Shown here in pieces: positions 1 to 59,042 of a DNA stretch of 59,042 bases (within the stretch, counting starts at the first letter, position 1; each line of letters begins with the position of its first letter). A program made the position numbers and the translations under genes. The DNA is from Prochlorococcus sp. AG-402-N08 (GTDB taxonomy: Bacteria > Cyanobacteriota > Cyanobacteriia > PCC-6307 > Cyanobiaceae). The stretch is from contig QCIS01000010.1 in NCBI GenBank assembly GCA_003216535.1, positions 1-59,042 of the forward strand. Reading direction: 5' to 3'. The notes beneath the pieces were generated by a model, which did no database searches, was not told the origin of the DNA, and worked only from the letters and a program-made list of their open reading frames with translations.

Positions 1-41
1 AGAGACTTGCATTTTCAAAAAATAAAGGGAATATAAAGAAA

Positions 42-236
42 ATGATAATTCCAATGGAATCAATTAAAAAGCCAAAAAGAATTATTAAGAAACAGCTTAA
101 AAATGTTAATAAAGCAATTATTGAAATTGCAGAAATGAAATTTGTAAATATTGAAGAAAAAGAAGAAAAATTAGATGCGCTTGTTTTTTTAAAGAATCAA
201 ATATTGAGGAAGGCGGAGAAGTTAGAAATTAAATAA
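42..236 (+). CDS. Small hypothetical protein, lysine-rich
   Basis: Encodes 64 residues, highly charged (many Lys and Glu) with no membrane segment and a predicted mostly helical build. The start could equally be the second methionine (MESIKK, four codons in). It ends just before a gene on the opposite strand (261-503). I do not recognise the family. Small basic helical proteins of this kind are common in Prochlorococcus islands; no function can be assigned. Confidence 0.5.
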   Translation: MIIPMESIKKPKRIIKKQLKNVNKAIIEIAEMKFVNIEEKEEKLDALVFLKNQILRKAEKLEIK

Positions 237-260
237 CAAAAAATTGTAGATATTGAATCT

Positions 261-503
261 TTATTTTTTTGTATCAGCTACATTCTTAAAGAAATCGCAA
301 TAAGCCATCAATTCTGACTCGGTTTCGATTTTAAGATTTAAATCGTTAATTGCCTTCTTGGTATCAATTCTGTAGCCATACCAATCTAGACAAACTTCTC
401 TCTGCCTTTGGGTTTCTGAAACTGAGATCGAATCTGTCATTGAAGTCTTGGAACAACCCCAAATGAAAATAATTAAAGGGATGTAGAAAATTCCACGTTT
501 CAT
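261..503 (-). CDS. Small putative lipoprotein
   Basis: An 80-residue protein whose N-terminus is a lipoprotein-type signal: MKRG, then a hydrophobic stretch ending in IWGC, so Cys17 would be the lipidated residue. The mature part is short and polar with two further cysteines (EVCLDW and AYCDFF). This suggests an envelope-anchored protein of about 64 residues. No family recognised. An overlapping frame at 364-546 is a shadow of this gene. Confidence 0.55.
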   Translation of the reverse strand: MKRGIFYIPLIIFIWGCSKTSMTDSISVSETQRQREVCLDWYGYRIDTKKAINDLNLKIETESELMAYCDFFKNVADTKK

Positions 504-573
504 TTCTTAATCTCAATAAGTTTTTTATGATTCTGCATAAGTCCAAGAAGATTCTTCCATAGTTGAAAAATAA

Positions 574-912
574 TTAACCTGTGAATCCCATTTTCTGTTC
601 TGCTGCCATTAATGAGCCAACAAGCTTGTGCTCAGCAACTTTTTCATCGTCAGTCATAACTGGCTTGATATCAAAATCTATATCAAACTTAACTTTCCAA
701 GGAGCAAAATGTTCTGTCATTTTTATGCCTGCTGAAGCTTGGACAATAATATAAACATTATTTGAGTAAGAGGCATGATACCTTCCCAAAACTTTGAATC
801 CTTCAAACTCATCATTCAAAGTTCCATCTTCAATAACTTTTAAAAAAAGATCGTAAGCTGCGCCCATAAGAGCAACATTTTTAAAAGTTGCAGTTACTAA
901 ATAAGTATTCAT
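574..912 (-). CDS. DUF3303-like small protein
   Basis: A 112-residue soluble protein with a ferredoxin-like-fold feel. It begins MNTYLVTATF and has a central 'DEFEGFKVLGRYH' segment and an IKPVMTDDE segment near the end. The same landmarks (DEFDGFKVL, VTPVLTDQE) occur in the protein at 51933-52244, so the two are distant paralogues. DUF3303 family members are small cyanobacterial proteins of unknown role. A perfect 16-bp palindrome lies 14 bp upstream of the start. Confidence 0.7.
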   Translation of the reverse strand: MNTYLVTATFKNVALMGAAYDLFLKVIEDGTLNDEFEGFKVLGRYHASYSNNVYIIVQASAGIKMTEHFAPWKVKFDIDFDIKPVMTDDEKVAEHKLVGSLMAAEQKMGFTG

Positions 913-925
913 TTGTAAAATAAAT

Positions 926-941
926 CTAGAAATATTTCTAG
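926..941. promoter_or_regulatory. Perfect 16-bp palindrome upstream of the DUF3303-like gene
   Basis: CTAGAAATATTTCTAG is fully self-complementary and sits 14 bp upstream of the start codon at 912. It could be an operator or part of the 5' leader. No matching site was noticed elsewhere in the window. Confidence 0.35.
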
Positions 942-1022
942 GACATATTATTTAAAATTGAGTTAAGGGTCTTGATATGAATACTTCTGCTAAAGGAATT
1001 TTTTTAGATCGATTGTAAATAA

Positions 1023-2360
1023 TTAAACCGCTTGAAGTTCTCTAGCTTTTTTAAATGCTTTTTTAGTAGTTGTAGTTTTAGCGTAATCATATGACTCAAG
1101 ATGTGTTCTTAATGTATGGCCCATCGCATCAGCAACACTTCCCGCATCAATACCTAATTGATGCCCTCTTAATGAATAAGAATGTCTAAAACTATAACAA
1201 CCAAGACTTTCTCCCCTTTTAGCCATTAATGCTTTAAGAGAGATCCAACCCGCTTTCTGTTTTAACCATTTACCCATTTGATCACCAACACCCTCAACAG
1301 TTTTGCAATCTGGCATACATTGATAGGGAAGTTCTAATAGACCCGCTTTGTACAATCTGACTACTTCTTCATAATGAACATTGCCATCATTATCAACTAA
1401 ATAAAGAGGTTCTAATATTCTTTGTTTTGTTACACCTTGACCCGATCTTTTTTCATACATACACCAAAGTTCATCTTTTCTCTTTTTATAAACCAAGTGT
1501 CTTAACTCAATAGGTCGTAAACCAAAAACAGCACAAAGCTTCATTGCATTAACCCATTTTTTAGCAGCGATTATGTGATGCGGTTGCCCTATTTCTGTTG
1601 GTAGAGAATTTATTAAATTAATAAACTCTTGATCTTCTATTGATGCTTTTTTATTTTTAGCTTTTTTAGCTTTTTCAGATGGTCTTCCAATGTATTCTCT
1701 TAAGTCATCCGGTGGAAGCCATTGATTAGGATAGGTTTTCTTAGTAACGCAATATTTTAAAAAAGAAGCAAGATTTCTAACTCTTTGTTCTCTAGCTCTA
1801 CCACCAAGTTCATAAGTTAATGATTTTGGTGCAATATTATTTCTTGCCATATAGTCAGTAACCTTTTCAATTCCATTTTTTGCACAAATTTCTAATAATT
1901 TCTCTGCATTTATTGGAGCATCTTTAGTTTTTAATAAGTTAACTGCATAATCAATGACAGGTTCATACTCTTTAGTCCAAGTTATATCTTTAATACCAGT
2001 TCCCATCTCTTTTTTATATTTTTCAAAATCTTCTTTATCACCAACCCAATCATGAGAATAAGTTAATTTAGGAGCTAATCCCGCACAAACAGCAACAGCA
2101 GAATCAAAATCACCGCCATTATTAGCCATCTCTACATAGATATTCCTAACCCGCGTAATAATATCTCCCATGTCTTGGGCAGAATAAGAAAAAGGGATAT
2201 TATTTTTCATTAGTTGTGCAGATCTCATCCCTTCACCAGTTCTCACCTCTAATCTTGCAAGTCCTCTATGTTCTCTAACAGTCCAACCCTTTGCAGTAGA
2301 AGACCTTATGGCCATCTTAAAACCATTTACCCATGCTTCATTATTTTTAAGTTTGGGCAT
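1023..2360 (-). CDS. Tyrosine recombinase/integrase next to tRNA-Pro
   Basis: Site-specific recombinase of about 445 residues that would cut and rejoin att sites in the adjacent tRNA. The C-terminal catalytic domain shows the box I arginine context FGLRPIELRHL, the box II pattern FRHSYSLR, then GHTLRTHLESYDY containing the nucleophilic tyrosine. The N-terminal half is a helical DNA-binding region. I place the start at MPKLKN (2360). A further in-frame ATG at 2411 adds 17 residues but reads through a set of repeated TACGCAA/TTGCGTA words that look regulatory. The gene runs away from the tRNA on its 5' side, while the stacked cargo lies on the 3' side. It resembles the recombinases of Prochlorococcus tycheposons. 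Whether it mobilises E1 or belongs to an element to the left is not shown by the sequence. Confidence 0.85.
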   Translation of the reverse strand: MPKLKNNEAWVNGFKMAIRSSTAKGWTVREHRGLARLEVRTGEGMRSAQLMKNNIPFSYSAQDMGDIITRVRNIYVEMANNGGDFDSAVAVCAGLAPKLTYSHDWVGDKEDFEKYKKEMGTGIKDITWTKEYEPVIDYAVNLLKTKDAPINAEKLLEICAKNGIEKVTDYMARNNIAPKSLTYELGGRAREQRVRNLASFLKYCVTKKTYPNQWLPPDDLREYIGRPSEKAKKAKNKKASIEDQEFINLINSLPTEIGQPHHIIAAKKWVNAMKLCAVFGLRPIELRHLVYKKRKDELWCMYEKRSGQGVTKQRILEPLYLVDNDGNVHYEEVVRLYKAGLLELPYQCMPDCKTVEGVGDQMGKWLKQKAGWISLKALMAKRGESLGCYSFRHSYSLRGHQLGIDAGSVADAMGHTLRTHLESYDYAKTTTTKKAFKKARELQAV

Positions 2361-2363
2361 TAA

Positions 2364-2405
2364 TTTGCGTAAATATATGAACAATGTACGCAATTTATAC
2401 GCAAA
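2364..2405. promoter_or_regulatory. TACGCAA/TTGCGTA repeats in front of the recombinase
   Basis: TTTGCGTA at 2364 is the inverse of TACGCAAA at 2398, and a third copy TACGCAAT begins at 2387, exactly 11 bp before the last. The cluster overlaps the region just upstream of the recombinase start at 2360. It may be an autoregulatory operator or arm-type binding site of this recombinase. Confidence 0.45.
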
Positions 2406-2573
2406 ATGCAACCACAGAGTGTCTTCGGGTTATAACAAAGGTTGACTAGATATTGCACTAAATCCATTGACACTATTATAATCTAAGTAACTAAAACGCC
2501 TGTTATTACTGCAAAAATTCTTTTTGTGACTATGTTTACTAACATCCCTGTCATAGATTAGAATAATGTTTAG

Positions 2574-2650
2574 CGGGGCGTGGCGCAGCTTGGTAGCGCG
2601 GGTGCTTTGGGAGCACTAGGTCGCAGGTTCGAATCCTGTCGCCCCGACCA
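2574..2650 (+). tRNA. tRNA-Pro (anticodon UGG), intact
   Basis: A 77-nt cloverleaf. Acceptor CGGGGCG pairs with CGCCCCG, followed by A and an encoded CCA. The anticodon loop is TTTGGGA, giving anticodon UGG. The T arm contains GGTTCGAATCC. This is the only full-length copy in the window. Seven 3'-half copies follow downstream, so this gene is the integration target. A terminator hairpin follows 20 bp later. Confidence 0.96.
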
Positions 2651-2670
2651 TTTAAAAACCAAGTCATACT

Positions 2671-2696
2671 AGCGAGTCTCCCAACTCGCTTTTTTA
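2671..2696 (+). terminator. Rho-independent terminator of tRNA-Pro
   Basis: AGCGAGT pairs with ACTCGCT around a short loop and is followed by a run of six T. The same flank, including this hairpin in variant form, follows the scars at 6972, 10041 and 37723 and, degraded, the one at 13697. Confidence 0.85.
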
Positions 2697-2720
2697 TTTC
2701 TCAGAAGTCTCAATAATTTA

Positions 2721-2784
2721 AATAGCGATTAAATAGCGATTATTTGTATATCCTTGTATAACTTTGTCCAGTTAATCGCTAACC
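2721..2784. repeat. E1 left arm-type repeats (TAGCGATTA)
   Basis: AATAGCGATTA occurs twice in immediate tandem (2721-2731 and 2732-2742). An inverted copy TTAATCGCTAAC lies near 2772, and TTGTATA words lie between. The same arrangement recurs at the right end of E1 and at both ends of E7. Read as recombinase arm-binding sites; this is inference. Confidence 0.55.
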
Positions 2785-2930
2785 ATCACTAGGTTCATTA
2801 AACCTCTAAATAAATAAAATAATCAATAAAGTACCAATACTGAAAATTAAACTCCAACCCTGAGAATTAATTTTCAATTTAAAAATTATTTATATGTAAT
2901 GAGTAAAAACCTAAATAGGTTAAAAACCAT

Positions 2931-3254
2931 TTATTCACAAGACCTTTTACTTGATGATGACTGAATTAAATTACCCATCCAATTTTTAATATCTGATAAT
3001 ACTTCTAAATCTAATTTGTAGTAAACCCATCTACCTTCTTGTCTATCAGAGATAAGACCTGAATCCTTAAGGATTTTTATATGATAGGAAATTTTAGATT
3101 GAGATAATCCAGTTACTTTAACTATGTCGCAAACACATATCTCTCCACCCATCATTAATTCAAGAATATTTATTCTAATCGGATCTGAGAGTGACTCCAT
3201 TATCCCAATAAATTGATCACTATCAATCTTTTTAAGTTGTTCTAACAAAATCAA
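2931..3254 (-). CDS. arsR: ArsR-family metalloregulatory repressor
   Basis: A 107-residue winged-helix repressor. The motif EICVCDIV (Cys-x-Cys) is the classic ArsR metal-binding site, followed by the recognition helix region LSQSKISYHIKILKDSGL and the wing EGRWVYYKL. A C-terminal cysteine (KRSCE) may add a ligand. Members sense As(III) or Sb(III) and leave DNA when it binds. It is transcribed away from gap-arsJ, and two ArsR-type palindromes lie between them. The same palindrome stands in front of pstS, so I infer it controls the whole cluster. Confidence 0.9.
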   Translation of the reverse strand: MILLEQLKKIDSDQFIGIMESLSDPIRINILELMMGGEICVCDIVKVTGLSQSKISYHIKILKDSGLISDRQEGRWVYYKLDLEVLSDIKNWMGNLIQSSSSKRSCE

Positions 3255-3302
3255 AAGATCATTAACTTTTTAAATACTAACCTAAAAAATTTAATTACAC
3301 AT

Positions 3303-3336
3303 ATCAAGAATTATTGATATATCAATTATTTTTGAT
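3303..3336. promoter_or_regulatory. Two ArsR-type operators between arsR and gap
   Basis: ATCAAGAATTATTGAT (3303-3318) and ATCAATTATTTTTGAT (3321-3336) both fit ATCAA-N6-TTGAT and are offset by 18 bp. They lie between the divergent arsR and gap starts, where they could control both promoters. Matching sites precede pstS. Confidence 0.7.
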
Positions 3337-3364
3337 ATATATTATATTAGGTTTTGAAATTTCT

Positions 3365-4393
3365 ATGAAAATTGGAATTAACGGATTTGGAAGAATTGGT
3401 AGGTTAGTTTTAAGAATTTTATGGGAAAGAAAAGATATTGAAATAACTCATATAAATGAAATTAATGGGGATTCTTTAACTGCATCTCATTTACTAGAGT
3501 TTGATTCTGTTCATGGTAAATGGAATAAAAAAATAGCTTCGAATGACAACGAAATAATAATTGAAGATAAAAAAATTTCCTTTACATCAATAAAGAACTA
3601 TCTTGATGTTCCATGGAATAAATCTTCGGTTGATCTTGTTTTGGAATGTACAGGTAAAAACAAAGCTCCTAAAGAATTAAATCCATACTTTGATTCTCTT
3701 GGAATAAAAAAAGTAATAGTTGCTTGTCCTGTGAAAGGAATTGTGGGAGGGGAACAAGCACTTAATATTGTTTATGGAATTAATCAAGCCCTTTATAAAC
3801 CTGAAAAACATAAATTAATTACAGCAGCATCCTGTACTACAAATTGCTTGGCTCCCATCGTAAAAGTTGTTAATGAAAATTTCTCAATTAAACATGGGGT
3901 TATAACAACTATTCATGACGTTACAAATACACAATCTCCAGTAGATTTTTACAAAAGTGACTTAAGAAGAGCAAGAGGATGCATGCAAAGCTTAATACCT
4001 ACTACAACTGGATCAGCTAATGCGATTGCTGAAATTTTCCCTGAATTAGAAGGAAAACTAAATGGTCATGCAGTAAGGGTTCCACTTCTAAACGCCTCAT
4101 TAACCGATATAGTTTTTGAATTAAATAAGGCAGTAACTGAAGAGCAAGTAAATAATGAATTTAAAAAAGCATCTGAAACATACTTAAAAGGTATTCTTGG
4201 ATACGAGGAGAGACCCTTAGTATCCGCTGATTACTTAAATGACTGTAGAAGTTCAATAATTGATGGACTTTCAACGATGGTTGTAAATTCTAATTTATTA
4301 AAGATTTATGCCTGGTATGACAATGAGTGGGGTTATAGTTGCAGGCTTGCAGATCTTACTTCTTATGTAATTGAGAAAGAAAATAAATTTTAG
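3365..4393 (+). CDS. gap: Glyceraldehyde-3-phosphate dehydrogenase, arsenate-detoxification type
   Basis: A 342-residue GAPDH. The Rossmann start is [14 protein letters not shown] and the active site is [10 protein letters not shown] with the catalytic cysteine; the C-terminus has [12 protein letters not shown] start it at 3365; a longer frame to 3314 would translate the operator region. Next to an ArsJ permease, GAPDH is known to convert arsenate and glyceraldehyde-3-phosphate into unstable 1-arseno-3-phosphoglycerate, which ArsJ exports. Only five bases separate it from arsJ, so the two are co-transcribed. It sits behind ArsR operators, so it is likely arsenic-induced and not the housekeeping glycolytic or Calvin-cycle enzyme. 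Confidence 0.9.
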
Positions 4394-4398
4394 TTTTT

Positions 4399-5655
4399 AT
4401 GAAGTTATCTAGCCTTCAACAATATAGTGTCGTTACCGCAAACTATTGGGCATTTACTCTTACTGACGGTGCATTGAGAATACTAGTTGTTGGTCATTTT
4501 CATGAACTTGATTATTCAACTCTGCAAATAGCTTTACTTTTTCTTTTCTATGAATTTTTTGGAATAATTACAAATCTTTTTGGAGGATGGATAGGGGCAA
4601 GATATGGGTTGAGACTTACTTTATGGCTAGGAACGATTCTGCAAATTCTTGCTCTTTTCATGCTGATTCCAGTCAAAGATAATTGGTCAATAATCTTTAG
4701 CGTCTCATACGTTATGTTAGCCCAAGCACTTAGTGGGGTAGCAAAAGATTTAAATAAAATGAGTGCAAAAAGTGCAGTTAAATCAATAGTTCCAGATTCA
4801 GAAGAGAATAATCAAAATAGTCAAAAACAATTATTTAAGTGGGTTTCAATTTTAACAGGATCTAAAAATGCACTTAAGGGTGTTGGTTTCTTCCTAGGGG
4901 GTCTCTTATACAAGCTATTGGGCTTTAATAATGCAGTTGGAATAATGGGTTTAGGTCTATGCTTCGCATTCTTTTTAACTTTATGTCTTCCTAAAGATTC
5001 AGGGAAAATGAAAAGAAAGCCAATTTTTAAAGACCTTTATTCAAAGTCTAAAGGTATTAATATTCTTTCAAGTGCAAGGTTTTTCTTATTTGGAGCAAGA
5101 GATGTCTGGTTTGTAGTAGCTCTTCCAGTATTTTTAGACATTTCTTTTGGATGGGATTATTTAAAAATAGGGCTGTTCTTGGGTGGATGGATAATAATCT
5201 ATGGTTTCTTTCAAGTATTAGCTCCATTACTTAGAAAAGTATGGGGGAAAAATAATAGCCCAACAAAAACTACCGTTCAATTTTGGGGACTTATCTTGAC
5301 GGTTATTCCTTTATTTATTGCAGGAGCATTAAACGGTGATAAATCATTAGGTCCTGTAATTGTTATTGGATTAATAATATTCGGCTTTATTTTTGCAATG
5401 AATTCATCTACTCATTCCTACTTGATTTTGGCTTATTCAGATAATGAGAAAGTAAGTTTAAATGTTGGTTATTACTATATGGCTAATGCAGCGGGAAGAT
5501 TATTTGGAACCCTACTATCGGGCTTATTATTTATGCTCGGTAAAAATGCCACTATTGGTATGCAGTATTGTTTATATACTTCATCTATTTTGATTTTTAT
5601 TGCTTGGCTTACTAGTTCTAAATTACCTTCCTATTCTTCCAACAGCTTCAATTGA
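4399..5655 (+). CDS. arsJ: ArsJ organoarsenical efflux permease (MFS)
   Basis: A 418-residue major-facilitator protein with about twelve hydrophobic segments. The N-terminal region (VVTANYWAFTLTDGALR, then FLFYEFFGIITN and GGWIGARYGLRLT) matches what I know of ArsJ. It exports 1-arseno-3-phosphoglycerate made by the upstream GAPDH, a route that removes arsenate taken up by phosphate transporters. Its last 33 bases overlap the 3' end of the convergent pstS gene. A fossil of exactly this 3' end lies next to the second pstS at about 12033-12094. Confidence 0.88.
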   Translation: MKLSSLQQYSVVTANYWAFTLTDGALRILVVGHFHELDYSTLQIALLFLFYEFFGIITNLFGGWIGARYGLRLTLWLGTILQILALFMLIPVKDNWSIIFSVSYVMLAQALSGVAKDLNKMSAKSAVKSIVPDSEENNQNSQKQLFKWVSILTGSKNALKGVGFFLGGLLYKLLGFNNAVGIMGLGLCFAFFLTLCLPKDSGKMKRKPIFKDLYSKSKGINILSSARFFLFGARDVWFVVALPVFLDISFGWDYLKIGLFLGGWIIIYGFFQVLAPLLRKVWGKNNSPTKTTVQFWGLILTVIPLFIAGALNGDKSLGPVIVIGLIIFGFIFAMNSSTHSYLILAYSDNEKVSLNVGYYYMANAAGRLFGTLLSGLLFMLGKNATIGMQYCLYTSSILIFIAWLTSSKLPSYSSNSFN

Positions 5656-6594
5656 TTTTTTTAAAATTTCACCTTTCAAGGGAACGAAACCCAAGGCAGG
5701 AGCTTTATCTTGGTATTCATCGCTGAGCAATTTATAGAATGTATCTTGAACTGCCTTAGTATTCCTGCCATTACCTGTTTCATAAGCAAGTATCCAAGTT
5801 AAGGTTGCTATTGGATAAGCTCCTTTAGCAGTGGGGTTTGGATTTTTACCAGCCAAGTTCTTATCAAGAGTTATTCCATTTAAAGCTATCGCGCCTGATT
5901 CAGTATTTGGAGTAACGAATTCACCAGAAAGATTTTGAAGTGCAGCAGCCTTAACCTTACCTCTTATATATGATTGATTGACATAACCAATTGCACCTGG
6001 AGTATTTTGAATAACACCTGCAACACCAGAATTGCCTTTTGCGCCAACTCCCGAAGGCCATTTAACAGATTTACCAGTACCTAAATTCCAGGTCTTAGAG
6101 AAAGCCTCCATAGAATTTGTAAAAGCTTTAGTCGTGCCTGAGCCATCAGAACGATGGGCCCAAGTTAATTTACCTGACTTACATCCTAATTCCTTCCAAT
6201 TTTTAATCATTCCCATTGCTACTTGAACAGCTTGTTCTTGTGTTAGTTTCAAGTCGCAATCATAGTTATATCCAAACGCAATTGTTCCACCCACCATCGG
6301 TATTTGCACAAGTCCTCTAGTAACTTTTTTTATATCAGCTTCTTTCATTGGATCGTCAGAGGCTCCAAAATTAACAGTTTCGTCTATGAAAGCTTTTCTT
6401 CCAGATCCAGAACCTACTGCTTGATAATTAACTCTAGGGCCTCCAGATTTAGCTAAGTCAAAAAACCACCTGGTATAAATTTTCGAAGGAAATGATGCAC
6501 CAGCTCCACTCAATCTTTTTGAAGCCATCGCAGATGGAGAAAGTATTAATGAAATTGCAGAAGATAAAATGAGAGTTTTTTTGAAAATACTCAT
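5623..6594 (-). CDS. pstS: Phosphate ABC transporter substrate-binding protein PstS (copy 1)
   Basis: A 323-residue periplasmic phosphate-binding protein. The signal peptide ends at AMASKR; the fold-specific segments are GAGASFPSKIYTRW, VGSGSGRKAF, FGASDDPM and HRSDGSGTTKAF. It delivers phosphate to the PstCAB permease, which is not in this window. Two perfect ArsR-type palindromes lie about 70-110 bp upstream, suggesting it is induced together with the arsenate-export genes. It is convergent with arsJ and overlaps it by 33 bp. The copy at 12062-13033 differs at 22 of 323 positions by my count. Confidence 0.93.
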   Translation of the reverse strand: MSIFKKTLILSSAISLILSPSAMASKRLSGAGASFPSKIYTRWFFDLAKSGGPRVNYQAVGSGSGRKAFIDETVNFGASDDPMKEADIKKVTRGLVQIPMVGGTIAFGYNYDCDLKLTQEQAVQVAMGMIKNWKELGCKSGKLTWAHRSDGSGTTKAFTNSMEAFSKTWNLGTGKSVKWPSGVGAKGNSGVAGVIQNTPGAIGYVNQSYIRGKVKAAALQNLSGEFVTPNTESGAIALNGITLDKNLAGKNPNPTAKGAYPIATLTWILAYETGNGRNTKAVQDTFYKLLSDEYQDKAPALGFVPLKGEILKKSIEAVGRIGR

Positions 6595-6665
6595 TAGTCA
6601 CTTAGATTGAAGACAATTTATTTATAGCATCAAACAAAAAGCGAAATACAAAGATTAAGAAATAC

Positions 6666-6700
6666 ATCAAAATATTTTGATATAATCAATAATTATTGAT
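6666..6700. promoter_or_regulatory. Two ArsR-type operators upstream of pstS copy 1
   Basis: ATCAAAATATTTTGAT (6666-6681) and ATCAATAATTATTGAT (6685-6700) are perfect palindromes of the type found between arsR and gap, offset by 19 bp. They place pstS in the presumed ArsR regulon. Confidence 0.65.
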
Positions 6701-6724
6701 ATATACGACCTGTTCGCTCTTTTT

Positions 6725-6790
6725 AAACGCTTATTACTTGCATAAAAAAGAGGGTTTTATCCCTCTATATTGAATCGACTGTCAATCAAT
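6725..6790 (-). promoter_or_regulatory. Promoter-hairpin module joined to tail word, no gene between
   Basis: On the minus strand: GATTGACAGTCGATT, an AT-rich box, an AGAGGG/CCCTCT hairpin with T run, then ATG followed directly by CAAGTAATAAGCGTTT. That last part is the inverse of the AAACGCTTACTACT tail word seen near other genes. The ATG opens only five further codons. It resembles a module that has lost its gene. Confidence 0.45.
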
Positions 6791-6810
6791 GATATTTTAC
6801 AGCTCCTAAA

Positions 6811-6884
6811 GCACTAGGTCTTTGGTTAGCGATTATTTAGCGATTAATTGTATATCTAAGGATAATTTTGTATAACTTTGGCCT
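6811..6884. repeat. E1 right arm-type repeats
   Basis: AGCACTAGGTC (a piece of the tRNA core) is followed by TAGCGATTA twice (6827 and 6838, 11-bp phase), then TTGTATATC and TTTGTATAACTTTGG. The right end of E7 (43804-43872) has the same order of words. Confidence 0.55.
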
Positions 6885-6971
6885 ATTTTTAAGACTCGTA
6901 ATTTTGAAGATATAGCAACTAACAAGCTATAGCCTAACTTGTTTATTTAACCCACTGTCTCAAATTGGAGG

Positions 6972-7022
6972 GCGGGTGCTTTGGGAGCACTAGGTCGCAG
7001 GTTCGAATCCTGTCGCCCCGAC
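6972..7022 (+). repeat. tRNA-Pro 3'-half scar 1 (att copy)
   Basis: 51 bases identical to tRNA-Pro from the anticodon stem through the T arm and acceptor strand. It lacks the 5' half and CCA, so it cannot be a tRNA. The tRNA's terminator-like flank follows. It marks the E1/E2 junction. Confidence 0.9.
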
Positions 7023-7092
7023 TCTTAAAAACCAAGTTATACTAGAGAGTTTCCCAGGCTCTCTTTTTTATTGTTTACATTCTCACATGAGA

Positions 7093-7129
7093 AAGGAGCG
7101 CTAGAAGGAGCGCTAGCATCTTCGAAGAT
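7093..7129. repeat. E2 left arm-type repeats (GGAGCGCTAG x2) plus palindrome
   Basis: AAGGAGCGCTAG occurs twice in perfect tandem (7093-7104 and 7105-7116), followed by the palindrome ATCTTCGAAGAT (7118-7129). The same words recur at the right end of E2. Confidence 0.6.
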
Positions 7130-7172
7130 TCTGAAAAGGTGCTTAATTTATTCCTTATATATAGAGAAGATT

Positions 7173-7535
7173 TTAAATATCTATTGCTTGTGGTTGTCCT
7201 TCTAGTTTTTCTATTTGTCTAAATAGTTTTCGCATCTCTGCTTTATTCTCCCTATCAATAACTCCAGTTTGTAGAAAAGCCAGGGCAGTTTTTATTGAGT
7301 CAACTGCTGTATATGGTCTAGTTCTTTCAGATAAACCTATATCTACTAATCTTTTGCATAACTGAGGAGCAGCGCAACTAATTATCCCTAGAGCTTCCTC
7401 TAGCTTGTAATTGATAGCAGTAGAAATAAGGTTATCTGCATCAGGATGTTTCCTCCATTTCATCATTTCATATCTAGAAATCTTTGATATTTCTGCACAT
7501 TCATCCCAATTCTTACCCTCTGCTTTTGCAAGCAA
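7173..7535 (-). CDS. Terminase-small-subunit-like helical protein
   Basis: A 120-residue all-helical protein. An N-terminal helix-turn-helix-like region (NWDECAEISKISRYEMMKWRKH) is followed by a helical bundle ending in AEMRKLFRQIEKLEG. This layout fits phage small terminases or related DNA-binding packaging proteins, but I recognise it only by pattern. The only available start here is TTG at 7535. The frame continues upstream to a stop near 7566, and the ATG at 7582 (MTLTISNE) reads into a different frame, so the N-terminus may be frameshifted. It lies 150 bp from the att scar, matching the position of 10179-10505 in E3. Confidence 0.5.
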   Translation of the reverse strand: MLAKAEGKNWDECAEISKISRYEMMKWRKHPDADNLISTAINYKLEEALGIISCAAPQLCKRLVDIGLSERTRPYTAVDSIKTALAFLQTGVIDRENKAEMRKLFRQIEKLEGQPQAIDI

Positions 7536-7582
7536 CCCCTCCTTATGTTTTCTGGTATTTCGTTAGAAATTGTAAGTGTCAT

Positions 7583-7744
7583 TTAGTTTCCAGTAATACC
7601 CCACTCTGCTCTAGCCCTTGCGATTGATTCTGGACTAAGTGGGGCTAATCCTTTGAAGCATGGAGGCTTTTCAACAAGTTGATTAATTAAAAAGATATTT
7701 AAATGCTCAAATTGTAGCGACAAGTACAAAACAAAAATCTCCAC
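7583..7744 (-). CDS. Possible small protein, 53 residues, GTG start
   Basis: An open frame from GTG at 7744 ends with LSPESIARARAEWGITGN. Its stop overlaps an ATG (TAAATG) that begins the out-of-phase N-terminus of the terminase-like gene, suggesting translational coupling before a frameshift. No family recognised. It would be divergent from the glutaminase gene 38 bp away. Low confidence. Confidence 0.25.
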   Translation of the reverse strand: MEIFVLYLSLQFEHLNIFLINQLVEKPPCFKGLAPLSPESIARARAEWGITGN

Positions 7745-7782
7745 GTTTATAGATTTTATATTCTAGGAATATTAAATAATTA

Positions 7783-9831
7783 ATGACTTCTACTGAAAAA
7801 AAGACCCCATCTAATAAGGAAGAATCTGTATTTGATTGGTTAAAAACACTTCCTCCAAGAGAGGGTAATATTTTTTTCTCATTGTGCGAAAATGGCAAAA
7901 AAACTGTGAATAAATCAAAGCTTAAGGAAGCCATATTTGATGCTGGATTGCAAATAAATGATTTTAGATTAAGAAGTTTTTTCAAAAAACTAGATAGGCA
8001 TAGATCTAATGATATTGAGTTTGAAGATTTTAATTCAATTATAAAAGCAGGAGGTCTCCTAATTGAAAAGGCTTTGAGAGGAGAACTCGCTGTTCCTGAT
8101 TTTAGGGATTTCTCAATGAATTTAGACAAAATTTATGATGAGATAAGACCTAATAGATCTGGGGATTTAGCTAAATATATTCCTCCTCTTGCCGAGGTTG
8201 ATCCAGAGCAATTTGGTATTGCAGTTGTTACGACAGATGGGCAAATATACCAAAGAGGTGATTCAGATGTTGATTTTTCTATTCAATCGATGTGCAAGGT
8301 ATTTAACTATTCCATAGTAGTTGAGAATTTAGGTTTAGATAAAGTTAATAGACACGTTGGCGCTGAACCATCTGGGAGGCAATTTGATGACTTAACATTG
8401 ATGGTTAAAGGAATGGGAGGAAGCAGTTTAAATCCTAATAATCAAATTCCTTTTAATCCTATGGTTAATGCTGGTGCAATAATGACCACGGGTTTAATTA
8501 ATCCAAAAAACTCCACTGGACAGAGACTTGATTATGTAAGGGAACAGTTTGGAAGAATAATAGGATGGAATGCTATGGAAACCTCAGGAATAAAAAGGCC
8601 AAGATTTAATAAAAATATGGCTCGACAAGAAAACTTTAAAGGCTACAACAATATTGCTACGGGTTTCTTACTAATGGCAACTGGTAATATTCCACATTCC
8701 GACTCACTTCTTCCTGAGGATGCTCATGATGAAAAAGAATATGAATACGATTTTTATATTGAACCTGCAGTAGTAAATGCACTTAAGGTTTACTTTAGTA
8801 TTTGTTCTTTAGAAATGACGGCTAAAGACGTTGCAATGGGAGCAGCCACGCTCGCGAACGGAGGAGTATGTCCAATCACTCAAGATAGAGTTCTTAGTCA
8901 AAGTACAATTCGCAATGTCCTTCCTGTTGTACAGATGGCTGGAATGTATAACAGCAGTGGTAAATTTTTCCAAGAAATAGGATTGCCATCTAAGAGTGGA
9001 GTGGGAGGGGGCATTTTACTAATCGTTCCCCAATTAATGGGTATATGTATTTTTTCTCCCAGATTAGATTCAGTGGGGAATAGTGTAAGAGGATTAGAAG
9101 TAGCAAGAAAAATAACCCAAAAATATTTGGTTCATCTTTTTGATGGGACCATGACAGATACAAAAAGGATTGACCCTAAAGTTCCTATTTCAAAATGGCG
9201 AGCTAGTAGTTGTGGTGAAGCAATATGGGCAGCTAGTAATGGAGATGTTAGAACGCTAGAACGACTTACCAGTCAACAAAGAGATCTTCAAGCAGGTGAT
9301 TATGATATTAGAACACCATTGCATCTAGCCTCTGCCGAAGGTCAAACTGAAGTTGTGAGATATTTATTAAGCATTGGGGTACAACCAATTCCTGATCGTT
9401 GGGGTGGGTATCCTATTTCAGATGCAAGAGATAATGGTCATAATGAAATTGTTGAATTATTCACTAAATTAGATGTTAACTATTCAGAACCAGTTCATTT
9501 AGTTGAAGACCCAGATGGAGAAACAGATGAGATGGCAACTTTTGATAATGAAATGATGGTTATAGAATTGCTTTTTGCTGCTTTTGAAAACGATGTACCA
9601 GGAATAAGACAATTAGTTGCTAAAAGCATACCTGTACATGCTGGAGATTATGATTTACGAACTGCGTTGCATTTAGCAGCAGCTGAAGGCAGTTTGCAAG
9701 CAGTTAAATATTTAGTTGAGCATGGTCATCCACTAAATGTTCGTGACCGTTGGGGAGCAACTCCTTTAGATGAAGCAAAAAGAGAAAAGAGAGACTCCGT
9801 CATTAAATATTTATCAAGTTTAAAAAAATAA
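7783..9831 (+). CDS. glsA: Glutaminase with EF-hand-like N-terminus and ankyrin repeats
   Basis: A 682-residue glutaminase that hydrolyses glutamine to glutamate and ammonia. Residues about 1-95 resemble an EF-hand-like helical region (FDAGLQINDF to FEDFNSIIK). The beta-lactamase-like catalytic domain follows, with the S-x-x-K motif SMCK at residues 169-172, then VNAGAIMTTG and KSGVGGGILLI. The C-terminus carries two pairs of ankyrin repeats (TPLHLASAEGQTEVVRYLL and TALHLAAAEGSLQAVKYLV). This architecture is that of animal-type glutaminases and some cyanobacterial homologues, much longer than the roughly 310-residue bacterial GlsA. It is the main cargo of E2 and may help use glutamine as a nitrogen source; the ankyrin part suggests assembly or protein binding. 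Confidence 0.92.
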   Translation: MTSTEKKTPSNKEESVFDWLKTLPPREGNIFFSLCENGKKTVNKSKLKEAIFDAGLQINDFRLRSFFKKLDRHRSNDIEFEDFNSIIKAGGLLIEKALRGELAVPDFRDFSMNLDKIYDEIRPNRSGDLAKYIPPLAEVDPEQFGIAVVTTDGQIYQRGDSDVDFSIQSMCKVFNYSIVVENLGLDKVNRHVGAEPSGRQFDDLTLMVKGMGGSSLNPNNQIPFNPMVNAGAIMTTGLINPKNSTGQRLDYVREQFGRIIGWNAMETSGIKRPRFNKNMARQENFKGYNNIATGFLLMATGNIPHSDSLLPEDAHDEKEYEYDFYIEPAVVNALKVYFSICSLEMTAKDVAMGAATLANGGVCPITQDRVLSQSTIRNVLPVVQMAGMYNSSGKFFQEIGLPSKSGVGGGILLIVPQLMGICIFSPRLDSVGNSVRGLEVARKITQKYLVHLFDGTMTDTKRIDPKVPISKWRASSCGEAIWAASNGDVRTLERLTSQQRDLQAGDYDIRTPLHLASAEGQTEVVRYLLSIGVQPIPDRWGGYPISDARDNGHNEIVELFTKLDVNYSEPVHLVEDPDGETDEMATFDNEMMVIELLFAAFENDVPGIRQLVAKSIPVHAGDYDLRTALHLAAAEGSLQAVKYLVEHGHPLNVRDRWGATPLDEAKREKRDSVIKYLSSLKK

Positions 9832-9860
9832 TATAGTTAATTTAATATGATCTACCTAGA

Positions 9861-9950
9861 ATATGGCACTAGGTCGTAGAGGGGAGCGCTAAGGGGAGCG
9901 CTAAGGGGAGCGCTAAGATCTAATATAAGCTTAGATAACCTTCGAAGATT
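9861..9950. repeat. E2 right arm-type repeats (GGGGAGCGCTAA x3)
   Basis: Three perfect tandem 12-bp copies of GGGGAGCGCTAA (9881-9916) are preceded by GCACTAGGTCGTAG (like the tRNA core, one mismatch) and followed by TTCGAAGAT at 9941. They mirror the E2 left end. Confidence 0.6.
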
Positions 9951-10040
9951 ACGCCATAGCTAGTCTCAAACTCGTTCCAACATCTATAGTTAGTCTAAGC
10001 TATAACTAAAGTCTCAAGGTTTTCTTAAAAATAACGCCCA

Positions 10041-10087
10041 GTGCTTTGGGAGCACTAGGTCGCAGGTTCGAATCCTGTCGCCCCGAC
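10041..10087 (+). repeat. tRNA-Pro 3'-half scar 2 (att copy)
   Basis: 47 bases identical to the tRNA-Pro 3' half, followed by the flank with the AGCGAGT...ACTCGCT hairpin and T run. It marks the E2/E3 junction. The left flank (AGCTATAACTAAAGTCTCAAG) is shared with the scar at 37723. Confidence 0.9.
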
Positions 10088-10145
10088 TCTTAAAAACCAA
10101 GTCATACTAGCGAGTTACCCAGACTCGCTTTTTTATTGGAAAATC

Positions 10146-10178
10146 TGACGGCAGAGATAGCCGTCAATATGCCGTCAA
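10146..10178. repeat. E3 left arm-type repeats (GCCGTCAA)
   Basis: GCCGTCAA begins at 10160 and 10171 (11-bp phase), with an inverted TGACGGC at 10146. It directly precedes the terminase-like gene. Confidence 0.5.
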
Positions 10179-10505
10179 ATGCAAGGCTCTTCCAAGTTAT
10201 TCGAGTCAGGCATGGGGGTGTCTGAAGTAACCAGAACCCTAGTCAGGGACTACAAAATCACTCGTAGAAGTGCGAATCTCGACATCAACTGGGCAAGTGC
10301 TCAAATGATAAAGAGCTTAGAAAAGTATGAGCGAACTGACCTGATGGGCTGGCTCGTGACCCAGACCGAGAGGGTATATTTAAAGTCTTTGGAAACTAAT
10401 CAACTGTCCGCAGCGATTGGAAGTTTGAATTTAATGCACAAAATCACGATTGAAGCGTCAGATAAAAGAAAACAGAACCCATTTCATGGAAATTACAAGC
10501 ATTAG
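10179..10505 (+). CDS. Terminase-small-subunit-like DNA-binding protein
   Basis: A 108-residue helical protein. A helix-turn-helix-like N-terminus (GVSEVTRTLVRDYKITRRSA) is followed by two long helices (WLVTQTERVYLKSLETNQ and AIGSLNLMHKITIEA). The pattern fits small phage terminases or satellite packaging redirectors; this is fold-level inference. Codon use is visibly more G+C-rich than the neighbours, suggesting recent transfer. It sits 92 bp from the att scar, like the gene at 7173 in E2, though on the other strand, so each of these elements places such a gene at its tRNA end. Confidence 0.5.
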   Translation: MQGSSKLFESGMGVSEVTRTLVRDYKITRRSANLDINWASAQMIKSLEKYERTDLMGWLVTQTERVYLKSLETNQLSAAIGSLNLMHKITIEASDKRKQNPFHGNYKH

Positions 10506-10878
10506 TTTTGTATAAGGTGTGTTGTGTTTAATTAGTTGGTTTTTAACACTAATAAAACATCAATAAAACACATCTAATATTCCTTCTAATACATATATAT
10601 AACTACATTTATATATTAATAAAACACATAAAACCTACTATTTAATGAATTGTGTCCCAGACAGTACTACTTAGGCTTTTTTGAGACTATTTAACCTGCT
10701 TTCAAGGGTTTTGGAGTCTCATTTCATTTTTGAAAAGTGTGTTTTATTAGTGATTTATTCGTGTTTAATGTTCAGTCGCAGTCCAAGACTACTTAAGAAA
10801 TTCATTTCAGCTAATTGCCCCTTATTGTAGATCGACTGTCAATCAAGTAAATATTACCTGTAGGTTATATATTTATTA
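10506..10878. repeat. Gene-poor stretch with AATAAAACA repeats and an inverted repeat
   Basis: The word AATAAAACA occurs at 10551, 10562 (11-bp phase) and 10618. GTGTGTTTTATTAGTG at 10737-10752 is an inverted copy of the first (CACTAATAAAACA). GAGACT (10683) pairs with AGTCTC (10715) across a T-rich stretch and could end the transcript from 10179. Repeats beside a terminase-like gene could be an origin, a packaging site or more arm sites; nothing here decides between them. Confidence 0.4.
10808..10846 (-). promoter_or_regulatory. Promoter-hairpin module, copy 2
   Basis: Minus strand: GATTGACAGTCGATC, TACAAT box, then GGGGCAATTAGC without the closing CTCCTTTTTT. No gene follows it. It lies downstream of the small gene at 10879 and may be a decayed copy. 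Confidence 0.5.
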
Positions 10879-11055
10879 CTACGACATTATAAGTATTAAT
10901 CCATCTGCGATAGCTTCTTCACAAGTCATACCCAATTTTTTTGCATATTTCGTACACTCTTTATATGATTCCACAACTTTGTGTGCCTCTACTGAGGGAG
11001 GTATTGCTAATGCAAATAAGGAAGCAAAAATCATTGTTGAAAAAAGTTTTTTCAT
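10879..11055 (-). CDS. Small secreted protein, 58 residues
   Basis: From MKKLFSTM at 11055 the protein has a signal peptide with probable cleavage after SVEA. The short mature part (KVVESYKECTKYAKKLGMTCEEA) has two cysteines. Longer starts at 11118 and 11130 would add an unconvincing N-terminal extension that destroys the signal-peptide layout. A promoter-hairpin module (11131-11174) precedes it, leaving a leader of about 75 bases. Family not recognised; similar tiny secreted proteins occur in Prochlorococcus islands. Confidence 0.55.
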   Translation of the reverse strand: MKKLFSTMIFASLFALAIPPSVEAHKVVESYKECTKYAKKLGMTCEEAIADGLILIMS

Positions 11056-11130
11056 TGTGTTTGATGTTCTTAAAGTTATAAAAAGTATTTTATTTGTTAG
11101 ATACTTATTTGTATTCATAGCATAAAACAA

Positions 11131-11174
11131 AAAAAGGAGCTAACTGCCCCTTATTGTAGATCGACTGTCAATTA
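11131..11174 (-). promoter_or_regulatory. Promoter-hairpin module, copy 3
   Basis: Minus strand: ATTGACAGTCGATC, TACAAT box, GGGGCAGTTAGCTCC hairpin and T7. It precedes the small secreted protein gene. Confidence 0.6.
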
Positions 11175-11450
11175 AAAGTAGCTTGAAATAACAGTCGAAT
11201 CATAAATATGACCTGCACTCTCAATTAATGGTTTGACTTCTGGATCTTTAAACATAGCTATTGCTTTACCTTCTTCACCCTGCTCAATGACAATTACACT
11301 GGTTGGATCATCTTTGTTTACACCTTTGTATAAGCAAGTCATTCCAGTTTCTTTCATCATTTGTATATTTTCTTCACTGTCATAAACAGCAGCCCATTCT
11401 TCATAAGGGACATTAATTTTGAATGTAAAAACAGTAGTTTCAAGAGACAT
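11172..11450 (-). CDS. DUF3764-like small protein
   Basis: A 92-residue soluble protein: LETTVFTFKINVPYEEWAAV at the start, CLYKGVNKDDPTSVIVI in the middle, and GHIYDSTVISSYF at the end. I recognise this as the picocyanobacterial DUF3764 type, probably a dimeric ferredoxin-like fold of unknown role. The start codon follows directly after the T run of a promoter-hairpin module, with no room for a ribosome-binding site, so translation may depend on that leader. Confidence 0.7.
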   Translation of the reverse strand: MSLETTVFTFKINVPYEEWAAVYDSEENIQMMKETGMTCLYKGVNKDDPTSVIVIEQGEEGKAIAMFKDPEVKPLIESAGHIYDSTVISSYF

Positions 11451-11496
11451 AAAAAAAGGAGCTAATTGCCCCTTATTTTAGATCGACTGTCAATCA
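11451..11496 (-). promoter_or_regulatory. Promoter-hairpin module, copy 4 (type copy)
   Basis: Minus strand: GATTGACAGTCGATC, TAAAAT box, GGGGCAATTAGCTCC hairpin, T7, then the ATG of the DUF3764-like gene. This is the clearest copy. Confidence 0.65.
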
Positions 11497-11521
11497 AAAA
11501 TAATTGATTTAAAGTTAAAAG

Positions 11522-11950
11522 TTATCCTTCGGCGGGAATTAGAATCGGAACATCTTTTGCTCCTATTGCTGCGAACCAAACTACTGCAGTATCTGTTTTG
11601 GCATTACCCATTGTATGTTTTGGTGTCTTAGGACCGACTATAAAAGAATCACCTTCTTTATAAGTAATATCGTCCATACCTTCTCGTTTGACGACAATTG
11701 TACCTTGCTCAACATTTCCTAGTAATGGGATAGGGTGAGAATGAAGAGGTACTGTTCCTCCTTCCGCTAACTCAACTCTTTGTAACCTTATTTCGGCTTT
11801 TCCTCTTGGATATTTAAGAGCATCTCCATCCATAGTTTCAGAACCTACAAAGACTTCTTGTACATCAACAGGAGATTCTGCAGCTATAGAAATGCTTGGA
11901 TTGATAAGCATTAATGCAAAAGCTAATGCGATGAATAAATTCTTGATCAT
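11522..11950 (-). CDS. Secreted cupin-domain protein
   Basis: A 142-residue protein with a signal peptide (MIKNLFIALAFALMLI...SIAAE) and a single cupin barrel. Motif 1 is around GGTVPLHSHPIPLLGNVEQG (two histidines and a glutamate equivalent); motif 2 is around GPKTPKHTMGNA with one histidine. It is likely a periplasmic metal-binding cupin of unknown substrate. It belongs to the small minus-strand gene group of E3; the next gene in the same direction (11450) has its own promoter-like module. Confidence 0.75.
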   Translation of the reverse strand: MIKNLFIALAFALMLINPSISIAAESPVDVQEVFVGSETMDGDALKYPRGKAEIRLQRVELAEGGTVPLHSHPIPLLGNVEQGTIVVKREGMDDITYKEGDSFIVGPKTPKHTMGNAKTDTAVVWFAAIGAKDVPILIPAEG

Positions 11951-12032
11951 GAATTTAAATTTCTATAAAATTATTTAAACTTATAGTATTTATTTTTTAA
12001 ATATCTGTCAGTACTTGATTTAACTTTTTTAT

Positions 12033-12094
12033 TTTTTATTGCTTGGCTTACTAGTTCTAAATTACCTTCCTATTCTTCCAACAGCTTCAATTGA
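12033..12094 (+). pseudogene. Fossil 3' end of arsJ next to pstS copy 2
   Basis: The sequence from TTTTTATTGCTTGGCTTACT onward matches the last codons of arsJ in E1 (WLTSSKLPSYSSNSFN and stop), including 28 bases outside pstS. No other arsJ sequence is present. It shows that this pstS once had a convergent arsJ neighbour, as in E1. Confidence 0.8.
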
Positions 12095-13033
12095 TTTTTT
12101 TAAAATTTCACCTTTCAAGGGAACGAAACCTAAGGCAGGAGCTTTATCTTGGTATTCATCACTGAGTAATTTATAGAATGTATCTTGAATTGCATTAGTA
12201 TTCCTGCCATTACCTTTTTCATAAGCAAGTATCCAAGTCAAGGTTGCTATTGGATAAGCTCCTTTAGCTTTAGGGTTAGGATTTATACCAGCTAAGTTTT
12301 CATCAAGCTTAATGCCGTTTAAAGCTATTGAGCCTGATTCAGTATTGGGGGTAACGAATTCACCAGAAAGATTTTGAAGTGCAGCAGCCTTGACATTACC
12401 TTTAATGTATGACTGGTTTAAATAACCAATTGCGCCTGGAGTGTTTTGAATAACACCTGCAACACCCGAATTACCTTTTGCTCCAACTCCAGAAGGCCAT
12501 TTAACTGATTTACCAGTACCTAAATTCCAAGTTGTAGAAAATGCCTCCATAGAATTGGTAAAAGCTTTAGTAGTGCCTGAGCCATCAGAACGATGCGTCC
12601 AAGTTAATTTACCTGACTTACATCCTAATTCCTTCCAATTTTTTATCATTCCCATTGCTACTTGAACAGCTTGTTCTTGTGTTAGTTTTAAATCGCAATC
12701 GTAGTTATATCCAAAGGCAATTGTGCCACCTATCATAGGTATTTGAACAAGTCCTCTTTTAACTTTCTGTATATCAGAATCTTTCATAGGATCATCTGAC
12801 GCTCCAAAATTCACAGTTTCATCTATGAAAGCTTTTCTTCCAGATCCAGAACCTACTGCTTGATAATTAACTCTAGAGCCTCCAGATTTAGCTAAGTCAA
12901 AAAACCACCTGGTATAAATTTTTGAAGGAAATGATGCACCAGCTCCACTCAATCTTTTTGAAGCCATCGCAGATTGAGAAAGTATTAATGAAATTGTAGA
13001 AGATAAAATGAGAGTTTTTTTGAAAATGCCCAC
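12062..13033 (-). CDS. pstS: Phosphate-binding protein PstS (copy 2)
   Basis: A 323-residue paralogue of the E1 PstS with the same signal peptide and phosphate-binding segments (GAGASFPSK, GSGSGRKAF, RSDGSGTTK). I count 22 substitutions, several at surface lysines. Its promoter region retains two ArsR-like boxes, but both are degraded (ATCAAATTATTTTGTT and GTCAATAATTCTTGAT), so it may have escaped ArsR control. The 3' flank carries an arsJ remnant, so the copy came from an E1-like cassette that later lost arsR-gap-arsJ. Confidence 0.92.
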   Translation of the reverse strand: MGIFKKTLILSSTISLILSQSAMASKRLSGAGASFPSKIYTRWFFDLAKSGGSRVNYQAVGSGSGRKAFIDETVNFGASDDPMKDSDIQKVKRGLVQIPMIGGTIAFGYNYDCDLKLTQEQAVQVAMGMIKNWKELGCKSGKLTWTHRSDGSGTTKAFTNSMEAFSTTWNLGTGKSVKWPSGVGAKGNSGVAGVIQNTPGAIGYLNQSYIKGNVKAAALQNLSGEFVTPNTESGSIALNGIKLDENLAGINPNPKAKGAYPIATLTWILAYEKGNGRNTNAIQDTFYKLLSDEYQDKAPALGFVPLKGEILKKSIEAVGRIGR

Positions 13034-13111
13034 TATGTAATGAGAAATAAGCTTGTTAAAAAAAATATAATTTACAGCCTTAAAGTAATTTAAATATTGA
13101 AAGATATATAC

Positions 13112-13146
13112 ATCAAATTATTTTGTTATAGTCAATAATTCTTGAT
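13112..13146. promoter_or_regulatory. Degenerate ArsR-type operators upstream of pstS copy 2
   Basis: ATCAAATTATTTTGTT (13112) and GTCAATAATTCTTGAT (13131) align with the two operators of copy 1 and keep the 19-bp offset, but each has lost palindrome symmetry at one end. Confidence 0.5.
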
Positions 13147-13166
13147 TATGACCTAACAACTGATTT

Positions 13167-13200
13167 AAAACGCTTACTACTGGCATAAAAAAAAGAGGGG
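13167..13200. repeat. Tail word AAACGCTTACTACT beside a hairpin remnant
   Basis: AAAACGCTTACTACTGGCATAA is followed by an A run and GAGGGG, the same junction as at 6725-6760 upstream of pstS copy 1, but without the palindrome half. Confidence 0.4.
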
Positions 13201-13234
13201 TAAAGCTGTTGGACAACGTCTGAGATTGGTTGCT

Positions 13235-13630
13235 CTAAAACCATCCAGTCGTGCTCTTACTTAGGTTTGTATCATTCAGGTTGGCACCACTCAGGTCGGC
13301 ACCACTCGTGTTGGCACCAAACAGGTTGGCACCACTCAGGTCGGCATTACTCAGGTTGGCATTACTCAGGTTGGCACCAGTCGCGTTGGAACTACTCAGG
13401 TCGGCATTACTCAGGTTGGCACCCCTCAGGTTGGCATACCCCATTTCGGCATTACTCAGGTTGGCACCCCTCAGGTCGGCACCACTCAGGTTGCGCCCAC
13501 TTAGTTTTGTATGGGCTAAGTTGCCACCTGGTCTTATCTCACTTTCTTTAGGTTTTAAATGGTCAGCAAAAGATGCTGTTGGTGTAATAGATAGAGCCAG
13601 TATTCCTGCAATTGCTAATGCTTTTTTCAT
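13235..13630 (-). CDS. Secreted pentapeptide-repeat protein
   Basis: A 131-residue protein. The signal peptide MKKALAIAGILALSITPTASFA is followed by about fifteen pentapeptide units of the A(D/N)LSx type (GADLRGANLSNAEMGYANL and so on), which form a right-handed four-sided beta-helix. Thylakoid-lumen or periplasmic pentapeptide proteins are common in cyanobacteria; function is unknown. The repetitive DNA produces false open frames on the other strand. It lies last in E3, 67 bp from the scar. Confidence 0.88.
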   Translation of the reverse strand: MKKALAIAGILALSITPTASFADHLKPKESEIRPGGNLAHTKLSGRNLSGADLRGANLSNAEMGYANLRGANLSNADLSSSNATGANLSNANLSNADLSGANLFGANTSGADLSGANLNDTNLSKSTTGWF

Positions 13631-13696
13631 TAATATGAATAGTACTTATACATTTATAGCTTAAAAACGTAGTTATAGGGTCTTCTGACCTAGTGA

Positions 13697-13739
13697 TTTG
13701 GGAGCACTAGGTCGCAGGTTCGAATCCTGTCGCCCCGAC
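13697..13739 (+). repeat. tRNA-Pro 3'-half scar 3 (att copy)
   Basis: 43 bases identical to the tRNA 3' half starting in the anticodon loop. Upstream CCTAGTG is the inverse of CACTAGG inside the scar. The terminator flank is present but degraded. E3/E4 junction. Confidence 0.88.
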
Positions 13740-13827
13740 TCTCTAAAACCAAGTCATAGAAAGCATTCCCAAGCCGTCTTTTTTATTTTGTAAGTAGTCT
13801 CATATTTAGATTTGCCCCTCCTGTTTC

Positions 13828-14439
13828 TTACTCGTTAGCATAAGTGTCGTTGTAAATTTCAACTAGATTTCTTCCCTTGTGATACCAATACTTGCTCCCT
13901 CTAATATTTCTAGGATTATCTAATAATTTTTTAGTTAATCCAGTTAAGTAAAATTCTTCGCCTTCATATTCAACCTTTCTTTGATTCTTGACTGTACAAG
14001 TTATATTTTGATCTAGTTCATATGTAAATACATCTCCAACCTCTAGACCCATCTCAAAATAATTAACTACTGGTAATCTATCTTTTTTAAACTTTTCAAC
14101 TGATGCTTTAGCTTCTACATCAACACTCTCAGCTTCTTTTCTAACTGATGGAGTCATATCTTTTATTTCCAGTAACTTTAAAAAAGCTATTGCTTGCTCA
14201 GGGTCAATCTTAAAAAATTCTCTTTTAATATTTACTCTGTCTTTCTTAAATCCTAAATGGAAAGCTTTTTCAGTCTCATCTACATCTTTAACTTTTGCCG
14301 CATATTCACACTCAAAAGGTAATGGAACTCCAGTTGAATATAAATCTGCAAGTCTTAAAGAGACATCTCTAGTAGTTTTTCCAATCTTCACTAAATCTGG
14401 CATTGCAGGATTAGTTAAGACATAAACAGTGCCTTCCAT
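13828..14439 (-). CDS. GIY-YIG nuclease-domain protein (T5orf172/MUG113 type)
   Basis: A 203-residue protein with an N-terminal GIY-YIG-like domain: GTVYVLTNPAMPDLVKIGKT supplies the two beta-strand motif, RLADLYSTGVPLPFE the following helix, and REFFKID the later strand with the glutamate. The C-terminal half contains a beta-rich region (VGDVFTYELDQNITCTVK) and KYWYHKGRNL, resembling a small DNA-recognition domain. Such proteins are presumed DNA-cleaving and are frequent in phages and islands. It is first in E4 beside the att scar. Confidence 0.75.
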   Translation of the reverse strand: MEGTVYVLTNPAMPDLVKIGKTTRDVSLRLADLYSTGVPLPFECEYAAKVKDVDETEKAFHLGFKKDRVNIKREFFKIDPEQAIAFLKLLEIKDMTPSVRKEAESVDVEAKASVEKFKKDRLPVVNYFEMGLEVGDVFTYELDQNITCTVKNQRKVEYEGEEFYLTGLTKKLLDNPRNIRGSKYWYHKGRNLVEIYNDTYANE

Positions 14440-14530
14440 AAAAATTATTCCTTACATATATTGAATAATAAATAATTAACTTTTCATTGAAAAATTTATG
14501 GTGTAATATCTCAATAAATTTAACAGTGAA

Positions 14531-14605
14531 ATGGCAAAACTTTACAAAGTAAATGAAGGGAAGATGCTCTTTGGAGTTTGTACTGGCCTTGGAGCCACCA
14601 AATAA
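14531..14605 (+). pseudogene. Truncated PspC-domain gene (first 24 codons)
   Basis: MAKLYKVNEGKMLFGVCTGLG matches the start of PspC-domain proteins (a KMLxGVCxGL core) but a stop follows after 24 residues, before the transmembrane helix. Downstream sequence does not resume the domain. It lies at the edge of the defence cluster and may have been cut by its insertion. Confidence 0.55.
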
Positions 14606-14674
14606 AATTTCATTAAAGAAAAAAATTTTAGATAATATTCAAATAAGGAAAAATAACATTGTGAAGGGGGTAAT

Positions 14675-15100
14675 CTGAGAAAAATATCTGAACCTAAAGT
14701 ATCTGTAGAAAGATCAAGGAATATGTCTGCAATTAAATCTAAGAATACAAAGCCTGAAATTGCAGTAAGGAAACTTTTACATTCAATGGGATATAGATTC
14801 AGATTGCATGGGAAAGATTTACCAGGTTCTCCTGATATTGTTCTACCAAAATATGAAACAGTCATTTTTGTTCATGGATGTTTCTGGCATAGGCATGAGA
14901 ATTGTAAGTATGCTTCTACTCCAAAAACAAGAAAAGAATTCTGGGAAAGTAAATTTAAAACAAACGTAAAAAGAGATAAGGAAATACAGGAAAAAATAAA
15001 AAATACTGGTTGGAAATCCGTCGTTATTTGGGAATGTGAACTTAAAGATAGAAAACTCTTAATTCAAAAGTTAGAAGATATTTTTAAAGAAAAAAATTAA
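14675..15100 (+). CDS. vsr: Vsr very-short-patch-repair endonuclease
   Basis: A T:G mismatch endonuclease that repairs deamination at cytosine-5-methylated sites. Core motifs: PEIAVRKLLHSMGYRFRLH, LPGSPDIVLPKY with the catalytic aspartate, VHGCFWHRH and the C-terminal VVIWECEL. The conserved helix RSRNMSAIK lies partly upstream of the first ATG (14723), so the true start is likely non-ATG. A CTG at 14675 stands 4 bases after GGGGG, which would be a good ribosome-binding site. If 14723 is used the protein has 125 residues and loses that helix. It is convergent with the AIPR gene, which fits the methyltransferase further along the cluster. Confidence 0.85.
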   Translation: MRKISEPKVSVERSRNMSAIKSKNTKPEIAVRKLLHSMGYRFRLHGKDLPGSPDIVLPKYETVIFVHGCFWHRHENCKYASTPKTRKEFWESKFKTNVKRDKEIQEKIKNTGWKSVVIWECELKDRKLLIQKLEDIFKEKN

Positions 15101-15132
15101 TATTTTTTCTAGAGAAAGAAATTTTTGAAATA

Positions 15133-17223
15133 TCAATCTTTAAATCCATTATCTTTAGCTCTCTCTATAATTTTTATTAATCTAGGATATTGCCAATCAA
15201 CTGGAACAAAGTTTACTTGAATAGCTCGATATAACAAATTTTGATCTCTAGGTGAAATTATTCTTTTTTGCATGCAGAACTTAAGAACTTTTTTCCAAAA
15301 ATCAGATCCTAAGCTTACGATATAGTTTTCAGTTTCTAGCTGATTATCAAATTTTTGATTTTTTGAGGCTTCTTTAAGTACACCTTTTTCTTCCTCTTTA
15401 CTTAATAGAGTATTTTTAAAATCTTCACCTAAAGATACTGGTACTTTTTTAAATAATTCCCAGCAATCTAAACTTTTAGCATATTCTCCTGTATTTAGTG
15501 GAGCACCTTTTGGGCGTTCTGCTTCAGTTAAATGTATTACCGCCTCTCTACCCATCAAAAGGAGAGAATTTTCTAATTCTATATTTAGGGATTGTGATTT
15601 CCAAATGTTGTTGTAATTTATAGCTTTATTTTTTCTCTTTATTGTGTGTAATAATTTTGCAATTCCATAGGCAACTATATTTCTTTTATAACCTTCTGCA
15701 TACCAATCTGCTTTTTTTACTAATTCATCAAAGCGTCTAAAAATTAAAACTTTGGCCATTGAATATTTAAAAAATGTTTCATCGAAAAATGTTTTATCCC
15801 CTTCTTCACTCGCCTGTTTTTTTGTAAATGCTTGAGTAAATTCTACATAACATTTTTGAGATCCTTTACTTACTAAATCAGGCTTGCATAAAAATGTATT
15901 TATTACTATTGCTAATTGGTCTTTAGTTACTTTTTGATTCTTTGGGTTTAATGCATCAAATTTTTTCTTTTCAGCTGTGGATTTTAATAATGCTTTTTCT
16001 TGGTTATATTGTCCTCTTGCCCTCTCATAAAACCATCTAGTTTGAATCGTAGTTCCTATTTTTTGAGGAGCTAAAATTTTTCTTGAATAATTCTCCATAT
16101 CCACGTGGAACTTATTATTTGAGGTGAAGTCAATATGATTTACTTTATTTTGACTATTTGCATATTCAGATATTTTTGGAACTATTTCTTCTGCTCGACT
16201 TTCATTCGAAACAACTGATAACTTCATTTGTATTTGAATATCTTTTAAGTTCTCTTCGAAACCTCTTTTAATAGCTTCATGCACTGATGCGGTAGTTTGT
16301 CCTCCATTTACTATTTGAAAATTAGTTATTGAAGATATAAAAAGACCCCCTTTTTCAGAAGTTTGATTGAAGTCTTTTTTTATATCAGATGCAGTTGCAG
16401 TGATCCCATTGTTATAACTAAAAAACATGTTGGGATTTTGCTCAATGGTAGACCTTATTCCTTTGTTAACCTTTCCCTTTGCCTGCAAAAAAACACGTAC
16501 GTTTTGTTCTAATAATCTGCTACCCCAGACTTTAAATATTTTTGCAAGAGTATACCCTGGCATTATGCAAAGATAACTTTCAAAATCATTATTAGGACTG
16601 GATGCATTGAGAGCAGTTATGGAGCCTCCATATTCTCCTAAATTTATTATGAGTTCCTCCTTTTCTTTCCCGGAAATCATTAGATCATAAAAGCGATTGA
16701 TATCCCAAGGTACAAATTCTGCATGAATACCATTAACAGGAATTGGATCAAAATCTCTATTTCTAATATTTAAAGATTTATTAGTAATAAATACTATTTT
16801 TATTTTTTGTATTTGATCCCAAGTTGAAGAAATAAGATCTGTTAAGCCAAATTCTGGGCTTGTCATGTCTAAGTCTTCTCTGAAAGTTGGATCTAATGAT
16901 TTTGAGATGAAATTTATCGCTTTTTTGCACATTGAGTCGATTTCTGATCTGTTAATTGATACTATTTCTTCTTGATTTGAAAAATCGCAAACAATCAAAC
17001 TTAAAGTCGCGTCATCATCAATTGGATTGCCACCGTAACCATCTATCTTTAATCCTGGTTTATCAAAAAAACATCTATCAGCAGTTGGTATAACTTCTGC
17101 TTTTATCAAGTCTTCGGAAAAAAAATAAAAGAACGCATCTTCTGTTAGCTCGTTGCTGCTTTCTGCTTCAACTAATATTTCATTTCTTAATTCTGAATGA
17201 AATTCTTCTAAAGTTTTTTCCAT
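15133..17223 (-). CDS. AIPR-family protein (abortive infection phage resistance)
   Basis: A 696-residue protein of the AIPR family. The central signature includes MFFSYNNGITATASD and FQIVNGGQTTASVHEAIKR, followed by a long helical region. AIPR proteins are found with phage-resistance and restriction systems and are thought to have nuclease-related activity. It is the last gene of the MORC-Z1-PD-(D/E)XK-AIPR run. Its start overlaps the end of the upstream gene by one base (TAATG), so the two are translationally coupled. Comparable gene sets were described by Iyer, Abhiman and Aravind for MORC-containing restriction systems. Confidence 0.85.
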   Translation of the reverse strand: MEKTLEEFHSELRNEILVEAESSNELTEDAFFYFFSEDLIKAEVIPTADRCFFDKPGLKIDGYGGNPIDDDATLSLIVCDFSNQEEIVSINRSEIDSMCKKAINFISKSLDPTFREDLDMTSPEFGLTDLISSTWDQIQKIKIVFITNKSLNIRNRDFDPIPVNGIHAEFVPWDINRFYDLMISGKEKEELIINLGEYGGSITALNASSPNNDFESYLCIMPGYTLAKIFKVWGSRLLEQNVRVFLQAKGKVNKGIRSTIEQNPNMFFSYNNGITATASDIKKDFNQTSEKGGLFISSITNFQIVNGGQTTASVHEAIKRGFEENLKDIQIQMKLSVVSNESRAEEIVPKISEYANSQNKVNHIDFTSNNKFHVDMENYSRKILAPQKIGTTIQTRWFYERARGQYNQEKALLKSTAEKKKFDALNPKNQKVTKDQLAIVINTFLCKPDLVSKGSQKCYVEFTQAFTKKQASEEGDKTFFDETFFKYSMAKVLIFRRFDELVKKADWYAEGYKRNIVAYGIAKLLHTIKRKNKAINYNNIWKSQSLNIELENSLLLMGREAVIHLTEAERPKGAPLNTGEYAKSLDCWELFKKVPVSLGEDFKNTLLSKEEEKGVLKEASKNQKFDNQLETENYIVSLGSDFWKKVLKFCMQKRIISPRDQNLLYRAIQVNFVPVDWQYPRLIKIIERAKDNGFKD

Positions 17224-18206
17224 TAGATTTCTTTTAAAAATTCCTCTTTACTAATTTCAAAGTCTTTAAGTTCATTCATATCCAATGTATAAGATACATC
17301 TTCTATGCCAGAGGATAACTTGCTACCAACTATCTTTGGAAAACTATTTATAACCTTATAAAATACAATCTCTTTTATATCCCATTTTAAATCTGAATAG
17401 TCATCTTCCCAATCAAAACCATATTCATAAATCAGATTATTAAACTGAGAAATTAAATTAGGATTTTTTTTATCAATTTCTTGCTCTACATATAAACACC
17501 ATTGATTTAGATCTTTACTTTTTTCTTCTTCAGAAAAATCAATTCCAAATACAGCTAAAAATAAATTTGTTTCTGGGTTTTCTTCAAGTTGATCCTCGGA
17601 AGATATTTTAATTTTTGGTTTTGAGATTGTTCTCTTGGCCTTAATTTCTATCTGGGTTTTTTTTAAATCAAAATCTTTGCTTCCACCAAGTGGTCCTTGC
17701 CAGCTTTCCAACGCCATTTCAGCAGAAGTGTTTATTTGATTTATTAGTATTTCACTTAAAAAATAAAGTTCACCTATTAACCCTTTTTGTTCACTATTTG
17801 ATAATTTGCTATCTCTCTTGCCAGCTAGCAAATTAACCCAACGCATGCATCTTCTAAGAAGAACAGAAACAGTTCCTTGCTCAGTATCTTCGTTAACACT
17901 GGCATTTATAAGAAGACAACATAACTCAGAAAAAATTTCTAATTGCTGTATATCTAATAGTGTAATTTTTAAGAATCTTCTATTAGAAACTAATTCATTA
18001 ATTATAAGACCTCTTAATTTTGGTAAATCTTTTTTAGGTGGGATTGTGGTGTTACCTTCTTGCGCTTCAAACAACAAGCAGTGATTTTTTTCTTCATCTA
18101 TAGCCCATAGAAATCTTCGTTTTATTTTTGGATCTGTAAATACTGGGATAGCCTTTTTCCCAGGCGGTATTTTTGACCAAGGATTTTTTTCTTTAATTTC
18201 CATCAC
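17223..18206 (-). CDS. PD-(D/E)XK motif nuclease (DUF4420 type)
   Basis: A 327-residue protein with a PD-(D/E)XK core: GLIGELYFLSEILI supplies the helix with the glutamate, then GGSKDFDLKKTQIEIKAKR supplies D and E-x-K. I take it as the restriction nuclease of the cluster. The start overlaps the 3' end of the Z1 gene by 14 bases and its stop overlaps the AIPR start, so the three are one translation-coupled unit. Length and motif order fit the DUF4420 family. Confidence 0.8.
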   Translation of the reverse strand: MMEIKEKNPWSKIPPGKKAIPVFTDPKIKRRFLWAIDEEKNHCLLFEAQEGNTTIPPKKDLPKLRGLIINELVSNRRFLKITLLDIQQLEIFSELCCLLINASVNEDTEQGTVSVLLRRCMRWVNLLAGKRDSKLSNSEQKGLIGELYFLSEILINQINTSAEMALESWQGPLGGSKDFDLKKTQIEIKAKRTISKPKIKISSEDQLEENPETNLFLAVFGIDFSEEEKSKDLNQWCLYVEQEIDKKNPNLISQFNNLIYEYGFDWEDDYSDLKWDIKEIVFYKVINSFPKIVGSKLSSGIEDVSYTLDMNELKDFEISKEEFLKEI

Positions 18207-20910
18207 TACCTTTTAAATCATTTATCTCATTTGTTTCTAAGATATCGAAGAAATTAGTCTGTCTCCAAGTTTTGTTTACGATATATTCTGTTTGTTCTTG
18301 TTCATATTTTGTTGGTGGAAAAGATATTGACCATGTTGCATGAGCAAAATCATCTAAATCATTTGAGAATCTTGGACTTTCTCTATCTTTAAAAAGATCA
18401 ATAAAGTGAATTACTAATAAAGGTCTTCTCCCTTTCTTTCTAAAGATAGAATCAGGGTAAGCATCTTCTTCTAATTCTTTTTTATTTATCCTTGTTCTAT
18501 TTGCGTCTCTCCAGTCGTGAATAGCTTCAGAAACTTCTTCTTCACTTAAACCAACTTTTTCAATTCCTCTTCCAGAAATTTTACCATTTGCAAATTTAAT
18601 TTTTTCATCAGATTCAATAATTAATTGTCTGCCTGAAGTTCCGATGGATATATTCCCAATGGGAATAGTTCTATATTCATATCTTGATTTCTTTAATGGG
18701 GAAGTTATAAATACATCCCAAATACCTAATTCATCTGTTCTTGCTGTTATGTATTTTCTAATTGCATAGATTGGATTAGTCATAGGAGATCTAGACTGGA
18801 ATTCATTTAAATATTCTTCTATAAAATCTAAATTGATATTTTTGAATAAAATTCCAGGTGAGCCAAAATGCCTTTCGGGTTTTAAGGGTTTGTTTTTAGC
18901 TAATTTCAAAATTAGATTTTTTGTGATATTGAAATTATTAATTAATATTTTTCTATCTTTTGGCAAAGTAGTAGTCTCAATAAACTTTGATGACAAAGCG
19001 ACGTTAATGCTTCTTTTTTCTCCTACCCCCATTTTGTTTAATGCAGTTATATAAAGAGATAGGGGATTATCTCTGACCATTAAACCGAATTCTAAAGGGG
19101 ACTTTTTTAATCTCTCCATCTCTTTTACTTGTTCGTTTATATTATCAACCTCTTCAGCTATGAATTGATAAAAATCTATAGCATTCAAAGTCATCCATAT
19201 TCTGCATAAATCTTCATAACCATCCCTATATCCAAACCATCTTCCCATTTGGAGGAGAGTATCACACATTTGGGTATTTCTTAAAATATAAGTAATTACT
19301 AATCCATGGACAGTAAAGCCTCTCGATAAAGAATGTCCTCCTATAACTATGTAAGATTTTGCTCTTATCTTTGAATCTCCGTCTTTATATTCTACTGGGT
19401 CAGAAGATTCTTGATTAATAGATTTTATTTCAATTCTTAGATAAGTTTCTTTAATTGCATTTTTTACTTCATACCAAGATTCTTTTATATTTTTTGAGTA
19501 ATATTTTTCAAAAACTTCTTTAAATTTTTTTAATCTATTTAAGGAATCTTCATTTTCAAGAAAAATATTATGCCTCAATAAATTATCTATTTTTGCTTTA
19601 TATCTAATAATCTCTAATTTTAATTGTTCTTGTACTGCTGTAAATAATGAGACATTTATCATCATTGAAATATCTTTGGTTTCATAAATTCCCCTTAAGT
19701 AAAAGATTGCATTTACTAAATAAAAAGAAATTATTGATTCCTTTAAGCTATTTGGAATTTTTGGATCTAGAGATTTTTTATGCTTTAAAGGTAAATAATC
19801 TTCATTATCAGTAATTTTGCAGATGGTTTTTGAATTAAATGGATCTTCATCAATGAATATTTTTTTTGGTCCAAAATAATTTGTTGGAGGGGAGATTCTA
19901 GTTATAAAATTTCGAGGGAAAAGGTCACCTCCAATCATTTCATTTTGATCATCAGGATCAATAAAGATATTTGCAAATGGAGTTGCTGTATATCCAACGT
20001 AAGAACTTCTTGTAAATGTATTTAAAATCTCTCGTATATCTTTATTTATTTTTGTTGGATCGTCATCATCCTTTCCATATTTAGTATTGATTGAGGCATT
20101 ATCAGCTTCATCATCGATCATTATCATTGGTAAATTAATTTTCCCATTTCTATGTAATTTTGAACTCGCAAAATATTTCTTTAAATTATTTAAAACATTA
20201 GTATTTTTTTTAACTACTGCTACTACAGGTTTTTCATCCTTCTCTAGTTTGAATGCAATTCTTTGCAAAGCAGGAGAATCAAAATCAAATTTATCTGTTA
20301 TTGAACTTGGAGTTTTGACATCATTAACTACGGATGTTGGTTTAATAAATCCATCATTAATTCTTTTTTGAGTTTGTTGTCTTAAATTATTATCTCTTCC
20401 AGCGATAACAATAATTACCTTGTAACCCAAGTCAGCAGCCTTCGTTATAAGTCCTATATAATTAGCAGTCTTTCCACTTTGTACGGAGCCAATTACTAAT
20501 CCTTTTCTATCCCATAATTTATTATTTTCTGGATCACCACACTTAGATATTATTTTTTCTGTATCTAATCCTAGAGTAGTAATAACATTATCTGAAAAAC
20601 CACCTTTTCTAGATAAAAGAGTTTCATAATTGTCCCAGTATCCTTCATTCAATAATTGTTTCCGTTCAGGTGTTAACCATTCATCGAAGTCATCAGATTC
20701 ATCTTCGATGAGGGAACACATGTCCATTTCAATTCCCTCTATCTCTTGAATTTTTAAAATTACTTCTTGAATATCTTCCTCACACAACTTGGAGAAAATT
20801 GGTGCATTTGCGTTGAATCTTACTGATGTTTCGATTGAATCTTCATAGGTATTCCCTACTTGATGTAAATAACCTTGTGAAAGTTTTAGTAATGTTGTTT
20901 TAAGATCCAT
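18193..20910 (-). CDS. Z1-domain P-loop ATPase
   Basis: A 905-residue helicase-like ATPase. The Walker A motif IGSVQSGKTANY is at residues about 140-150 and the Walker B motif MIDDEADNAS near 265. The Z1 domain follows, with IVIGGHSLSRGFTVHGL and MGRWFGYRDGYEDLCR corresponding to helicase motifs V and VI. Z1 proteins accompany MORC-like ATPases, DUF4420 nucleases and AIPR proteins in restriction-type clusters, where they presumably move along or remodel DNA. It lies 14 bases downstream of the MORC-like gene and overlaps the nuclease gene. Confidence 0.88.
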   Translation of the reverse strand: MDLKTTLLKLSQGYLHQVGNTYEDSIETSVRFNANAPIFSKLCEEDIQEVILKIQEIEGIEMDMCSLIEDESDDFDEWLTPERKQLLNEGYWDNYETLLSRKGGFSDNVITTLGLDTEKIISKCGDPENNKLWDRKGLVIGSVQSGKTANYIGLITKAADLGYKVIIVIAGRDNNLRQQTQKRINDGFIKPTSVVNDVKTPSSITDKFDFDSPALQRIAFKLEKDEKPVVAVVKKNTNVLNNLKKYFASSKLHRNGKINLPMIMIDDEADNASINTKYGKDDDDPTKINKDIREILNTFTRSSYVGYTATPFANIFIDPDDQNEMIGGDLFPRNFITRISPPTNYFGPKKIFIDEDPFNSKTICKITDNEDYLPLKHKKSLDPKIPNSLKESIISFYLVNAIFYLRGIYETKDISMMINVSLFTAVQEQLKLEIIRYKAKIDNLLRHNIFLENEDSLNRLKKFKEVFEKYYSKNIKESWYEVKNAIKETYLRIEIKSINQESSDPVEYKDGDSKIRAKSYIVIGGHSLSRGFTVHGLVITYILRNTQMCDTLLQMGRWFGYRDGYEDLCRIWMTLNAIDFYQFIAEEVDNINEQVKEMERLKKSPLEFGLMVRDNPLSLYITALNKMGVGEKRSINVALSSKFIETTTLPKDRKILINNFNITKNLILKLAKNKPLKPERHFGSPGILFKNINLDFIEEYLNEFQSRSPMTNPIYAIRKYITARTDELGIWDVFITSPLKKSRYEYRTIPIGNISIGTSGRQLIIESDEKIKFANGKISGRGIEKVGLSEEEVSEAIHDWRDANRTRINKKELEEDAYPDSIFRKKGRRPLLVIHFIDLFKDRESPRFSNDLDDFAHATWSISFPPTKYEQEQTEYIVNKTWRQTNFFDILETNEINDLKGSDGN

Positions 20911-20924
20911 ATCTATTTATAAAT

Positions 20925-22340
20925 TTATAAACTATCTTTTATGGAATTCCAATTTTCGCGGAATAAATCTACTTCTTGGAGGATATCATAACTTTCTTCT
21001 TCAGATAAACCTTGTTTAATGTAGTAATCAATAATATTCTTTGCGTGATCAAGAATTTCTTTAATAGTAAATTCCTCTGTTATAAGATTTTTTGGATTTT
21101 CAGCATAATCAGAGGATATTAATTGAAGCGGAATTAATTTTTCTATTAAAGCTAATATTTTTTCTGTTTCATCAGCTAATTCATCGTTTAAAGAATTTAG
21201 TAAAAACTTTATTGAAGGATGTTCTTTACTAATTTTATAAATTATTTGCCTATCACTCGAAACAAATCTTTCCCAAATTGGTAACTTATCCTTGCTTATT
21301 AATGCCTTAGCTCTCTTTGTTATTTTTTTTATTGCAGGTCTTGAAAAGGCATCAATTAAATCTCTTAGTCTCCCTCGAATTTGTTGAGGAGGAGTTGCTC
21401 TACTTTTTTTAACATCCAATTGCCATTCAGCATCCGAACTATTATCAATATCAATGGATATTCTACAAAGTTTTCTCATTTCTAATTTTCTTGCCAAGCC
21501 AAACCATGTTGCTTTGCAAATTAATCTTCCATTTCTATATAAATAAAATCCTTGATTAGCTAAATAACCTTCTTCGCCTGCATGATATTCCCATTCTTCA
21601 GAAGAACATTTAGTGTGATGAGGCAAAGCATATGAAATGACCTTACACTTATTAGCTATTATTTCCGGAGGTTGATTGGTTGACTTTTCCTTAAAAAATG
21701 GATCTGCTGAAACACAAACATTACCATTTACTGAAAAAATAATTTTATTGCCATAATCACCACTTATATATCTATGAAAAACAAGACTTATGTGTTTTGT
21801 TAATTGATCAGTAACTGATTCAAAATATTCTTGAGAGTTTTTTTTATCTTCTTTTTCTAAGGTGTCAATTTTTTCCCATCTTATTATTGTTCCATTAGTC
21901 TCTAATGCATTTTTTCCCTCAAGTTTTTCTATATCCATAAACCATTCATTTTCTTTCTCAACAAGGTCTAAATCCCATATGGCTTCAAATGATTTGTCAT
22001 TTTTTTTTGTTTTTACAATTAGTTTTTTAGATTGCGAAAAGGAAGCTGTCTTAAGACCTAATCCAAACCTTCCAAGATCTTCTTTATCTCTCTCATGAAG
22101 TGGGCTTTTACTTCCTAGTCTCATTGCCTCTTCAAGTTCTTCACTCGTCATCCCAGTTCCATTATCTTTTATTTCAACGAAAGGCTCTTGATTATCCCAA
22201 TTACATAAAATATCTATTTTTGTTGCTTTTGCCGAAATAGAATTATCAATAATATCAGCAATTGCATTATTAAATGAATAACCTAAACTTCGCATACTCA
22301 TAATTAAAGAGTTCGCATTAGGTCTTATTTTCTTTCTCAC
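20925..22340 (-). CDS. MORC-like GHKL ATPase
   Basis: A 471-residue protein with an N-terminal GHKL ATP-binding domain: NNAIADIIDNSISA (N box, catalytic Asp/Asn), KDNGTGMTSEEL (G1 box) and LGRFGLGLKTAS (G2 box, the GLGLK form typical of MutL/MORC relatives). The C-terminal half is helical and acidic. In this context it is the MORC-type ATPase of a restriction-like system and may act as an ATP-driven clamp on DNA. It heads the AT-rich half of the cluster. A 222-bp gap without a gene separates it from the methyltransferase. Confidence 0.88.
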   Translation of the reverse strand: MRKKIRPNANSLIMSMRSLGYSFNNAIADIIDNSISAKATKIDILCNWDNQEPFVEIKDNGTGMTSEELEEAMRLGSKSPLHERDKEDLGRFGLGLKTASFSQSKKLIVKTKKNDKSFEAIWDLDLVEKENEWFMDIEKLEGKNALETNGTIIRWEKIDTLEKEDKKNSQEYFESVTDQLTKHISLVFHRYISGDYGNKIIFSVNGNVCVSADPFFKEKSTNQPPEIIANKCKVISYALPHHTKCSSEEWEYHAGEEGYLANQGFYLYRNGRLICKATWFGLARKLEMRKLCRISIDIDNSSDAEWQLDVKKSRATPPQQIRGRLRDLIDAFSRPAIKKITKRAKALISKDKLPIWERFVSSDRQIIYKISKEHPSIKFLLNSLNDELADETEKILALIEKLIPLQLISSDYAENPKNLITEEFTIKEILDHAKNIIDYYIKQGLSEEESYDILQEVDLFRENWNSIKDSL

Positions 22341-22562
22341 TTGAAAAATGAATATTTATAAAAACTTAAACTTATTATTAAAATCTTTCAAGTTGATGTT
22401 ATAGCTTTTCATTATTTATGGATTTTGGATATTCTGTTTCATATTGCTTTTGGAGCTCATGATCAATTTGTTTCTTAGGGGGATATCATTTTTTTCTTTT
22501 TTATTCAAGTAATTATTTATAGTACAAAGTTTCTCTTTAAAGATCATTTATTTGTTTTTTTA

Positions 22563-24668
22563 TTATGAGGCAAATGATGAATCTAAAGGTGAAATTTTAG
22601 AAATTCCAACTTTGGAATCAAAGAAATTTATTGCTGAATTCGAGTTGATTATTTTTTTAATTATTTCATCTTTTTTATCTTGTTTTGATAGGGCAAGTAA
22701 TGCGCAATAGCCCATACCATCTTTATCCATTTCTAGTAAATGACCTATATGTATATCTCTATTCATATTGCTGAATTTTAAAATTTCATGATCAATATCC
22801 ATGATATGAGCAATAATTCTGCTAATTAATATGGATTGTTTTATCTCTGTGGTTAATCCAACTGTAGCCAGTGCTCCTCTTACCGAATTCCTGGAAAACA
22901 AATCATATTCTTTTCTTGCGATTTGACCCCAGTCGATTTCATCTTTAATAAGTTCTCCAGCAATCAGTTCTAGTGAAGGTATATATCTTTCAAGACTAAA
23001 ACTTTTTATTTTCATTTTTCTGGCTTTATCTTGCAGAAAAATTTCAGGATTAGGCCAAAAGTTTTTTAATCTTTGATAGGTATCTTTTTTCCTTTTTTCA
23101 AGATCTTTATCTCCTAAGATCGCAGGTTTATTTTTTTCTTTATTATTTTTTTTGAAAGTCTCTGGCAGTAAATTTCCAAGACATGCATTCCATGCCCTTA
23201 TATCGCTTGGAATTATTTTTCTGCCTTCCCTTTTTTTTGTCCATATAAGTTCAACTTCTTTTTTGTTTGATTCATACCAGTTAATAAGATTACCTCTAAG
23301 TTTGGGAACCATATCAGGTTGATTAAATTCGTTCTCATTTTTAATCGATTTCATTAAAGATTTGCCGAGTTCAAAAGCAACAATCGGTGCAACGGCTTCT
23401 CCAATCTGGTGGAATCTATGAGAAGGCCCTCCGTAAAAATTGAACCCATCTGGAAAAGACTGAACTCTCGCTGCTTCTCTTACTGATAAGGTTCTATTCT
23501 GGTGAGGATGAATATACCAATAACCATCTTTTGACATATGCGCAGTTATTGTCAGACATGGTTCATTGGGTTTGAGGATATTGTATTTATCACCAAAACT
23601 CATTTTCTGATTTTCCTTAACTTTCTTGCCTTCTCTAAAAGCTTTGCTTGTAACGGAATATCTTCTTTGCTCTTCTGATAATTGAGAATATTTGACTCCA
23701 GTTGATCTCATTAATTTAAAGGTCTCAAGATCATCTCCCCTGACTCTTCTTATCAGATGATCGTGAATCATCTCATCATCAATATCCAACCATTTCCTCA
23801 TTAATTTCTGATAATCCGTTTTTGGTCCTTCATAGCTATATTTTTCGTCCCACTTTTCATCCCATCCTCCTTTAAGAGGAGGGAGATCTGAAATCGCCTC
23901 GTCTAATGTGACGGCCTCTTCGACAGAATCATATTTTGGCTTTGGCCACTTCAAAGGAGCGCATTCATTTATTTTTGTTCCGGAAATAAATAATCTTGGC
24001 CTTAGCTGAGGCACTCCATACTGCCATGCATAAATCAATTTAGGATTTATTCGATATCCAGCTTTCTCAGCTCTATTAATTATTGATCTATATATTTCCT
24101 GCTCACCTGTCTGGGCAATATCGGTAACATTCTCCATTAGAAAAGCTTTTGGCTTAACCCGCTCCACTATCGAAATAAATGATTCCCATAATTCTCTTCT
24201 ATCTTCGTTCAGTTCCTGATGTTGAGCAGAAACTTCTTCGTTATGTTTTCTCCATTTGATATTTCGGGAGAAAGGCTGGCATGGTGGTCCACCTGCAATA
24301 AGTGATATTTCTCCGCACTTATTAAGCTGATCTGAAATCTCATTAATAATTTTTCTTTTACTTAAATCACATTCATATGAACATCCACCAAAATGATGTC
24401 TGTGAGTCATTATTGAATCGTTTCTAATATCGCAAGCCAGTATTACATCAAAATTTGCACGATGAAGTCCAAGGCTTAAACCCCCAGCACCTGAAAAAAG
24501 GTCAACTGCAAAATAAGGTTCTTTTTTTATTGATCGAAGTTTTGCTGCATATTGAGGAAGTTCATCAAAACTGCATGAATCTATATGGGCCTCAAGTTCT
24601 GATGAAGGCCCCCTTACCGGACTTAATCTGTGTGGATCAATTTTCCCAACTGCATTTTTATGAATCAT
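22563..24668 (-). CDS. dcm: DNA cytosine-5 methyltransferase
   Basis: A 701-residue C5-methyltransferase. Motif I VDLFSGAGGLSLGL, motif IV GGPPCQPFSRN with the catalytic cysteine, motif VI MENV, motif VIII QLRPRLF and motif X GEAVAPIVAFELGKSL are all in order. About 270 residues follow motif X, an unusual C-terminal extension with no motif I recognise. It would protect host DNA; Vsr at 14675 fits its mutagenic by-product. Its start overlaps the end of the DUF6339-like gene by four bases (ATGA), tying it to the three upstream genes. Confidence 0.93.
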   Translation of the reverse strand: MIHKNAVGKIDPHRLSPVRGPSSELEAHIDSCSFDELPQYAAKLRSIKKEPYFAVDLFSGAGGLSLGLHRANFDVILACDIRNDSIMTHRHHFGGCSYECDLSKRKIINEISDQLNKCGEISLIAGGPPCQPFSRNIKWRKHNEEVSAQHQELNEDRRELWESFISIVERVKPKAFLMENVTDIAQTGEQEIYRSIINRAEKAGYRINPKLIYAWQYGVPQLRPRLFISGTKINECAPLKWPKPKYDSVEEAVTLDEAISDLPPLKGGWDEKWDEKYSYEGPKTDYQKLMRKWLDIDDEMIHDHLIRRVRGDDLETFKLMRSTGVKYSQLSEEQRRYSVTSKAFREGKKVKENQKMSFGDKYNILKPNEPCLTITAHMSKDGYWYIHPHQNRTLSVREAARVQSFPDGFNFYGGPSHRFHQIGEAVAPIVAFELGKSLMKSIKNENEFNQPDMVPKLRGNLINWYESNKKEVELIWTKKREGRKIIPSDIRAWNACLGNLLPETFKKNNKEKNKPAILGDKDLEKRKKDTYQRLKNFWPNPEIFLQDKARKMKIKSFSLERYIPSLELIAGELIKDEIDWGQIARKEYDLFSRNSVRGALATVGLTTEIKQSILISRIIAHIMDIDHEILKFSNMNRDIHIGHLLEMDKDGMGYCALLALSKQDKKDEIIKKIINSNSAINFFDSKVGISKISPLDSSFAS

Positions 24669-25378
24669 GCGACCTCTTCACTCTGGGTATCAATTAACTT
24701 CTGTAGTTGTTCTTCACTTAAAAGATCAAGACATATTGAACCTCCAAGGGAGTTGAGTTTTCTTATTGCAATTCTTACTTTGCTGTCTGGCAATTCAACT
24801 AGTTTTTCAGTAAGTATTCTATTGATCTTTGGGATCAGGCCAAATTCTCGATCGCTCAAACCAAGATGAAGTTCCTGACTGGTAAATAATTTTTTGACCA
24901 GGGAATAATCAGAATGATCATTCTCCATCATCCTGTCGGCGGCGAAAAAAAGTCTGGATAAAGTATTCCTGCCATGACCATTTATTGATGATGTACCAAG
25001 AAATCTAAGTGATGGAACATGTTTCTTTCCTGTTCCGACAGTAAATCCATCTTCTGGATCAACGGGAATACTACCTCTCCATCTAAGCCACGGAATATTT
25101 GGATATCTTATTACGCATAGCCAGTGCCACATCCTCATATCAGTAAGAATGTGAGAAGGCAGAGATTTGAATGTTGTATGAACACACTCAACTAATCTTG
25201 CATCTAGGTTTGCACCAATTACTTTTTCGAGAATAAGTTGATCTATAAGTGTTGAGAGATTTGTAAGATCAACCTGGCAGTTCACTTCCTCTATACTTAT
25301 AGAATCCGGATTCCTTAAAGCAGAAATAAGTCCATTACTTATTAGAGGTGATTTCAATCTGAAGAGTTTTTCGCTCAT
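24665..25378 (-). CDS. DUF6339-like protein of the methyltransferase operon
   Basis: A 237-residue soluble protein. The middle contains MRMWHWLCVIRYPNIPWLRWRG, a tryptophan-rich pattern I associate with DUF6339; the C-terminus is helical (IRKLNSLGGSICLDLL). No catalytic motif is evident. Four-base ATGA overlaps join it to both neighbours, so it is translated in a fixed ratio with the 343-residue protein and the methyltransferase. Family call is moderate; a defence role is inferred from context. G+C is visibly higher than in the MORC-Z1 genes. Confidence 0.6.
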   Translation of the reverse strand: MSEKLFRLKSPLISNGLISALRNPDSISIEEVNCQVDLTNLSTLIDQLILEKVIGANLDARLVECVHTTFKSLPSHILTDMRMWHWLCVIRYPNIPWLRWRGSIPVDPEDGFTVGTGKKHVPSLRFLGTSSINGHGRNTLSRLFFAADRMMENDHSDYSLVKKLFTSQELHLGLSDREFGLIPKINRILTEKLVELPDSKVRIAIRKLNSLGGSICLDLLSEEQLQKLIDTQSEEVA

Positions 25379-26406
25379 GCAACCTCCTCTTTTTCAAGTT
25401 CAGTTGGAATTTCTGATTCAAAACTGCACCCTCTTGCCATTATTTCGGCCAATTCTAAAATCTTTGTTTCCTGCTGGATTATTGAACTCATTTTGAGAAT
25501 AAACTTCTGAAAAGATTCGGGTGATCTAAGTTCATTGGCAAGAGCAACAACCGCCTCATGTGGAGATATATTTGTTTCAAGAAGATTCTTGGAAAATAGA
25601 GATAGAGTCTGAAGTTGTGATGGTGGCAATTGCTCAACAATTTCTTCACTGCTCAGCTCACTGTTTGTATTCAACATATTCTGGATGGAGTTCATGGAAA
25701 TAGAAATAAGCATGGTCCAAACAGTGGAACAAATTGAGGTGAAGATGATATCTCTCTGAAGGGAATTGATATCTTTCCTCAAGGACTTACTCATAAGAAG
25801 TTTTTTCAATGATGCAGTCACCTCTGCATTCATCTCAATTACTGGAGGTTCACTTGGGATCAATCTCCACAACTTATCTTTACTCTCAGGGGGAAAGGAT
25901 TGCCACTTTATGTTGAAGATGGAGTCATTATTAGCTTCGGCGGTGGCAAAACGAATGGTATGAATCAGACTTCTCCCAATTATCTGCCCCATTTCTGCGG
26001 CATAGCCGCTCCTTGATTTTTCTCCGGCAAATTGTTCTGTTCTTACAAGAAGCGCTTCTGCCCTTACTTCCTCTCCATTTAAAAAAGGTATGTAGAAAGT
26101 TTCGGAAAAGAAGAATCCACCACCGCCATCTTCTAAATCAATTATTTCTCTTCTACCTGTTGATCTGCTTATAAGACGACATATGAATTTAACAGGAGGA
26201 TTTTCCCTTTCTGTGGGATGAAGCGTTTCCTCCCATTCAAATGGTGCAGTAAGCAGTATTTCAAGTTTTGTCTTTTCAAGCTTGCCATTGAACTTGAAAG
26301 TAATTCCATTGCTTACTTCCTGAATCACCTCTTCAGAAATACTGTCTGGAGCTGTTATTCGAAATGCTCCATCAAGATCTATTGTTTTCCAAGGGACAAA
26401 ATGCAT
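25375..26406 (-). CDS. Uncharacterised protein of the defence cluster, 343 residues
   Basis: I do not recognise the family. Residues 1-180 look beta-rich (ITFKFNGKLEKTKLEILLTAPFEW, glycine run DGGGGFFFSETF). Residues 190-343 are helical, with a hydrophobic stretch around TSICSTVWTMLISISM that could be a membrane segment or buried helix. It overlaps the DUF6339-like gene by four bases and begins two bases after the GHKL ATPase gene ends. Its fixed place between an ATPase and a methyltransferase suggests it is a core subunit of the module. Confidence 0.65.
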   Translation of the reverse strand: MHFVPWKTIDLDGAFRITAPDSISEEVIQEVSNGITFKFNGKLEKTKLEILLTAPFEWEETLHPTERENPPVKFICRLISRSTGRREIIDLEDGGGGFFFSETFYIPFLNGEEVRAEALLVRTEQFAGEKSRSGYAAEMGQIIGRSLIHTIRFATAEANNDSIFNIKWQSFPPESKDKLWRLIPSEPPVIEMNAEVTASLKKLLMSKSLRKDINSLQRDIIFTSICSTVWTMLISISMNSIQNMLNTNSELSSEEIVEQLPPSQLQTLSLFSKNLLETNISPHEAVVALANELRSPESFQKFILKMSSIIQQETKILELAEIMARGCSFESEIPTELEKEEVA

Positions 26407-26408
26407 AA

Positions 26409-28373
26409 TTAACCCACCTTCCTGAAGCCTGCAATTTCAGGGTTCACTCCCGATGGAGCTTTGACTAAACATTCAAAAGGTACTGATGAAAATTGGTTTT
26501 CAGCAGAGAATACAAATCTCCTTGAATCTGAGTCGTCATATGAAATATATTTTTCACTCCCCATTAGTCGCATATCACTTATTCCCCACATCTCTCCCTG
26601 GCCACTGTCTGCAATGCTCTGGAAAGATAAATGTACTTTTGCAGTTCTGTTCGATTCACCTGATCGTACTAATTCGCCCGCTATTCTCCATCCATTTGCT
26701 TTTTTAATGAAGGTGCATTGATCTCTGTCTATAACAACTTCAAGTGCGGAATTTTTTATCTTGGATGGACTTTTCTTTTCTTTAATTCCTCTGCCAAGAT
26801 TAAGCATTCTTTTCAGCATTTCCGGTCCTTCATCAGGAGGTGCAATAAATGAGGTCAGCAAGTTCTGAATGAGCATCTGCCTTAGTTCATATCTGATTCC
26901 CCTCAATCTGCTGGCATGACCTCTCCAGGTATAACTTTCTCTCAGTCTTCTTGTTGTAGGCAGCCAGTCATCATGAGTCACTGGTTCACCTGCACGAAAA
27001 TATTCTTCAGCGAATGCGTTATTTTCCTTGTTCAACTCTGTCTTTTCAGATTCGGCAATCTCATTCAATGATGTACCTACAAATGCAGCTGCACAATATG
27101 AACCTCCATCACTTAACTTTGTACCTTCGGCATAATCTATAACCATTCCAGAACCCCTTATAAGTGCAATGGTTGAACGGCATGGCAGACATTCCTCTTT
27201 TGAAGAGACTCTTGTAACACCAAGCCTGACAATACTTTTGAACTCATCATGCAGAAGGTCAGGATTGTCTGAGGGCTCCACTCTTGTAGGTATGGGAAAC
27301 TCAATATCAATTGAGGAGCTGTCCCCCGGGAAGAGTGATTTGTCATTTGCAAAAGGTTCGACTCTTCCGCACTCAACGAATGGAGACCATATCTCATCAG
27401 CATGTGCTTCAGATATATATTCAGCTGATTTTCCCTCTTCCCGAAATACTCTTGCTTTTACATCGAGTCTTTTCCAGCTGATTGCAGGCCAGAACCATTT
27501 TGATGCAGCTTTTGTGAAATCTCTGCAGAGCTCCTCGGGATCTCTTATTCCTGATGAACCGGTATCATCGCGATCAGGTTCATGAAAAGTTGGGATGAGT
27601 ATAGTTGTTCCGCACTCGGTTTCATTGTCACGATTGAGAAGAATTTTTTCTGCATCTCTTTCTTTCATCCAGGTGGATTCTGCAATAGGAATTCCATCTT
27701 TTTCACTTTCAGATCCCATGTAGGCACCATCAAGCCATGATTTACCTTCCATTTCATGAGCAGGAATTTCGCTTCTACCGAAAATTCTTAATTTCTTTTT
27801 GCCTTCGATTCTTGATGAGAATAGAACAGTGAATATTCTTGAATGCATCCAGCTGACGGCCTTCCCCAGTCCAAAGCTTCCTCCTAATCCAGACTCCTTT
27901 CCGGTTGAAAAATTCTGCACACATAACTTACGGAAATTTCCTTTCTCGTCCCAGTCATCACCTGTCAGGCCATCAGTTCCGTAATCACTGATTTTCAGAC
28001 AGACAAGATCAGATGATTTCATAGATTCAAGTCCAGCTTTCAGGGTGAGAGCAGTTCCACTTGAACCTTTCACAGATGAAAGATGAGGGATTAGAGTCTC
28101 ACTATTAATTGATTTAAGAAATTTATCTTTTTTCTCTCCCTTGAGCACTATCAGATCAAAAAATATTTTTACTTTTTTATCCTTTCTCTGATCGAGGCTG
28201 TTCTGACAGATTTCTCTTACAAGTGTTTCCAGCAGGGATCGTTTTCTCTGTGATCCTCCTGCTTCAAAAATTTCACTTGCAGCATTACCACCACTGGATC
28301 TACCCTGTCCAAGCGATGGTGTTCCAATCCATTTCAGTTGTGTCTTTGCTGTTTTCAAATCCCCTTCAGACAC
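26409..28373 (-). CDS. Second GHKL-type ATPase of the defence cluster
   Basis: A 654-residue protein with a GHKL ATPase signature: LVREICQNSLDQ (N box, residues about 51-62), KISDYGTDGLTGDDW (G1 box) and GGSFGLGKAVSWM (G2 box). It is distinct from the MORC-like gene at 20925, with a longer C-terminal region ending in a beta-rich part. First gene of the four-gene methyltransferase unit. A promoter is expected in the roughly 285 bp upstream (28374-28658), where I see no gene. Composition is G+C-richer than the flanks, suggesting a separate origin from the MORC-Z1 half. Confidence 0.8.
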   Translation of the reverse strand: MSEGDLKTAKTQLKWIGTPSLGQGRSSGGNAASEIFEAGGSQRKRSLLETLVREICQNSLDQRKDKKVKIFFDLIVLKGEKKDKFLKSINSETLIPHLSSVKGSSGTALTLKAGLESMKSSDLVCLKISDYGTDGLTGDDWDEKGNFRKLCVQNFSTGKESGLGGSFGLGKAVSWMHSRIFTVLFSSRIEGKKKLRIFGRSEIPAHEMEGKSWLDGAYMGSESEKDGIPIAESTWMKERDAEKILLNRDNETECGTTILIPTFHEPDRDDTGSSGIRDPEELCRDFTKAASKWFWPAISWKRLDVKARVFREEGKSAEYISEAHADEIWSPFVECGRVEPFANDKSLFPGDSSSIDIEFPIPTRVEPSDNPDLLHDEFKSIVRLGVTRVSSKEECLPCRSTIALIRGSGMVIDYAEGTKLSDGGSYCAAAFVGTSLNEIAESEKTELNKENNAFAEEYFRAGEPVTHDDWLPTTRRLRESYTWRGHASRLRGIRYELRQMLIQNLLTSFIAPPDEGPEMLKRMLNLGRGIKEKKSPSKIKNSALEVVIDRDQCTFIKKANGWRIAGELVRSGESNRTAKVHLSFQSIADSGQGEMWGISDMRLMGSEKYISYDDSDSRRFVFSAENQFSSVPFECLVKAPSGVNPEIAGFRKVG

Positions 28374-28658
28374 TATATAAAGCGTTAATAAATGATAGAT
28401 GCCACGATCTGATTGTCATCTCAAGGCCAGAGAATTGCAACATTTGGAAGTCAAAATATAAAAATTAATTACATATTTTATTCAAGGGAAAACACAATTC
28501 AATTGAAGTCATTCAATAAAAGAAAAAGTATTTCCATTAGTACTTAAACTAAATCTGCACATAAGGAAAACTTTCCATAAGATTGTGTTATTAAAAATTT
28601 TTTATCTAGAAGTTATTTTCATTTAAAAAGGAATATAGGTAGTAACGTTTCAATTTAA

Positions 28659-29570
28659 TTAAATTATTTCTTCCAAAGTAGAAACGTATATATTTTGCAT
28701 TTTAGCTAGCCAATTGATTTTATCTGCCCAGGTACTTTTACTGGTTAAATCTCCGTCTGATTTTTGATGGAAGAATACACCCCTTGTCTTATCACCTTCA
28801 CCTATTGATGAACCCAGATATTCTTCTAAGGTATCTTGATGAGGTTCGAGTTGTTTATATACATCTTCTGAATCAGCATTCCTTATACCTCTTATAAAAA
28901 TTCCGACACATTTTTTTGCTAAATAAATTGATACTACAAAATTTGAGTTAGGAACATTTCTCCAACGAGAACTTTTTGACTTCAAAGATTCATAAGTTTC
29001 TTGTTCCGGATGTATTTCAATCAATCTCTGCCAAAATTCAAATCTCCATTTAGACAATTCACTTTGTTCTCCAACTGTTCTTACTTTATTTTTAATTTTT
29101 CTATCCCAACTATTTGGCTTGGCTACTGTTTCAAACATTGGAGCAATAGAGGAATTGTCAATTTGAACAGCTTTTACTTGCACAGCAAAAAAGGCAAAAG
29201 GTTCTACTGTATTCTCATTAAGCCATTTAATTGCTGAAAGGTGAGGTTCTCTGAAACTACTTGCTACCCATATAATTACTTCTGCTTCTAAACCTGCAAG
29301 ATAAGTAAGAATTTGTCCAAGATGTGTATGATCAGTCTTTTCAAGTTGGTTCTCAATTAATATTCTTCTGTCATTCTGCGGATCTCTGGCAATGATATCT
29401 GCCGAAAAAGATTCTACTTTTACTTCTTGCCCTTCAAGTTCTAATTGAATTCCTATTTCGTTAGATAGATATTCAAGATTATCTGCAAGCCAAGGAGTAA
29501 AATCTTGAGCTTCATGACTCCATGCTTCTCTAAGATTTACGTTTTTAAGTGTCCCTAATTTAGTATTCAT
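28659..29570 (-). CDS. DUF4268-domain protein, PD-(D/E)XK-like
   Basis: A 303-residue protein. The N-terminal domain has a nuclease-like core: SADIIARDPQNDRRILIENQLEKTDHTHLGQ, that is D, then E-x-Q in place of E-x-K, followed by LTYLAGLEAEVIIWVAS. The C-terminal DUF4268 part includes FEFWQRLIEIHPEQ and the acidic GVFFHQKSDGDL. DUF4268 proteins are frequent near restriction systems and mobile elements; activity is unproven. It has its own 5' region and reverts to the AT-rich composition of the island, so I count it as an associate and not a member of the operon. Confidence 0.78.
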   Translation of the reverse strand: MNTKLGTLKNVNLREAWSHEAQDFTPWLADNLEYLSNEIGIQLELEGQEVKVESFSADIIARDPQNDRRILIENQLEKTDHTHLGQILTYLAGLEAEVIIWVASSFREPHLSAIKWLNENTVEPFAFFAVQVKAVQIDNSSIAPMFETVAKPNSWDRKIKNKVRTVGEQSELSKWRFEFWQRLIEIHPEQETYESLKSKSSRWRNVPNSNFVVSIYLAKKCVGIFIRGIRNADSEDVYKQLEPHQDTLEEYLGSSIGEGDKTRGVFFHQKSDGDLTSKSTWADKINWLAKMQNIYVSTLEEII

Positions 29571-29657
29571 TTCTACAAACTATTATCCATCAAGCCTATC
29601 AGCATAATCCCTTAATATCTCTAGAACTTATCAAAAGAAAATCTTTAAAGTATTTTA

Positions 29658-30380
29658 CTAAAATCTTAATCTAAATCCTGCACGATAATTGATATCACTA
29701 TTACTTCCTAATCCATATTTTTCTCCTGCTGCACCTAAGTCACTAAATGCTGAATAAATACCTTCACCAAAGATATCTATTCCTTTATTAAGTGAATAAC
29801 TTAATCCCAATTTTGCTTGGTAGCCAAATAGCCAAGTATTAGCAGACTCAAGTTCTTCTCCAGCAACAGTAATATTATCAATATCCAATTTGCTTCCACC
29901 TATTCCAGCCCCAAGATATGGCGTCAATTTCTTTTGTTTTCCAATAGGAAAATCTAAATAGCCACTTATCATAATACTACTAATTTTCAAATCTCCAGAT
30001 GCAGATGATTCTACTGAAGTACCGCTGAGAGTTCCTTCGTTTATTTTGGCAGAGATACTTTTTATATCATTATTAGAATTTCCATATGAAAGTTCTGATC
30101 TAAATCTTCCAAAGTCATAACCTAAACCTAATTCCCAGCCTGTTCCATCATCAAACTTAAGATCACCTTTGTAAGCGAGACCACTAACTTCGGCTTTCCA
30201 ATCTGCACTAGTAAAAGATGAAGTTCCAATATTACCTGTAAGATATAAACCTGTTGATTCTTCAGATTTAACCTCTGTAAAATAAGTTCCTAAAATAGTG
30301 ATTGGCAAAGATAACATTGCCAAAAATGTTTTTGAAAATTTGCTGCTTAAGTTTTTCACTATAAGGTTTGTAAATTTCAT
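29658..30380 (-). CDS. Outer-membrane beta-barrel protein (OmpA/OmpX-like)
   Basis: A 240-residue protein with a signal-like N-terminus (FLAMLSLPITILGTYF) followed by alternating amphipathic strands: GLYLTGNIGTSSF, GWELGLGYDFGRFRSELSY, LTPYLGAGIGGSKLDI, GYQAKLGLSYSLNKGI. It ends NYRAGFRLRF, with a terminal phenylalanine typical of BAM substrates. It probably forms an eight-stranded barrel. Role unknown; small barrels in islands often affect phage or grazer recognition (inference). Confidence 0.8.
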   Translation of the reverse strand: MKFTNLIVKNLSSKFSKTFLAMLSLPITILGTYFTEVKSEESTGLYLTGNIGTSSFTSADWKAEVSGLAYKGDLKFDDGTGWELGLGYDFGRFRSELSYGNSNNDIKSISAKINEGTLSGTSVESSASGDLKISSIMISGYLDFPIGKQKKLTPYLGAGIGGSKLDIDNITVAGEELESANTWLFGYQAKLGLSYSLNKGIDIFGEGIYSAFSDLGAAGEKYGLGSNSDINYRAGFRLRF

Positions 30381-30430
30381 TGATACTATATGATCTTTAA
30401 ATATTTGTATATATTGTTTTACGAATAGAC

Positions 30431-30844
30431 TTAATTGAAAGGTGAAGTGTTATTAGTAGGAGCTATTAGAAGGATTTCAAAAACAATTCCAGTCAAAGCA
30501 ATAGGCAATACCCAAATACCAATAAATCTATGATCAAAAAATCTTAAATGATCTTCACCCCTGAAAACACTTCGTAAAGAAGTAAATAGGGTTTCTGGTT
30601 GCTTATAAGATGGCCCATTTACAGAAGGAGAATATGGCTTAACAAAGGCTGAAGAAGCAGAAAACTTTGCGATTTTTCTTAAAAAATAAATAGGTAAAAC
30701 CCATATAGCAACAAATCTTCCACCAAGCCACTGTCTCGCATTAGGCAGAGCATACTCTTTGATAGATTTATTCTCTGGCATTCCAGATTCCAAATTCTTA
30801 TAAATTTTTTCTAATGTAGATTCACTACTTGATTTATTGATCAT
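30431..30844 (-). CDS. Small membrane protein with two R-x-I-W-V-L-P-I segments
   Basis: A 137-residue protein. The two probable membrane segments begin with near-identical words, GRFVAIWVLPIYFLRK and HRFIGIWVLPIALTG, suggesting internal duplication. Between them are proline- and serine-rich loops. The C-terminal helix continues VFEILLIAP. I do not recognise the family. It groups with the tiny photosystem-like proteins to its right and may be thylakoid-located, which is a guess from context. Confidence 0.55.
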   Translation of the reverse strand: MINKSSSESTLEKIYKNLESGMPENKSIKEYALPNARQWLGGRFVAIWVLPIYFLRKIAKFSASSAFVKPYSPSVNGPSYKQPETLFTSLRSVFRGEDHLRFFDHRFIGIWVLPIALTGIVFEILLIAPTNNTSPFN

Positions 30845-30869
30845 TTGATTTTCAGAAAAAATTACTTTA

Positions 30870-30991
30870 AAAGGTGGAATAAATAAAAATATTCCTAGCT
30901 ACTAAAATAACTAAAACGTAGCTAGGAATATTTTCGTTGGCTAGGTTCATAAAGACGGAATCTATACCGTTGCAGATTCGCCAAATATCTA
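30870..30991 (-). ncRNA. Candidate small RNA A ending in a perfect 17-bp hairpin
   Basis: Minus-strand unit starting around GTAGATATT (about 30991) and ending in a perfect inverted repeat: AAAATATTCCTAGCTAC (30886-30902) and its complement at 30918-30934, followed by a T-rich run. The 5' part resembles candidate B (31105-31226) over about 55 bases. No open frame of note. Confidence 0.5.
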
Positions 30992-31104
30992 CATATTCTT
31001 TATAAATAAAAAACTCTTTTTTAAAAAGTAAATAATATACATAAGAAGGAATAATATTTAATAATTTAGAGTTTTAATTAAGAATTTAATTGAATATTCA
31101 TGAC

Positions 31105-31226
31105 TATTAAAAAATATTTAAACCTCATTTTCTAAGATTGCGAAAAAGAAAATGAGGTCAAAGGGAGGTTCTCATTACGAACCGCTTTATCAAAGCTAGC
31201 GGTTAGTAGATTGCCCTAATATCTAC
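31105..31226 (-). ncRNA. Candidate small RNA B, paralogue of A
   Basis: Minus-strand unit starting around GTAGATATT, with an internal hairpin AACCGCT/AGCGGTT, ending in a perfect 12-bp hairpin (31122-31133 with 31147-31158, ACCTCATTTTCT) followed by TTTAAATATTTTTT. A -10-like TATATAAG lies just upstream. Terminator stems of A and B differ in sequence but not in position. Confidence 0.5.
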
Positions 31227-31309
31227 TTATATATTTATATAATGAGTTTTAAAATACAGGAAGATTAATTTTATACAAATAAGTGTTTAATATTTTATTT
31301 GATTAGTGC

Positions 31310-31408
31310 TTAGGAAAAGCTAATTAATGTACTTACTATAGTTATTGAAAGATAAAAAAATGCATAAAGAGAAACTGCAAAAAACAAATACTGTTCTATT
31401 GGAATCAT
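31310..31408 (-). CDS. Tiny single-span membrane protein, 32 residues
   Basis: MIPIEQYLFFAVSLYAFFYL and a further hydrophobic dozen residues; one transmembrane helix occupying nearly all of the protein. Its size is that of a photosystem or cytochrome-complex accessory peptide, but it has no diagnostic motif. It is last in a minus-strand run with two PsbY/PsbF-like genes. Confidence 0.4.
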   Translation of the reverse strand: MIPIEQYLFFAVSLYAFFYLSITIVSTLISFS

Positions 31409-31443
31409 GAGAATGTATTAATTAAAAGAGTAAGTAAATTTGA

Positions 31444-31632
31444 TTAATTTTTTGTTAAAAAGATATTCTCTAAAATATAACTTTGTTCTATTGATTCATT
31501 TTTAAGAGAAATATTTTTTGGCAAATTATTATTCGTAGAATTAAAAGCACCCCATTTTTTTAGCCAAAATAAGGTATAAAAAAATGCGATTAAAAATGGT
31601 GCTCCAACAATTAAAAATCTAATGTCCATCAA
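31444..31632 (-). CDS. Small membrane protein related to the neighbouring PsbF-like protein
   Basis: A 62-residue protein. MMDIRFLIVGAPFLIAFFYT is the single membrane helix, followed by LFWLKKWGAF and a polar tail. The N-terminal helix and its FWLxxWxxF exit match those of the 98-residue protein nine bases upstream, so the two are duplicates that differ in the C-terminal half. The MDxRxLIV start recalls PsbY, only loosely. Confidence 0.5.
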   Translation of the reverse strand: MMDIRFLIVGAPFLIAFFYTLFWLKKWGAFNSTNNNLPKNISLKNESIEQSYILENIFLTKN

Positions 31633-31641
31633 AATTTCCTA

Positions 31642-31938
31642 TTAATAAGTTTTAAACTGCATTGCCAATATCGCCCCAAGGAAGAAAACGGTTGGAATCC
31701 CTAGTGCATTGACTGCTGCGGTTCTTACAGTAAATACTGGATAACCTTCTTCTGGTCTACCAGTATCAGGAATTAATGCTGAATCTTCCCATACTTGATA
31801 ATTTTTAAAAGGAGCTACTCCCTTCTTTGGTAAACCTAGTGGTGTTAATCTAAATACATCCCACCTACCTAACCAAAAGACTGTGAATATCCATGAGAAT
31901 ATTATTGGAGTAATAACAAGTAAAATCCTAAAATCCAT
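31642..31938 (-). CDS. PsbF-like (cytochrome b559 beta-like) membrane protein lacking the haem histidine
   Basis: A 98-residue protein with two membrane segments. The N-terminal one ([18 protein letters not shown]) is PsbY-like. The C-terminal one, [20 protein letters not shown] then [10 protein letters not shown], matches cytochrome b559 beta (PsbF), where the usual sequence is R-W-L-A-V-H. Here the tryptophan is T and the haem-ligand histidine is N. It is also about twice PsbF length. So it keeps the PsbF membrane packing surface but cannot bind haem in the normal way. It may be an accessory or stress variant; function unknown. Confidence 0.65.
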
Positions 31939-32159
31939 TTCTGAAAAGTAATAATAAATGTGATTATTATTTTGTCTTTTTTAGTTAAATAAATGATTCG
32001 ATCATTAACTTATATTTAAAGAAAAACTCCTAATAACATTGTCTCTAATCATTAGTAACATCATGAAATGATTAATTGATTTATTCAAAGTATATTTTTT
32101 TGGATTGCGATATTTAGATATTTTTTTTGATGTAGATTTTAGTTAATTAAAGAACAAAT

Positions 32160-32528
32160 ATGGAAACCTTTAGATTCTTACTTTTTGGTTTTGCAGGAGT
32201 TAGTGTAGTTTTTTGGGTGGCAATAATAGCTTTATGGCATGCATATATGTTTCCAAGATTCTTCAATGAAGATAAAGGTTTAAATACTGTTATCAATCAA
32301 GAAATAAAAGTTTCAACAGATCCAATTTTAGGCAGTTTGGTTAACAGCAATAATTTCAAAAATAGAGACAAATATTCAATGAAAAATTTGGTTATTGCAG
32401 ACTTTTCATCAGCAAGTAATAATTTCAAACTAAATAAACTCTACACAACAGTAATGATTGGAGTTACTTTTGCAAGTTTTATTTTTCTCACTTATGGATT
32501 AAGTAGTTCAATAACAACGGTAAGTTAA
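32160..32528 (+). CDS. Small membrane protein, 122 residues
   Basis: Two predicted membrane helices: METFRFLLFGFAGVSVVFWV plus AIIALWHAYMF at the N-terminus, and TTVMIGVTFASFIFLTYGL near the C-terminus. A polar 55-residue loop lies between. No family recognised. Its stop abuts the ATG of a 27-residue frame (TAAATG), so they form a small operon transcribed away from the PsbF-like group. Confidence 0.55.
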   Translation: METFRFLLFGFAGVSVVFWVAIIALWHAYMFPRFFNEDKGLNTVINQEIKVSTDPILGSLVNSNNFKNRDKYSMKNLVIADFSSASNNFKLNKLYTTVMIGVTFASFIFLTYGLSSSITTVS

Positions 32529-32612
32529 ATGGAATCTTTATATGTAATTGTTTTTATTACTTGCTTTGTTTATTTAATTTTTGACTCATTCAAAAATATA
32601 AATATTAAATAA
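32529..32612 (+). CDS. Tiny membrane peptide, 27 residues
   Basis: MESLYVIVFITCFVYLIFDS and a short polar tail; a single membrane helix. The start directly follows the stop of the upstream gene, favouring translational coupling. No family recognised. Confidence 0.4.
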   Translation: MESLYVIVFITCFVYLIFDSFKNINIK

Positions 32613-32616
32613 ATTG

Positions 32617-32778
32617 CTAATGTTTTTTGCTAGCTAATAAAATTTTTCTTCTTATATAAAAAAATACTAATGTAGTTATTACCATTACAGGTGGGTGAAA
32701 TGATATTGAATTTAGATATTCGAAGTAATCAAATGATTCCAAAATTTTTGCACGTAATTCCCCAAAACTATATTCCAT
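32617..32778 (-). CDS. Small membrane protein, 53 residues
   Basis: A polar amphipathic N-terminus (MEYSFGELRAKILESF) is followed by one membrane helix (HPPVMVITTLVFFYI) and a basic tail (RRKILLASKKH), which suggests the C-terminus stays in the cytoplasm. It is convergent with the 27-residue frame, four bases apart. Family unknown. Confidence 0.45.
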   Translation of the reverse strand: MEYSFGELRAKILESFDYFEYLNSISFHPPVMVITTLVFFYIRRKILLASKKH

Positions 32779-32856
32779 CTCTCAAATTTTTATTGATTTA
32801 AATAGATCAATATCTTGTATAAAATGCTATTTTAAATTTTTCTAAAATAATAATTA

Positions 32857-32877
32857 GCGGTCAAATTGCGGTCAAAT
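32857..32877. repeat. E4 right arm-type repeats (GCGGTCAAAT x2)
   Basis: GCGGTCAAAT begins at 32857 and 32868 (11-bp phase), about 90 bp before scar 4, the same placement as the E1 and E7 right-end repeats. Confidence 0.5.
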
Positions 32878-32967
32878 ATTGCTTTATTTGACAAGACAAA
32901 TCACGAAGAACCCAGCAAGAAATCAGCTATAGCTTAAAAACCTAGTGCTGTACTAGCCCTGTGCGGT

Positions 32968-33011
32968 GTTTTGGGAGCACTAGGTCGCAGGTCCTAATCC
33001 TGTCGCCCCGA
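32968..33011 (+). repeat. tRNA-Pro 3'-half scar 4, mutated
   Basis: Matches the tRNA 3' half except in the T loop, where GGTTCGAATCC has become GGTCCTAATCC, and at the end. The left flank CCTAGTGCT inverts AGCACTAGG. E4/E5 junction. Confidence 0.82.
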
Positions 33012-33112
33012 TAATTCATACCAGTAAGTCTCAGCTAATAATATAAAACACGCAAAAAAAGTGAGCACGCAAATGATATGCAAATAAAGCGAAATTCAAT
33101 CTTTTTTTTGAC

Positions 33113-33133
33113 TTAGGGAAAAATTAGGGAAAA
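33113..33133. repeat. E5 left arm-type repeats (TTAGGGAA x2)
   Basis: TTAGGGAAAAA followed by TTAGGGAAAA, 11-bp phase. An inverted TTTTTCCCTA occurs about 30 bp further on. Confidence 0.45.
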
Positions 33134-33282
33134 TGACTTCCATTTTAGTGGGTTTTCTTGTAGTTTTTCCCTAGACTTTATAGAATTTTCTTGAATTTTT
33201 TATGATATAAGCCTAACTTATATAGATAAATAGAGTTGGTTGCTATCCTTATTGGCAGATGACTATTAAATATTGATATTTA

Positions 33283-33600
33283 ATGTTGCGATTTCTCCCT
33301 ATACCTTTCTTCATTTTCGTCTATCTATTCTCTTACTGGAGATGTAGAAAAAATATTGCTGCTAGTGATCAGCAACTAAAACCATGCATTGATTGGGCAT
33401 ATTTAAAAAATTTACCTCTTCCTCCCAAACCTTCATTCGTCGAGTTTTATATTGTTTATGTTTCTTCTTTTTTAAAATTTCCCTTTGGGATAATTATTCA
33501 ACAACTACCTTTCGCAAAGAAAGTAAGATACTACGAAAGAGAAATGAAATTAATATTTAATAAATGGAATCTAGAAAAAATTAAAAAAATAATTAACTAA
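33283..33600 (+). CDS. Hypothetical protein with N-terminal membrane helix, 105 residues
   Basis: MLRFLPIPFFIFVYLFSYW is a membrane anchor; a second hydrophobic stretch is VEFYIVYVSSFLKFPFGI, and the C-terminus is basic (NKWNLEKIKKIIN). The upstream sequence GAGTTGGTTGCTATC resembles one upstream of the hli gene region (48411), a possible shared promoter element. Family unknown. Confidence 0.5.
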   Translation: MLRFLPIPFFIFVYLFSYWRCRKNIAASDQQLKPCIDWAYLKNLPLPPKPSFVEFYIVYVSSFLKFPFGIIIQQLPFAKKVRYYEREMKLIFNKWNLEKIKKIIN

Positions 33601-33601
33601 T

Positions 33602-33715
33602 TTATTGATATGTCTGGAGTAAAGATATATAAATTCCTAATAATACAAATATTGCTACACCTATTCCCATAATTGTAGTAGGTTGATTATTCCAAAAATT
33701 AGTTAAAAATTCCAT
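33602..33715 (-). CDS. Single-span membrane peptide, 37 residues (paralogue 1)
   Basis: MEFLTNFWNNQPTTIMGIG begins a protein with one membrane helix ending in QTYQ. It is clearly homologous to the 37-residue peptide at 40196-40309 (same length; shared N-terminal FWNN/LWNN, TxMGIxVAI, LLGIYI and TYQ end). Conservation in two different elements supports that it is a real gene. Family unknown; the size is that of hli-associated or cytochrome-complex peptides. Confidence 0.65.
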   Translation of the reverse strand: MEFLTNFWNNQPTTIMGIGVAIFVLLGIYISLLQTYQ

Positions 33716-33727
33716 TGATTGGGAAGT

Positions 33728-33973
33728 TTAAATTTTTTTAGCTCTATTAGCTCTATTCATTACTTTTCTCAAAATATTATTTTTAATTGATAAATCAGAA
33801 ATACAATAAAGAGTTAAAAACAAAACTACTTTTGAAAAAAATGAAATTTGCATAATAAAAATAACTCTGCACTCATAAAAGCAAATTTCATTAAAACTGC
33901 CAAATTTTAAGAAGACCTCATAGGAGTTATTCTTAATAATTGAAGGTCGAGGGCAATAAGCTACAGAGTCCAA
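33728..33973 (-). CDS. Doubtful small reading frame
   Basis: An open frame of 81 codons with a hydrophobic middle (FFSKVVLFLTLYC) and basic tail (RKVMNRANRAKKI). A start at the internal methionine (MQISFF) would give about 41 residues. No supporting signal was seen; included only because the hydrophobic-basic pattern resembles its tiny neighbours. Confidence 0.2.
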   Translation of the reverse strand: MDSVAYCPRPSIIKNNSYEVFLKFGSFNEICFYECRVIFIMQISFFSKVVLFLTLYCISDLSIKNNILRKVMNRANRAKKI

Positions 33974-34118
33974 TTCTGCTTAACGGTGATTTTCTTGCTT
34001 TTTTCTTATATCTTCGTAAGTATGTGTATATAGGCACTAATTTGCTTTAAATAATCCTATTACTGGCTTATTTTGGCTTATTTTCTTCTAAAAAACTGTC
34101 ACATGGGGGTTGACGATT

Positions 34119-34232
34119 ATGGAAATTCCAGACGAAATTATGCAAGAAATTAAGGAAAGCGGATACGATCAAGAGCTTGTATATACCTACATAAGAGAGC
34201 TATTAGACAGCGATAAAGAATATGATGTTTAA
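34119..34232 (+). CDS. Small acidic protein, 37 residues
   Basis: MEIPDEIMQEIKESGYDQEL and an acidic remainder; helical, no membrane segment. GGGGG eight bases upstream of the ATG is a convincing ribosome-binding site. Its end overlaps the next frame by 11 bases (34222), so the two are coupled. Family unknown. Confidence 0.45.
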   Translation: MEIPDEIMQEIKESGYDQELVYTYIRELLDSDKEYDV

Positions 34233-34359
34233 CTTTCCAATTTTTGTAGAAGGTTTATTAATGCCTTTACTAGGTCTTGGTGTATTTGTTGTTTATAAGA
34301 GATCGAAGAGAAAGAAAAGAAAGTTTCATGCACCTCCAACCCATCAACTACCTAGTTAA
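34222..34359 (+). CDS. Small membrane protein, 45 residues
   Basis: One membrane helix (FVEGLLMPLLGLGVFVVY) is followed by a strongly basic stretch KRSKRKKRK and a histidine/proline tail. The start overlaps the preceding gene. The positive-inside rule places the tail in the cytoplasm. Family unknown. Confidence 0.45.
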   Translation: MMFNFPIFVEGLLMPLLGLGVFVVYKRSKRKKRKFHAPPTHQLPS

Positions 34360-34497
34360 GTGGAAGAAAAAGGTTTTAATGTAACTCAGGGCTTAGCTTT
34401 ACTACTATTGAAGCCTTTAGATTTACCTGCGAACCTAGTACTTAAATTAATTATTTTCATAACAGACCCCAAAAACGATATTGGGTATTAAACAAGA

Positions 34498-34531
34498 AAC
34501 CCTTCCAGAAATTCCAACTACTGGAAGGGTT
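34498..34531 (+). terminator. Perfect 11-bp hairpin
   Basis: AACCCTTCCAG and its exact complement CTGGAAGGGTT around a 12-base loop. The downstream run is only TTATT, so it is either a weak terminator for the two small genes at 34119-34359 or a structured RNA end. Confidence 0.45.
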
Positions 34532-34632
34532 ATTAAATCGACTCGCAAACTATATTGAATCAATCTATTTCTTGCAGCAAACGTAGAGTGTGCTGATGAG
34601 GTTTGGCCTCAATTAATTTATAGCAAAAATTT

Positions 34633-34848
34633 TTAAACTCCCGCTACTTTTCTTTCCGCTTGTCGTTTTTTTAGAATTGAATAAGCATGTGAAGCCCATT
34701 TTCGAGAAATATCAAATTCACCATCTAACTTCTCTCTAAGTAATTTGCCAATTTTAAATACTTCTACTAAGCCTAGATAAATTATTACCAGCACCTTAGT
34801 TATGTTTACTGCAACAGCTGCTATCTTTTCAATTCTTTGATCTTGCAT
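34633..34848 (-). CDS. Small protein with one membrane helix, 71 residues
   Basis: Residues about 8-28 (IAAVAVNITKVLVIIYLGLV) form a membrane helix; the rest is basic and helical (SILKKRQAERKVAGV). A promoter-hairpin module lies about 90 bp upstream. Family unknown. Confidence 0.5.
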   Translation of the reverse strand: MQDQRIEKIAAVAVNITKVLVIIYLGLVEVFKIGKLLREKLDGEFDISRKWASHAYSILKKRQAERKVAGV

Positions 34849-34938
34849 TTGAACTTATCCAAGTCCACTAAAATTAACAGTTGTAAGAAATTATGCAAAT
34901 GTTTTTTCAAATTAAAAATAACTTCTATAAAACAGTTT

Positions 34939-34972
34939 GCTAATTGCCCCTTATTTTAGATCGACTGTGAAT
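34939..34972 (-). promoter_or_regulatory. Promoter-hairpin module, copy 5
   Basis: Minus strand: TCACAGTCGATC, TAAAAT box, GGGGCAATTAGC, then the copy ends without CTCC and the T run. It is upstream of the 71-residue protein. Confidence 0.5.
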
Positions 34973-34990
34973 TTCTCTAATACCTTCTAA

Positions 34991-35380
34991 CTAATCCCAT
35001 AAGGACAAATCTGAATCTCCTGTAGATCTTTGCATCCAATGTATTTTCCAAATCCCATTAATCTTTTTGAAGATAGAAGTGACAGTTGGTAAATCATCAT
35101 TAGGAGTTCCTTTGTAAGAGAATTTTGACCCAAGTGTAAAAATACACATTGCTACATCAGAAGAAAGAAATTCAAACTTATGAATTTTTGTAATTTCTGA
35201 TTTTTCCTGAACCACATCGCCTGAACTCATCATTTCCTCGAATCCCCTCGCACTTATTGGATTCCCACTAGGTCTTATAAGTAGAAAATCTGAAGTAGCG
35301 TTATTCACAAAAAATGAGCCCATTTTTTTAGGTTTGGCTAGCTCGTACAACATTGACTCAATTGTTTCTTTGTCAGTCAT
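34991..35380 (-). CDS. NTF2-like (SnoaL/DUF4440-type) protein
   Basis: A 129-residue single-domain protein. The helix-rich N-terminus (DKETIESMLYELAKPK) is followed by curved strands ending in FKKINGIWKIHWMQRST, the usual closing strand pair of the NTF2-like cone fold. Such proteins bind small ligands or act as lyases/isomerases; the substrate cannot be told. It is preceded by the module at 35456. Confidence 0.6.
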   Translation of the reverse strand: MTDKETIESMLYELAKPKKMGSFFVNNATSDFLLIRPSGNPISARGFEEMMSSGDVVQEKSEITKIHKFEFLSSDVAMCIFTLGSKFSYKGTPNDDLPTVTSIFKKINGIWKIHWMQRSTGDSDLSLWD

Positions 35381-35455
35381 AAAAAATATCTATACATATA
35401 AGTAACCTACTTCGTATACGCTAAGAGAAGATTAATTTATTTTGAATTGCTAAAT

Positions 35456-35500
35456 AAAAAAGGAGCTAATTACTCCTTTTTTAAGATCTACTGTCTATCA
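35456..35500 (-). promoter_or_regulatory. Promoter-hairpin module, copy 6
   Basis: Minus strand: GATAGACAGTAGATC, TTAAAA box, then a strong AAAAAGGAG/CTCCTTTTTT hairpin. It lies between the 49-residue frame and the NTF2-like gene. Confidence 0.5.
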
Positions 35501-35510
35501 ATATAAATAT

Positions 35511-35660
35511 TTAATTCTCATCCACTACTTTTCCTCCATATTCTCTTGCTATTACATCTAGACACCTAAGAATATCTTTGTTTTTTAATAGATCTGTTTG
35601 CTCTAAATAATTAAGAAGAGTTCTTATTTGTTCGATAGTATTTTCTTCTAATTCCTTCAT
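35511..35660 (-). CDS. Small helical protein, 49 residues
   Basis: MKELEENTIEQIRTLLNYLE and a basic-acidic helix ending GGKVVDEN. No membrane segment. It resembles a small antitoxin- or adaptor-like helix pair, but no family was recognised. It lies upstream of the NTF2-like gene on the same strand, separated by a module. Confidence 0.45.
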   Translation of the reverse strand: MKELEENTIEQIRTLLNYLEQTDLLKNKDILRCLDVIAREYGGKVVDEN

Positions 35661-35713
35661 TAGTCTTTTTTTTATTAGCTCTATCTTATATCCAACAGGA
35701 TCTTTTACGAACG

Positions 35714-35854
35714 CTAAGACTCATGAACTTGTTGCATTTGTTCTTTCTTCAGTCTTTTGTCTTCAACGTGCATAACATCTAAATGCCAAGTATCTTTCAG
35801 TCCTTTTACAATTACCATCAGGAGTTTTGCATCTGAAGGTGAATGTGACTTCAT
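35714..35854 (-). CDS. Small protein, 46 residues
   Basis: MKSHSPSDAKLLMVIVKGL starts a soluble basic protein ending KEQMQQVHES. The frame remains open upstream to about 35894 without another ATG, so the start may be further up with an unusual codon. It shares a strand with the 87-residue gene at 35899. Family unknown. Confidence 0.4.
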   Translation of the reverse strand: MKSHSPSDAKLLMVIVKGLKDTWHLDVMHVEDKRLKKEQMQQVHES

Positions 35855-35898
35855 ATTCAAGAAATCTTTTTGCCAAGATTTGTCATTCCATTTATTAG

Positions 35899-36162
35899 TT
35901 ATTCAACCAGCTCAAGTTTATAAACTATATCTTTGCAGTTATTAGCTTTATCCCATTCCCTAGCCCATTCTGTATCTAACATCTTTGAAAAGTCTTCTAA
36001 ACTTGAAACTGTATAAAAGGAATGAGACTTATGATCATTAATTTTTACTAAGTCATAATCAATTACAATTCCATCACCTTGTTCTTTTGCCCATTGCTCA
36101 ACAGTCTCCTCATAATATTGAAAAGAGCAATCAAAAGTGCAAACGATAAATAACTTTTCCAT
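35899..36162 (-). CDS. Hypothetical protein, 87 residues
   Basis: A soluble acidic protein: MEKLFIVCTFDCSFQYYEET, a middle strand VIDYDLVKIND, and a helical tail EWAREWDKANNC. It probably has a small alpha/beta fold. Its ATG follows directly after the T run of a promoter-hairpin module. Family not recognised, though the look is of picocyanobacterial small proteins. Confidence 0.55.
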   Translation of the reverse strand: MEKLFIVCTFDCSFQYYEETVEQWAKEQGDGIVIDYDLVKINDHKSHSFYTVSSLEDFSKMLDTEWAREWDKANNCKDIVYKLELVE

Positions 36163-36209
36163 AAAAAAGAGGGTTTTATTCCTCTAAGTTTAGATTGACT
36201 GTCAATCCA
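36163..36209 (-). promoter_or_regulatory. Promoter-hairpin module, copy 7, with perfect palindrome
   Basis: Minus strand: GATTGACAGTCAATC, a perfect 15-base palindrome around one central base, TAAACT box, AGAGG/CCTCT hairpin, T6 and the ATG of the 87-residue gene. Confidence 0.6.
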
Positions 36210-36320
36210 AGAAATTATGTCATATTTATGCCATATGAGGGTTTATTTGTATGGAAAAAACTAAGTAATAATCAAAAAAAAATTTATAGCTTAAAAACCT
36301 AGTGCTCATCTAGGGGGTCC

Positions 36321-36367
36321 AGTGCTTTAGGAGCACTAGGTCGCAAGTTAGAATCCTGTCGCTCCGA
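36321..36367 (+). repeat. tRNA-Pro 3'-half scar 5, mutated
   Basis: AGTGCTTTAGGAGCACTAGG and on, matching the tRNA 3' half with several substitutions (CAAGTTAGAATCC, GCTCCGA). The left flank CCTAGTGCTCATCTAGG is shared in type with scars 3 and 4. E5/E6 junction. Confidence 0.8.
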
Positions 36368-36532
36368 TCAGTTATTGCAGTAGGTTTGGGATATTGACTA
36401 ATCTTCTTAATATAAGATTTGTCCCTCTAGTAGCCCCTCCCTCCTGAGCTATAGCTTGCTATTACTTGAACCTATTGGTGCTCCATTTATTCCTATATTT
36501 TTTTGATTTAATAAGGTGAAAGGTTGGCCAAC

Positions 36533-37417
36533 TTACTTCAGATTACTTCGAGAAATATATTTACGAGATTTCCATTTGGTAGAAATATCAAACCTTTTTT
36601 CAACAAAATTGTAAACTTCAGAATAGTAATTTGCCACTAATGATATAGTCTCTTCTCTAAGAAATTCTTTCCTCGGAGAAACATTCGAGAATTGAGATTT
36701 TTCGAAAACTTTACTATCTATTTCGAGAAATTTTGAAAGCCGCGAAATACATTCATCGCTAAACAAATCCTCATAAAGTGAATAAAAAATATTCTCTTCA
36801 TCGAATGCAGATTCTAAATTGAGAATTGTTTTATCGTATCTAGTTCTGAATTCAACATTAAATTCTTTATATTTCTTCTTAATAAGTTCATCTTCACTAA
36901 TTCTAATTATTTCAGAAGAAATTTCATTTGATTTGGAGAAGTCTCTTTTTTTCATCCTGAACATTGAATGTATTCTCTCTACGGGATCTCTCATGAAAAA
37001 CACAATCTTTACTCGAAAACCTTTTTCCTCAAGTTTTTTTCTAATGTTTTGGAACACTATAGAGTCTAGGCCGCAATAAGAGGGAGTTATATCTCCAACA
37101 ATTTTTGTAGACTTATTACTTAACCAAAGATAATCAAAATAATTAAAATATGAATCCGGATTTGAAAAAAACAAATTATGCATTAATATGCCCAAAGTAT
37201 TGGGATTACTTATATTTAAATTATTAATTTCCTTTAATCGTTGAATTAATGGTTCTTTTATGTTTATGCACGACTTTATATGTAGACAATCAAATACGTG
37301 ATATTCTTTAAATAACCCTCCATCAAAATTATTTGATTTAGAAAGTTGATCATGAAACCATGTTGTCCCCCCTTTCTGACAACCAACCCCTAAAAGAAAT
37401 AACTTTTCTGAACTCAT
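36533..37417 (-). CDS. Sulfotransferase (PAPS-dependent)
   Basis: A 294-residue cytoplasmic sulfotransferase. The 5'-phosphosulfate-binding loop is FLLGVGCQKGGTTWFHDQL; the 3'-phosphate-binding segment is VKIVFFMRDPVERIHSMFRM. It would move sulfate from PAPS to a sugar or other acceptor, probably a surface glycan given the other sulfotransferases in this window (44346, 56142). It is the only gene of E6. About 300 bp on its 5' side lack any gene. Confidence 0.85.
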   Translation of the reverse strand: MSSEKLFLLGVGCQKGGTTWFHDQLSKSNNFDGGLFKEYHVFDCLHIKSCINIKEPLIQRLKEINNLNISNPNTLGILMHNLFFSNPDSYFNYFDYLWLSNKSTKIVGDITPSYCGLDSIVFQNIRKKLEEKGFRVKIVFFMRDPVERIHSMFRMKKRDFSKSNEISSEIIRISEDELIKKKYKEFNVEFRTRYDKTILNLESAFDEENIFYSLYEDLFSDECISRLSKFLEIDSKVFEKSQFSNVSPRKEFLREETISLVANYYSEVYNFVEKRFDISTKWKSRKYISRSNLK

Positions 37418-37722
37418 AATAAATTAAAAAAAATACTAAATAAATTAATTACAACATGTATTTAAATTAACTTACTAAGAATTTTTTATTATGTATTTTG
37501 AATGATTATACATTTAGAAAGGAATTTCGAATTAAAATTAATTATTAGATCAGATTAAAAAATACCACCTTGTTCAAGAGCCCCTTCGATAGCCTTACCT
37601 GACTAATATCATTTAATATAATGAAATAGCAGTTTGAAATACTTGTCTCGAATTAGTTATTATAACTACAATTTAATTAAGCTATAACTAAAGTCTCAAG
37701 AATGTTAGAAAAAATATTCCCG

Positions 37723-37770
37723 AGTGATTTGGGAGGACTAGATCGCAGGTTATAATCCTGTCGCCCCGAC
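37723..37770 (+). repeat. tRNA-Pro 3'-half scar 6, mutated
   Basis: AGTGATTTGGGAGGACTAGA onward; matches the tRNA 3' half with several changes (GGACTAGATCG, GGTTATAATCC). It is followed by the tRNA-type terminator flank and by TTTCTCAGAAGTCTCAATAA, as after the intact tRNA. E6/E7 junction. Confidence 0.82.
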
Positions 37771-38108
37771 TCTTAAAAACCAATTCATACTAGCCAGTTA
37801 CCCAGACTCGCTTTTTTATTTCTCAGAAGTCTCAATAATTCAAATAGCGATTATTTATATAGCTTTGTATAACTTAGGTCTATTGAAATAGAAATATTCT
37901 TGAATATTTAAGATCTATTTCATTAAAATATACATAGAGCAGATTTTTAGATACGTACTTACTCAGCAAATTATTACCTTTAATTTTCTCTCCATTAGGA
38001 ATTGTTATATCACTATTATTAGTTTTCATTTTTAGAAAAAAAGCAAAATTTATTTATTCAGCATTAATTTTCTTACTTGTTTTTAGCAATGGATTATTTG
38101 CAGATATT

Positions 38109-38717
38109 TTGTGGAGATTATTAGAATATCCATGGAAAAGGTTAGATTATTCTTTAGTTGCCCCTTCAGATGGGATAGTTGTCTTAAGTTATGGAAGGCA
38201 TTTGCCGCCAGGAAATACAAAAATAATTGAATGGCATGATCCAGATAGGTTTATTGCTGGAATAGATTTATATAAAGCAAATAAATCAAATCGCTTGATA
38301 TTTACAGGAGGAATAAATCCTTTAAATTCAGATTTACCTCCAGAAGGTGAAGTCTATATTAAGGAAGCTATTTCAATGGGTCTTCCAAAAAATGACTTAT
38401 TTACCACATATCCTGTTAATAATACTTTTCAGGAGGCTAAAGCAATTAAGAAATTACTTGATGATGAATTACCTTTAATTCAAAAGAAAATAATTCTAGT
38501 GACAAGTGCATTTCATATGAAAAGAGCAAAAAAAGTTTTTGAGAATGAAGGGATAAATGTTCAACCATATCCTGTAGATTTTAAAGTTAGTAACAAAAGC
38601 TTTTTTTCTTCAATACGTAATCCCTTGAAATGGGTACCCAGCTCAACTTATTTATATAAAAGTTCTAAAGCGATTAGAGAAATAATTGGAAGAATTATCT
38701 ATGGAGCTTGGAAATAG
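38109..38717 (+). CDS. DUF218 (YdcF/ElyC-like) protein with missing conventional start
   Basis: DUF218 domain protein: SDGIVVLSYGRHLPPG, RLIFTGGINP, KNDLFTTYPVNNTFQEA and ILVTSAFHMKRAKKVFE are the family landmarks. Members such as ElyC and SanA act at the envelope. The only in-frame start is TTG at 38109. However, the frame stays open upstream to about 37943 and encodes two hydrophobic helices (LLSKLLPLIFSPLGIVISLL; YSALIFLLVFSNGLFADILW) of the kind normally at the N-terminus of this family. No ATG, GTG or TTG precedes them, so the gene has probably lost its start, or uses a rare one. Confidence 0.75.
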   Translation: MWRLLEYPWKRLDYSLVAPSDGIVVLSYGRHLPPGNTKIIEWHDPDRFIAGIDLYKANKSNRLIFTGGINPLNSDLPPEGEVYIKEAISMGLPKNDLFTTYPVNNTFQEAKAIKKLLDDELPLIQKKIILVTSAFHMKRAKKVFENEGINVQPYPVDFKVSNKSFFSSIRNPLKWVPSSTYLYKSSKAIREIIGRIIYGAWK

Positions 38718-38738
38718 ATTTTTTAACCATCCTTTCCC

Positions 38739-38804
38739 TAGCGATTATTTAGCGTTTGAAAGGCATTCTAGAGAAAAAAAGTAACTGCCCTAACTCTCTT
38801 TTTT
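38739..38804 (+). terminator. Arm-like word and terminator after the DUF218 gene
   Basis: TAGCGATTATTTAGCG (38739) repeats the E1/E7 arm word. Then AGAGA (38771) pairs with TCTCT before T7, a plausible terminator; the loop contains AAGTAACTGCCCTAACTC, similar to the loop side of the promoter-hairpin modules. Confidence 0.4.
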
Positions 38805-38863
38805 TATAAGTAATAATACTTGCATAAATATCATTTATTTGTTTGATTAAAAATAAAACCATT

Positions 38864-39043
38864 ATGAAAACTTTAAAAATCTCATTTAAAGAAACACCCT
38901 ACTTATCAAATTTATTTACTTTTTTTTATAAGAAAAAGCCTAATAATAATTCTTTTATTAAATGGTTTATTGTATATTATTTTGGTGCTTCAACCTTATT
39001 GTTATTAAGCTTGCATTCTTATTGTATGGGTACAGTATTTTAA
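38864..39043 (+). CDS. Small membrane protein, 59 residues
   Basis: From MKTLKISFKETPYLSNLF at 38864; a membrane helix is FIVYYFGASTLLLLSLHS. Two upstream methionine-equivalents (to 38843) are less likely. Positively charged linker YKKKPNNN. Family unknown. Confidence 0.5.
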   Translation: MKTLKISFKETPYLSNLFTFFYKKKPNNNSFIKWFIVYYFGASTLLLLSLHSYCMGTVF

Positions 39044-39066
39044 AAGCGGGGAGAGTAGTAAGCGTT

Positions 39067-39462
39067 TCAATTTTTATTGTTAAGTAATCCATAAATACAT
39101 AAAAGAGGATTCACTATTAAAACAATCCAAAAAGGAGGAGGGGGTCCTCCATCAACAATTGTCCCAGCGTTAAAAGTATTGTATAGAGCTACTGTTAAAA
39201 AACAAAACATCAAAGCTAATTCACCTGATAAAACTTTTCTTAAAGAGGCTTTATCTTTTATGGAACTACAAATAATCAATAAACAACCAATTCCCAAATT
39301 ACTAGCTGCTACAACATCTGCAGTACCTCTAACAAGAAGCAATGTTTCACTTGAAGCATCGCCTGCAATAGTTTCCACTGAAAAGATGAGTAGGGAAATA
39401 ATTAACAATCCCAAGAGGATATGAAGCGCTCCAGTAGTTTTTAAAATATTTTTTAACTTCAT
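39067..39462 (-). CDS. Multi-pass membrane protein, 131 residues
   Basis: Four predicted helices: TTGALHILLGLLIISLLIF; VVAASNLGIGCLLIICS; LALMFCFLTVALYNTF; FWIVLIVNPLLCIYGLL. It belongs to the broad group of small four-helix membrane proteins; I cannot name the family. The start directly follows a promoter-hairpin module. Its stop codon TGA is the first triplet of the repeated word TGAAACGCTTACTACT. Confidence 0.55.
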   Translation of the reverse strand: MKLKNILKTTGALHILLGLLIISLLIFSVETIAGDASSETLLLVRGTADVVAASNLGIGCLLIICSSIKDKASLRKVLSGELALMFCFLTVALYNTFNAGTIVDGGPPPPFWIVLIVNPLLCIYGLLNNKN

Positions 39463-39508
39463 AAAAAAAGGAGCTTATTGCCCCTTATTTTAGATCTACT
39501 GTCAATTC
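39463..39508 (-). promoter_or_regulatory. Promoter-hairpin module, copy 8
   Basis: Minus strand: AATTGACAGTAGATC, TAAAAT box, GGGGCAATAAGCTCC hairpin, T7, then ATG of the 131-residue gene. A tail word lies just upstream (39527-39543). Confidence 0.6.
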
Positions 39509-39546
39509 CTAACTATCAGCGGTGCAAGTAGTAAGCGTTTTATGAT

Positions 39547-39825
39547 TTAAAAATCAACAAGTTCTACTTGTACTTTTACTTTCTCATCATTAATTATCTC
39601 GTTGCTTTCAGCTTGCTCATCAAGTCCAAGAGGTTTAGAATCTTTATTATTAAACCATTTTGGTTTATCCATCAACCATTTATCTTTATTTTCACTGTTT
39701 ACAGTACTCAATATAAATTTTCCCCAATAATCAGAAGCAGTTCCTATTAAAAATCTAGTTTTGGGACTAATTAACATAAATCCAACTAATAGGATTATTG
39801 GAATTAGTTTTAAAAAACTCTTCAC
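39547..39825 (-). CDS. Small membrane-anchored protein, 92 residues, GTG start
   Basis: N-terminal helix SFLKLIPIILLVGFMLIS anchors a polar, acidic tail (ESNEIINDEKVKVQVELVDF). It starts with GTG. A promoter-hairpin module ends two bases before the start. The AAACGCTTACTACTTGC tail word follows the stop by a few bases. Family unknown. Confidence 0.5.
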   Translation of the reverse strand: MKSFLKLIPIILLVGFMLISPKTRFLIGTASDYWGKFILSTVNSENKDKWLMDKPKWFNNKDSKPLGLDEQAESNEIINDEKVKVQVELVDF

Positions 39826-39873
39826 AAAAATAAGGAGCTTATTGCCCCTTCATTTTATATCGACTGTCAATCG
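39826..39873 (-). promoter_or_regulatory. Promoter-hairpin module, copy 9
   Basis: Minus strand: GATTGACAGTCGATA, TAAAAT box, GGGGCAATAAGCTCC hairpin, TTATTTTT, then the GTG start. Confidence 0.6.
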
Positions 39874-39913
39874 TATTTAATCCTAAACTTTAGAAATTCA
39901 CGGTGTGGTATTC

Positions 39914-39949
39914 AAGAGGGTTTAGTGCAGCTTTACCCTCTTTTTTTTT
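39914..39949 (+). terminator. Rho-independent terminator (plus strand)
   Basis: AAGAGGGT pairs with ACCCTCTT around TTAGTGCAGCTT, followed by T8-9. No plus-strand gene precedes it closely, so it may end a short untranslated RNA starting near 39880. Confidence 0.6.
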
Positions 39950-39986
39950 ATAATTCTTTTATATAGAAGTTCATGCAGCTTTTTTA

Positions 39987-40196
39987 ATGGAAGAAGAAAG
40001 AAAAAAATTAGAAAAGATGTATCAAGAACTAATTGAAGAAGATACTGATATAAAGAAATGGAATCAGGCTCTTATTCCAAAAACAATATTATTATTCCCT
40101 CCAATAGTTTTTGTTTTAACTTTTTTAAAAATAAATACTTATAAATCAATAACAGATTTACTAGGTTTAAATTATTTTTTATCTGAAGGTAAATAA
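39987..40196 (+). CDS. Small membrane protein, 69 residues
   Basis: A charged helical N-terminus (MEEERKKLEKMYQELIEED) and one membrane helix (TILLFPPIVFVLTFL). The last base of its stop codon TAA is the first base of the next ATG (TAATG), so it is coupled to the 37-residue peptide. Family unknown. Confidence 0.55.
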   Translation: MEEERKKLEKMYQELIEEDTDIKKWNQALIPKTILLFPPIVFVLTFLKINTYKSITDLLGLNYFLSEGK

Positions 40197-40309
40197 TGGA
40201 ATATCTTCAAAACCTTTGGAATAATAAACCAAATACAGTTATGGGAATATGGGTAGCAATATTAGTTTTGTTGGGAATTTATATAAATTTACTTAATACA
40301 TATCAGTAG
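40196..40309 (+). CDS. Single-span membrane peptide, 37 residues (paralogue 2)
   Basis: MEYLQNLWNNKPNTVMGIW starts a peptide matching the one at 33602-33715 along its whole length. One membrane helix (VAILVLLGIYI). The stop codon TAG lies inside the repeated tail word AGTAGTAAGCGTTTCA, shared with the convergent gene. Confidence 0.65.
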   Translation: MEYLQNLWNNKPNTVMGIWVAILVLLGIYINLLNTYQ

Positions 40310-40324
40310 TAAGCGTTTCATTTC

Positions 40325-40729
40325 TTATTTGATTTGATCAATAATATCTTTATTAATAAAAGTTTTAAAATTATCAATTATCTCTTCAAACTTTTTTAAA
40401 ACAATCTCTTCGTATTTTTTTGATACAGACTTACCTCCAAACTTTTCTAAGGAAAATAAAAATAAACATTTACTACTAGTCAAGAAGCCATTATTTTTAA
40501 CTTCTAATTCTTTAATAAGGGTTTTAGAAACAATTTCTCTTAAGACCATCTCTTCATTTATAAGTTTCTCAACAAAAGATGGAATAAAATTTTTATTACG
40601 ACTTAAAAGATTTTTACTTACTTCGTTTTCAAGTCTTTTGCAAAAATGATAAATTTCTTTATTATTGCTTGATACGTTAGAAGGAAATATTAAAGTCCAC
40701 AAAAAAGTTAAAAGTAGTAAGCGTTTCAT
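40325..40729 (-). CDS. Secreted helical protein, 134 residues
   Basis: Signal peptide MKRLLLLTFLWTLIFPSNVS; the mature part is helical with two cysteines (YHFCKRLE and SSKCLFLF). The first codons form the repeated word ATGAAACGCTTACTACTT, and the same word recurs just after its stop. It begins one base beyond the stop of the upstream gene (TAAATG). Family unknown. Confidence 0.55.
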   Translation of the reverse strand: MKRLLLLTFLWTLIFPSNVSSNNKEIYHFCKRLENEVSKNLLSRNKNFIPSFVEKLINEEMVLREIVSKTLIKELEVKNNGFLTSSKCLFLFSLEKFGGKSVSKKYEEIVLKKFEEIIDNFKTFINKDIIDQIK

Positions 40730-40966
40730 TTAGTTTGATGAAACTTCAAATGGATCCCTTCTTTGTAACTCTTCTTCCCATTCTGAGTTGTCTGGATCTA
40801 GATTGCCCCAAGTTACACCATTAATTGCTTCTCCCTTTAAATCTCGCATTTCTTCTAAATATTTTTTTTCTGCTTGTTTTTGCCCTTCTAAAATATCTTC
40901 TACAATTATATCGTCACGATCATCTTCATAGTCAATCATTTTTTTTTTAATTAAAAGTTTTACCAT
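40730..40966 (-). CDS. Small acidic protein, 78 residues
   Basis: Soluble, very acidic, with a basic start (MVKLLIKKKM), then DDRDDIIVEDILEGQ and a tail NSEWEEELQRRDPFEVSSN. Starts may also lie at later methionines. A promoter-hairpin module ends about 25 bp upstream. Coupled to the downstream secreted protein. Family unknown. Confidence 0.5.
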   Translation of the reverse strand: MVKLLIKKKMIDYEDDRDDIIVEDILEGQKQAEKKYLEEMRDLKGEAINGVTWGNLDPDNSEWEEELQRRDPFEVSSN

Positions 40967-40991
40967 CTTTAGAGTTTCAATTTTTGTCCAC

Positions 40992-41036
40992 AGAAAAAAG
41001 AAGTTAATTGCTCCTTATTTTATATCGACTGTCAAC
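40992..41036 (-). promoter_or_regulatory. Promoter-hairpin module, copy 10
   Basis: Minus strand: GTTGACAGTCGATA, TAAAAT box, AAGGAGCAATTAACTTC weak hairpin, T6. Confidence 0.5.
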
Positions 41037-41038
41037 TA

Positions 41039-41119
41039 TTAAAAATATCTCCTATAAGGTTTGCCATCTTTAGTTTTATCTTCAGTATATCTTCCACCTC
41101 TTAGCCTTTTTAACTTAGT
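41039..41119 (-). pseudogene. C-terminal fragment of a small basic protein
   Basis: The frame reads TKLKRLRGGRYTEDKTKDG and a few more residues to a stop, with no start codon before the upstream TGA. The sequence looks protein-like (RGGRYTEDKTKDGKPYRR); probably the remnant of a displaced small gene. Confidence 0.3.
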
Positions 41120-41242
41120 TCATTAATAATTTTTTTGTTAAATTTTTTTATGATTAAAATAAAAATAAAAAAAAGATTCTGTAATTCAATATATAAAAAA
41201 GTTAACGATTACATCAAACTAAAAATTTTTTTGTTTTTTTAA

Positions 41243-42154
41243 ATGACTGAAATTCAATATTTACTTCAATCCCTTCGTCCTAAACAATATTTAAAAAATT
41301 TAGTTGTTTTTGCGGCTCCATTTTTTTCTTTCCGACTAGACACAATTCTTTGGTCAAAATCATGCGGTGCTTTCATATGCTTTTGTTTGATCTCAAGTGC
41401 GATATACCTTTTCAATGACATTATTGATATTAGAGAAGATAGGCTTCATCCAACAAAACGTTTTAGACCCATTGCTGCAGGTCAAGTTCCTATTCCTCTT
41501 GCATTCAAAACACTAATATTTCTGACGATAATAAGCTTATTTTTATCAAAATCTTTAGGGATTGAACTTTTGATTTTAATTTTTTTGTATGCCCTCCTTC
41601 AGGTTTTTTACTGTTTGCGCCTAAAGCAAATAATATTTTTGGACGTGTTTTGCATATCTTCAGGATTTATTTTAAGAGCTATTGCTGGAGGCTTAGTATC
41701 AGATAGCATTCCATCTCCATGGTTTTTGCTAACGATCAGTCTTCTAGCTCTATTTATAGCTATTAAAAAAAGAAAAGAGGAATTACTTTTAAGTAAAAAA
41801 TATGGGGTCGTTTTTAAAAAAGTATTAAATTTCTATTCTCTTAAATCACTTATGATTCTAGAAAACTTTTCCTCTATATCTGCTTTTATCAGTTACTCAT
41901 TATGGGCTTATGGTCCAACCTTAAACGGTGCTCCTTCAAAATGGATGTTACTTACTTCACCAATTGTTTTATATTGTATTTTTCGATATAAGTTAATAAG
42001 TTCTTCTAAAGTATCTAAATCAATTTATCCTATTAGTAACCAATTTATTTATGTTAGTCCTGAAGAAATATTTCTTAAGGATACCCATCTAAAATATTCA
42101 TTTTTAACTTGGTTACTTGCCTGTTTTTTTATTTTAGCTTCAACAAAAAATTAA
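41243..42154 (+). CDS. UbiA-family polyprenyl-phosphate transferase
   Basis: A 303-residue integral membrane prenyltransferase-fold protein. The family motif NDIIDIREDRLHPTKRFRP (N-D-x-x-D with following charged residues) is present, preceded by LRPKQYLKNLVVFAAPFF. This start is typical of decaprenyl-phosphate phosphoribosyltransferase relatives, which move phosphoribose onto a lipid carrier for cell-wall arabinose synthesis. The exact substrate here is unknown. It probably serves envelope glycan assembly together with nearby transferases. It stands alone in an AT-rich stretch. Confidence 0.8.
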   Translation: MTEIQYLLQSLRPKQYLKNLVVFAAPFFSFRLDTILWSKSCGAFICFCLISSAIYLFNDIIDIREDRLHPTKRFRPIAAGQVPIPLAFKTLIFLTIISLFLSKSLGIELLILIFLYALLQVFYCLRLKQIIFLDVFCISSGFILRAIAGGLVSDSIPSPWFLLTISLLALFIAIKKRKEELLLSKKYGVVFKKVLNFYSLKSLMILENFSSISAFISYSLWAYGPTLNGAPSKWMLLTSPIVLYCIFRYKLISSSKVSKSIYPISNQFIYVSPEEIFLKDTHLKYSFLTWLLACFFILASTKN

Positions 42155-42345
42155 TAAAATAGTAAAACATTTTAACTCGTTATTCGTTTCTGATTATAAA
42201 AATCTCACATCATTTTTTAAAATTAAATAGAGGTTTTATTGCATGTTTTTTTGCTGATTAACTTTTACTCTCAGTGACTTTAATTTGATTCATTTAATTG
42301 GTTTTAATAATAATTTTGCGACTATAAAGTGATTCAAATATACTG

Positions 42346-43617
42346 TTATTCATTGTTGATTATGCTAGATATGTATGAAATGCCCAGCTCATGACTTTTT
42401 GCAAAAATTTCAACATTTAGCGCGCAAATTAAGCAAATTATTAACACTATAAAAGACATTAGTGTGCGGGATCTTTTTCTTGAAATATCAACTATTGCAT
42501 ATCCGGATAGAATTACCATAACTGGTACATAGTGAGCGGAATAAAGAAAAGGGGTATCTCCATAAATAAAATGCATGAAAAACTGAAAACCCAGTATGCA
42601 AGTCAACGCAATGCTTACTTTGCTCCTTTTAGTGAATAACGCATTGTATAAGCCTTTCGCAAGAAATCCTAACCAAGTTATAGATGCGCAAATTCTTAAT
42701 AATGAAATTTCTTTAATTCCTGAAAGAGTAAAGTTTAATTGTTGAGGTGCATTTTCCTCGCTCTTGCCAGTATAAAGGTAGCTTTGACTAACGAGCTCAG
42801 GAGTAGAAGGTGCGACAATTGGAAATACAAAAAAATTAAACATATAGTTTAAGGGTTGGTACTTGCTTTTGATAAATCTCTTTTCGCTTTCCAGGATTTG
42901 GTGAATACCCATCGAAGAAAGTACATATTTTTTTTGAACTGCGAAGAGGGTGCTTGTGCACAAAATTGAAATTAATATAAGAGTCAAGTAAGTTTTCTTC
43001 GGGCGAATCTTTAATCCGGCAGAAATAAGCCCAGCTGTATAATTTGACACTGTTATTGAAGCTGATGCAATCAATGCCAGAAGCCAAGTAATTCTAGACT
43101 CGCATCGGTTGGCTAATAAAAAAACCGGAAGTAATAAAGTTGATGCTCCTAGAGGAAAAGTCTCTGTCGTAGACCACCAAAAAATAAAAGATGTGCTAGA
43201 TAAAAAAATAAGACTTATGCAAAACGATTGAAATTTGTCTAAGCCAATCTTTAAAAAAATGTTGTAAATTAGTATCCACGTTGCTCCTCCTGAAAGAGCG
43301 ATTATGAGTTGTGTTGATATTATTTGGCTCAACTCTTTGCTTGCTCCTATTGCTTCTCCAATAAATGAAATGGGAAATGCAACTGGAAAAGTAATAAGAG
43401 CGAATAAGGGGTGGAGTATTGAACGAACGTTTATTGAATTTGGATCTACCATATTGGATATAATCAATGAAGTGTCAGCACCAAACCACAAGTCAAAATG
43501 CATTCTTACGGATTCAGGGAAAGACCATGCTAAAAATACACTCCAAGATATTGCAGTCAGAAACCCTGCATAAAAGATCGTTTTTTTCTTCTTTAAAGTT
43601 GTTTTGATTTTATTCAT
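42346..43617 (-). CDS. Polytopic membrane protein, possible glycosyltransferase (GT-C-like)
   Basis: A 423-residue protein with about ten hydrophobic helices. The first loop (SFPESVRMHFDLWFGADTSL) contains acidic residues after helix 1, where GT-C glycosyltransferases usually place catalytic acids; LHPLFALI and ETFPLGASTLLLPVF follow. I cannot name a family; GT-C membership is a hypothesis from topology. Its position with the UbiA-like transferase and glycan genes fits surface polysaccharide synthesis. Confidence 0.5.
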   Translation of the reverse strand: MNKIKTTLKKKKTIFYAGFLTAISWSVFLAWSFPESVRMHFDLWFGADTSLIISNMVDPNSINVRSILHPLFALITFPVAFPISFIGEAIGASKELSQIISTQLIIALSGGATWILIYNIFLKIGLDKFQSFCISLIFLSSTSFIFWWSTTETFPLGASTLLLPVFLLANRCESRITWLLALIASASITVSNYTAGLISAGLKIRPKKTYLTLILISILCTSTLFAVQKKYVLSSMGIHQILESEKRFIKSKYQPLNYMFNFFVFPIVAPSTPELVSQSYLYTGKSEENAPQQLNFTLSGIKEISLLRICASITWLGFLAKGLYNALFTKRSKVSIALTCILGFQFFMHFIYGDTPFLYSAHYVPVMVILSGYAIVDISRKRSRTLMSFIVLIICLICALNVEIFAKSHELGISYISSIINNE

Positions 43618-43962
43618 GAAATCATTGGTTCTTTTTAGATGAAAAAAATTTATAAAGGTAATCCTTGCAATTTATTTGTAAACTTCTGAATATAGTTCCA
43701 TTTTAATGGATATTGGAAGTTTTTAACTGCTTGTATATTTCTCTCGAATTTAACTTGAACTTTATTTAATAGAATATCAAAAATTTGATCTTCCGTTGTT
43801 TGGAACTAGGTCTAACTTAAGCTATTATTTAGCGATTTTTTGTATATCTATGATAGTCTTTGTATAAATTAGGTGCAATCCTGAGAATCATTTTAAATAC
43901 TAGCTTTTGACTGACAATTCCTATCCATACTAATATTATGAGGTTACTGTCTCAAATTGAAG
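43618..43962. other. Gene-free end of E7 with arm-type repeats
   Basis: No gene supported. At 43804-43872 the words ACTAGGTC, TAGCGATT, TTGTATATCTA and TTTGTATAAATTAGG appear in the same order as at the right end of E1 (6811-6884). CTGTCTCAAATTG stands before the scar as it does before scar 1. Confidence 0.5.
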
Positions 43963-44014
43963 GGCGGTTGCTTTGGGAGCACTAAGTCGAAGTTTTGAAT
44001 CCTGCCGCTCCGAT
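43963..44014 (+). repeat. tRNA-Pro 3'-half scar 7, most mutated
   Basis: GGCGGTTGCTTTGGGAGCAC onward, matching the tRNA 3' half with many changes (AAGTCGAAGTTTTGAATCC, GCCGCTCCGA). AGTCTCAGCTAATAA follows, as after scar 4. It is the last scar I can see. Confidence 0.78.
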
Positions 44015-44345
44015 CATTTATAGCAGTGAGTCTCAGCTAATAAATAATTCACTTATATAATTGCTTCACTCAAATCTAACGCAAAACCTATTTGTGAAAG
44101 TAATTGTTATCACTGAAATTTTAAAAATTTAGCTGCTGTGAAATACAACGATTTATAGTCTTATATCGAGGTAAAGATTTTTGTTTTAGAAAAGATATTT
44201 ACCATCAAATTCAAAGATTAAAATTCTAGATAATACTTTTTACCTATTACACTTCTCAACAATGAATATTTCTCTTATCTGCAGAAGTCTAACTTTATAA
44301 AGATTATCAATGTGATAAGGTTTAAAATAAGATTAGAAATGAATA
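44015..44345. other. Intergenic stretch between scar 7 and the sulfotransferase
   Basis: AT-rich, with no gene, hairpin or repeat that I can support apart from the scar-type flank at its left edge. It must contain the promoter for the gene at 44346. Confidence 0.4.
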
Positions 44346-45479
44346 ATGTTTATAACAGGCTGTCATCGCTCTGGGACATCACTCATAACATCTATATTTA
44401 AGGACTTAATTAATGATAAAATCGATAAATCAAATTTACTTACTCCTCAACTTGATAATCCACCAGGTTTCTTTGAATCTAAAAGAATTGTCAATTTTAA
44501 CGAACAATTATTAGAAGTTATTGGAACAACCTGCAATAGTCCGCCCATAACTCTTCCAATATGGACTGAGCCTCCTTTAATCGATATATTAGTAAATGCA
44601 AGAAAAGATTTTGAGGATTTAGCAATCTCCAGCAATTGGATTGATAAAGATCCCAGATTATGCTTACTATATCCAGCTTATTTTCACATCTTACTTAAAA
44701 GAATACCTTTAATAGTATGCATGCGGGAACCTATCGAAGTTGCAGTTTCTTTATATGCCAGAAACGGTCATTCAATAAATACAGGTCTTTGTATGTGGTT
44801 TATCTATAACCATCATATTAGTAAGTTTTTGACTGAAAATGATAGTTTTTATTTTTATGAGGAATTTTTAAATGCGTCGGATACTGATTCTGAAATCCAT
44901 ATATACGAACAATGTTGTAAAACTATAGAACCAATAGCAACACAAATAGCATCGTTTGATAAATTCAAAGAGACTCTAAAAAAAAGAGTAAAAGTATACC
45001 TTAATCGTTCTTCTTCATTAACATCTGCACTAAATGAAAATATGTGTGATTTAGAATTACTCAATATTTGCAATGACGCTTATCAGAAATTCCATTCATC
45101 TCAAAAGGATTTAAATATTTATCAGGAATCATTTATTTCTATACCATCATCTGTTTTAAAAAATTTATATAAAGAAAAAAAGTTAACCATTCCATATCGC
45201 AGTTCTGAAATTAAAAGCAATCGCGAAATATATGATTTACAAAATAGCTATAAAGATTTAGAGGTCAAACTAAAGACAAATAAAGAAGTTTTGAGTATCT
45301 TAAGTAATAGCAAAAAAAATTTAGAAGTAGAACTAGAAATAAAAAAAGAAAGCTATAAAAATTTAGAAGTAGAATTAGAAATAAAAAAAGAAAGCAATAG
45401 AGATTTAGAAAAAGAAAGCAATAGAGTAGAACTAGAAAGAAAAAATTTAGAAGTAGAACTAGAAAAAAAAAGAACATAG
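44346..45479 (+). CDS. Sulfotransferase-domain protein with coiled-coil tail, interrupted at an A9 run
   Basis: As read, 377 residues. The N-terminal sulfotransferase-like domain has the PAPS loop FITGCHRSGTSLITSIFKDL and the 3' segment MREPIEVAVSLYARNG. From residue about 300 a coiled coil of near-identical 14-residue units (LEVELEIKKESYKN) begins. The frame stops at 45479, just after nine A (45463-45471). With one A fewer it would continue for about 100 residues through more repeats to a natural C-terminus (see 45472-45777). So this is either a slippage-controlled gene, a recent mutation or a sequencing error. Probable role: modification of surface glycans, alongside the glycosyltransferase downstream. 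Confidence 0.8.
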   Translation: MFITGCHRSGTSLITSIFKDLINDKIDKSNLLTPQLDNPPGFFESKRIVNFNEQLLEVIGTTCNSPPITLPIWTEPPLIDILVNARKDFEDLAISSNWIDKDPRLCLLYPAYFHILLKRIPLIVCMREPIEVAVSLYARNGHSINTGLCMWFIYNHHISKFLTENDSFYFYEEFLNASDTDSEIHIYEQCCKTIEPIATQIASFDKFKETLKKRVKVYLNRSSSLTSALNENMCDLELLNICNDAYQKFHSSQKDLNIYQESFISIPSSVLKNLYKEKKLTIPYRSSEIKSNREIYDLQNSYKDLEVKLKTNKEVLSILSNSKKNLEVELEIKKESYKNLEVELEIKKESNRDLEKESNRVELERKNLEVELEKKRT

Positions 45480-45777
45480 AGATTTAGAAAAAGAAAGCAA
45501 TAGAGTAGAACTAGAAAGAAAAGATTTAGAAGTAGAACTAGAAATAAAAAAAGAAAGCTATGAAGATTTAGAAGTAGAACTAGAAAGAAATAAAGAAATC
45601 AATAAAGATTTGGAAGTAGAACTTGAAAGAAAAAAAGAAAGCTATAAAGATTTAGAAGTAGAACTAGAGAGAAACAAAGAATTTTTGCGTATCATACAAG
45701 ATACCTTCAGTTGGAAATTAACTTATCCACTAAGGTTTTTAAAAATGACATTAATTTCCATATTTAGAAAGTTATAG
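45472..45777 (+). pseudogene. Out-of-frame C-terminal part of the sulfotransferase-coiled-coil gene
   Basis: Reads EHRDLEKESNRVELERKDLE and further repeats, then FLRIIQDTFSWKLTYPLRFL and a basic end. The SWKLTxPLR motif is a common C-terminal signature of cyanobacterial glycan-modifying proteins, so this is genuine coding sequence. It joins the upstream frame if one A is removed from the A9 run. Confidence 0.75.
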
Positions 45778-45783
45778 AAACTT

Positions 45784-46596
45784 ATGAGTAGAAAGTTGCT
45801 AGCTCTGATTACTCGCCATAAAGATGAACCATTTTTAAGGCAATTTTGCCTTTACTATATTACTCAAGGAATTGATGATATTTATATAATTGATGACAAT
45901 AGTAAAGACAAGAAAACCTTAAAAGAATTAGATTTTTATTTTAAGAATATTCATATCACATATGGCAATGATATTATTAAAAAAAATTCTATAAAAAAAG
46001 TATATCAAAAAATCAAGGAATCTTTTACTTGGATTATACATGTAGATGTAGATGAATATATAACAACAAAGAAAAACATAACAAGAACATTAAGAGAAGA
46101 AATACTTTTATATTTCAATAGTTTTGATTGCGTTAAAATACCATGGGTAATGATGAGTAGTAATAACAGAAAAACAAATCCTAAAAACTTACTTGAAGAA
46201 AATATTTACAGATGGAACCACAATCTAAAACATTTTAACCAAATTCATAAATTTAGATGTAGATATGATGAGATTGAATGTAAATCAATTTTTAAACCTA
46301 ATGTTTTCAACGATATAGATGATCATTTGCCATTAGAGGCCAACATTAAGTCCCCGCTTTATGTTGATAGTATTAACATTGAAACTTCAGATTCAACACC
46401 TTTTTATCAAAGATTAAGAGAAAAAGATATCAAGAATGGTCATTTACTTTGTTATCATTACCGAATTATTAGTGAGGAAAATAATTTAAAGAAGTTAAAA
46501 AATAACATTTGGTATATAGAAAATAAATATACTCTTTCTGATTTGAACAATTCTGATCATGCAGAAGTAATAGATCACACAATGGCTAATAAATAA
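45784..46596 (+). CDS. Glycosyltransferase (GT2/GT92-like)
   Basis: A 270-residue protein. Start LLALITRHKDEPFLRQF, then GIDDIYIIDDNSKD (nucleotide-binding DD) and the metal-binding triad in WIIHVDVDEYI; later residues include the His-rich SDSTPFYQRLREKDIKNGH. It fits the DUF23/GT92 or GT2-4 type that adds sugars to surface glycans. It begins 6 bp after the end of the sulfotransferase frame, so it is probably co-transcribed. Confidence 0.78.
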   Translation: MSRKLLALITRHKDEPFLRQFCLYYITQGIDDIYIIDDNSKDKKTLKELDFYFKNIHITYGNDIIKKNSIKKVYQKIKESFTWIIHVDVDEYITTKKNITRTLREEILLYFNSFDCVKIPWVMMSSNNRKTNPKNLLEENIYRWNHNLKHFNQIHKFRCRYDEIECKSIFKPNVFNDIDDHLPLEANIKSPLYVDSINIETSDSTPFYQRLREKDIKNGHLLCYHYRIISEENNLKKLKNNIWYIENKYTLSDLNNSDHAEVIDHTMANK

Positions 46597-46602
46597 CTCT
46601 TA

Positions 46603-47688
46603 TCAAAGCGCTGTACTTAATCTGAAAACCCAATTAAATTCCTTTTTATCTTTAATTTTAGCAGATCCACCAGGTTCAAGAATATTAACTCCAAAAGTTA
46701 ATCTAATTGGTCTAATTATGCTTAATTCTTTTGAAGCTGCAAGCACAAGTTGATCACTATTATACTCAGTGAAAAAACTTAATGATTTATTAGGTAACAA
46801 GCTTATAGAGCCTACTGGACCAAAGCATAGGTCATTATCAATCCTGGTTGAAGATGTTCTTTCTTTGTCAAAATCTTCAAAGCAAAATAAACGAATATTT
46901 TCGTTACTAGCAAATCTACCACTTGCAATACCTCCATTCATTACCAATAAAGGAAAGTCATTTTTTTTGTTATTCAACCATATTCCTTTTGATTTCATTA
47001 GATATATATTTCTCCCTGTGTCGGTAGTATCATCTAGTTGTATTAATTGCTCTCCACCTATAGCAAATCCTGATTGCTTACTTAATTTTCTGTCATATCT
47101 AAAGCCAAGAGAAAGACCCTCTTCAAATTGACCAGTTGTCCCTCCAGAAAAATCACTCCCTTTGTATAGGCTTCTCATTGAGCCATTAAGTCCAAAACTA
47201 CTATCCTTAGTTGAGAAAGTTTTCCAATGAGCTTGGCCGGTTGCATCACCACCATTCCAGTGCAAAAAAGGCCTCCCATGTCTAAATTGTCCACTAAAAC
47301 CCCTTGCGGATAAATCGAATGAATAAGTATCATTCCACTTAAATCCATTTGGAAGCTTCCATCCAATATCAGGACCTATAGATCTATCAGAAAAAGCAAT
47401 TGATCGATTTTGAGAGTAGAGACTTAAAGATTTCTTAACTTCCGTATTAGTTATCCTCTGTTGGATTTTGTTTTCATATTCTTCACTTAAAATTTCCCAT
47501 TTTATGATCTTATCTTTAGACCTAAATTTCTCTGCGTTAATTTTTTCCCATTTTATATCTTTAGTTGAAGGTTTTTGTCCTAAAAATTCATCTGCAAATA
47601 TTGAGATATTATCAAGAATTAAAAATAAAAAGAAAAAAAATATACTTGTCTTAGAAATTGAACTCATAATACTTTTTTGAGTTTTCAT
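46603..47688 (-). CDS. Predicted outer-membrane beta-barrel protein
   Basis: A 361-residue protein. A long hydrophobic signal-like segment (TSIFFFFLFLILDNISIFA) and a basic linker are followed by alternating strands from residue about 120 (TYSFDLSARGFSGQFRHG, SLGFRYDRKLSKQSGFAIGG, RPIRLTFGVNIL). It ends FNWVFRLSTAL. Probably a 10-12-stranded barrel of unknown function. Convergent with the glycosyltransferase, six bases apart. Confidence 0.7.
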   Translation of the reverse strand: MKTQKSIMSSISKTSIFFFFLFLILDNISIFADEFLGQKPSTKDIKWEKINAEKFRSKDKIIKWEILSEEYENKIQQRITNTEVKKSLSLYSQNRSIAFSDRSIGPDIGWKLPNGFKWNDTYSFDLSARGFSGQFRHGRPFLHWNGGDATGQAHWKTFSTKDSSFGLNGSMRSLYKGSDFSGGTTGQFEEGLSLGFRYDRKLSKQSGFAIGGEQLIQLDDTTDTGRNIYLMKSKGIWLNNKKNDFPLLVMNGGIASGRFASNENIRLFCFEDFDKERTSSTRIDNDLCFGPVGSISLLPNKSLSFFTEYNSDQLVLAASKELSIIRPIRLTFGVNILEPGGSAKIKDKKEFNWVFRLSTAL

Positions 47689-47727
47689 TGTTTTTTAATC
47701 TATAATTTTATTAGTTTTGAGGACTCA

Positions 47728-47757
47728 AGATTTCAAGAGTGCAGCCCTAGCTCTTTT
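47728..47757 (+). terminator. Possible terminator, plus strand
   Basis: AAGAGTGCAGCCCTAGCTCT followed by T7. It has a short, imperfect stem and shares GTGCAGC and CAAGAG with the terminator at 39914. Confidence 0.35.
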
Positions 47758-47758
47758 T

Positions 47759-48124
47759 TTATCTATTTCTCTCAACTATTCTAAAATTCATATCTATAGC
47801 TCCTTTTCTTAAAGGAATAATTTCTTGATAATCACCTTCATAACGATCTTGCGCTGCTTTTTTGCTTGGGAATTGTGCGAGTACAGTAAAAGGTCCCTCA
47901 TATCCTTCTCTTACATCTGTTTCATAATCAACTGTTAATGTTTTTGCTCCACAACCTTTAACAACAATATCATTTACTGCTTCAAAGTATTTACCTGCTT
48001 GTTTTGGATTTGTAATTCTGCCAGAAATCATTACATAACCAAAATTTTTGTCTTTTGGAACTTTATAACCAATCGCAAGCCCAGCGATGCCAACAATTAA
48101 ACTAATTAAAATAGTTTTTTTCAT
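47759..48124 (-). CDS. Membrane-anchored DUF1330-like protein
   Basis: A 121-residue protein. The N-terminal helix TILISLIVGIAGLAIGY anchors a ferredoxin-like DUF1330 domain: GYVMISGRITNPKQAGKYFE, KTLTVDYETDVREGYEGPF, VLAQFPSKKAAQDRY and a closing MNFRIVERN. DUF1330 domains are small dimeric alpha-beta barrels of unknown role. Downstream of the 82-residue gene on the same strand. Confidence 0.75.
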   Translation of the reverse strand: MKKTILISLIVGIAGLAIGYKVPKDKNFGYVMISGRITNPKQAGKYFEAVNDIVVKGCGAKTLTVDYETDVREGYEGPFTVLAQFPSKKAAQDRYEGDYQEIIPLRKGAIDMNFRIVERNR

Positions 48125-48160
48125 TAAAATTTTATTTTTTTAAATGATATACGATTCTCT

Positions 48161-48409
48161 TTAAGTTTGCTGACAATTATTAACTAATTCCGCAAGTAGT
48201 AAGCATTTCATTTTTTCTTTTTTTCCTTGGCTTCCATAAGCTTTTTCATAATATTCCTGAAATTGTGGAGGACAATTTCTATAACCAGATAAAGAGTTAT
48301 CTTTAAATTTTTGAAGTTCCTCTTTTCTTATTTTTTTTTCTATTATTATCGAAACAAAATTAAGAATCACATAATTTATTTTACTAAAACCAAGTACAAC
48401 CGACAACAT
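48161..48409 (-). CDS. Hypothetical protein, 82 residues
   Basis: A hydrophobic start (MLSVVLGFSKINYVILNF) is followed by a charged helical part (KKIRKEELQKFKDN) with CPPQFQEYYEKAYG. Near the C-terminus the codons for MKCLLLAEL are a variant of the repeated word ATGAAACGCTTACTACTT, so the ending may derive from that repeat. Family unknown. Confidence 0.45.
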   Translation of the reverse strand: MLSVVLGFSKINYVILNFVSIIIEKKIRKEELQKFKDNSLSGYRNCPPQFQEYYEKAYGSQGKKEKMKCLLLAELVNNCQQT

Positions 48410-48523
48410 TGGAGTTGGTCGCTATCTCCATTAGTCATTGGCAATTAAGTATTAAAAACCAAAAAAAAACAACATAAATAAAAAAAACTTTTTAGGATAT
48501 TTAAAATTTAAATTTCTAATAAA

Positions 48524-48778
48524 ATGAATAAATTTAGAGATAATTTTTCAAGCGAAAGCTTTTACCCAGATAGTAATTATTATCTTAATGAGGAAAATAC
48601 TGCTAAAGAAACTCCAGTTCCAGAAGATCAAATATCCAATATGGGAAAAAATTTTGAATGGCCAAATAGCTATTGGTTTATTGCAGAAAGGACTAATGGT
48701 CGTCTTGCAATGATTGGGTTTATGGCTGTTATTATAAACTACACCTTATTTGGTTGGATAGCATATCCTTTCCTATAA
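48524..48778 (+). CDS. hli: High-light-inducible protein (HLIP)
   Basis: An 84-residue single-helix chlorophyll-binding relative. The C-terminal half has the Cab/Hli motif AERTNGRLAMIGFMAVI (E-x-x-N-x-R-x-A-M-I-G), followed by a helix to AYPFL. The N-terminal half is polar. HLIPs protect photosystems under high light and nutrient stress; Prochlorococcus islands carry several. The upstream GAGTTGGTCGCTATC is similar to a site before 33283. Confidence 0.92.
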   Translation: MNKFRDNFSSESFYPDSNYYLNEENTAKETPVPEDQISNMGKNFEWPNSYWFIAERTNGRLAMIGFMAVIINYTLFGWIAYPFL

Positions 48779-48832
48779 ATGTGCAGTTCAAATTTTGATA
48801 AATATGGAGTTGATAGTCCTGAACCATATTGA
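48779..48832 (+). CDS. Possible 17-residue peptide coupled to hli
   Basis: An ATG directly after the hli stop opens MCSSNFDKYGVDSPEPY and a TGA. The immediate TAAATG contact is the only support; it could be chance. Confidence 0.2.
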   Translation: MCSSNFDKYGVDSPEPY

Positions 48833-48892
48833 CTTTAATATGCTGCGCTCGTTGTGACTGAATTAGCTATTTATTTTGGTTGTTTATTTTAA

Positions 48893-49615
48893 TTACTCAT
48901 AAGTTTTTGAGGAGTTTTCTAGTAATCTATTTAATTCTAAGAGTTCTTCTTTACTAAATTCTCTGTATTCTCCTGTTGGTACGTCTAACTTAATATTCAT
49001 AATTCTTACACGCTTTAATGATCTTACTCTATAGCCTAAGGATTCACACATTCTTCTAATCTGACGGTTAAGCCCTTGAGTGAGAATTATTTTAAATATT
49101 TTTGGACCCAATTGTTTTACGAAACAATTCTTAGTTATTTTGCCTAATATTTCAACTCCATTACTCATGCTTTGAATAAAGTCGCTATTAATCGGACGAT
49201 TAACTTTTACAATATATTCTTTTTCATGATTATTTCTTGCTCTGAGTATTTTATTTACGATATCTCCATCGTTAGTTAAAAAAATCAATCCCTCACTGAG
49301 CTTGTCTAATCTTCCGATAGGGAAAATTCTTTTGGGATATTTAATAAAATCTATGACATTATTGGGTTCTACTTTTCTATCTGTTGTGCAAACAATTCCT
49401 ATTGGTTTATTAAAGGCTAAGTATATGTTTTTTTGTCTCGTTGATTTTTCAATTCTTTGACCTTTAACTTTTACTTGATCACTTTCTTCTACTTTTGAGC
49501 CGATTTCTGGAATTTTGCCATTAATGGTTACTTTCCCTTCTAGGATTAACTTATCTGCTTCTCTTCTGGAACAGTAACCGACTTCGCTTAAATATTTATT
49601 GATTCTAGTAGCCAT
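48893..49615 (-). CDS. rluF: Pseudouridine synthase RluF
   Basis: A 240-residue RsuA/RluB-family enzyme. The S4 RNA-binding domain is at the N-terminus (ATRINKYLSEVGYCSRREAD), the catalytic segment IGRLDKLSEGLIFLTNDGD contains the nucleophilic aspartate, and the C-terminus GLNRQIRRMCESLGYRVRSL then GEYRE is RluF-like. It also has the RluF-specific middle (NGVEILGKITKNC). It modifies 23S rRNA near the peptidyl-transferase centre. Oddly placed among small island genes; could be core. Confidence 0.88.
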   Translation of the reverse strand: MATRINKYLSEVGYCSRREADKLILEGKVTINGKIPEIGSKVEESDQVKVKGQRIEKSTRQKNIYLAFNKPIGIVCTTDRKVEPNNVIDFIKYPKRIFPIGRLDKLSEGLIFLTNDGDIVNKILRARNNHEKEYIVKVNRPINSDFIQSMSNGVEILGKITKNCFVKQLGPKIFKIILTQGLNRQIRRMCESLGYRVRSLKRVRIMNIKLDVPTGEYREFSKEELLELNRLLENSSKTYE

Positions 49616-49753
49616 TTCTAATGTTTCATTTTATCTGCACTAAATAAAATATTTAACTAATCTCCTCATATTTTAAATAGGTTGTCAATTTTAGTTAATA
49701 TTCAGTTCATTTGTTTTCAAATTTTTTTTATTGGAGAATTCTCATACGCATAT

Positions 49754-50011
49754 CTAACTCTCTTTATAAATCCAAACTTCGTCAGTTTCCTTCCATCCCT
49801 GTGAAAGTAATCTTTTATAAATTTCTCTAGCTAAATCTATTTCAACAGAAACTGTATTTGTCATTACTGGTGGTTTATTTCCTAATACTCCCAATACTTT
49901 TCCTGTATCTATAAACATATACTCAAAAACACCATCAATGCTCTTATCGTTTTTCATAAATCTTTTAACTTCTGACCTATTTGAATTAATCAACCAATAA
50001 GATTTAACCAT
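49754..50011 (-). CDS. DUF1651-like small protein
   Basis: An 85-residue protein: YWLINSNRSEVKRFMKND, then the strand-rich IDTGKVLGVLGNKPPVM and a helix AREIYKRLLSQGWKETDEVW. The closing pattern (helix, GW, W) resembles the picocyanobacterial DUF1651 family; moderate confidence. It starts 33 bp after the SRAP gene end, on the same strand. Confidence 0.55.
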   Translation of the reverse strand: MVKSYWLINSNRSEVKRFMKNDKSIDGVFEYMFIDTGKVLGVLGNKPPVMTNTVSVEIDLAREIYKRLLSQGWKETDEVWIYKES

Positions 50012-50043
50012 TAATCTAACCTTGGAATAATTAAGCGTTTCAT

Positions 50044-50682
50044 TTAAAACAAACTCATTTGATCAGTTTCTTTTTTCTTTACATCTTCTACTAACCAACC
50101 ATCGGGTGACCAACTCATCATGATTGGAAATAATCCTTTTAATTCATCTGCATCTTTAACTTGCTCTGTCCATTGTTCTTCATATCCATTAGGGACGATT
50201 ACAGGCATGCGGTGATGTAAAGGTTTAATTAAATCATTTGGATGAGTTGTTAAAACGCAGCAACTCTCAAGTTCTGCTCCATCTGGTGAGGACCACTTAC
50301 TCCAAATTCCTCCCAACCAAAAAGTCTCATAATTCGCTTTCCGAACACGATATTTTTTTTCAAAAAAACCACTCGCAGGTATTAGGCACCTTTTATGTTT
50401 CCAACTTCCACTAAATAATTTTTTTTCTTCTAAGGTTTCTGATCTTGCATTAAATGGCCTTGGTCTCTCTTTATCAAATGGGTCTTTCGCCCAAGGGGAA
50501 ATAAAGCCCCATGTCATAAAAGTAGTTTTGATCCTTCCTTCGTTTTTAATTACAAGCACAGGATCATTAGGTCTTATTAGATTTTGAGTCTTATATTTAG
50601 AATCAAGTCCATTTGGATAGTCTTGTTTCAAAACCTTTGGCAACTTCTCAAATTTAGTTTTCAGCTCAAATCTTCCGCACAT
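50044..50682 (-). CDS. SRAP-domain protein (YedK/HMCES type)
   Basis: A 212-residue protein. The catalytic Cys2 follows the initiator (MCGRFEL). Other signature parts are PFNARSETLEEK (Asn), RCLIPASGFFEKK (Glu) and LHHRMPVIV (His). SRAP proteins trap abasic sites in single-stranded DNA as a covalent cross-link and shield them. Length matches the family. The word ATGAAACGCTTAATTATT directly follows its stop codon, an imperfect copy of the repeated tail word. Confidence 0.93.
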   Translation of the reverse strand: MCGRFELKTKFEKLPKVLKQDYPNGLDSKYKTQNLIRPNDPVLVIKNEGRIKTTFMTWGFISPWAKDPFDKERPRPFNARSETLEEKKLFSGSWKHKRCLIPASGFFEKKYRVRKANYETFWLGGIWSKWSSPDGAELESCCVLTTHPNDLIKPLHHRMPVIVPNGYEEQWTEQVKDADELKGLFPIMMSWSPDGWLVEDVKKKETDQMSLF

Positions 50683-50876
50683 TAATTTTTAAAATCTTCT
50701 TAAAACTTACTTAAAAAAAACAGCAAATTTTCCTTATTTTAGATCTAATTTCAGCTTTCTCAAACAAAAAATAATAATTTTTTGATCTCAAAAAGTTTTA
50801 CATCTAAATAATTAAAAGAAAATATAGATATTGAAAACCTTCCTCAAATTTAATTTGAATGTTTCAAACTATATTT

Positions 50877-51023
50877 ATGTCAGATCCAATTCTCTATTTA
50901 TCAATGTTTCTTGGACTTGGAGGAGTTTATGTATTAATATCTTCCTTCAATGATGATGACGATGGTGATGATGATGGAGAAAAATATACTTATAATTTCG
51001 AATATACTAATTTTGCGAAATAG
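50877..51023 (+). CDS. Small membrane protein with aspartate-rich stretch, 48 residues
   Basis: One membrane helix (PILYLSMFLGLGGVYVLI) is followed by NDDDDGDDDGEK, a possible cation-binding tract, and an aromatic tail. Family unknown. Confidence 0.45.
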   Translation: MSDPILYLSMFLGLGGVYVLISSFNDDDDGDDDGEKYTYNFEYTNFAK

Positions 51024-51274
51024 TTAATAACTTTATAAGCTATAGTATCCTGATTGAAATGTGGTTTAGTTAATAGGCACTCATCTTAAAAAATTTTATA
51101 GAGTTTTGGTAATATATTTTCATTTTATTTTAATTAATTTTAAACATTATATTTTTTTTTGAATTTAATTGTTGGTCCTTTATCCGTATATGTTTGTGCA
51201 TTAAACCGTACATTTTTGTTAGTCGGTTGATGATTGAGCCTAGTTAGAACTTAGAAGTAGCAGACATAAATTAA
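51024..51274. other. Intergenic stretch without supported features
   Basis: AT-rich, no hairpin with T run and no open frame of note; presumably the promoter of the two small genes that follow. Confidence 0.4.
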
Positions 51275-51460
51275 ATGCCTTCAACACCGATCAAATCTTG
51301 TAATAAATATGTGTTGAGTTACAAAGATTCATCAAATAATACACATGAGGTAGGCTTTTATGCACGTGATGCATACGATTGCCTAATGCTTGCTAGAGAA
51401 TTCAACTCTTACGTACATGAAAATCCAGGATCTGTAATCAGAATCCAACAAAAATTTTGA
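51275..51460 (+). CDS. Small soluble protein, 61 residues
   Basis: A compact protein: KYVLSYKDSSNNTHEVGFYA, then a helix RDAYDCLMLAREFNSYVHE and strand SVIRIQQKF. The beta-alpha-beta look is regular, and codon use is more G+C-rich than its neighbours. A gene for 54 residues follows 11 bp after it. Family not recognised; of the kind widespread in marine picocyanobacteria. Confidence 0.6.
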   Translation: MPSTPIKSCNKYVLSYKDSSNNTHEVGFYARDAYDCLMLAREFNSYVHENPGSVIRIQQKF

Positions 51461-51471
51461 GGTAATTAATT

Positions 51472-51636
51472 ATGAATTTAAAAAGATCACCATTCGCAGT
51501 TCAAGATAAAACTACAAGAGATCTTGATAATGTAAAAGATTTTCCAACTCTTGCAGATTTAATGAGTGAACAGAGAGTTTCACAAAATGAAGGAAATACA
51601 GTTCACCATAGAAGAGATTTAGACTCCCTCGGTTAG
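51472..51636 (+). CDS. Small soluble protein, 54 residues
   Basis: MNLKRSPFAVQDKTTRDLDN, then FPTLADLMSEQRVSQ and a basic histidine-containing end (HHRRDLDSLG). GAGG eleven bases before the ATG is a plausible ribosome-binding site. Probably co-transcribed with the 61-residue gene. Family unknown. Confidence 0.5.
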   Translation: MNLKRSPFAVQDKTTRDLDNVKDFPTLADLMSEQRVSQNEGNTVHHRRDLDSLG

Positions 51637-51703
51637 TTATAAGAGAATAGCTGGTTACTTATTTAAAAATTAACGTTCATGATGAATGATGTTTGCGTTT
51701 CTT

Positions 51704-51871
51704 TTATAAGTTAATATTTTCTTCCTCAAGTTTTACCTTAAGCTCTATAGGCATATATGCAATATCTTTCTTTATTGCATTAATGGCATCTCTATACTTT
51801 TCAGGTTCAGCCAAAATCATTTTTATTAAATTATATTGACTTTCAATTTCTTCAGAAGAAAATTTGCCCAT
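51704..51871 (-). CDS. Small helical protein, 55 residues
   Basis: MGKFSSEEIESQYNLIKMIL and onward, two helices with many charged residues (IKKDIAYMPIELKVKLEEE). No membrane segment. Family unknown. Confidence 0.45.
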   Translation of the reverse strand: MGKFSSEEIESQYNLIKMILAEPEKYRDAINAIKKDIAYMPIELKVKLEEENINL

Positions 51872-51932
51872 AAAAAACTATACTTTCACTCCATAATAAA
51901 TTGGATGTCAAACACTAAAAAAAGATTAACTA

Positions 51933-52244
51933 TTAATTTGAGGATGCTGCAATTTCTTTATGGACGGAGAGGAATTCTTGATCTGTTAAAACTGGTGTAA
52001 CTTCAATTTCTACGCCAAAATTGTCGACCCAGGTACTACTCCATTTCCAAATATTCTGATGGTTTGAAGATGCAACTATTGCCCAACCATTAGCTCCCTC
52101 AGGATTTAATACTCGATTAAGAACTTTAAAACCATCAAATTCATCACCTTCGCATCCTCCTTCCACAAAACCCGCAAAAGCTTCTGCTCCTTGCATATGA
52201 CTTTCTTGATCTGGAAATTGCCAGTGTACGATGTAAGTTTGCAT
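51933..52244 (-). CDS. DUF3303-like small protein (paralogue)
   Basis: A 103-residue protein: TYIVHWQFPDQESHMQGAEA, central GDEFDGFKVLNRVLNPEGANG, and VEIEVTPVLTDQEF. It shares its landmarks with 574-912. Members are dimeric alpha/beta proteins of unknown role in cyanobacteria. Followed on the minus side by no close partner. Confidence 0.7.
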   Translation of the reverse strand: MQTYIVHWQFPDQESHMQGAEAFAGFVEGGCEGDEFDGFKVLNRVLNPEGANGWAIVASSNHQNIWKWSSTWVDNFGVEIEVTPVLTDQEFLSVHKEIAASSN

Positions 52245-52387
52245 GAATAAAATTATTTTTATTATTATTAATTATCGAATTTAAAAATTAAATAAAAAGT
52301 CTTTAAACACAAATTAAAATCGCATAGGCCTAAAAGGCGAAAATGGCAAAAAAAAAGACTCTTACGAGCCTAGGTGATGGGGACTCC

Positions 52388-52540
52388 TATAATGACAAAT
52401 TAAACAGAAACAAACAACCCCACAAATAGGTATTTTTTAATACTTACAAACACCATATGTGGTGCTAAAATAATTTTAAAAGGTTGGGTGATGGGGAACA
52501 TCCCGCTTTTTGATTGGGGCGAAGCTAACGCCCTTTTTTT
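52388..52540 (+). ncRNA. Candidate structured RNA with terminator
   Basis: TATAAT at 52388 could start a transcript near 52400. It would contain the palindrome CACCATATGTGGTG and end in GGGCG-loop-CGCCC (52517-52533) with T7. GGTGATGGGGA occurs twice (before the -10 box and in the body). No open frame of note. Resembles a small RNA; family not recognised. Confidence 0.4.
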
Positions 52541-52707
52541 ATTGGAAAAATTTACTTTATTCAATAAAGCCAGATCGAGGATTAGAATATTTGAAGCTTT
52601 TGGAACAAGTTATAAGAAATATGATTAAATATCTCCCAATTTGATAGAAAATGATTTTTATCGCTTTTTTGTCACTAGAGAAAAGAGTGTTTTGTCGCAA
52701 GAAATTA

Positions 52708-53046
52708 TTAATTTTCAAATATTTTTCTATTGTCAAACTTAGGACACATAGAACTCATTACATCATTTATAAGAAATTTATCTGATTTAGAAATTGGTTT
52801 TTTAAAAGTAGTCTCTAAACTTTTCTTTATGTCTTCAAGAGAATATCCGTTTTTTGCTAAGGCGCATAACAAAGCAGATGTCTCAATATGTTTTCTTTCT
52901 TTCTTATAAACTTTTACCTCAACTCCTGAAATAATGCTTCTTTTTTTTGATGCAGATATTTCATCACAGAACATGGAACTTAATAAAAGAAAAAATATTA
53001 ATAGAAATTTTCTTTTATAAAAAATTTCAGGGGTATTTAAAATCAA
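52708..53046 (-). CDS. Secreted protein, 112 residues
   Basis: Signal peptide in FLLIFFLLLSSMFCDEISA; the mature part has helices with two cysteines (TSALLCALAKNGYSLEDIKK and SSMCPKFDN). It lies 21 bp after the passenger-like gene on the same strand, so it may belong to that envelope operon. Family unknown. Confidence 0.5.
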   Translation of the reverse strand: MILNTPEIFYKRKFLLIFFLLLSSMFCDEISASKKRSIISGVEVKVYKKERKHIETSALLCALAKNGYSLEDIKKSLETTFKKPISKSDKFLINDVMSSMCPKFDNRKIFEN

Positions 53047-53067
53047 GAACTATTAAAAGGTATTTAT

Positions 53068-53991
53068 TTAACTTTCGCTAGTATCTTCAGTTGTTTCAAA
53101 AGATACGCTGAAAGGACCTGAGTCAAAACGTATGCCATCTGCAACATCATCGTATACGACAGATGTCCCATTATTTTCGACTTTAAAAGTAGTCTTTACA
53201 GATGTAGTGGATTCAGTAATGTTTACTTTAGTATCTAACTGCATTATTCCAAGTAATTTTGTTACGCCGGGGCATTCAGTTGCTGAGGCATCATCGGCGA
53301 TTAAAGTATCAGATGAATCTAATAAATAAGCACGTATTGTCCCTCCAGTAACACTTTCTTCTCCTGTAGCTGTGCATACTACTCCACCCCCTTCTAAATA
53401 ACCAAATGTAGTTAAGGGAGCTTCTGAAGTGACATATCCATCAGAAGCTGTGGGAGTGGTTGATGCCCCAGTAACTGTGCCAGCTTCGGTTATGGTGCCA
53501 TTAGTAAAGTATGTTGTTCTAGCAGCATCACCAATTGGACCATATGAGGCTTTTACATTGAAGGTCTTATTGATTTCAATGTAGGCAAATTCATATTCAC
53601 CAACTTCAGGTCTAGAGGAATATTCTTCTGAAAGATCTACTTCTCCACCTGATGCAAATGATGCAGACTCTCCATCAACTTTTTCAAAGTTAAATGAACA
53701 GGAGGAAGTATCTGGAGCACTACCGGCAGATGAAGGAGCAGGATTGCTTGTGCAAAGTCCCATTTTATAAATGGTTACGCCATATTCTTCTGGGGTTCCA
53801 TAACAACTTCCTCTAGTAGTAGATATAAAACTTGTGCCATCTCCAAAATCATTGGGACTGGTTATGGTTGAAGGGTCAGGGCATGCATCTGTTGCGTTAA
53901 CAGGATTAGAATGGCTAAGTATTGTTAGGCCTGAGGTTAGAAATAATGCAGTTGTTAAAAGTTTTTTTGATTTTAAGTTAAATTTTTTCAT
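53068..53991 (-). CDS. Secreted beta-rich protein downstream of the inverse autotransporter barrel
   Basis: From MKKFNLKSKKLLTTALFLTS the protein has a signal peptide (cleavage near PVNA) and about 280 mature residues, acidic and Ser/Thr/Gly-rich with strand-like segments (EYEFAYIEINKTFNVKASYG, STTSVKTTFKVENNG) and paired cysteines. This looks like an adhesin or passenger domain. The frame also opens at 54039, where its ATG overlaps the upstream stop (TAATG), so coupling from there is possible. No family recognised. I infer function with the barrel because of the tight linkage. Confidence 0.65.
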   Translation of the reverse strand: MKKFNLKSKKLLTTALFLTSGLTILSHSNPVNATDACPDPSTITSPNDFGDGTSFISTTRGSCYGTPEEYGVTIYKMGLCTSNPAPSSAGSAPDTSSCSFNFEKVDGESASFASGGEVDLSEEYSSRPEVGEYEFAYIEINKTFNVKASYGPIGDAARTTYFTNGTITEAGTVTGASTTPTASDGYVTSEAPLTTFGYLEGGGVVCTATGEESVTGGTIRAYLLDSSDTLIADDASATECPGVTKLLGIMQLDTKVNITESTTSVKTTFKVENNGTSVVYDDVADGIRFDSGPFSVSFETTEDTSES

Positions 53992-54038
53992 TTTTTTGTG
54001 GGTTAGGGATTTATATAAATTTGAAAATTTTTCTATCA

Positions 54039-55172
54039 TTAGTTACCTCCAACTTTACTTGTAAAACTTTTTTCAGGGCTAGTAGGTATAGCATATCTTT
54101 CAAGTAAAACATCATATTCACGTTTTACAGGTTGAGTCATTTGAGTGATCATATTTTTCTTATAGTCTTTTTTGGCAAAGATCACTGGGCTGCCGGTAAT
54201 ATTCATTCTTAAACCAAAGAATGTCTCATCTGTTCCAGGAAGAGAAGTGTTTACAGTGGTTGATGCAGCAGGCACCTCATTTGATACATAAGCCTCTAAT
54301 CCTAGATGAGGAGTAGCCTGCCAACTAACAGAACCTTCTAGACCAGAATTATCACTCCTATATTTGTAGTCCCAGTTAAACCCTCTTACAAAAAAAGCCA
54401 ATTGTGGATTATTTGGTAATCTATATCCCAATTCAACATCCCAACCATCGACAACTCTTTCTTTGTAAGAAACATCTTTGATATTTACATCTTTTTCATC
54501 AGTTATGGCCATATACCAGTTATTTCTAAGTTCAAAATCTTTCCAGAAATATTCCCCGCCAAGTCCAAGTCTGCTATGAGCATCACTATAGTCGGTCATT
54601 CTATAGTCCCAAAAAGCATTAGCTCCCACAATTGAAACATCATTGGGGCGATGTCTAATTCCTAAACCTAAGTTAGTAGTGGAACCCTCTGCATTTGTAG
54701 CTGTTGCAAATCTTGCTTGAGAAAAAGCAAGTGTTTTAATATCACTCTGATCATCTTTAGCTAGCTCTCCTAATTTCATCAAACTGTTTAAAGAGAAACT
54801 TGTATCAGATTCTGTACCCCCAGAAATATTTACGGTTGTTTGAGCAAAAAATGGGATTTTTTGTATCTCACTGTTTGCGGCTGAATTTACAAAATCATAT
54901 CCGGCATCAACCAATAAATTCTTGCCATCATTAGCCATCAAATTTGTATATTCACTACCTTCAGCATCATTATTTATTAAGGGAACAAACTTAGTTGAAT
55001 AAGTGGCTGCTTTGATAATATATTCATCTAACTTGTCTTTTGGCTCATAAATATTTTGCTTGTTTTCAGTCTGATCAAATTTGATTTCTTCAAATTTATA
55101 TTCGTTAGCTGAGAGAGGCAAAATAGAACCTAAAGCTATTGGTAGTAATGGTGCATTCCTAAAAAGGTTCAT
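54039..55172 (-). CDS. Inverse-autotransporter-type beta-barrel protein
   Basis: A 377-residue protein. The signal peptide is MNLFRNAPLLPIALGSILPL; the barrel region shows the family pattern: NLGLGIRHRPNDVSIVGANA, FWDYRMTDYSDAHSRLGLGG, WDVELGYRLPNNPQLAFFVR, ATPHLGLEAYVSNEV, ETFFGLRMNI. These match the intimin/invasin barrel domain. Classical members carry the exported passenger on the same chain, after the barrel. Here the protein ends shortly after the barrel and the passenger-like part is a separate gene starting at the stop codon. Confidence 0.8.
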   Translation of the reverse strand: MNLFRNAPLLPIALGSILPLSANEYKFEEIKFDQTENKQNIYEPKDKLDEYIIKAATYSTKFVPLINNDAEGSEYTNLMANDGKNLLVDAGYDFVNSAANSEIQKIPFFAQTTVNISGGTESDTSFSLNSLMKLGELAKDDQSDIKTLAFSQARFATATNAEGSTTNLGLGIRHRPNDVSIVGANAFWDYRMTDYSDAHSRLGLGGEYFWKDFELRNNWYMAITDEKDVNIKDVSYKERVVDGWDVELGYRLPNNPQLAFFVRGFNWDYKYRSDNSGLEGSVSWQATPHLGLEAYVSNEVPAASTTVNTSLPGTDETFFGLRMNITGSPVIFAKKDYKKNMITQMTQPVKREYDVLLERYAIPTSPEKSFTSKVGGN

Positions 55173-55599
55173 TAATTGAAAAATGTTTTTATGTATTATT
55201 GACGATTTTTCAAAAAAGTCTAGTTCTTAGCAAATAAAGTACACATTTCCAAGAGAATTCCAGTAATTTTAAATGTCTTTATATGAAATTGATCATTATC
55301 CAGATAATTTAAGTAAGTTTATAAACTAATCTAAAAATTGATAATTAATTTAAAAGTATTTCAAGAATCTTAATTTAAAGATCAAATAATTGAACAAAGA
55401 TTTATGAAATATTTTATGAAAAAAGTGTTTAAATAACAAACTTGTTTTGTTGATGTTTTCAAAATTAATCTTTTCTTTTAAAATTTATCACCCAATGAAA
55501 TATCTGGTAATTAAATAACCACAAAAGAATTTTTTATTAAAAATATTGTTTAAATCTTTAAATAAAATGTTTTAAATTTCCTGGATCTGAAATTTTAAT
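55173..55599. other. Gene-free stretch upstream of the barrel gene
   Basis: About 430 bp, extremely AT-rich. No frame with a plausible protein, no clear hairpin with T run. It should contain the promoter for the barrel-passenger pair. Confidence 0.4.
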
Positions 55600-55704
55600 T
55601 TAAATTAAACCCATCGATCCAGCTGTAAAACCAACTATTAAAAAGAATGCAAATTCTGTCAAATCTCTTGGCATGGAATTGACTATTAAATTAATTTGAG
55701 TCAT
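55600..55704 (-). CDS. Tiny membrane protein, 34 residues
   Basis: MTQINLIVNSMPRDLTEFAF, then one membrane helix running to GSMGLI. The size and a polar start before a single helix recall small photosystem or Hli-associated peptides; no family recognised. Confidence 0.4.
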   Translation of the reverse strand: MTQINLIVNSMPRDLTEFAFFLIVGFTAGSMGLI

Positions 55705-55894
55705 TTAACCTTGTGCTCCTCAGGTTTATAAATTCATAAAAATATAACTAGGAATTTTTTTTTTTGAGGTCTAAGTTTGTTTTTTTTCTTTTTTCTAAAG
55801 ATTTGAATATTTAAAACCAAATTTAATGTTTGATTACATTGATTTCAATTTTTATAATTTTTGCTATATTTACAAAAAAATGTAATACTCACTG

Positions 55895-56065
55895 ATGGAA
55901 TATAAGAAGAAGTCATTATCAAATCTTGACATAAAAAAAGATTATGAAGAAATAGATACAAGATTAGCTTCAGGTTGGTATGTTGATGATCTTAATACTC
56001 CAAAAAAGAGAATTTACAAAACAAAAAAAACATCTTTCAAGGTATCTAAAAAGTTAAATTACTGA
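55895..56065 (+). CDS. Small basic protein, 56 residues
   Basis: MEYKKKSLSNLDIKKDYEEI, then LASGWYVDDLNTPKKRIYKT and a lysine-rich end. Soluble; possibly nucleic-acid binding because of its charge. Family unknown. Confidence 0.5.
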   Translation: MEYKKKSLSNLDIKKDYEEIDTRLASGWYVDDLNTPKKRIYKTKKTSFKVSKKLNY

Positions 56066-56141
56066 TTAAAAGATTTTTTCATAATTATTAATTAGTTATA
56101 AAACTTTAAAAAAAAATCTTATTCTTGGGATCAACTTTAAA

Positions 56142-58310
56142 TCAGTATTTAAAATAATTTTTCCATTTATCAAGGTATTTTTTTGAATTGGTAAAATAAT
56201 TCTCATAATTTTTCCATTTTGCAATTGATGATTTGTAAAGTGGTTGAACAACTTGTGAAGAAGAGGGAGTATTTATTTTTCCTCTTTTATGAGCAGTATT
56301 TCTATAATTTTTTATATTTTCATCCCAAGTAACATCTAAAAAATTTAAAACTTTTAAAATATGACCATCAAAATCTTCAATCAAATCTTCATATTTTGAG
56401 GTAATGTAATTTATTTTTAATTTTGTCTTATAGTCCAACCAAATACTCATGGTTAAATCATAAATTTGCGAAGCTGAATTTAGACTTCGGAAGTTTGACA
56501 TTGCATTATTTGGCTCAAATGATTGTTGGAAGCAAGATAAGACAGTATCGTATGGATTCCTATGAGTGAAAATTATTTTTGAATTTGGAAATAATAAATT
56601 TATAAGAGGTAAGCAAACGGTTTGGAATGGAAATTTATCAATTAGTATTTTTGCACTTTTGTTATCACAATTGTTTCTCAAGATTTCCAAATAGTGATTT
56701 CGTAAAACATCCTGTTCACTTGAGGTTAGTTTATGAAGTTCATCAAGATTATATTTAAATTTTGATTTTATAACTTGCTCTACAGAGTTTATTAATGGTT
56801 TTTCTTCTACTACATCAATTTCTGGATGACTTCTTAAAATAGTATCCAGCAATGTAGTGCCTGATCTCGGGAATCCTATTAAAAAAACTGGCGAAAATTC
56901 ATTATCTTTTATTGAATTGTTTTTAACAATAAAATTTTTATTATCTAGATTTCTTCTGTAAGTATGTATGTAGTTTTGAAAAATCTTTGGATTAAAATTT
57001 TCATATTTTAAATTAAGTTGACAATTCTCAAAACATTTAAAGGCTTCATCATAATTTCCAACTTTTTCTTCAATAAATGCTCTATAAGACCAATAAAGGA
57101 GATTTGTTTGATGATCAGTATTTTTTACCCATTCATCAGAAACTTGATCAATTAATTTTTTGGCTTTGATGAAATCATTTTCTCTAAAACAAATTCTCGC
57201 TTGAAACAACAATTTTTCGTTAATAATGTTTTTATTTCCCTTTAAAGTTTTTAACTTTTTTTTTAATTTTTTTATATTGTTGGTCTTCTCATAAAGTCTA
57301 AAAAGATTTCTGTAAGCATAACTATAGTTTTCATTAATTTGAATTACGCCAAGAAATAATTCTTCTGCCTCTAATAACTTGTCGAGGTCAATTTTGATTG
57401 ATCCCAAATTAACATAAGCTAACTCAAATTTAGGATTGTGATTTATAGCTTTTTCAGTAAATTTTTCTGCCTCAATAAGATTACCTTGCTTTGATAGGAG
57501 AGAACCGAGATTATCATAAGCGAGAGAAAAATCTGATTTAAGTTCAATTGCCTTTCGATAAACTAATTCGGCTTCCTTATTTTTATTTTTCTTGGATAAA
57601 ATGTTCCCCAAGTTATTTAGTGCCATTGGTGAATTTGGATTTACTTGAAGTGCTTTTTTTAAAACTTCTTCTCCTTCATCAATTTTCCCCAATTCATTTA
57701 ACACTGCACCTAAATTGATTAGTGCAGAATCTGATTTAGGATTAATTTCAAGAGCATCTCTTAAGAATCTCTCGGCTTGATTAGAATTACTTAAATCTCT
57801 TAAGACACAGGCTAAATTGACTAAAGTATTAATGTCCTTTGGACTTATTTCCAAACCTCTCCTCAAAAAGGATTCCGCTTTTTCGAAATTACCTTCTCCT
57901 ACGAATATTCCAGCCATATTGGAATATGGCTTCAAGTAATTAGGATTCAATTCAATAACTTTATTTAAAAGTTTTTTAGCGATATCACTTTTTCCTTTAA
58001 TAATCATTACATTGGCTAAGTTAATATATGCTTCTAAACTGTTTGGGAATTTTTTAATTGATTCATCAAATAACAATATTGCTTTATCAAACTGTTTTAA
58101 ATTTGAATAAATAGTCCCAAGATTAATAAAAATCCTAGGGTCATAAACTCTATTTTTAATTAAATAATTATATATTTCTGAAGCTTGTTTAATTCTTCCA
58201 CTTGAATGAAATGAAAATGCATTGGATATCAATTTATCTATTTCCGCATTACTAATTTTTATTTCCTCTGATTTTTTTATCTTTCTATTGTCACTCCCAA
58301 ATCCTTTCAT
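56142..58310 (-). CDS. TPR-repeat sulfotransferase
   Basis: A 722-residue protein. Residues about 25-370 are ten or so tetratricopeptide repeats (for example PRIFINLGTIYSNLKQFDKA, ALINLGAVLNELGKIDEGEE), followed by a helical linker. The C-terminal sulfotransferase domain has FLIGFPRSGTTLLDTILRSH (PAPS loop) and KIIFTHRNPYDTVLSCFQQS (3'-phosphate segment). This TPR-sulfotransferase architecture is widespread in marine picocyanobacteria. Probably sulfates surface glycans or proteins presented through the TPR part. Confidence 0.9.
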   Translation of the reverse strand: MKGFGSDNRKIKKSEEIKISNAEIDKLISNAFSFHSSGRIKQASEIYNYLIKNRVYDPRIFINLGTIYSNLKQFDKAILLFDESIKKFPNSLEAYINLANVMIIKGKSDIAKKLLNKVIELNPNYLKPYSNMAGIFVGEGNFEKAESFLRRGLEISPKDINTLVNLACVLRDLSNSNQAERFLRDALEINPKSDSALINLGAVLNELGKIDEGEEVLKKALQVNPNSPMALNNLGNILSKKNKNKEAELVYRKAIELKSDFSLAYDNLGSLLSKQGNLIEAEKFTEKAINHNPKFELAYVNLGSIKIDLDKLLEAEELFLGVIQINENYSYAYRNLFRLYEKTNNIKKLKKKLKTLKGNKNIINEKLLFQARICFRENDFIKAKKLIDQVSDEWVKNTDHQTNLLYWSYRAFIEEKVGNYDEAFKCFENCQLNLKYENFNPKIFQNYIHTYRRNLDNKNFIVKNNSIKDNEFSPVFLIGFPRSGTTLLDTILRSHPEIDVVEEKPLINSVEQVIKSKFKYNLDELHKLTSSEQDVLRNHYLEILRNNCDNKSAKILIDKFPFQTVCLPLINLLFPNSKIIFTHRNPYDTVLSCFQQSFEPNNAMSNFRSLNSASQIYDLTMSIWLDYKTKLKINYITSKYEDLIEDFDGHILKVLNFLDVTWDENIKNYRNTAHKRGKINTPSSSQVVQPLYKSSIAKWKNYENYFTNSKKYLDKWKNYFKY

Positions 58311-58663
58311 TTACTTAGAGTCTTGATGATTTATAACCTACTAGAAATTAACTTACCTCTGAATTACTCAATTTGTTACCTAGAAATTAATATTTCTTGT
58401 GAATTTCAACAATAAAACCAAAAAATTTTTTGCAAAAGGACACTAATATTTCCGTCACATTTAAATTTGAATTACTAGATTTATTTTATGTTTTCCCTCA
58501 AATCCCTTTGATACTAAATGATCCTACCTTTTTAACTTAAATTATTTATTTAAATAAATAAAAAAAATAAGTACTTAATACAATCTGTATCGGTTGATAC
58601 TTGAATATTGTCTAAATTTTACGTTATCTTAAGGTGTCCTTTAAATTTCGTGTGAGGAAATTT
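58311..58663. promoter_or_regulatory. Porin upstream region
   Basis: No gene. Contains hairpin GTATC-GGTT-GATAC (58587-58600) about 65 bp before the porin start and AGGA upstream of the ATG (58656). It is likely the promoter and leader of the porin. Confidence 0.45.
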
Positions 58664-59042
58664 ATGAAGCTTTTTAAGAGCTTACTCGTGGCTCCTGCAA
58701 CATTAGGCCTACTTGCGCCCATGTCTGCATCTGCCAATGAAGTCACTATTAATGATTTCAACGCTGCAGAAGAAATTGCAGTTACAAACAGCCGCATAGA
58801 CGGTTTAGAAGCTAGATTCAATAACCTTGAGGCTGGTTCATTCTCCGAAACAACTACAGCATCTTTCGGTGTTGATTTCCTTATTGGTGCTGAAGACGGT
58901 GCAGCTTCAGAGGCAACACAATTTGCCTACCAAATGGGTATCGGTCTAGAAACCAGTTTCACTGGTGAAGATGCACTTAGCGCAACTATTGATATAGGTG
59001 ATGGTGCTTCTGGTGCTTTGGCTTTTGATGACACAGCTGATG
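58664..59042 (+). CDS. som: Cyanobacterial outer-membrane porin (partial, runs off the window)
   Basis: First 126 residues. The signal peptide MKLFKSLLVAPATLGLLAPM (cleavage near SASA) is followed by NDFNAAEEIAVTNSRIDGLE and LEAGSF, the short coiled linker seen in Prochlorococcus porins that lack a full SLH domain. Then barrel strands begin (TTTASFGVDFLIGA). Codon use differs clearly from its neighbours (G+C-richer), as for a highly expressed gene. It mediates passive uptake of nutrients and ions. The reverse-strand frame here is a shadow. Confidence 0.88.
   Translation, partial: MKLFKSLLVAPATLGLLAPMSASANEVTINDFNAAEEIAVTNSRIDGLEARFNNLEAGSFSETTTASFGVDFLIGAEDGAASEATQFAYQMGIGLETSFTGEDALSATIDIGDGASGALAFDDTAD

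Follow-up and report, generated by a model that had tools for sequence, protein, structure and literature searches.

A single stretch of 59,042 nucleotides from Prochlorococcus sp. AG-402-N08 (contig QCIS01000010.1), here called the window, carries nine neighboring genes in which two different GHKL ATPases accompany one DNA methyltransferase. Are these genes one machine, two defence systems that merely adjoin, or two machines which rely upon the same self-mark? With a probability of roughly two in three, we read them as a composite restriction-modification unit in which one cytosine methyltransferase would serve two ATP-dependent restriction machines attacking unmarked DNA.

Layout of the block

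DNA similarity between genomes ends at 14711 and at approximately 28478, where the flanks differ, and the whole exchangeable unit is thus 14711–28478 (right edge approximate). Because its DNA is conserved in other genomes, with defined edges, the nine-gene block is not a chance assemblage. All nine genes are open and follow the order given in a first-pass annotation, with vsr convergent, though the block start of 14675 proposed there must be corrected, the vsr ORF as listed beginning at 14723. The junctions among the first three genes, termed here the trio, and the methyltransferase gene consist of a 2-bp gap followed by two 4-bp overlaps, and 222 bp separate the methyltransferase and MORC genes (ORF coordinates). 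The remaining genes had been described as again overlapping; this holds for Z1/DUF4420 (14 bp) and DUF4420/AIPR (1 bp), but MORC and Z1 are separated by a 14-bp gap. The trio is indeed richer in G+C (0.377–0.415 by gene) than the MORC half with vsr (0.29–0.305); the methyltransferase gene stands at 0.349, dropping to 0.283 in its bases 1801–2100.

The methyltransferase (22563–24668, minus strand; 701 aa, with a C-terminal extension of about 250 residues) possesses a PF00145 match [9e-56, residues 55–439] and the catalytic motifs DLFSGAGG, PPCQ and ENV, from which we regard it as a putative m5C methyltransferase. It is the sole PF00145 match in the window genome.

Four minus-strand genes resemble those of the MZA defence system. 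The first (20925–22340) specifies an MzaB-like MORC ATPase with HATPase_c_3 [5e-35] and NCBIfam MzaB [6e-95, 318 bits against an equivalog cut-off of 850] matches and a MORC motif, GFYLYRNGRLI, at residue 264. The second (18193–20910) encodes an MzaC-like DEAD-Z1 SF2 motor [Z1, 8e-65; MzaC, 5e-128, 428 bits against 1500] bearing GKT, DEAD and DTLLQMGRWFG. It is followed by an MzaD-like PD-(D/E)XK protein (17223–18206) [DUF4420, 7e-64; MzaD, 1e-30, 107 bits against 420] with IEIK at residue 186, and by an MzaE-like AIPR protein (15133–17223) [AIPR, 6e-87; AIPR_N, 6e-33; MzaE, 1e-92, 311 bits against 1050]. The distal end of the unit is occupied by vsr (14723–15100, plus strand) [Pfam Vsr, 3e-30; TIGR00632, 7e-43, above cut-off], the product of which mends T:G mismatches after deamination of methylated cytosine.

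The PDC-M33-type trio and its contexts

The 654-aa ATPase (26409–28373, minus strand) has no Pfam match at E≤1, and matches PADLOC PDC-M33A [2e-28]. Its GHKL motif residues and an ExxxH (at 463) are invariant in 19/19 aligned relatives; a motif search found ExxxH in 39/39 and the MORC motif in 0/39. Motifs, alignment and the PADLOC match point to a GHKL ATPase, presumably of paraMORC2 type, which is defined by GHKL motifs and an ExxxH towards the C-terminal end of S5, without the MORC motif; the agreement here is one of sequence motifs. The 237-aa protein (24665–25378, minus strand) carries Pfam PF19866 [DUF6339, 1.5e-17] and matches PDC-M33C [1.7e-12]. Between them lies the 343-aa protein (25375–26406, minus strand), which was assigned to the PDC-M33B position by synteny and blastp. 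It has no PADLOC or NCBIfam match, and its Pfam matches are weak and below cut-off; PDC-M33B does match two of its syntenic homologs [1.7e-56, 4.2e-50], and blastp links it to homologs in S. elongatus and halophiles. The window trio resembles PDC-M33 in gene order and families, models A and C both matching, and differs in that the 343-aa protein itself lacks the M33B match. What had been taken for an unknown set with an orphan subunit is probably a PADLOC candidate system with a paraMORC2-type ATPase, one that also occurs by itself on plasmids of bacteria and archaea. Among openly licensed PMC papers we found none on DUF6339 and none naming PDC-M33.

The predicted structures of the DUF6339 protein (all-helical, mean pLDDT 54) and the 343-aa protein (mean pLDDT 51) drew on alignments of just 15 and 16 sequences, are of low confidence and gave no Foldseek match at E≤0.001. 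Sequence searches of the PDB returned either no match or nothing convincing, and the trio alignments show no nuclease motif. With no recognizable nuclease, poor models and no Foldseek match, the trio's role as a restriction machine is one that we infer.

An m5C methyltransferase lies within 5.2 kb of the trio in 17/25 loci outside the hub (see below), a raw count scored with a profile built partly from the same loci. These 25 leave out the hub and its cassettes, L069 (from the second Lactococcus record and lying at its end), two incomplete trios (L117, L118) and, where a locus holds two trios, the second one (L054, L066, L073). The other 8/25 are without such a gene in the DNA examined: two near type I genes (L071, L081), one near an annotated type II endonuclease (L082), one adjoining AIPR (L080), L048, and three viral contigs (L075–L077), each short of flanking sequence on one side or both. 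Given these eight, the trio may not strictly depend on m5C. The notion that the trio consists of non-defence genes was rejected, as genes for restriction, Abi, AIPR or methyltransferase proteins appear in most of its annotated contexts; the trio is not confined to non-defence settings. A phage-borne origin was likewise rejected, the window ATPase matching 0/50,697 phage records. One relative gave a single match among the phage records and relatives sit on a few IMG/VR contigs; other viral scans found no further contig.

These neighborhoods bear upon a possible, if less probable, reading, in which the MZA cassette alone restricts and the trio serves m5C restriction systems as an accessory, for instance by clamping or tracking DNA cut or stalled by its partner, or by killing the cell if restriction is overrun. 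The trio could be such an accessory because its neighbor in L070, L072, L078 and L079 is annotated as a type II system that brings its own endonuclease; a GHKL-type REase_II lies near the trio in L065 (scored), an ATP-binding protein occupying that place in L067 (unscored), and the absence of a nuclease motif in the trio alignments fits as well. Against it, trio and methyltransferase occur with neither a Z1/MZA nor a second-trio partner in L064 (an S. elongatus plasmid, where an Abi gene adjoins), L043 (genome G146), G410, G546 and G607, although their neighbors were judged by reference proteins or annotation and another endonuclease could be missed.

Cassette exchange around one methyltransferase

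The trio and the methyltransferase gene form a constant four-gene block, the hub, which we surveyed in 266 genomes of the genus. The hub methyltransferase occurs in 16/266, all of which also carry the trio; DUF6339 occurs in 17/266, namely these 16 and G040, whose locus (L047) is a divergent quartet with its own methyltransferase. Exactly one PF00145 match was found in each of the 16 hub genomes, several of which are drafts in which a further methyltransferase could be missed. The hub enzyme is 83–96% identical to that of the window over the aligned part, whatever the cassette. In the window genome the hub's usual chromosomal site looks empty.

What lies between the methyltransferase gene and vsr varies: an MZA set in 4 of the 16, a second M33 trio in 4, Z1-DUF4420-M33 in 5 and nothing in 1 (G146, L043), with 2 unassigned (G075 and G261, where the contig ends inside the methyltransferase gene; G216, among the 14 resolved, was read across two contigs). 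One class of cassette lies on the opposite strand, and vsr is present in all 13 hub loci, window included, whose contig reaches that far. On the methyltransferase tree, 6 cassette changes are required against a minimum of 3, tree support being weak (1/11 inner branches starred; 19/200 shuffles need as few). The hub is present in 10/10 genomes in which a second M33 set occurs, an association to which we give no weight, since the Fisher test ignores kinship and detection limits. The genome comparison shows that the unit is modular, that both modules are accompanied by a single m5C methyltransferase and that cassettes are exchanged. As first suggested, and as the comparison supports, the trio forms a module of its own, linked to the other half by way of the methyltransferase; the idea of one nine-gene system gives way to a constant block plus a cassette that is replaced or absent in other strains.

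This leaves little room for the strongest form of the earlier proposal, that of an integrated machine with both GHKL clamps in one complex. Co-orientation, short junctions and the repeated finding of two GHKL proteins beside a single methyltransferase would agree with it, but three cassette make-ups, a class on the opposite strand, a hub with no cassette and MZA sets without a trio make it very improbable, and a single fused nine-gene machine was rejected on the cassette swaps.

It is unlikely as well, albeit not so remote, that two complete and independent systems simply happen to be neighbors at a hotspot and that the MZA cassette makes no use of the hub methyltransferase. Each module occurs alone elsewhere (L064; L140–L144), the chromosomal site hosts several kinds of restriction systems, and the halves are set apart by the 222 bp and the step in G+C. 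Moreover, hub genome G075 has an MZA-like set (L149) elsewhere with no methyltransferase in 20 kb; as it lies apart, linkage of MZA to the hub is not necessary. On the other hand, the trio-less genomes G005, G008, G047, G155 and G131 hold MzaB-C-D-E, their own methyltransferase and vsr in one locus, so that an own methyltransferase accompanies the MZA set in 5/5 trio-less loci examined versus 0/4 hub MZA cassettes (four further Z1 loci, in genomes G052, G166, G213 and G248, which lack the hub, fall outside this comparison), and no second m5C methyltransferase was seen in the hub genomes. By flank matching, four of these loci lie at the chromosomal site used by the hub; that of G155, near a contig end, gave no flank match. 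The methyltransferase of the MZA-only loci is 373 aa long, and that of G005 is unlike the hub enzyme (48/174 over the catalytic part and 17/88 over the target-recognition region). Finally, the last 40 or so residues of the hub methyltransferase differ by cassette type, tail classes being judged by eye. We therefore favor two GHKL restriction machines which, on sequence grounds, probably share one methylation mark here.

Known systems and a proposed mechanism

The MZA (MzaABCDE) system was reportedly first described by Gao in 2020. The window resembles it in its MORC/MutL-type ATPase, Z1, PD-(D/E)XK DUF4420 and AIPR proteins, in the same order, PADLOC and NCBIfam (NF041932–NF041935) matching all four; unlike it, all four scores are far below the equivalog cut-offs, and an m5C methyltransferase and vsr are found instead of MzaA. 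MzaA is given as a sigma factor in PMC9523054. No sigma-factor, MzaA, PLD or B3 match was found among the nine genes with Pfam, PADLOC or NCBIfam (for the methyltransferase, among the best 25 of 59 PADLOC families).

That paper (Miller 2022, PMC9523054) also describes a putative type II system of Z1 (~925 aa), DUF4420 (printed DUF4220), cytosine methyltransferase and AIPR, with MORC association. The window shares this Z1, DUF4420 and m5C methyltransferase core with AIPR and MORC, but in that description the methyltransferase belongs to one system, whereas in the window it is tied to a second machine, M33, and the Z1 part can be exchanged. The type I of that paper has three core genes and three more and is associated with repair endonucleases; it seems to resemble the Z1-DUF4420-trio cassette plus methyltransferase. 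The MORC half fits, as had been proposed, the operons of Iyer and colleagues, sharing with them the Z1 and MORC motifs and an RE-fold nuclease alongside DCM and VSR; paraMORC2 ExxxH is also common to both, and in the descriptions of Iyer 2008 that we used (PMC2292703) one methyltransferase serving an exchangeable second module is absent. These descriptions do record two GHKL proteins, MORC and paraMORC1, in one restriction neighborhood. Two such ATPases in one system had been thought uncharacterized; besides this 2008 precedent, they recur in Prochlorococcus, and pairs of M33 ATPases are grouped around a single methyltransferase in haloarchaea and in a further genus of the same family. CglI and NgoAVII likewise pair a DEAD-Z1 motor protein with m5C methyltransferases (PMC4267653, PMC5737866), and are described as hydrolyzing ATP on DNA whose sites are non-methylated and as cutting; their nuclease is a PLD protein with a B3 DNA-binding domain, and in the portion of PMC4267653 used GHKL, DUF4420 and AIPR do not appear. 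We found no characterized system comprising the eight genes other than vsr.

Under the shared-mark reading, the methyltransferase would mark host DNA at a short site, and both ATP-dependent machines would spare marked and attack unmarked, presumably phage, DNA. The constant machine would comprise the paraMORC2 clamp, 343-aa subunit and DUF6339 protein, whose genes overlap with that of the methyltransferase; the other would be the exchangeable cassette, here the MZA-like MORC clamp, DEAD-Z1 motor, PD-(D/E)XK nuclease and AIPR protein. An unmarked site would be recognized, ATP binding might close the GHKL dimers upon DNA, the Z1 motor would translocate and the DUF4420 nuclease cut, while the trio may act in parallel through a separate effector chemistry. 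Vsr would repair T:G mismatches left at methylated cytosines. We might further speculate, tentatively, that the methyltransferase is a fixed hub of specificity and licensing for motors with no site preference of their own, its cassette-specific tail being a docking adaptor that tells interchangeable GHKL/Z1 machines which DNA is self. If true, the common arrangement of a machine that is kept while its specificity subunits are exchanged would be turned around.

Ever since 2008, a role in restriction has been predicted for MORC/paraMORC clamps. The loci found here, trio and methyltransferase either without a partner or joined by MZA, a second trio or Z1-trio, together with MZA and its own methyltransferase, form a natural series, a ready-made experiment on the contribution of each GHKL clamp and on the source of specificity in ATP-dependent restriction. 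If two machines do share one mark, a cell could change its anti-phage weapon with no need to mark its genome afresh; a phage which acquired the mark would escape both at once. With one machine constant and the other swapped between strains, this would be a modular route to renewed virus defence with an unchanged self-mark.

The constant block and its gene families

The nine genes (14675-28373) that the first-pass annotation had read as one cluster with two GHKL ATPases are present as it listed them, with catalytic motifs in place: DLFSGAGG, PPCQ and ENV in the m5C methyltransferase (22563-24668), GKT, DEAD and the Z1 motif in MzaC, GHKL and MORC motifs together in MzaB, and IEIK in MzaD. The second half, the MZA cassette, lies between the methyltransferase and vsr (14723-15100) and consists of MzaB-C-D-E homologues by Pfam, PADLOC and NCBIfam, with scores well under the NCBIfam equivalog cut-offs. 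The first half is a trio of genes encoding a 654-aa ATPase (26409-28373), a 343-aa protein (25375-26406) and a DUF6339 protein (24665-25378). This ATPase found no match in a Pfam search. It bears GHKL motifs and the ExxxH of paraMORC2, a feature described in Iyer 2008 (PMC2292703), in 19 of 19 alignment rows; among its relatives ExxxH is present in 39/39 and the MORC motif in 0/39. PADLOC assigns the ATPase to PDC-M33A and the DUF6339 protein to PDC-M33C, PDC-M33 being already listed there. Because two homologues of the 343-aa protein match PDC-M33B, this protein belongs to a family and is not the orphan subunit it was first taken for.

The trio and the METHYLTRANSFERASE form a single block, here termed the hub. 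DUF6339 was found in 17 of 266 same-genus genomes and the hub methyltransferase in 16, all 16 carrying both; the quartet of the seventeenth DUF6339 genome, G040, is divergent and includes a methyltransferase of its own (L047). The block or parts of it occur in eight loci from named Prochlorococcus genomes at 84-97% protein identity, and nearly identical loci in such genomes point to Prochlorococcus as the genus. The block itself is present in another genus of the same family at 49-58% (G520, L054), and trio and methyltransferase lie on a Synechococcus elongatus plasmid at 30-41%, where the order is kept with two 4-bp overlaps and no MZA genes were seen within the 14 kb examined. Outside the hub, by raw count, an m5C methyltransferase lies no more than 5.2 kb from the trio in 17 of 25 trio loci.

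An exchangeable cassette in a mobile unit

The remainder of the unit is a cassette, and its contents between the methyltransferase and vsr vary by genome. MZA B-C-D-E genes occupy it in the window (genome G000), G007, G004 and G216, a second trio with a small ORF in G006, G023, G030 and G252, and a convergent Z1-DUF4420-ATPase-B-C set in G001, G019, G022, G136 and G182; G146 has no cassette, and in G075 and G261 the contig stops inside the methyltransferase. The last gene of the Z1 cassette matched DUF6339 only in G019 and G182 in the Pfam genome scan; that of G019, scanned alone, scored slightly under the cut-off. In all 13 loci whose contig extends that far, vsr ends the unit. Loci with other cassettes resemble the window DNA from about 28478 to about 22650, break off, and restart at vsr. 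The aligned part of the hub methyltransferase is 83-96% identical to that of the window. Its last 40 or so residues, judged by eye, track cassette class in the 13 cassette-bearing loci, with two tail types in the Z1 class; the tail in G146 resembles, also by eye, the second-trio class, as if such a cassette had been present and since lost. A tree of methyltransferase bodies requires six cassette changes (minimum possible three; 19 of 200 shuffles equally low), and its sole strongly supported split, in an otherwise poorly resolved tree, has second-trio and Z1 cassettes on either side.

These comparisons support the earlier proposal that a module is attached by way of the methyltransferase, trio and methyltransferase being constant and the rest swapped between genomes; they do not support a single uncharacterised system with two clamps. 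The parts, including MORC and paraMORC1 pairs, are described in Iyer 2008 (PMC2292703), two types of Z1, DUF4420 and m5C methyltransferase systems in Miller 2022 (PMC9523054), and another paraMORC-related family adjoining m5C methylases in PMC8011034. A shared methyltransferase with an exchangeable cassette was found in none of the openly licensed papers searched with terms not specific to the arrangement.

By flank comparison, six of seven Z1 loci tested in non-hub genomes (four MZA sets and two others) share the chromosomal site of the hub, and a fifth MZA set (G155) had no flank match to it. The unit moves. The genome that carries the window looks empty at the usual site, the left (358 bp, 87%) and right (1008 bp, 97%) flank pieces abutting at one point on another contig, and the unit (14711-28478) is placed between other genes. 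The window flanks have little similarity to the compared loci: on the right G182 shares 1.1 kb and G019 shares the DUF4268 gene (1 kb), and on the left there are just two pieces, each under 400 bp.

At L140-L148 a Prochlorococcus chromosomal site, the location being established for six of the seven loci compared, is repeatedly occupied by m5C and Z1 restriction systems of varying make-up. The DUF4268 protein (PADLOC PDC-S11, 1e-97) is encoded immediately upstream of the unit at 28659-29570; its gene also adjoins the hub in G182 (L039) and, at the vsr end, in G019 (L041). To the left of the unit, 5623-6594 and 12062-13033 form a gene pair 93% identical as protein, which we take to be pstS-like; 13235-13630 presumably encodes a protein of pentapeptide-like repeats, and the adjoining 13828-14439 one that to us appears GIY-YIG/T5orf172-like.

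Pairs of GHKL proteins elsewhere

Two GHKL proteins around one METHYLTRANSFERASE constitute a recurrent arrangement. In G520 a second, convergent trio-like set lies beyond the methyltransferase; its ATPase matches M33A (9e-18) and has a very long branch in the ATPase tree, and the two partners are without PADLOC or Pfam match. Halomicrobium has one methyltransferase flanked by two complete trios, one per side, and the poorly annotated Halobacterium DL1 has two trio-type ATPases and one methyltransferase. Halobaculum combines trio, methyltransferase and a GHKL-type REase_II, and Haloplanus is similar by annotation. Since a supported split of the ATPase tree separates the Prochlorococcus hub ATPases from those of the second trios and the haloarchaeal pair falls inside one group, such pairings probably arose more than once. 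On actinobacterial and Bacillales plasmids the trio partner is annotated as a type II REase.

On an enterococcal plasmid (L080 6788-11551) an AIPR-family gene precedes the trio, with no m5C methyltransferase in the DNA examined. Many members of a single ATPase clade have a small conserved ORF, about 62-101 aa long, immediately before the trio (L078 7731-7961, L079 7751-7984, L068 8663-8893, L070 8738-8965, L072 8719-8907, L033 7173-7478; gaps at L055 3744-4157 and L056 13065-13468), and on plasmids from Alphaproteobacteria (L083-L085) relatives are found ahead of other proteins, these of 620-800 aa. Two that were tested gave no Pfam family above cut-off, and none was seen in the window unit.

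A methyltransferase probably shared by two machines

PF00145 is present in 69 of the 266 genomes and has exactly one match in each of the 16 hub genomes. Z1 occurs in 25 of 266: nine in the hub cassette, two hub genomes elsewhere (G146, G075) and 14 others. Ten of these 14 were examined, and nine have an m5C methyltransferase at the same locus (G005, G008, G047, G155, G131, G117, G016, G085, G135); G119 has none in its Z1 locus, and for G052, G166, G213 and G248 the PF00145 genome scan lists none on the Z1 contig. Five of the nine loci are MzaB-C-D-E sets with their own methyltransferase and vsr, and four (G117, G016, G085, G135) are of a type without vsr, made up of methyltransferase, 533-aa protein, Z1 and 315-aa protein. 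The G005 enzyme is of a different family from that of the hub (17/88 identical in the target-recognition region); those of G008, G047 and G155 are 92-96% identical to it, and that of G131 matches it at 168/335. In E. coli, vsr tracks the methylated site. If it does so here, the constancy of Vsr (68-97% identity, hub versus non-hub loci) hints that different methyltransferases may have a common recognition site.

The vsr family repairs deamination products of methylated cytosine. In the proposed mechanism, host DNA would be methylated by the methyltransferase and its deamination products mended by vsr, and MzaC, with motifs of the same kind as the DEAD-Z1 proteins in the CglI and NgoAVII systems, would be the motor. 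When DNA has non-methylated sites, those DEAD-Z1 proteins hydrolyze ATP on it, and nucleotide hydrolysis is required for cleavage (PMC4267653). The MORC/paraMORC-type GHKL proteins would serve as clamps, after the DNA looping between recognition and cleavage sites proposed for them in Iyer 2008 (PMC2292703). Phage defence by VcSduA, a GHKL-nuclease fusion of a kind formerly annotated paraMORC3, requires both ATPase and nuclease (PMC12137116), a result in favour of a defence role for GHKL clamps. In the trio a nuclease motif or fold was looked for and none was found.

Two Z1 sets, L048 1838-9178 in G146 (hub without cassette) and L149 6258-14489 in G075 (hub cut off), lie away from the hub with no methyltransferase in the DNA examined; they look like users of the hub enzyme in trans and count against tight coupling to it. 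Mainly because MZA beside the trio block lacks a methyltransferase of its own, the trio's being the only m5C enzyme seen, there is reason to think from sequence that both machines would read one shared mark, via one METHYLTRANSFERASE.
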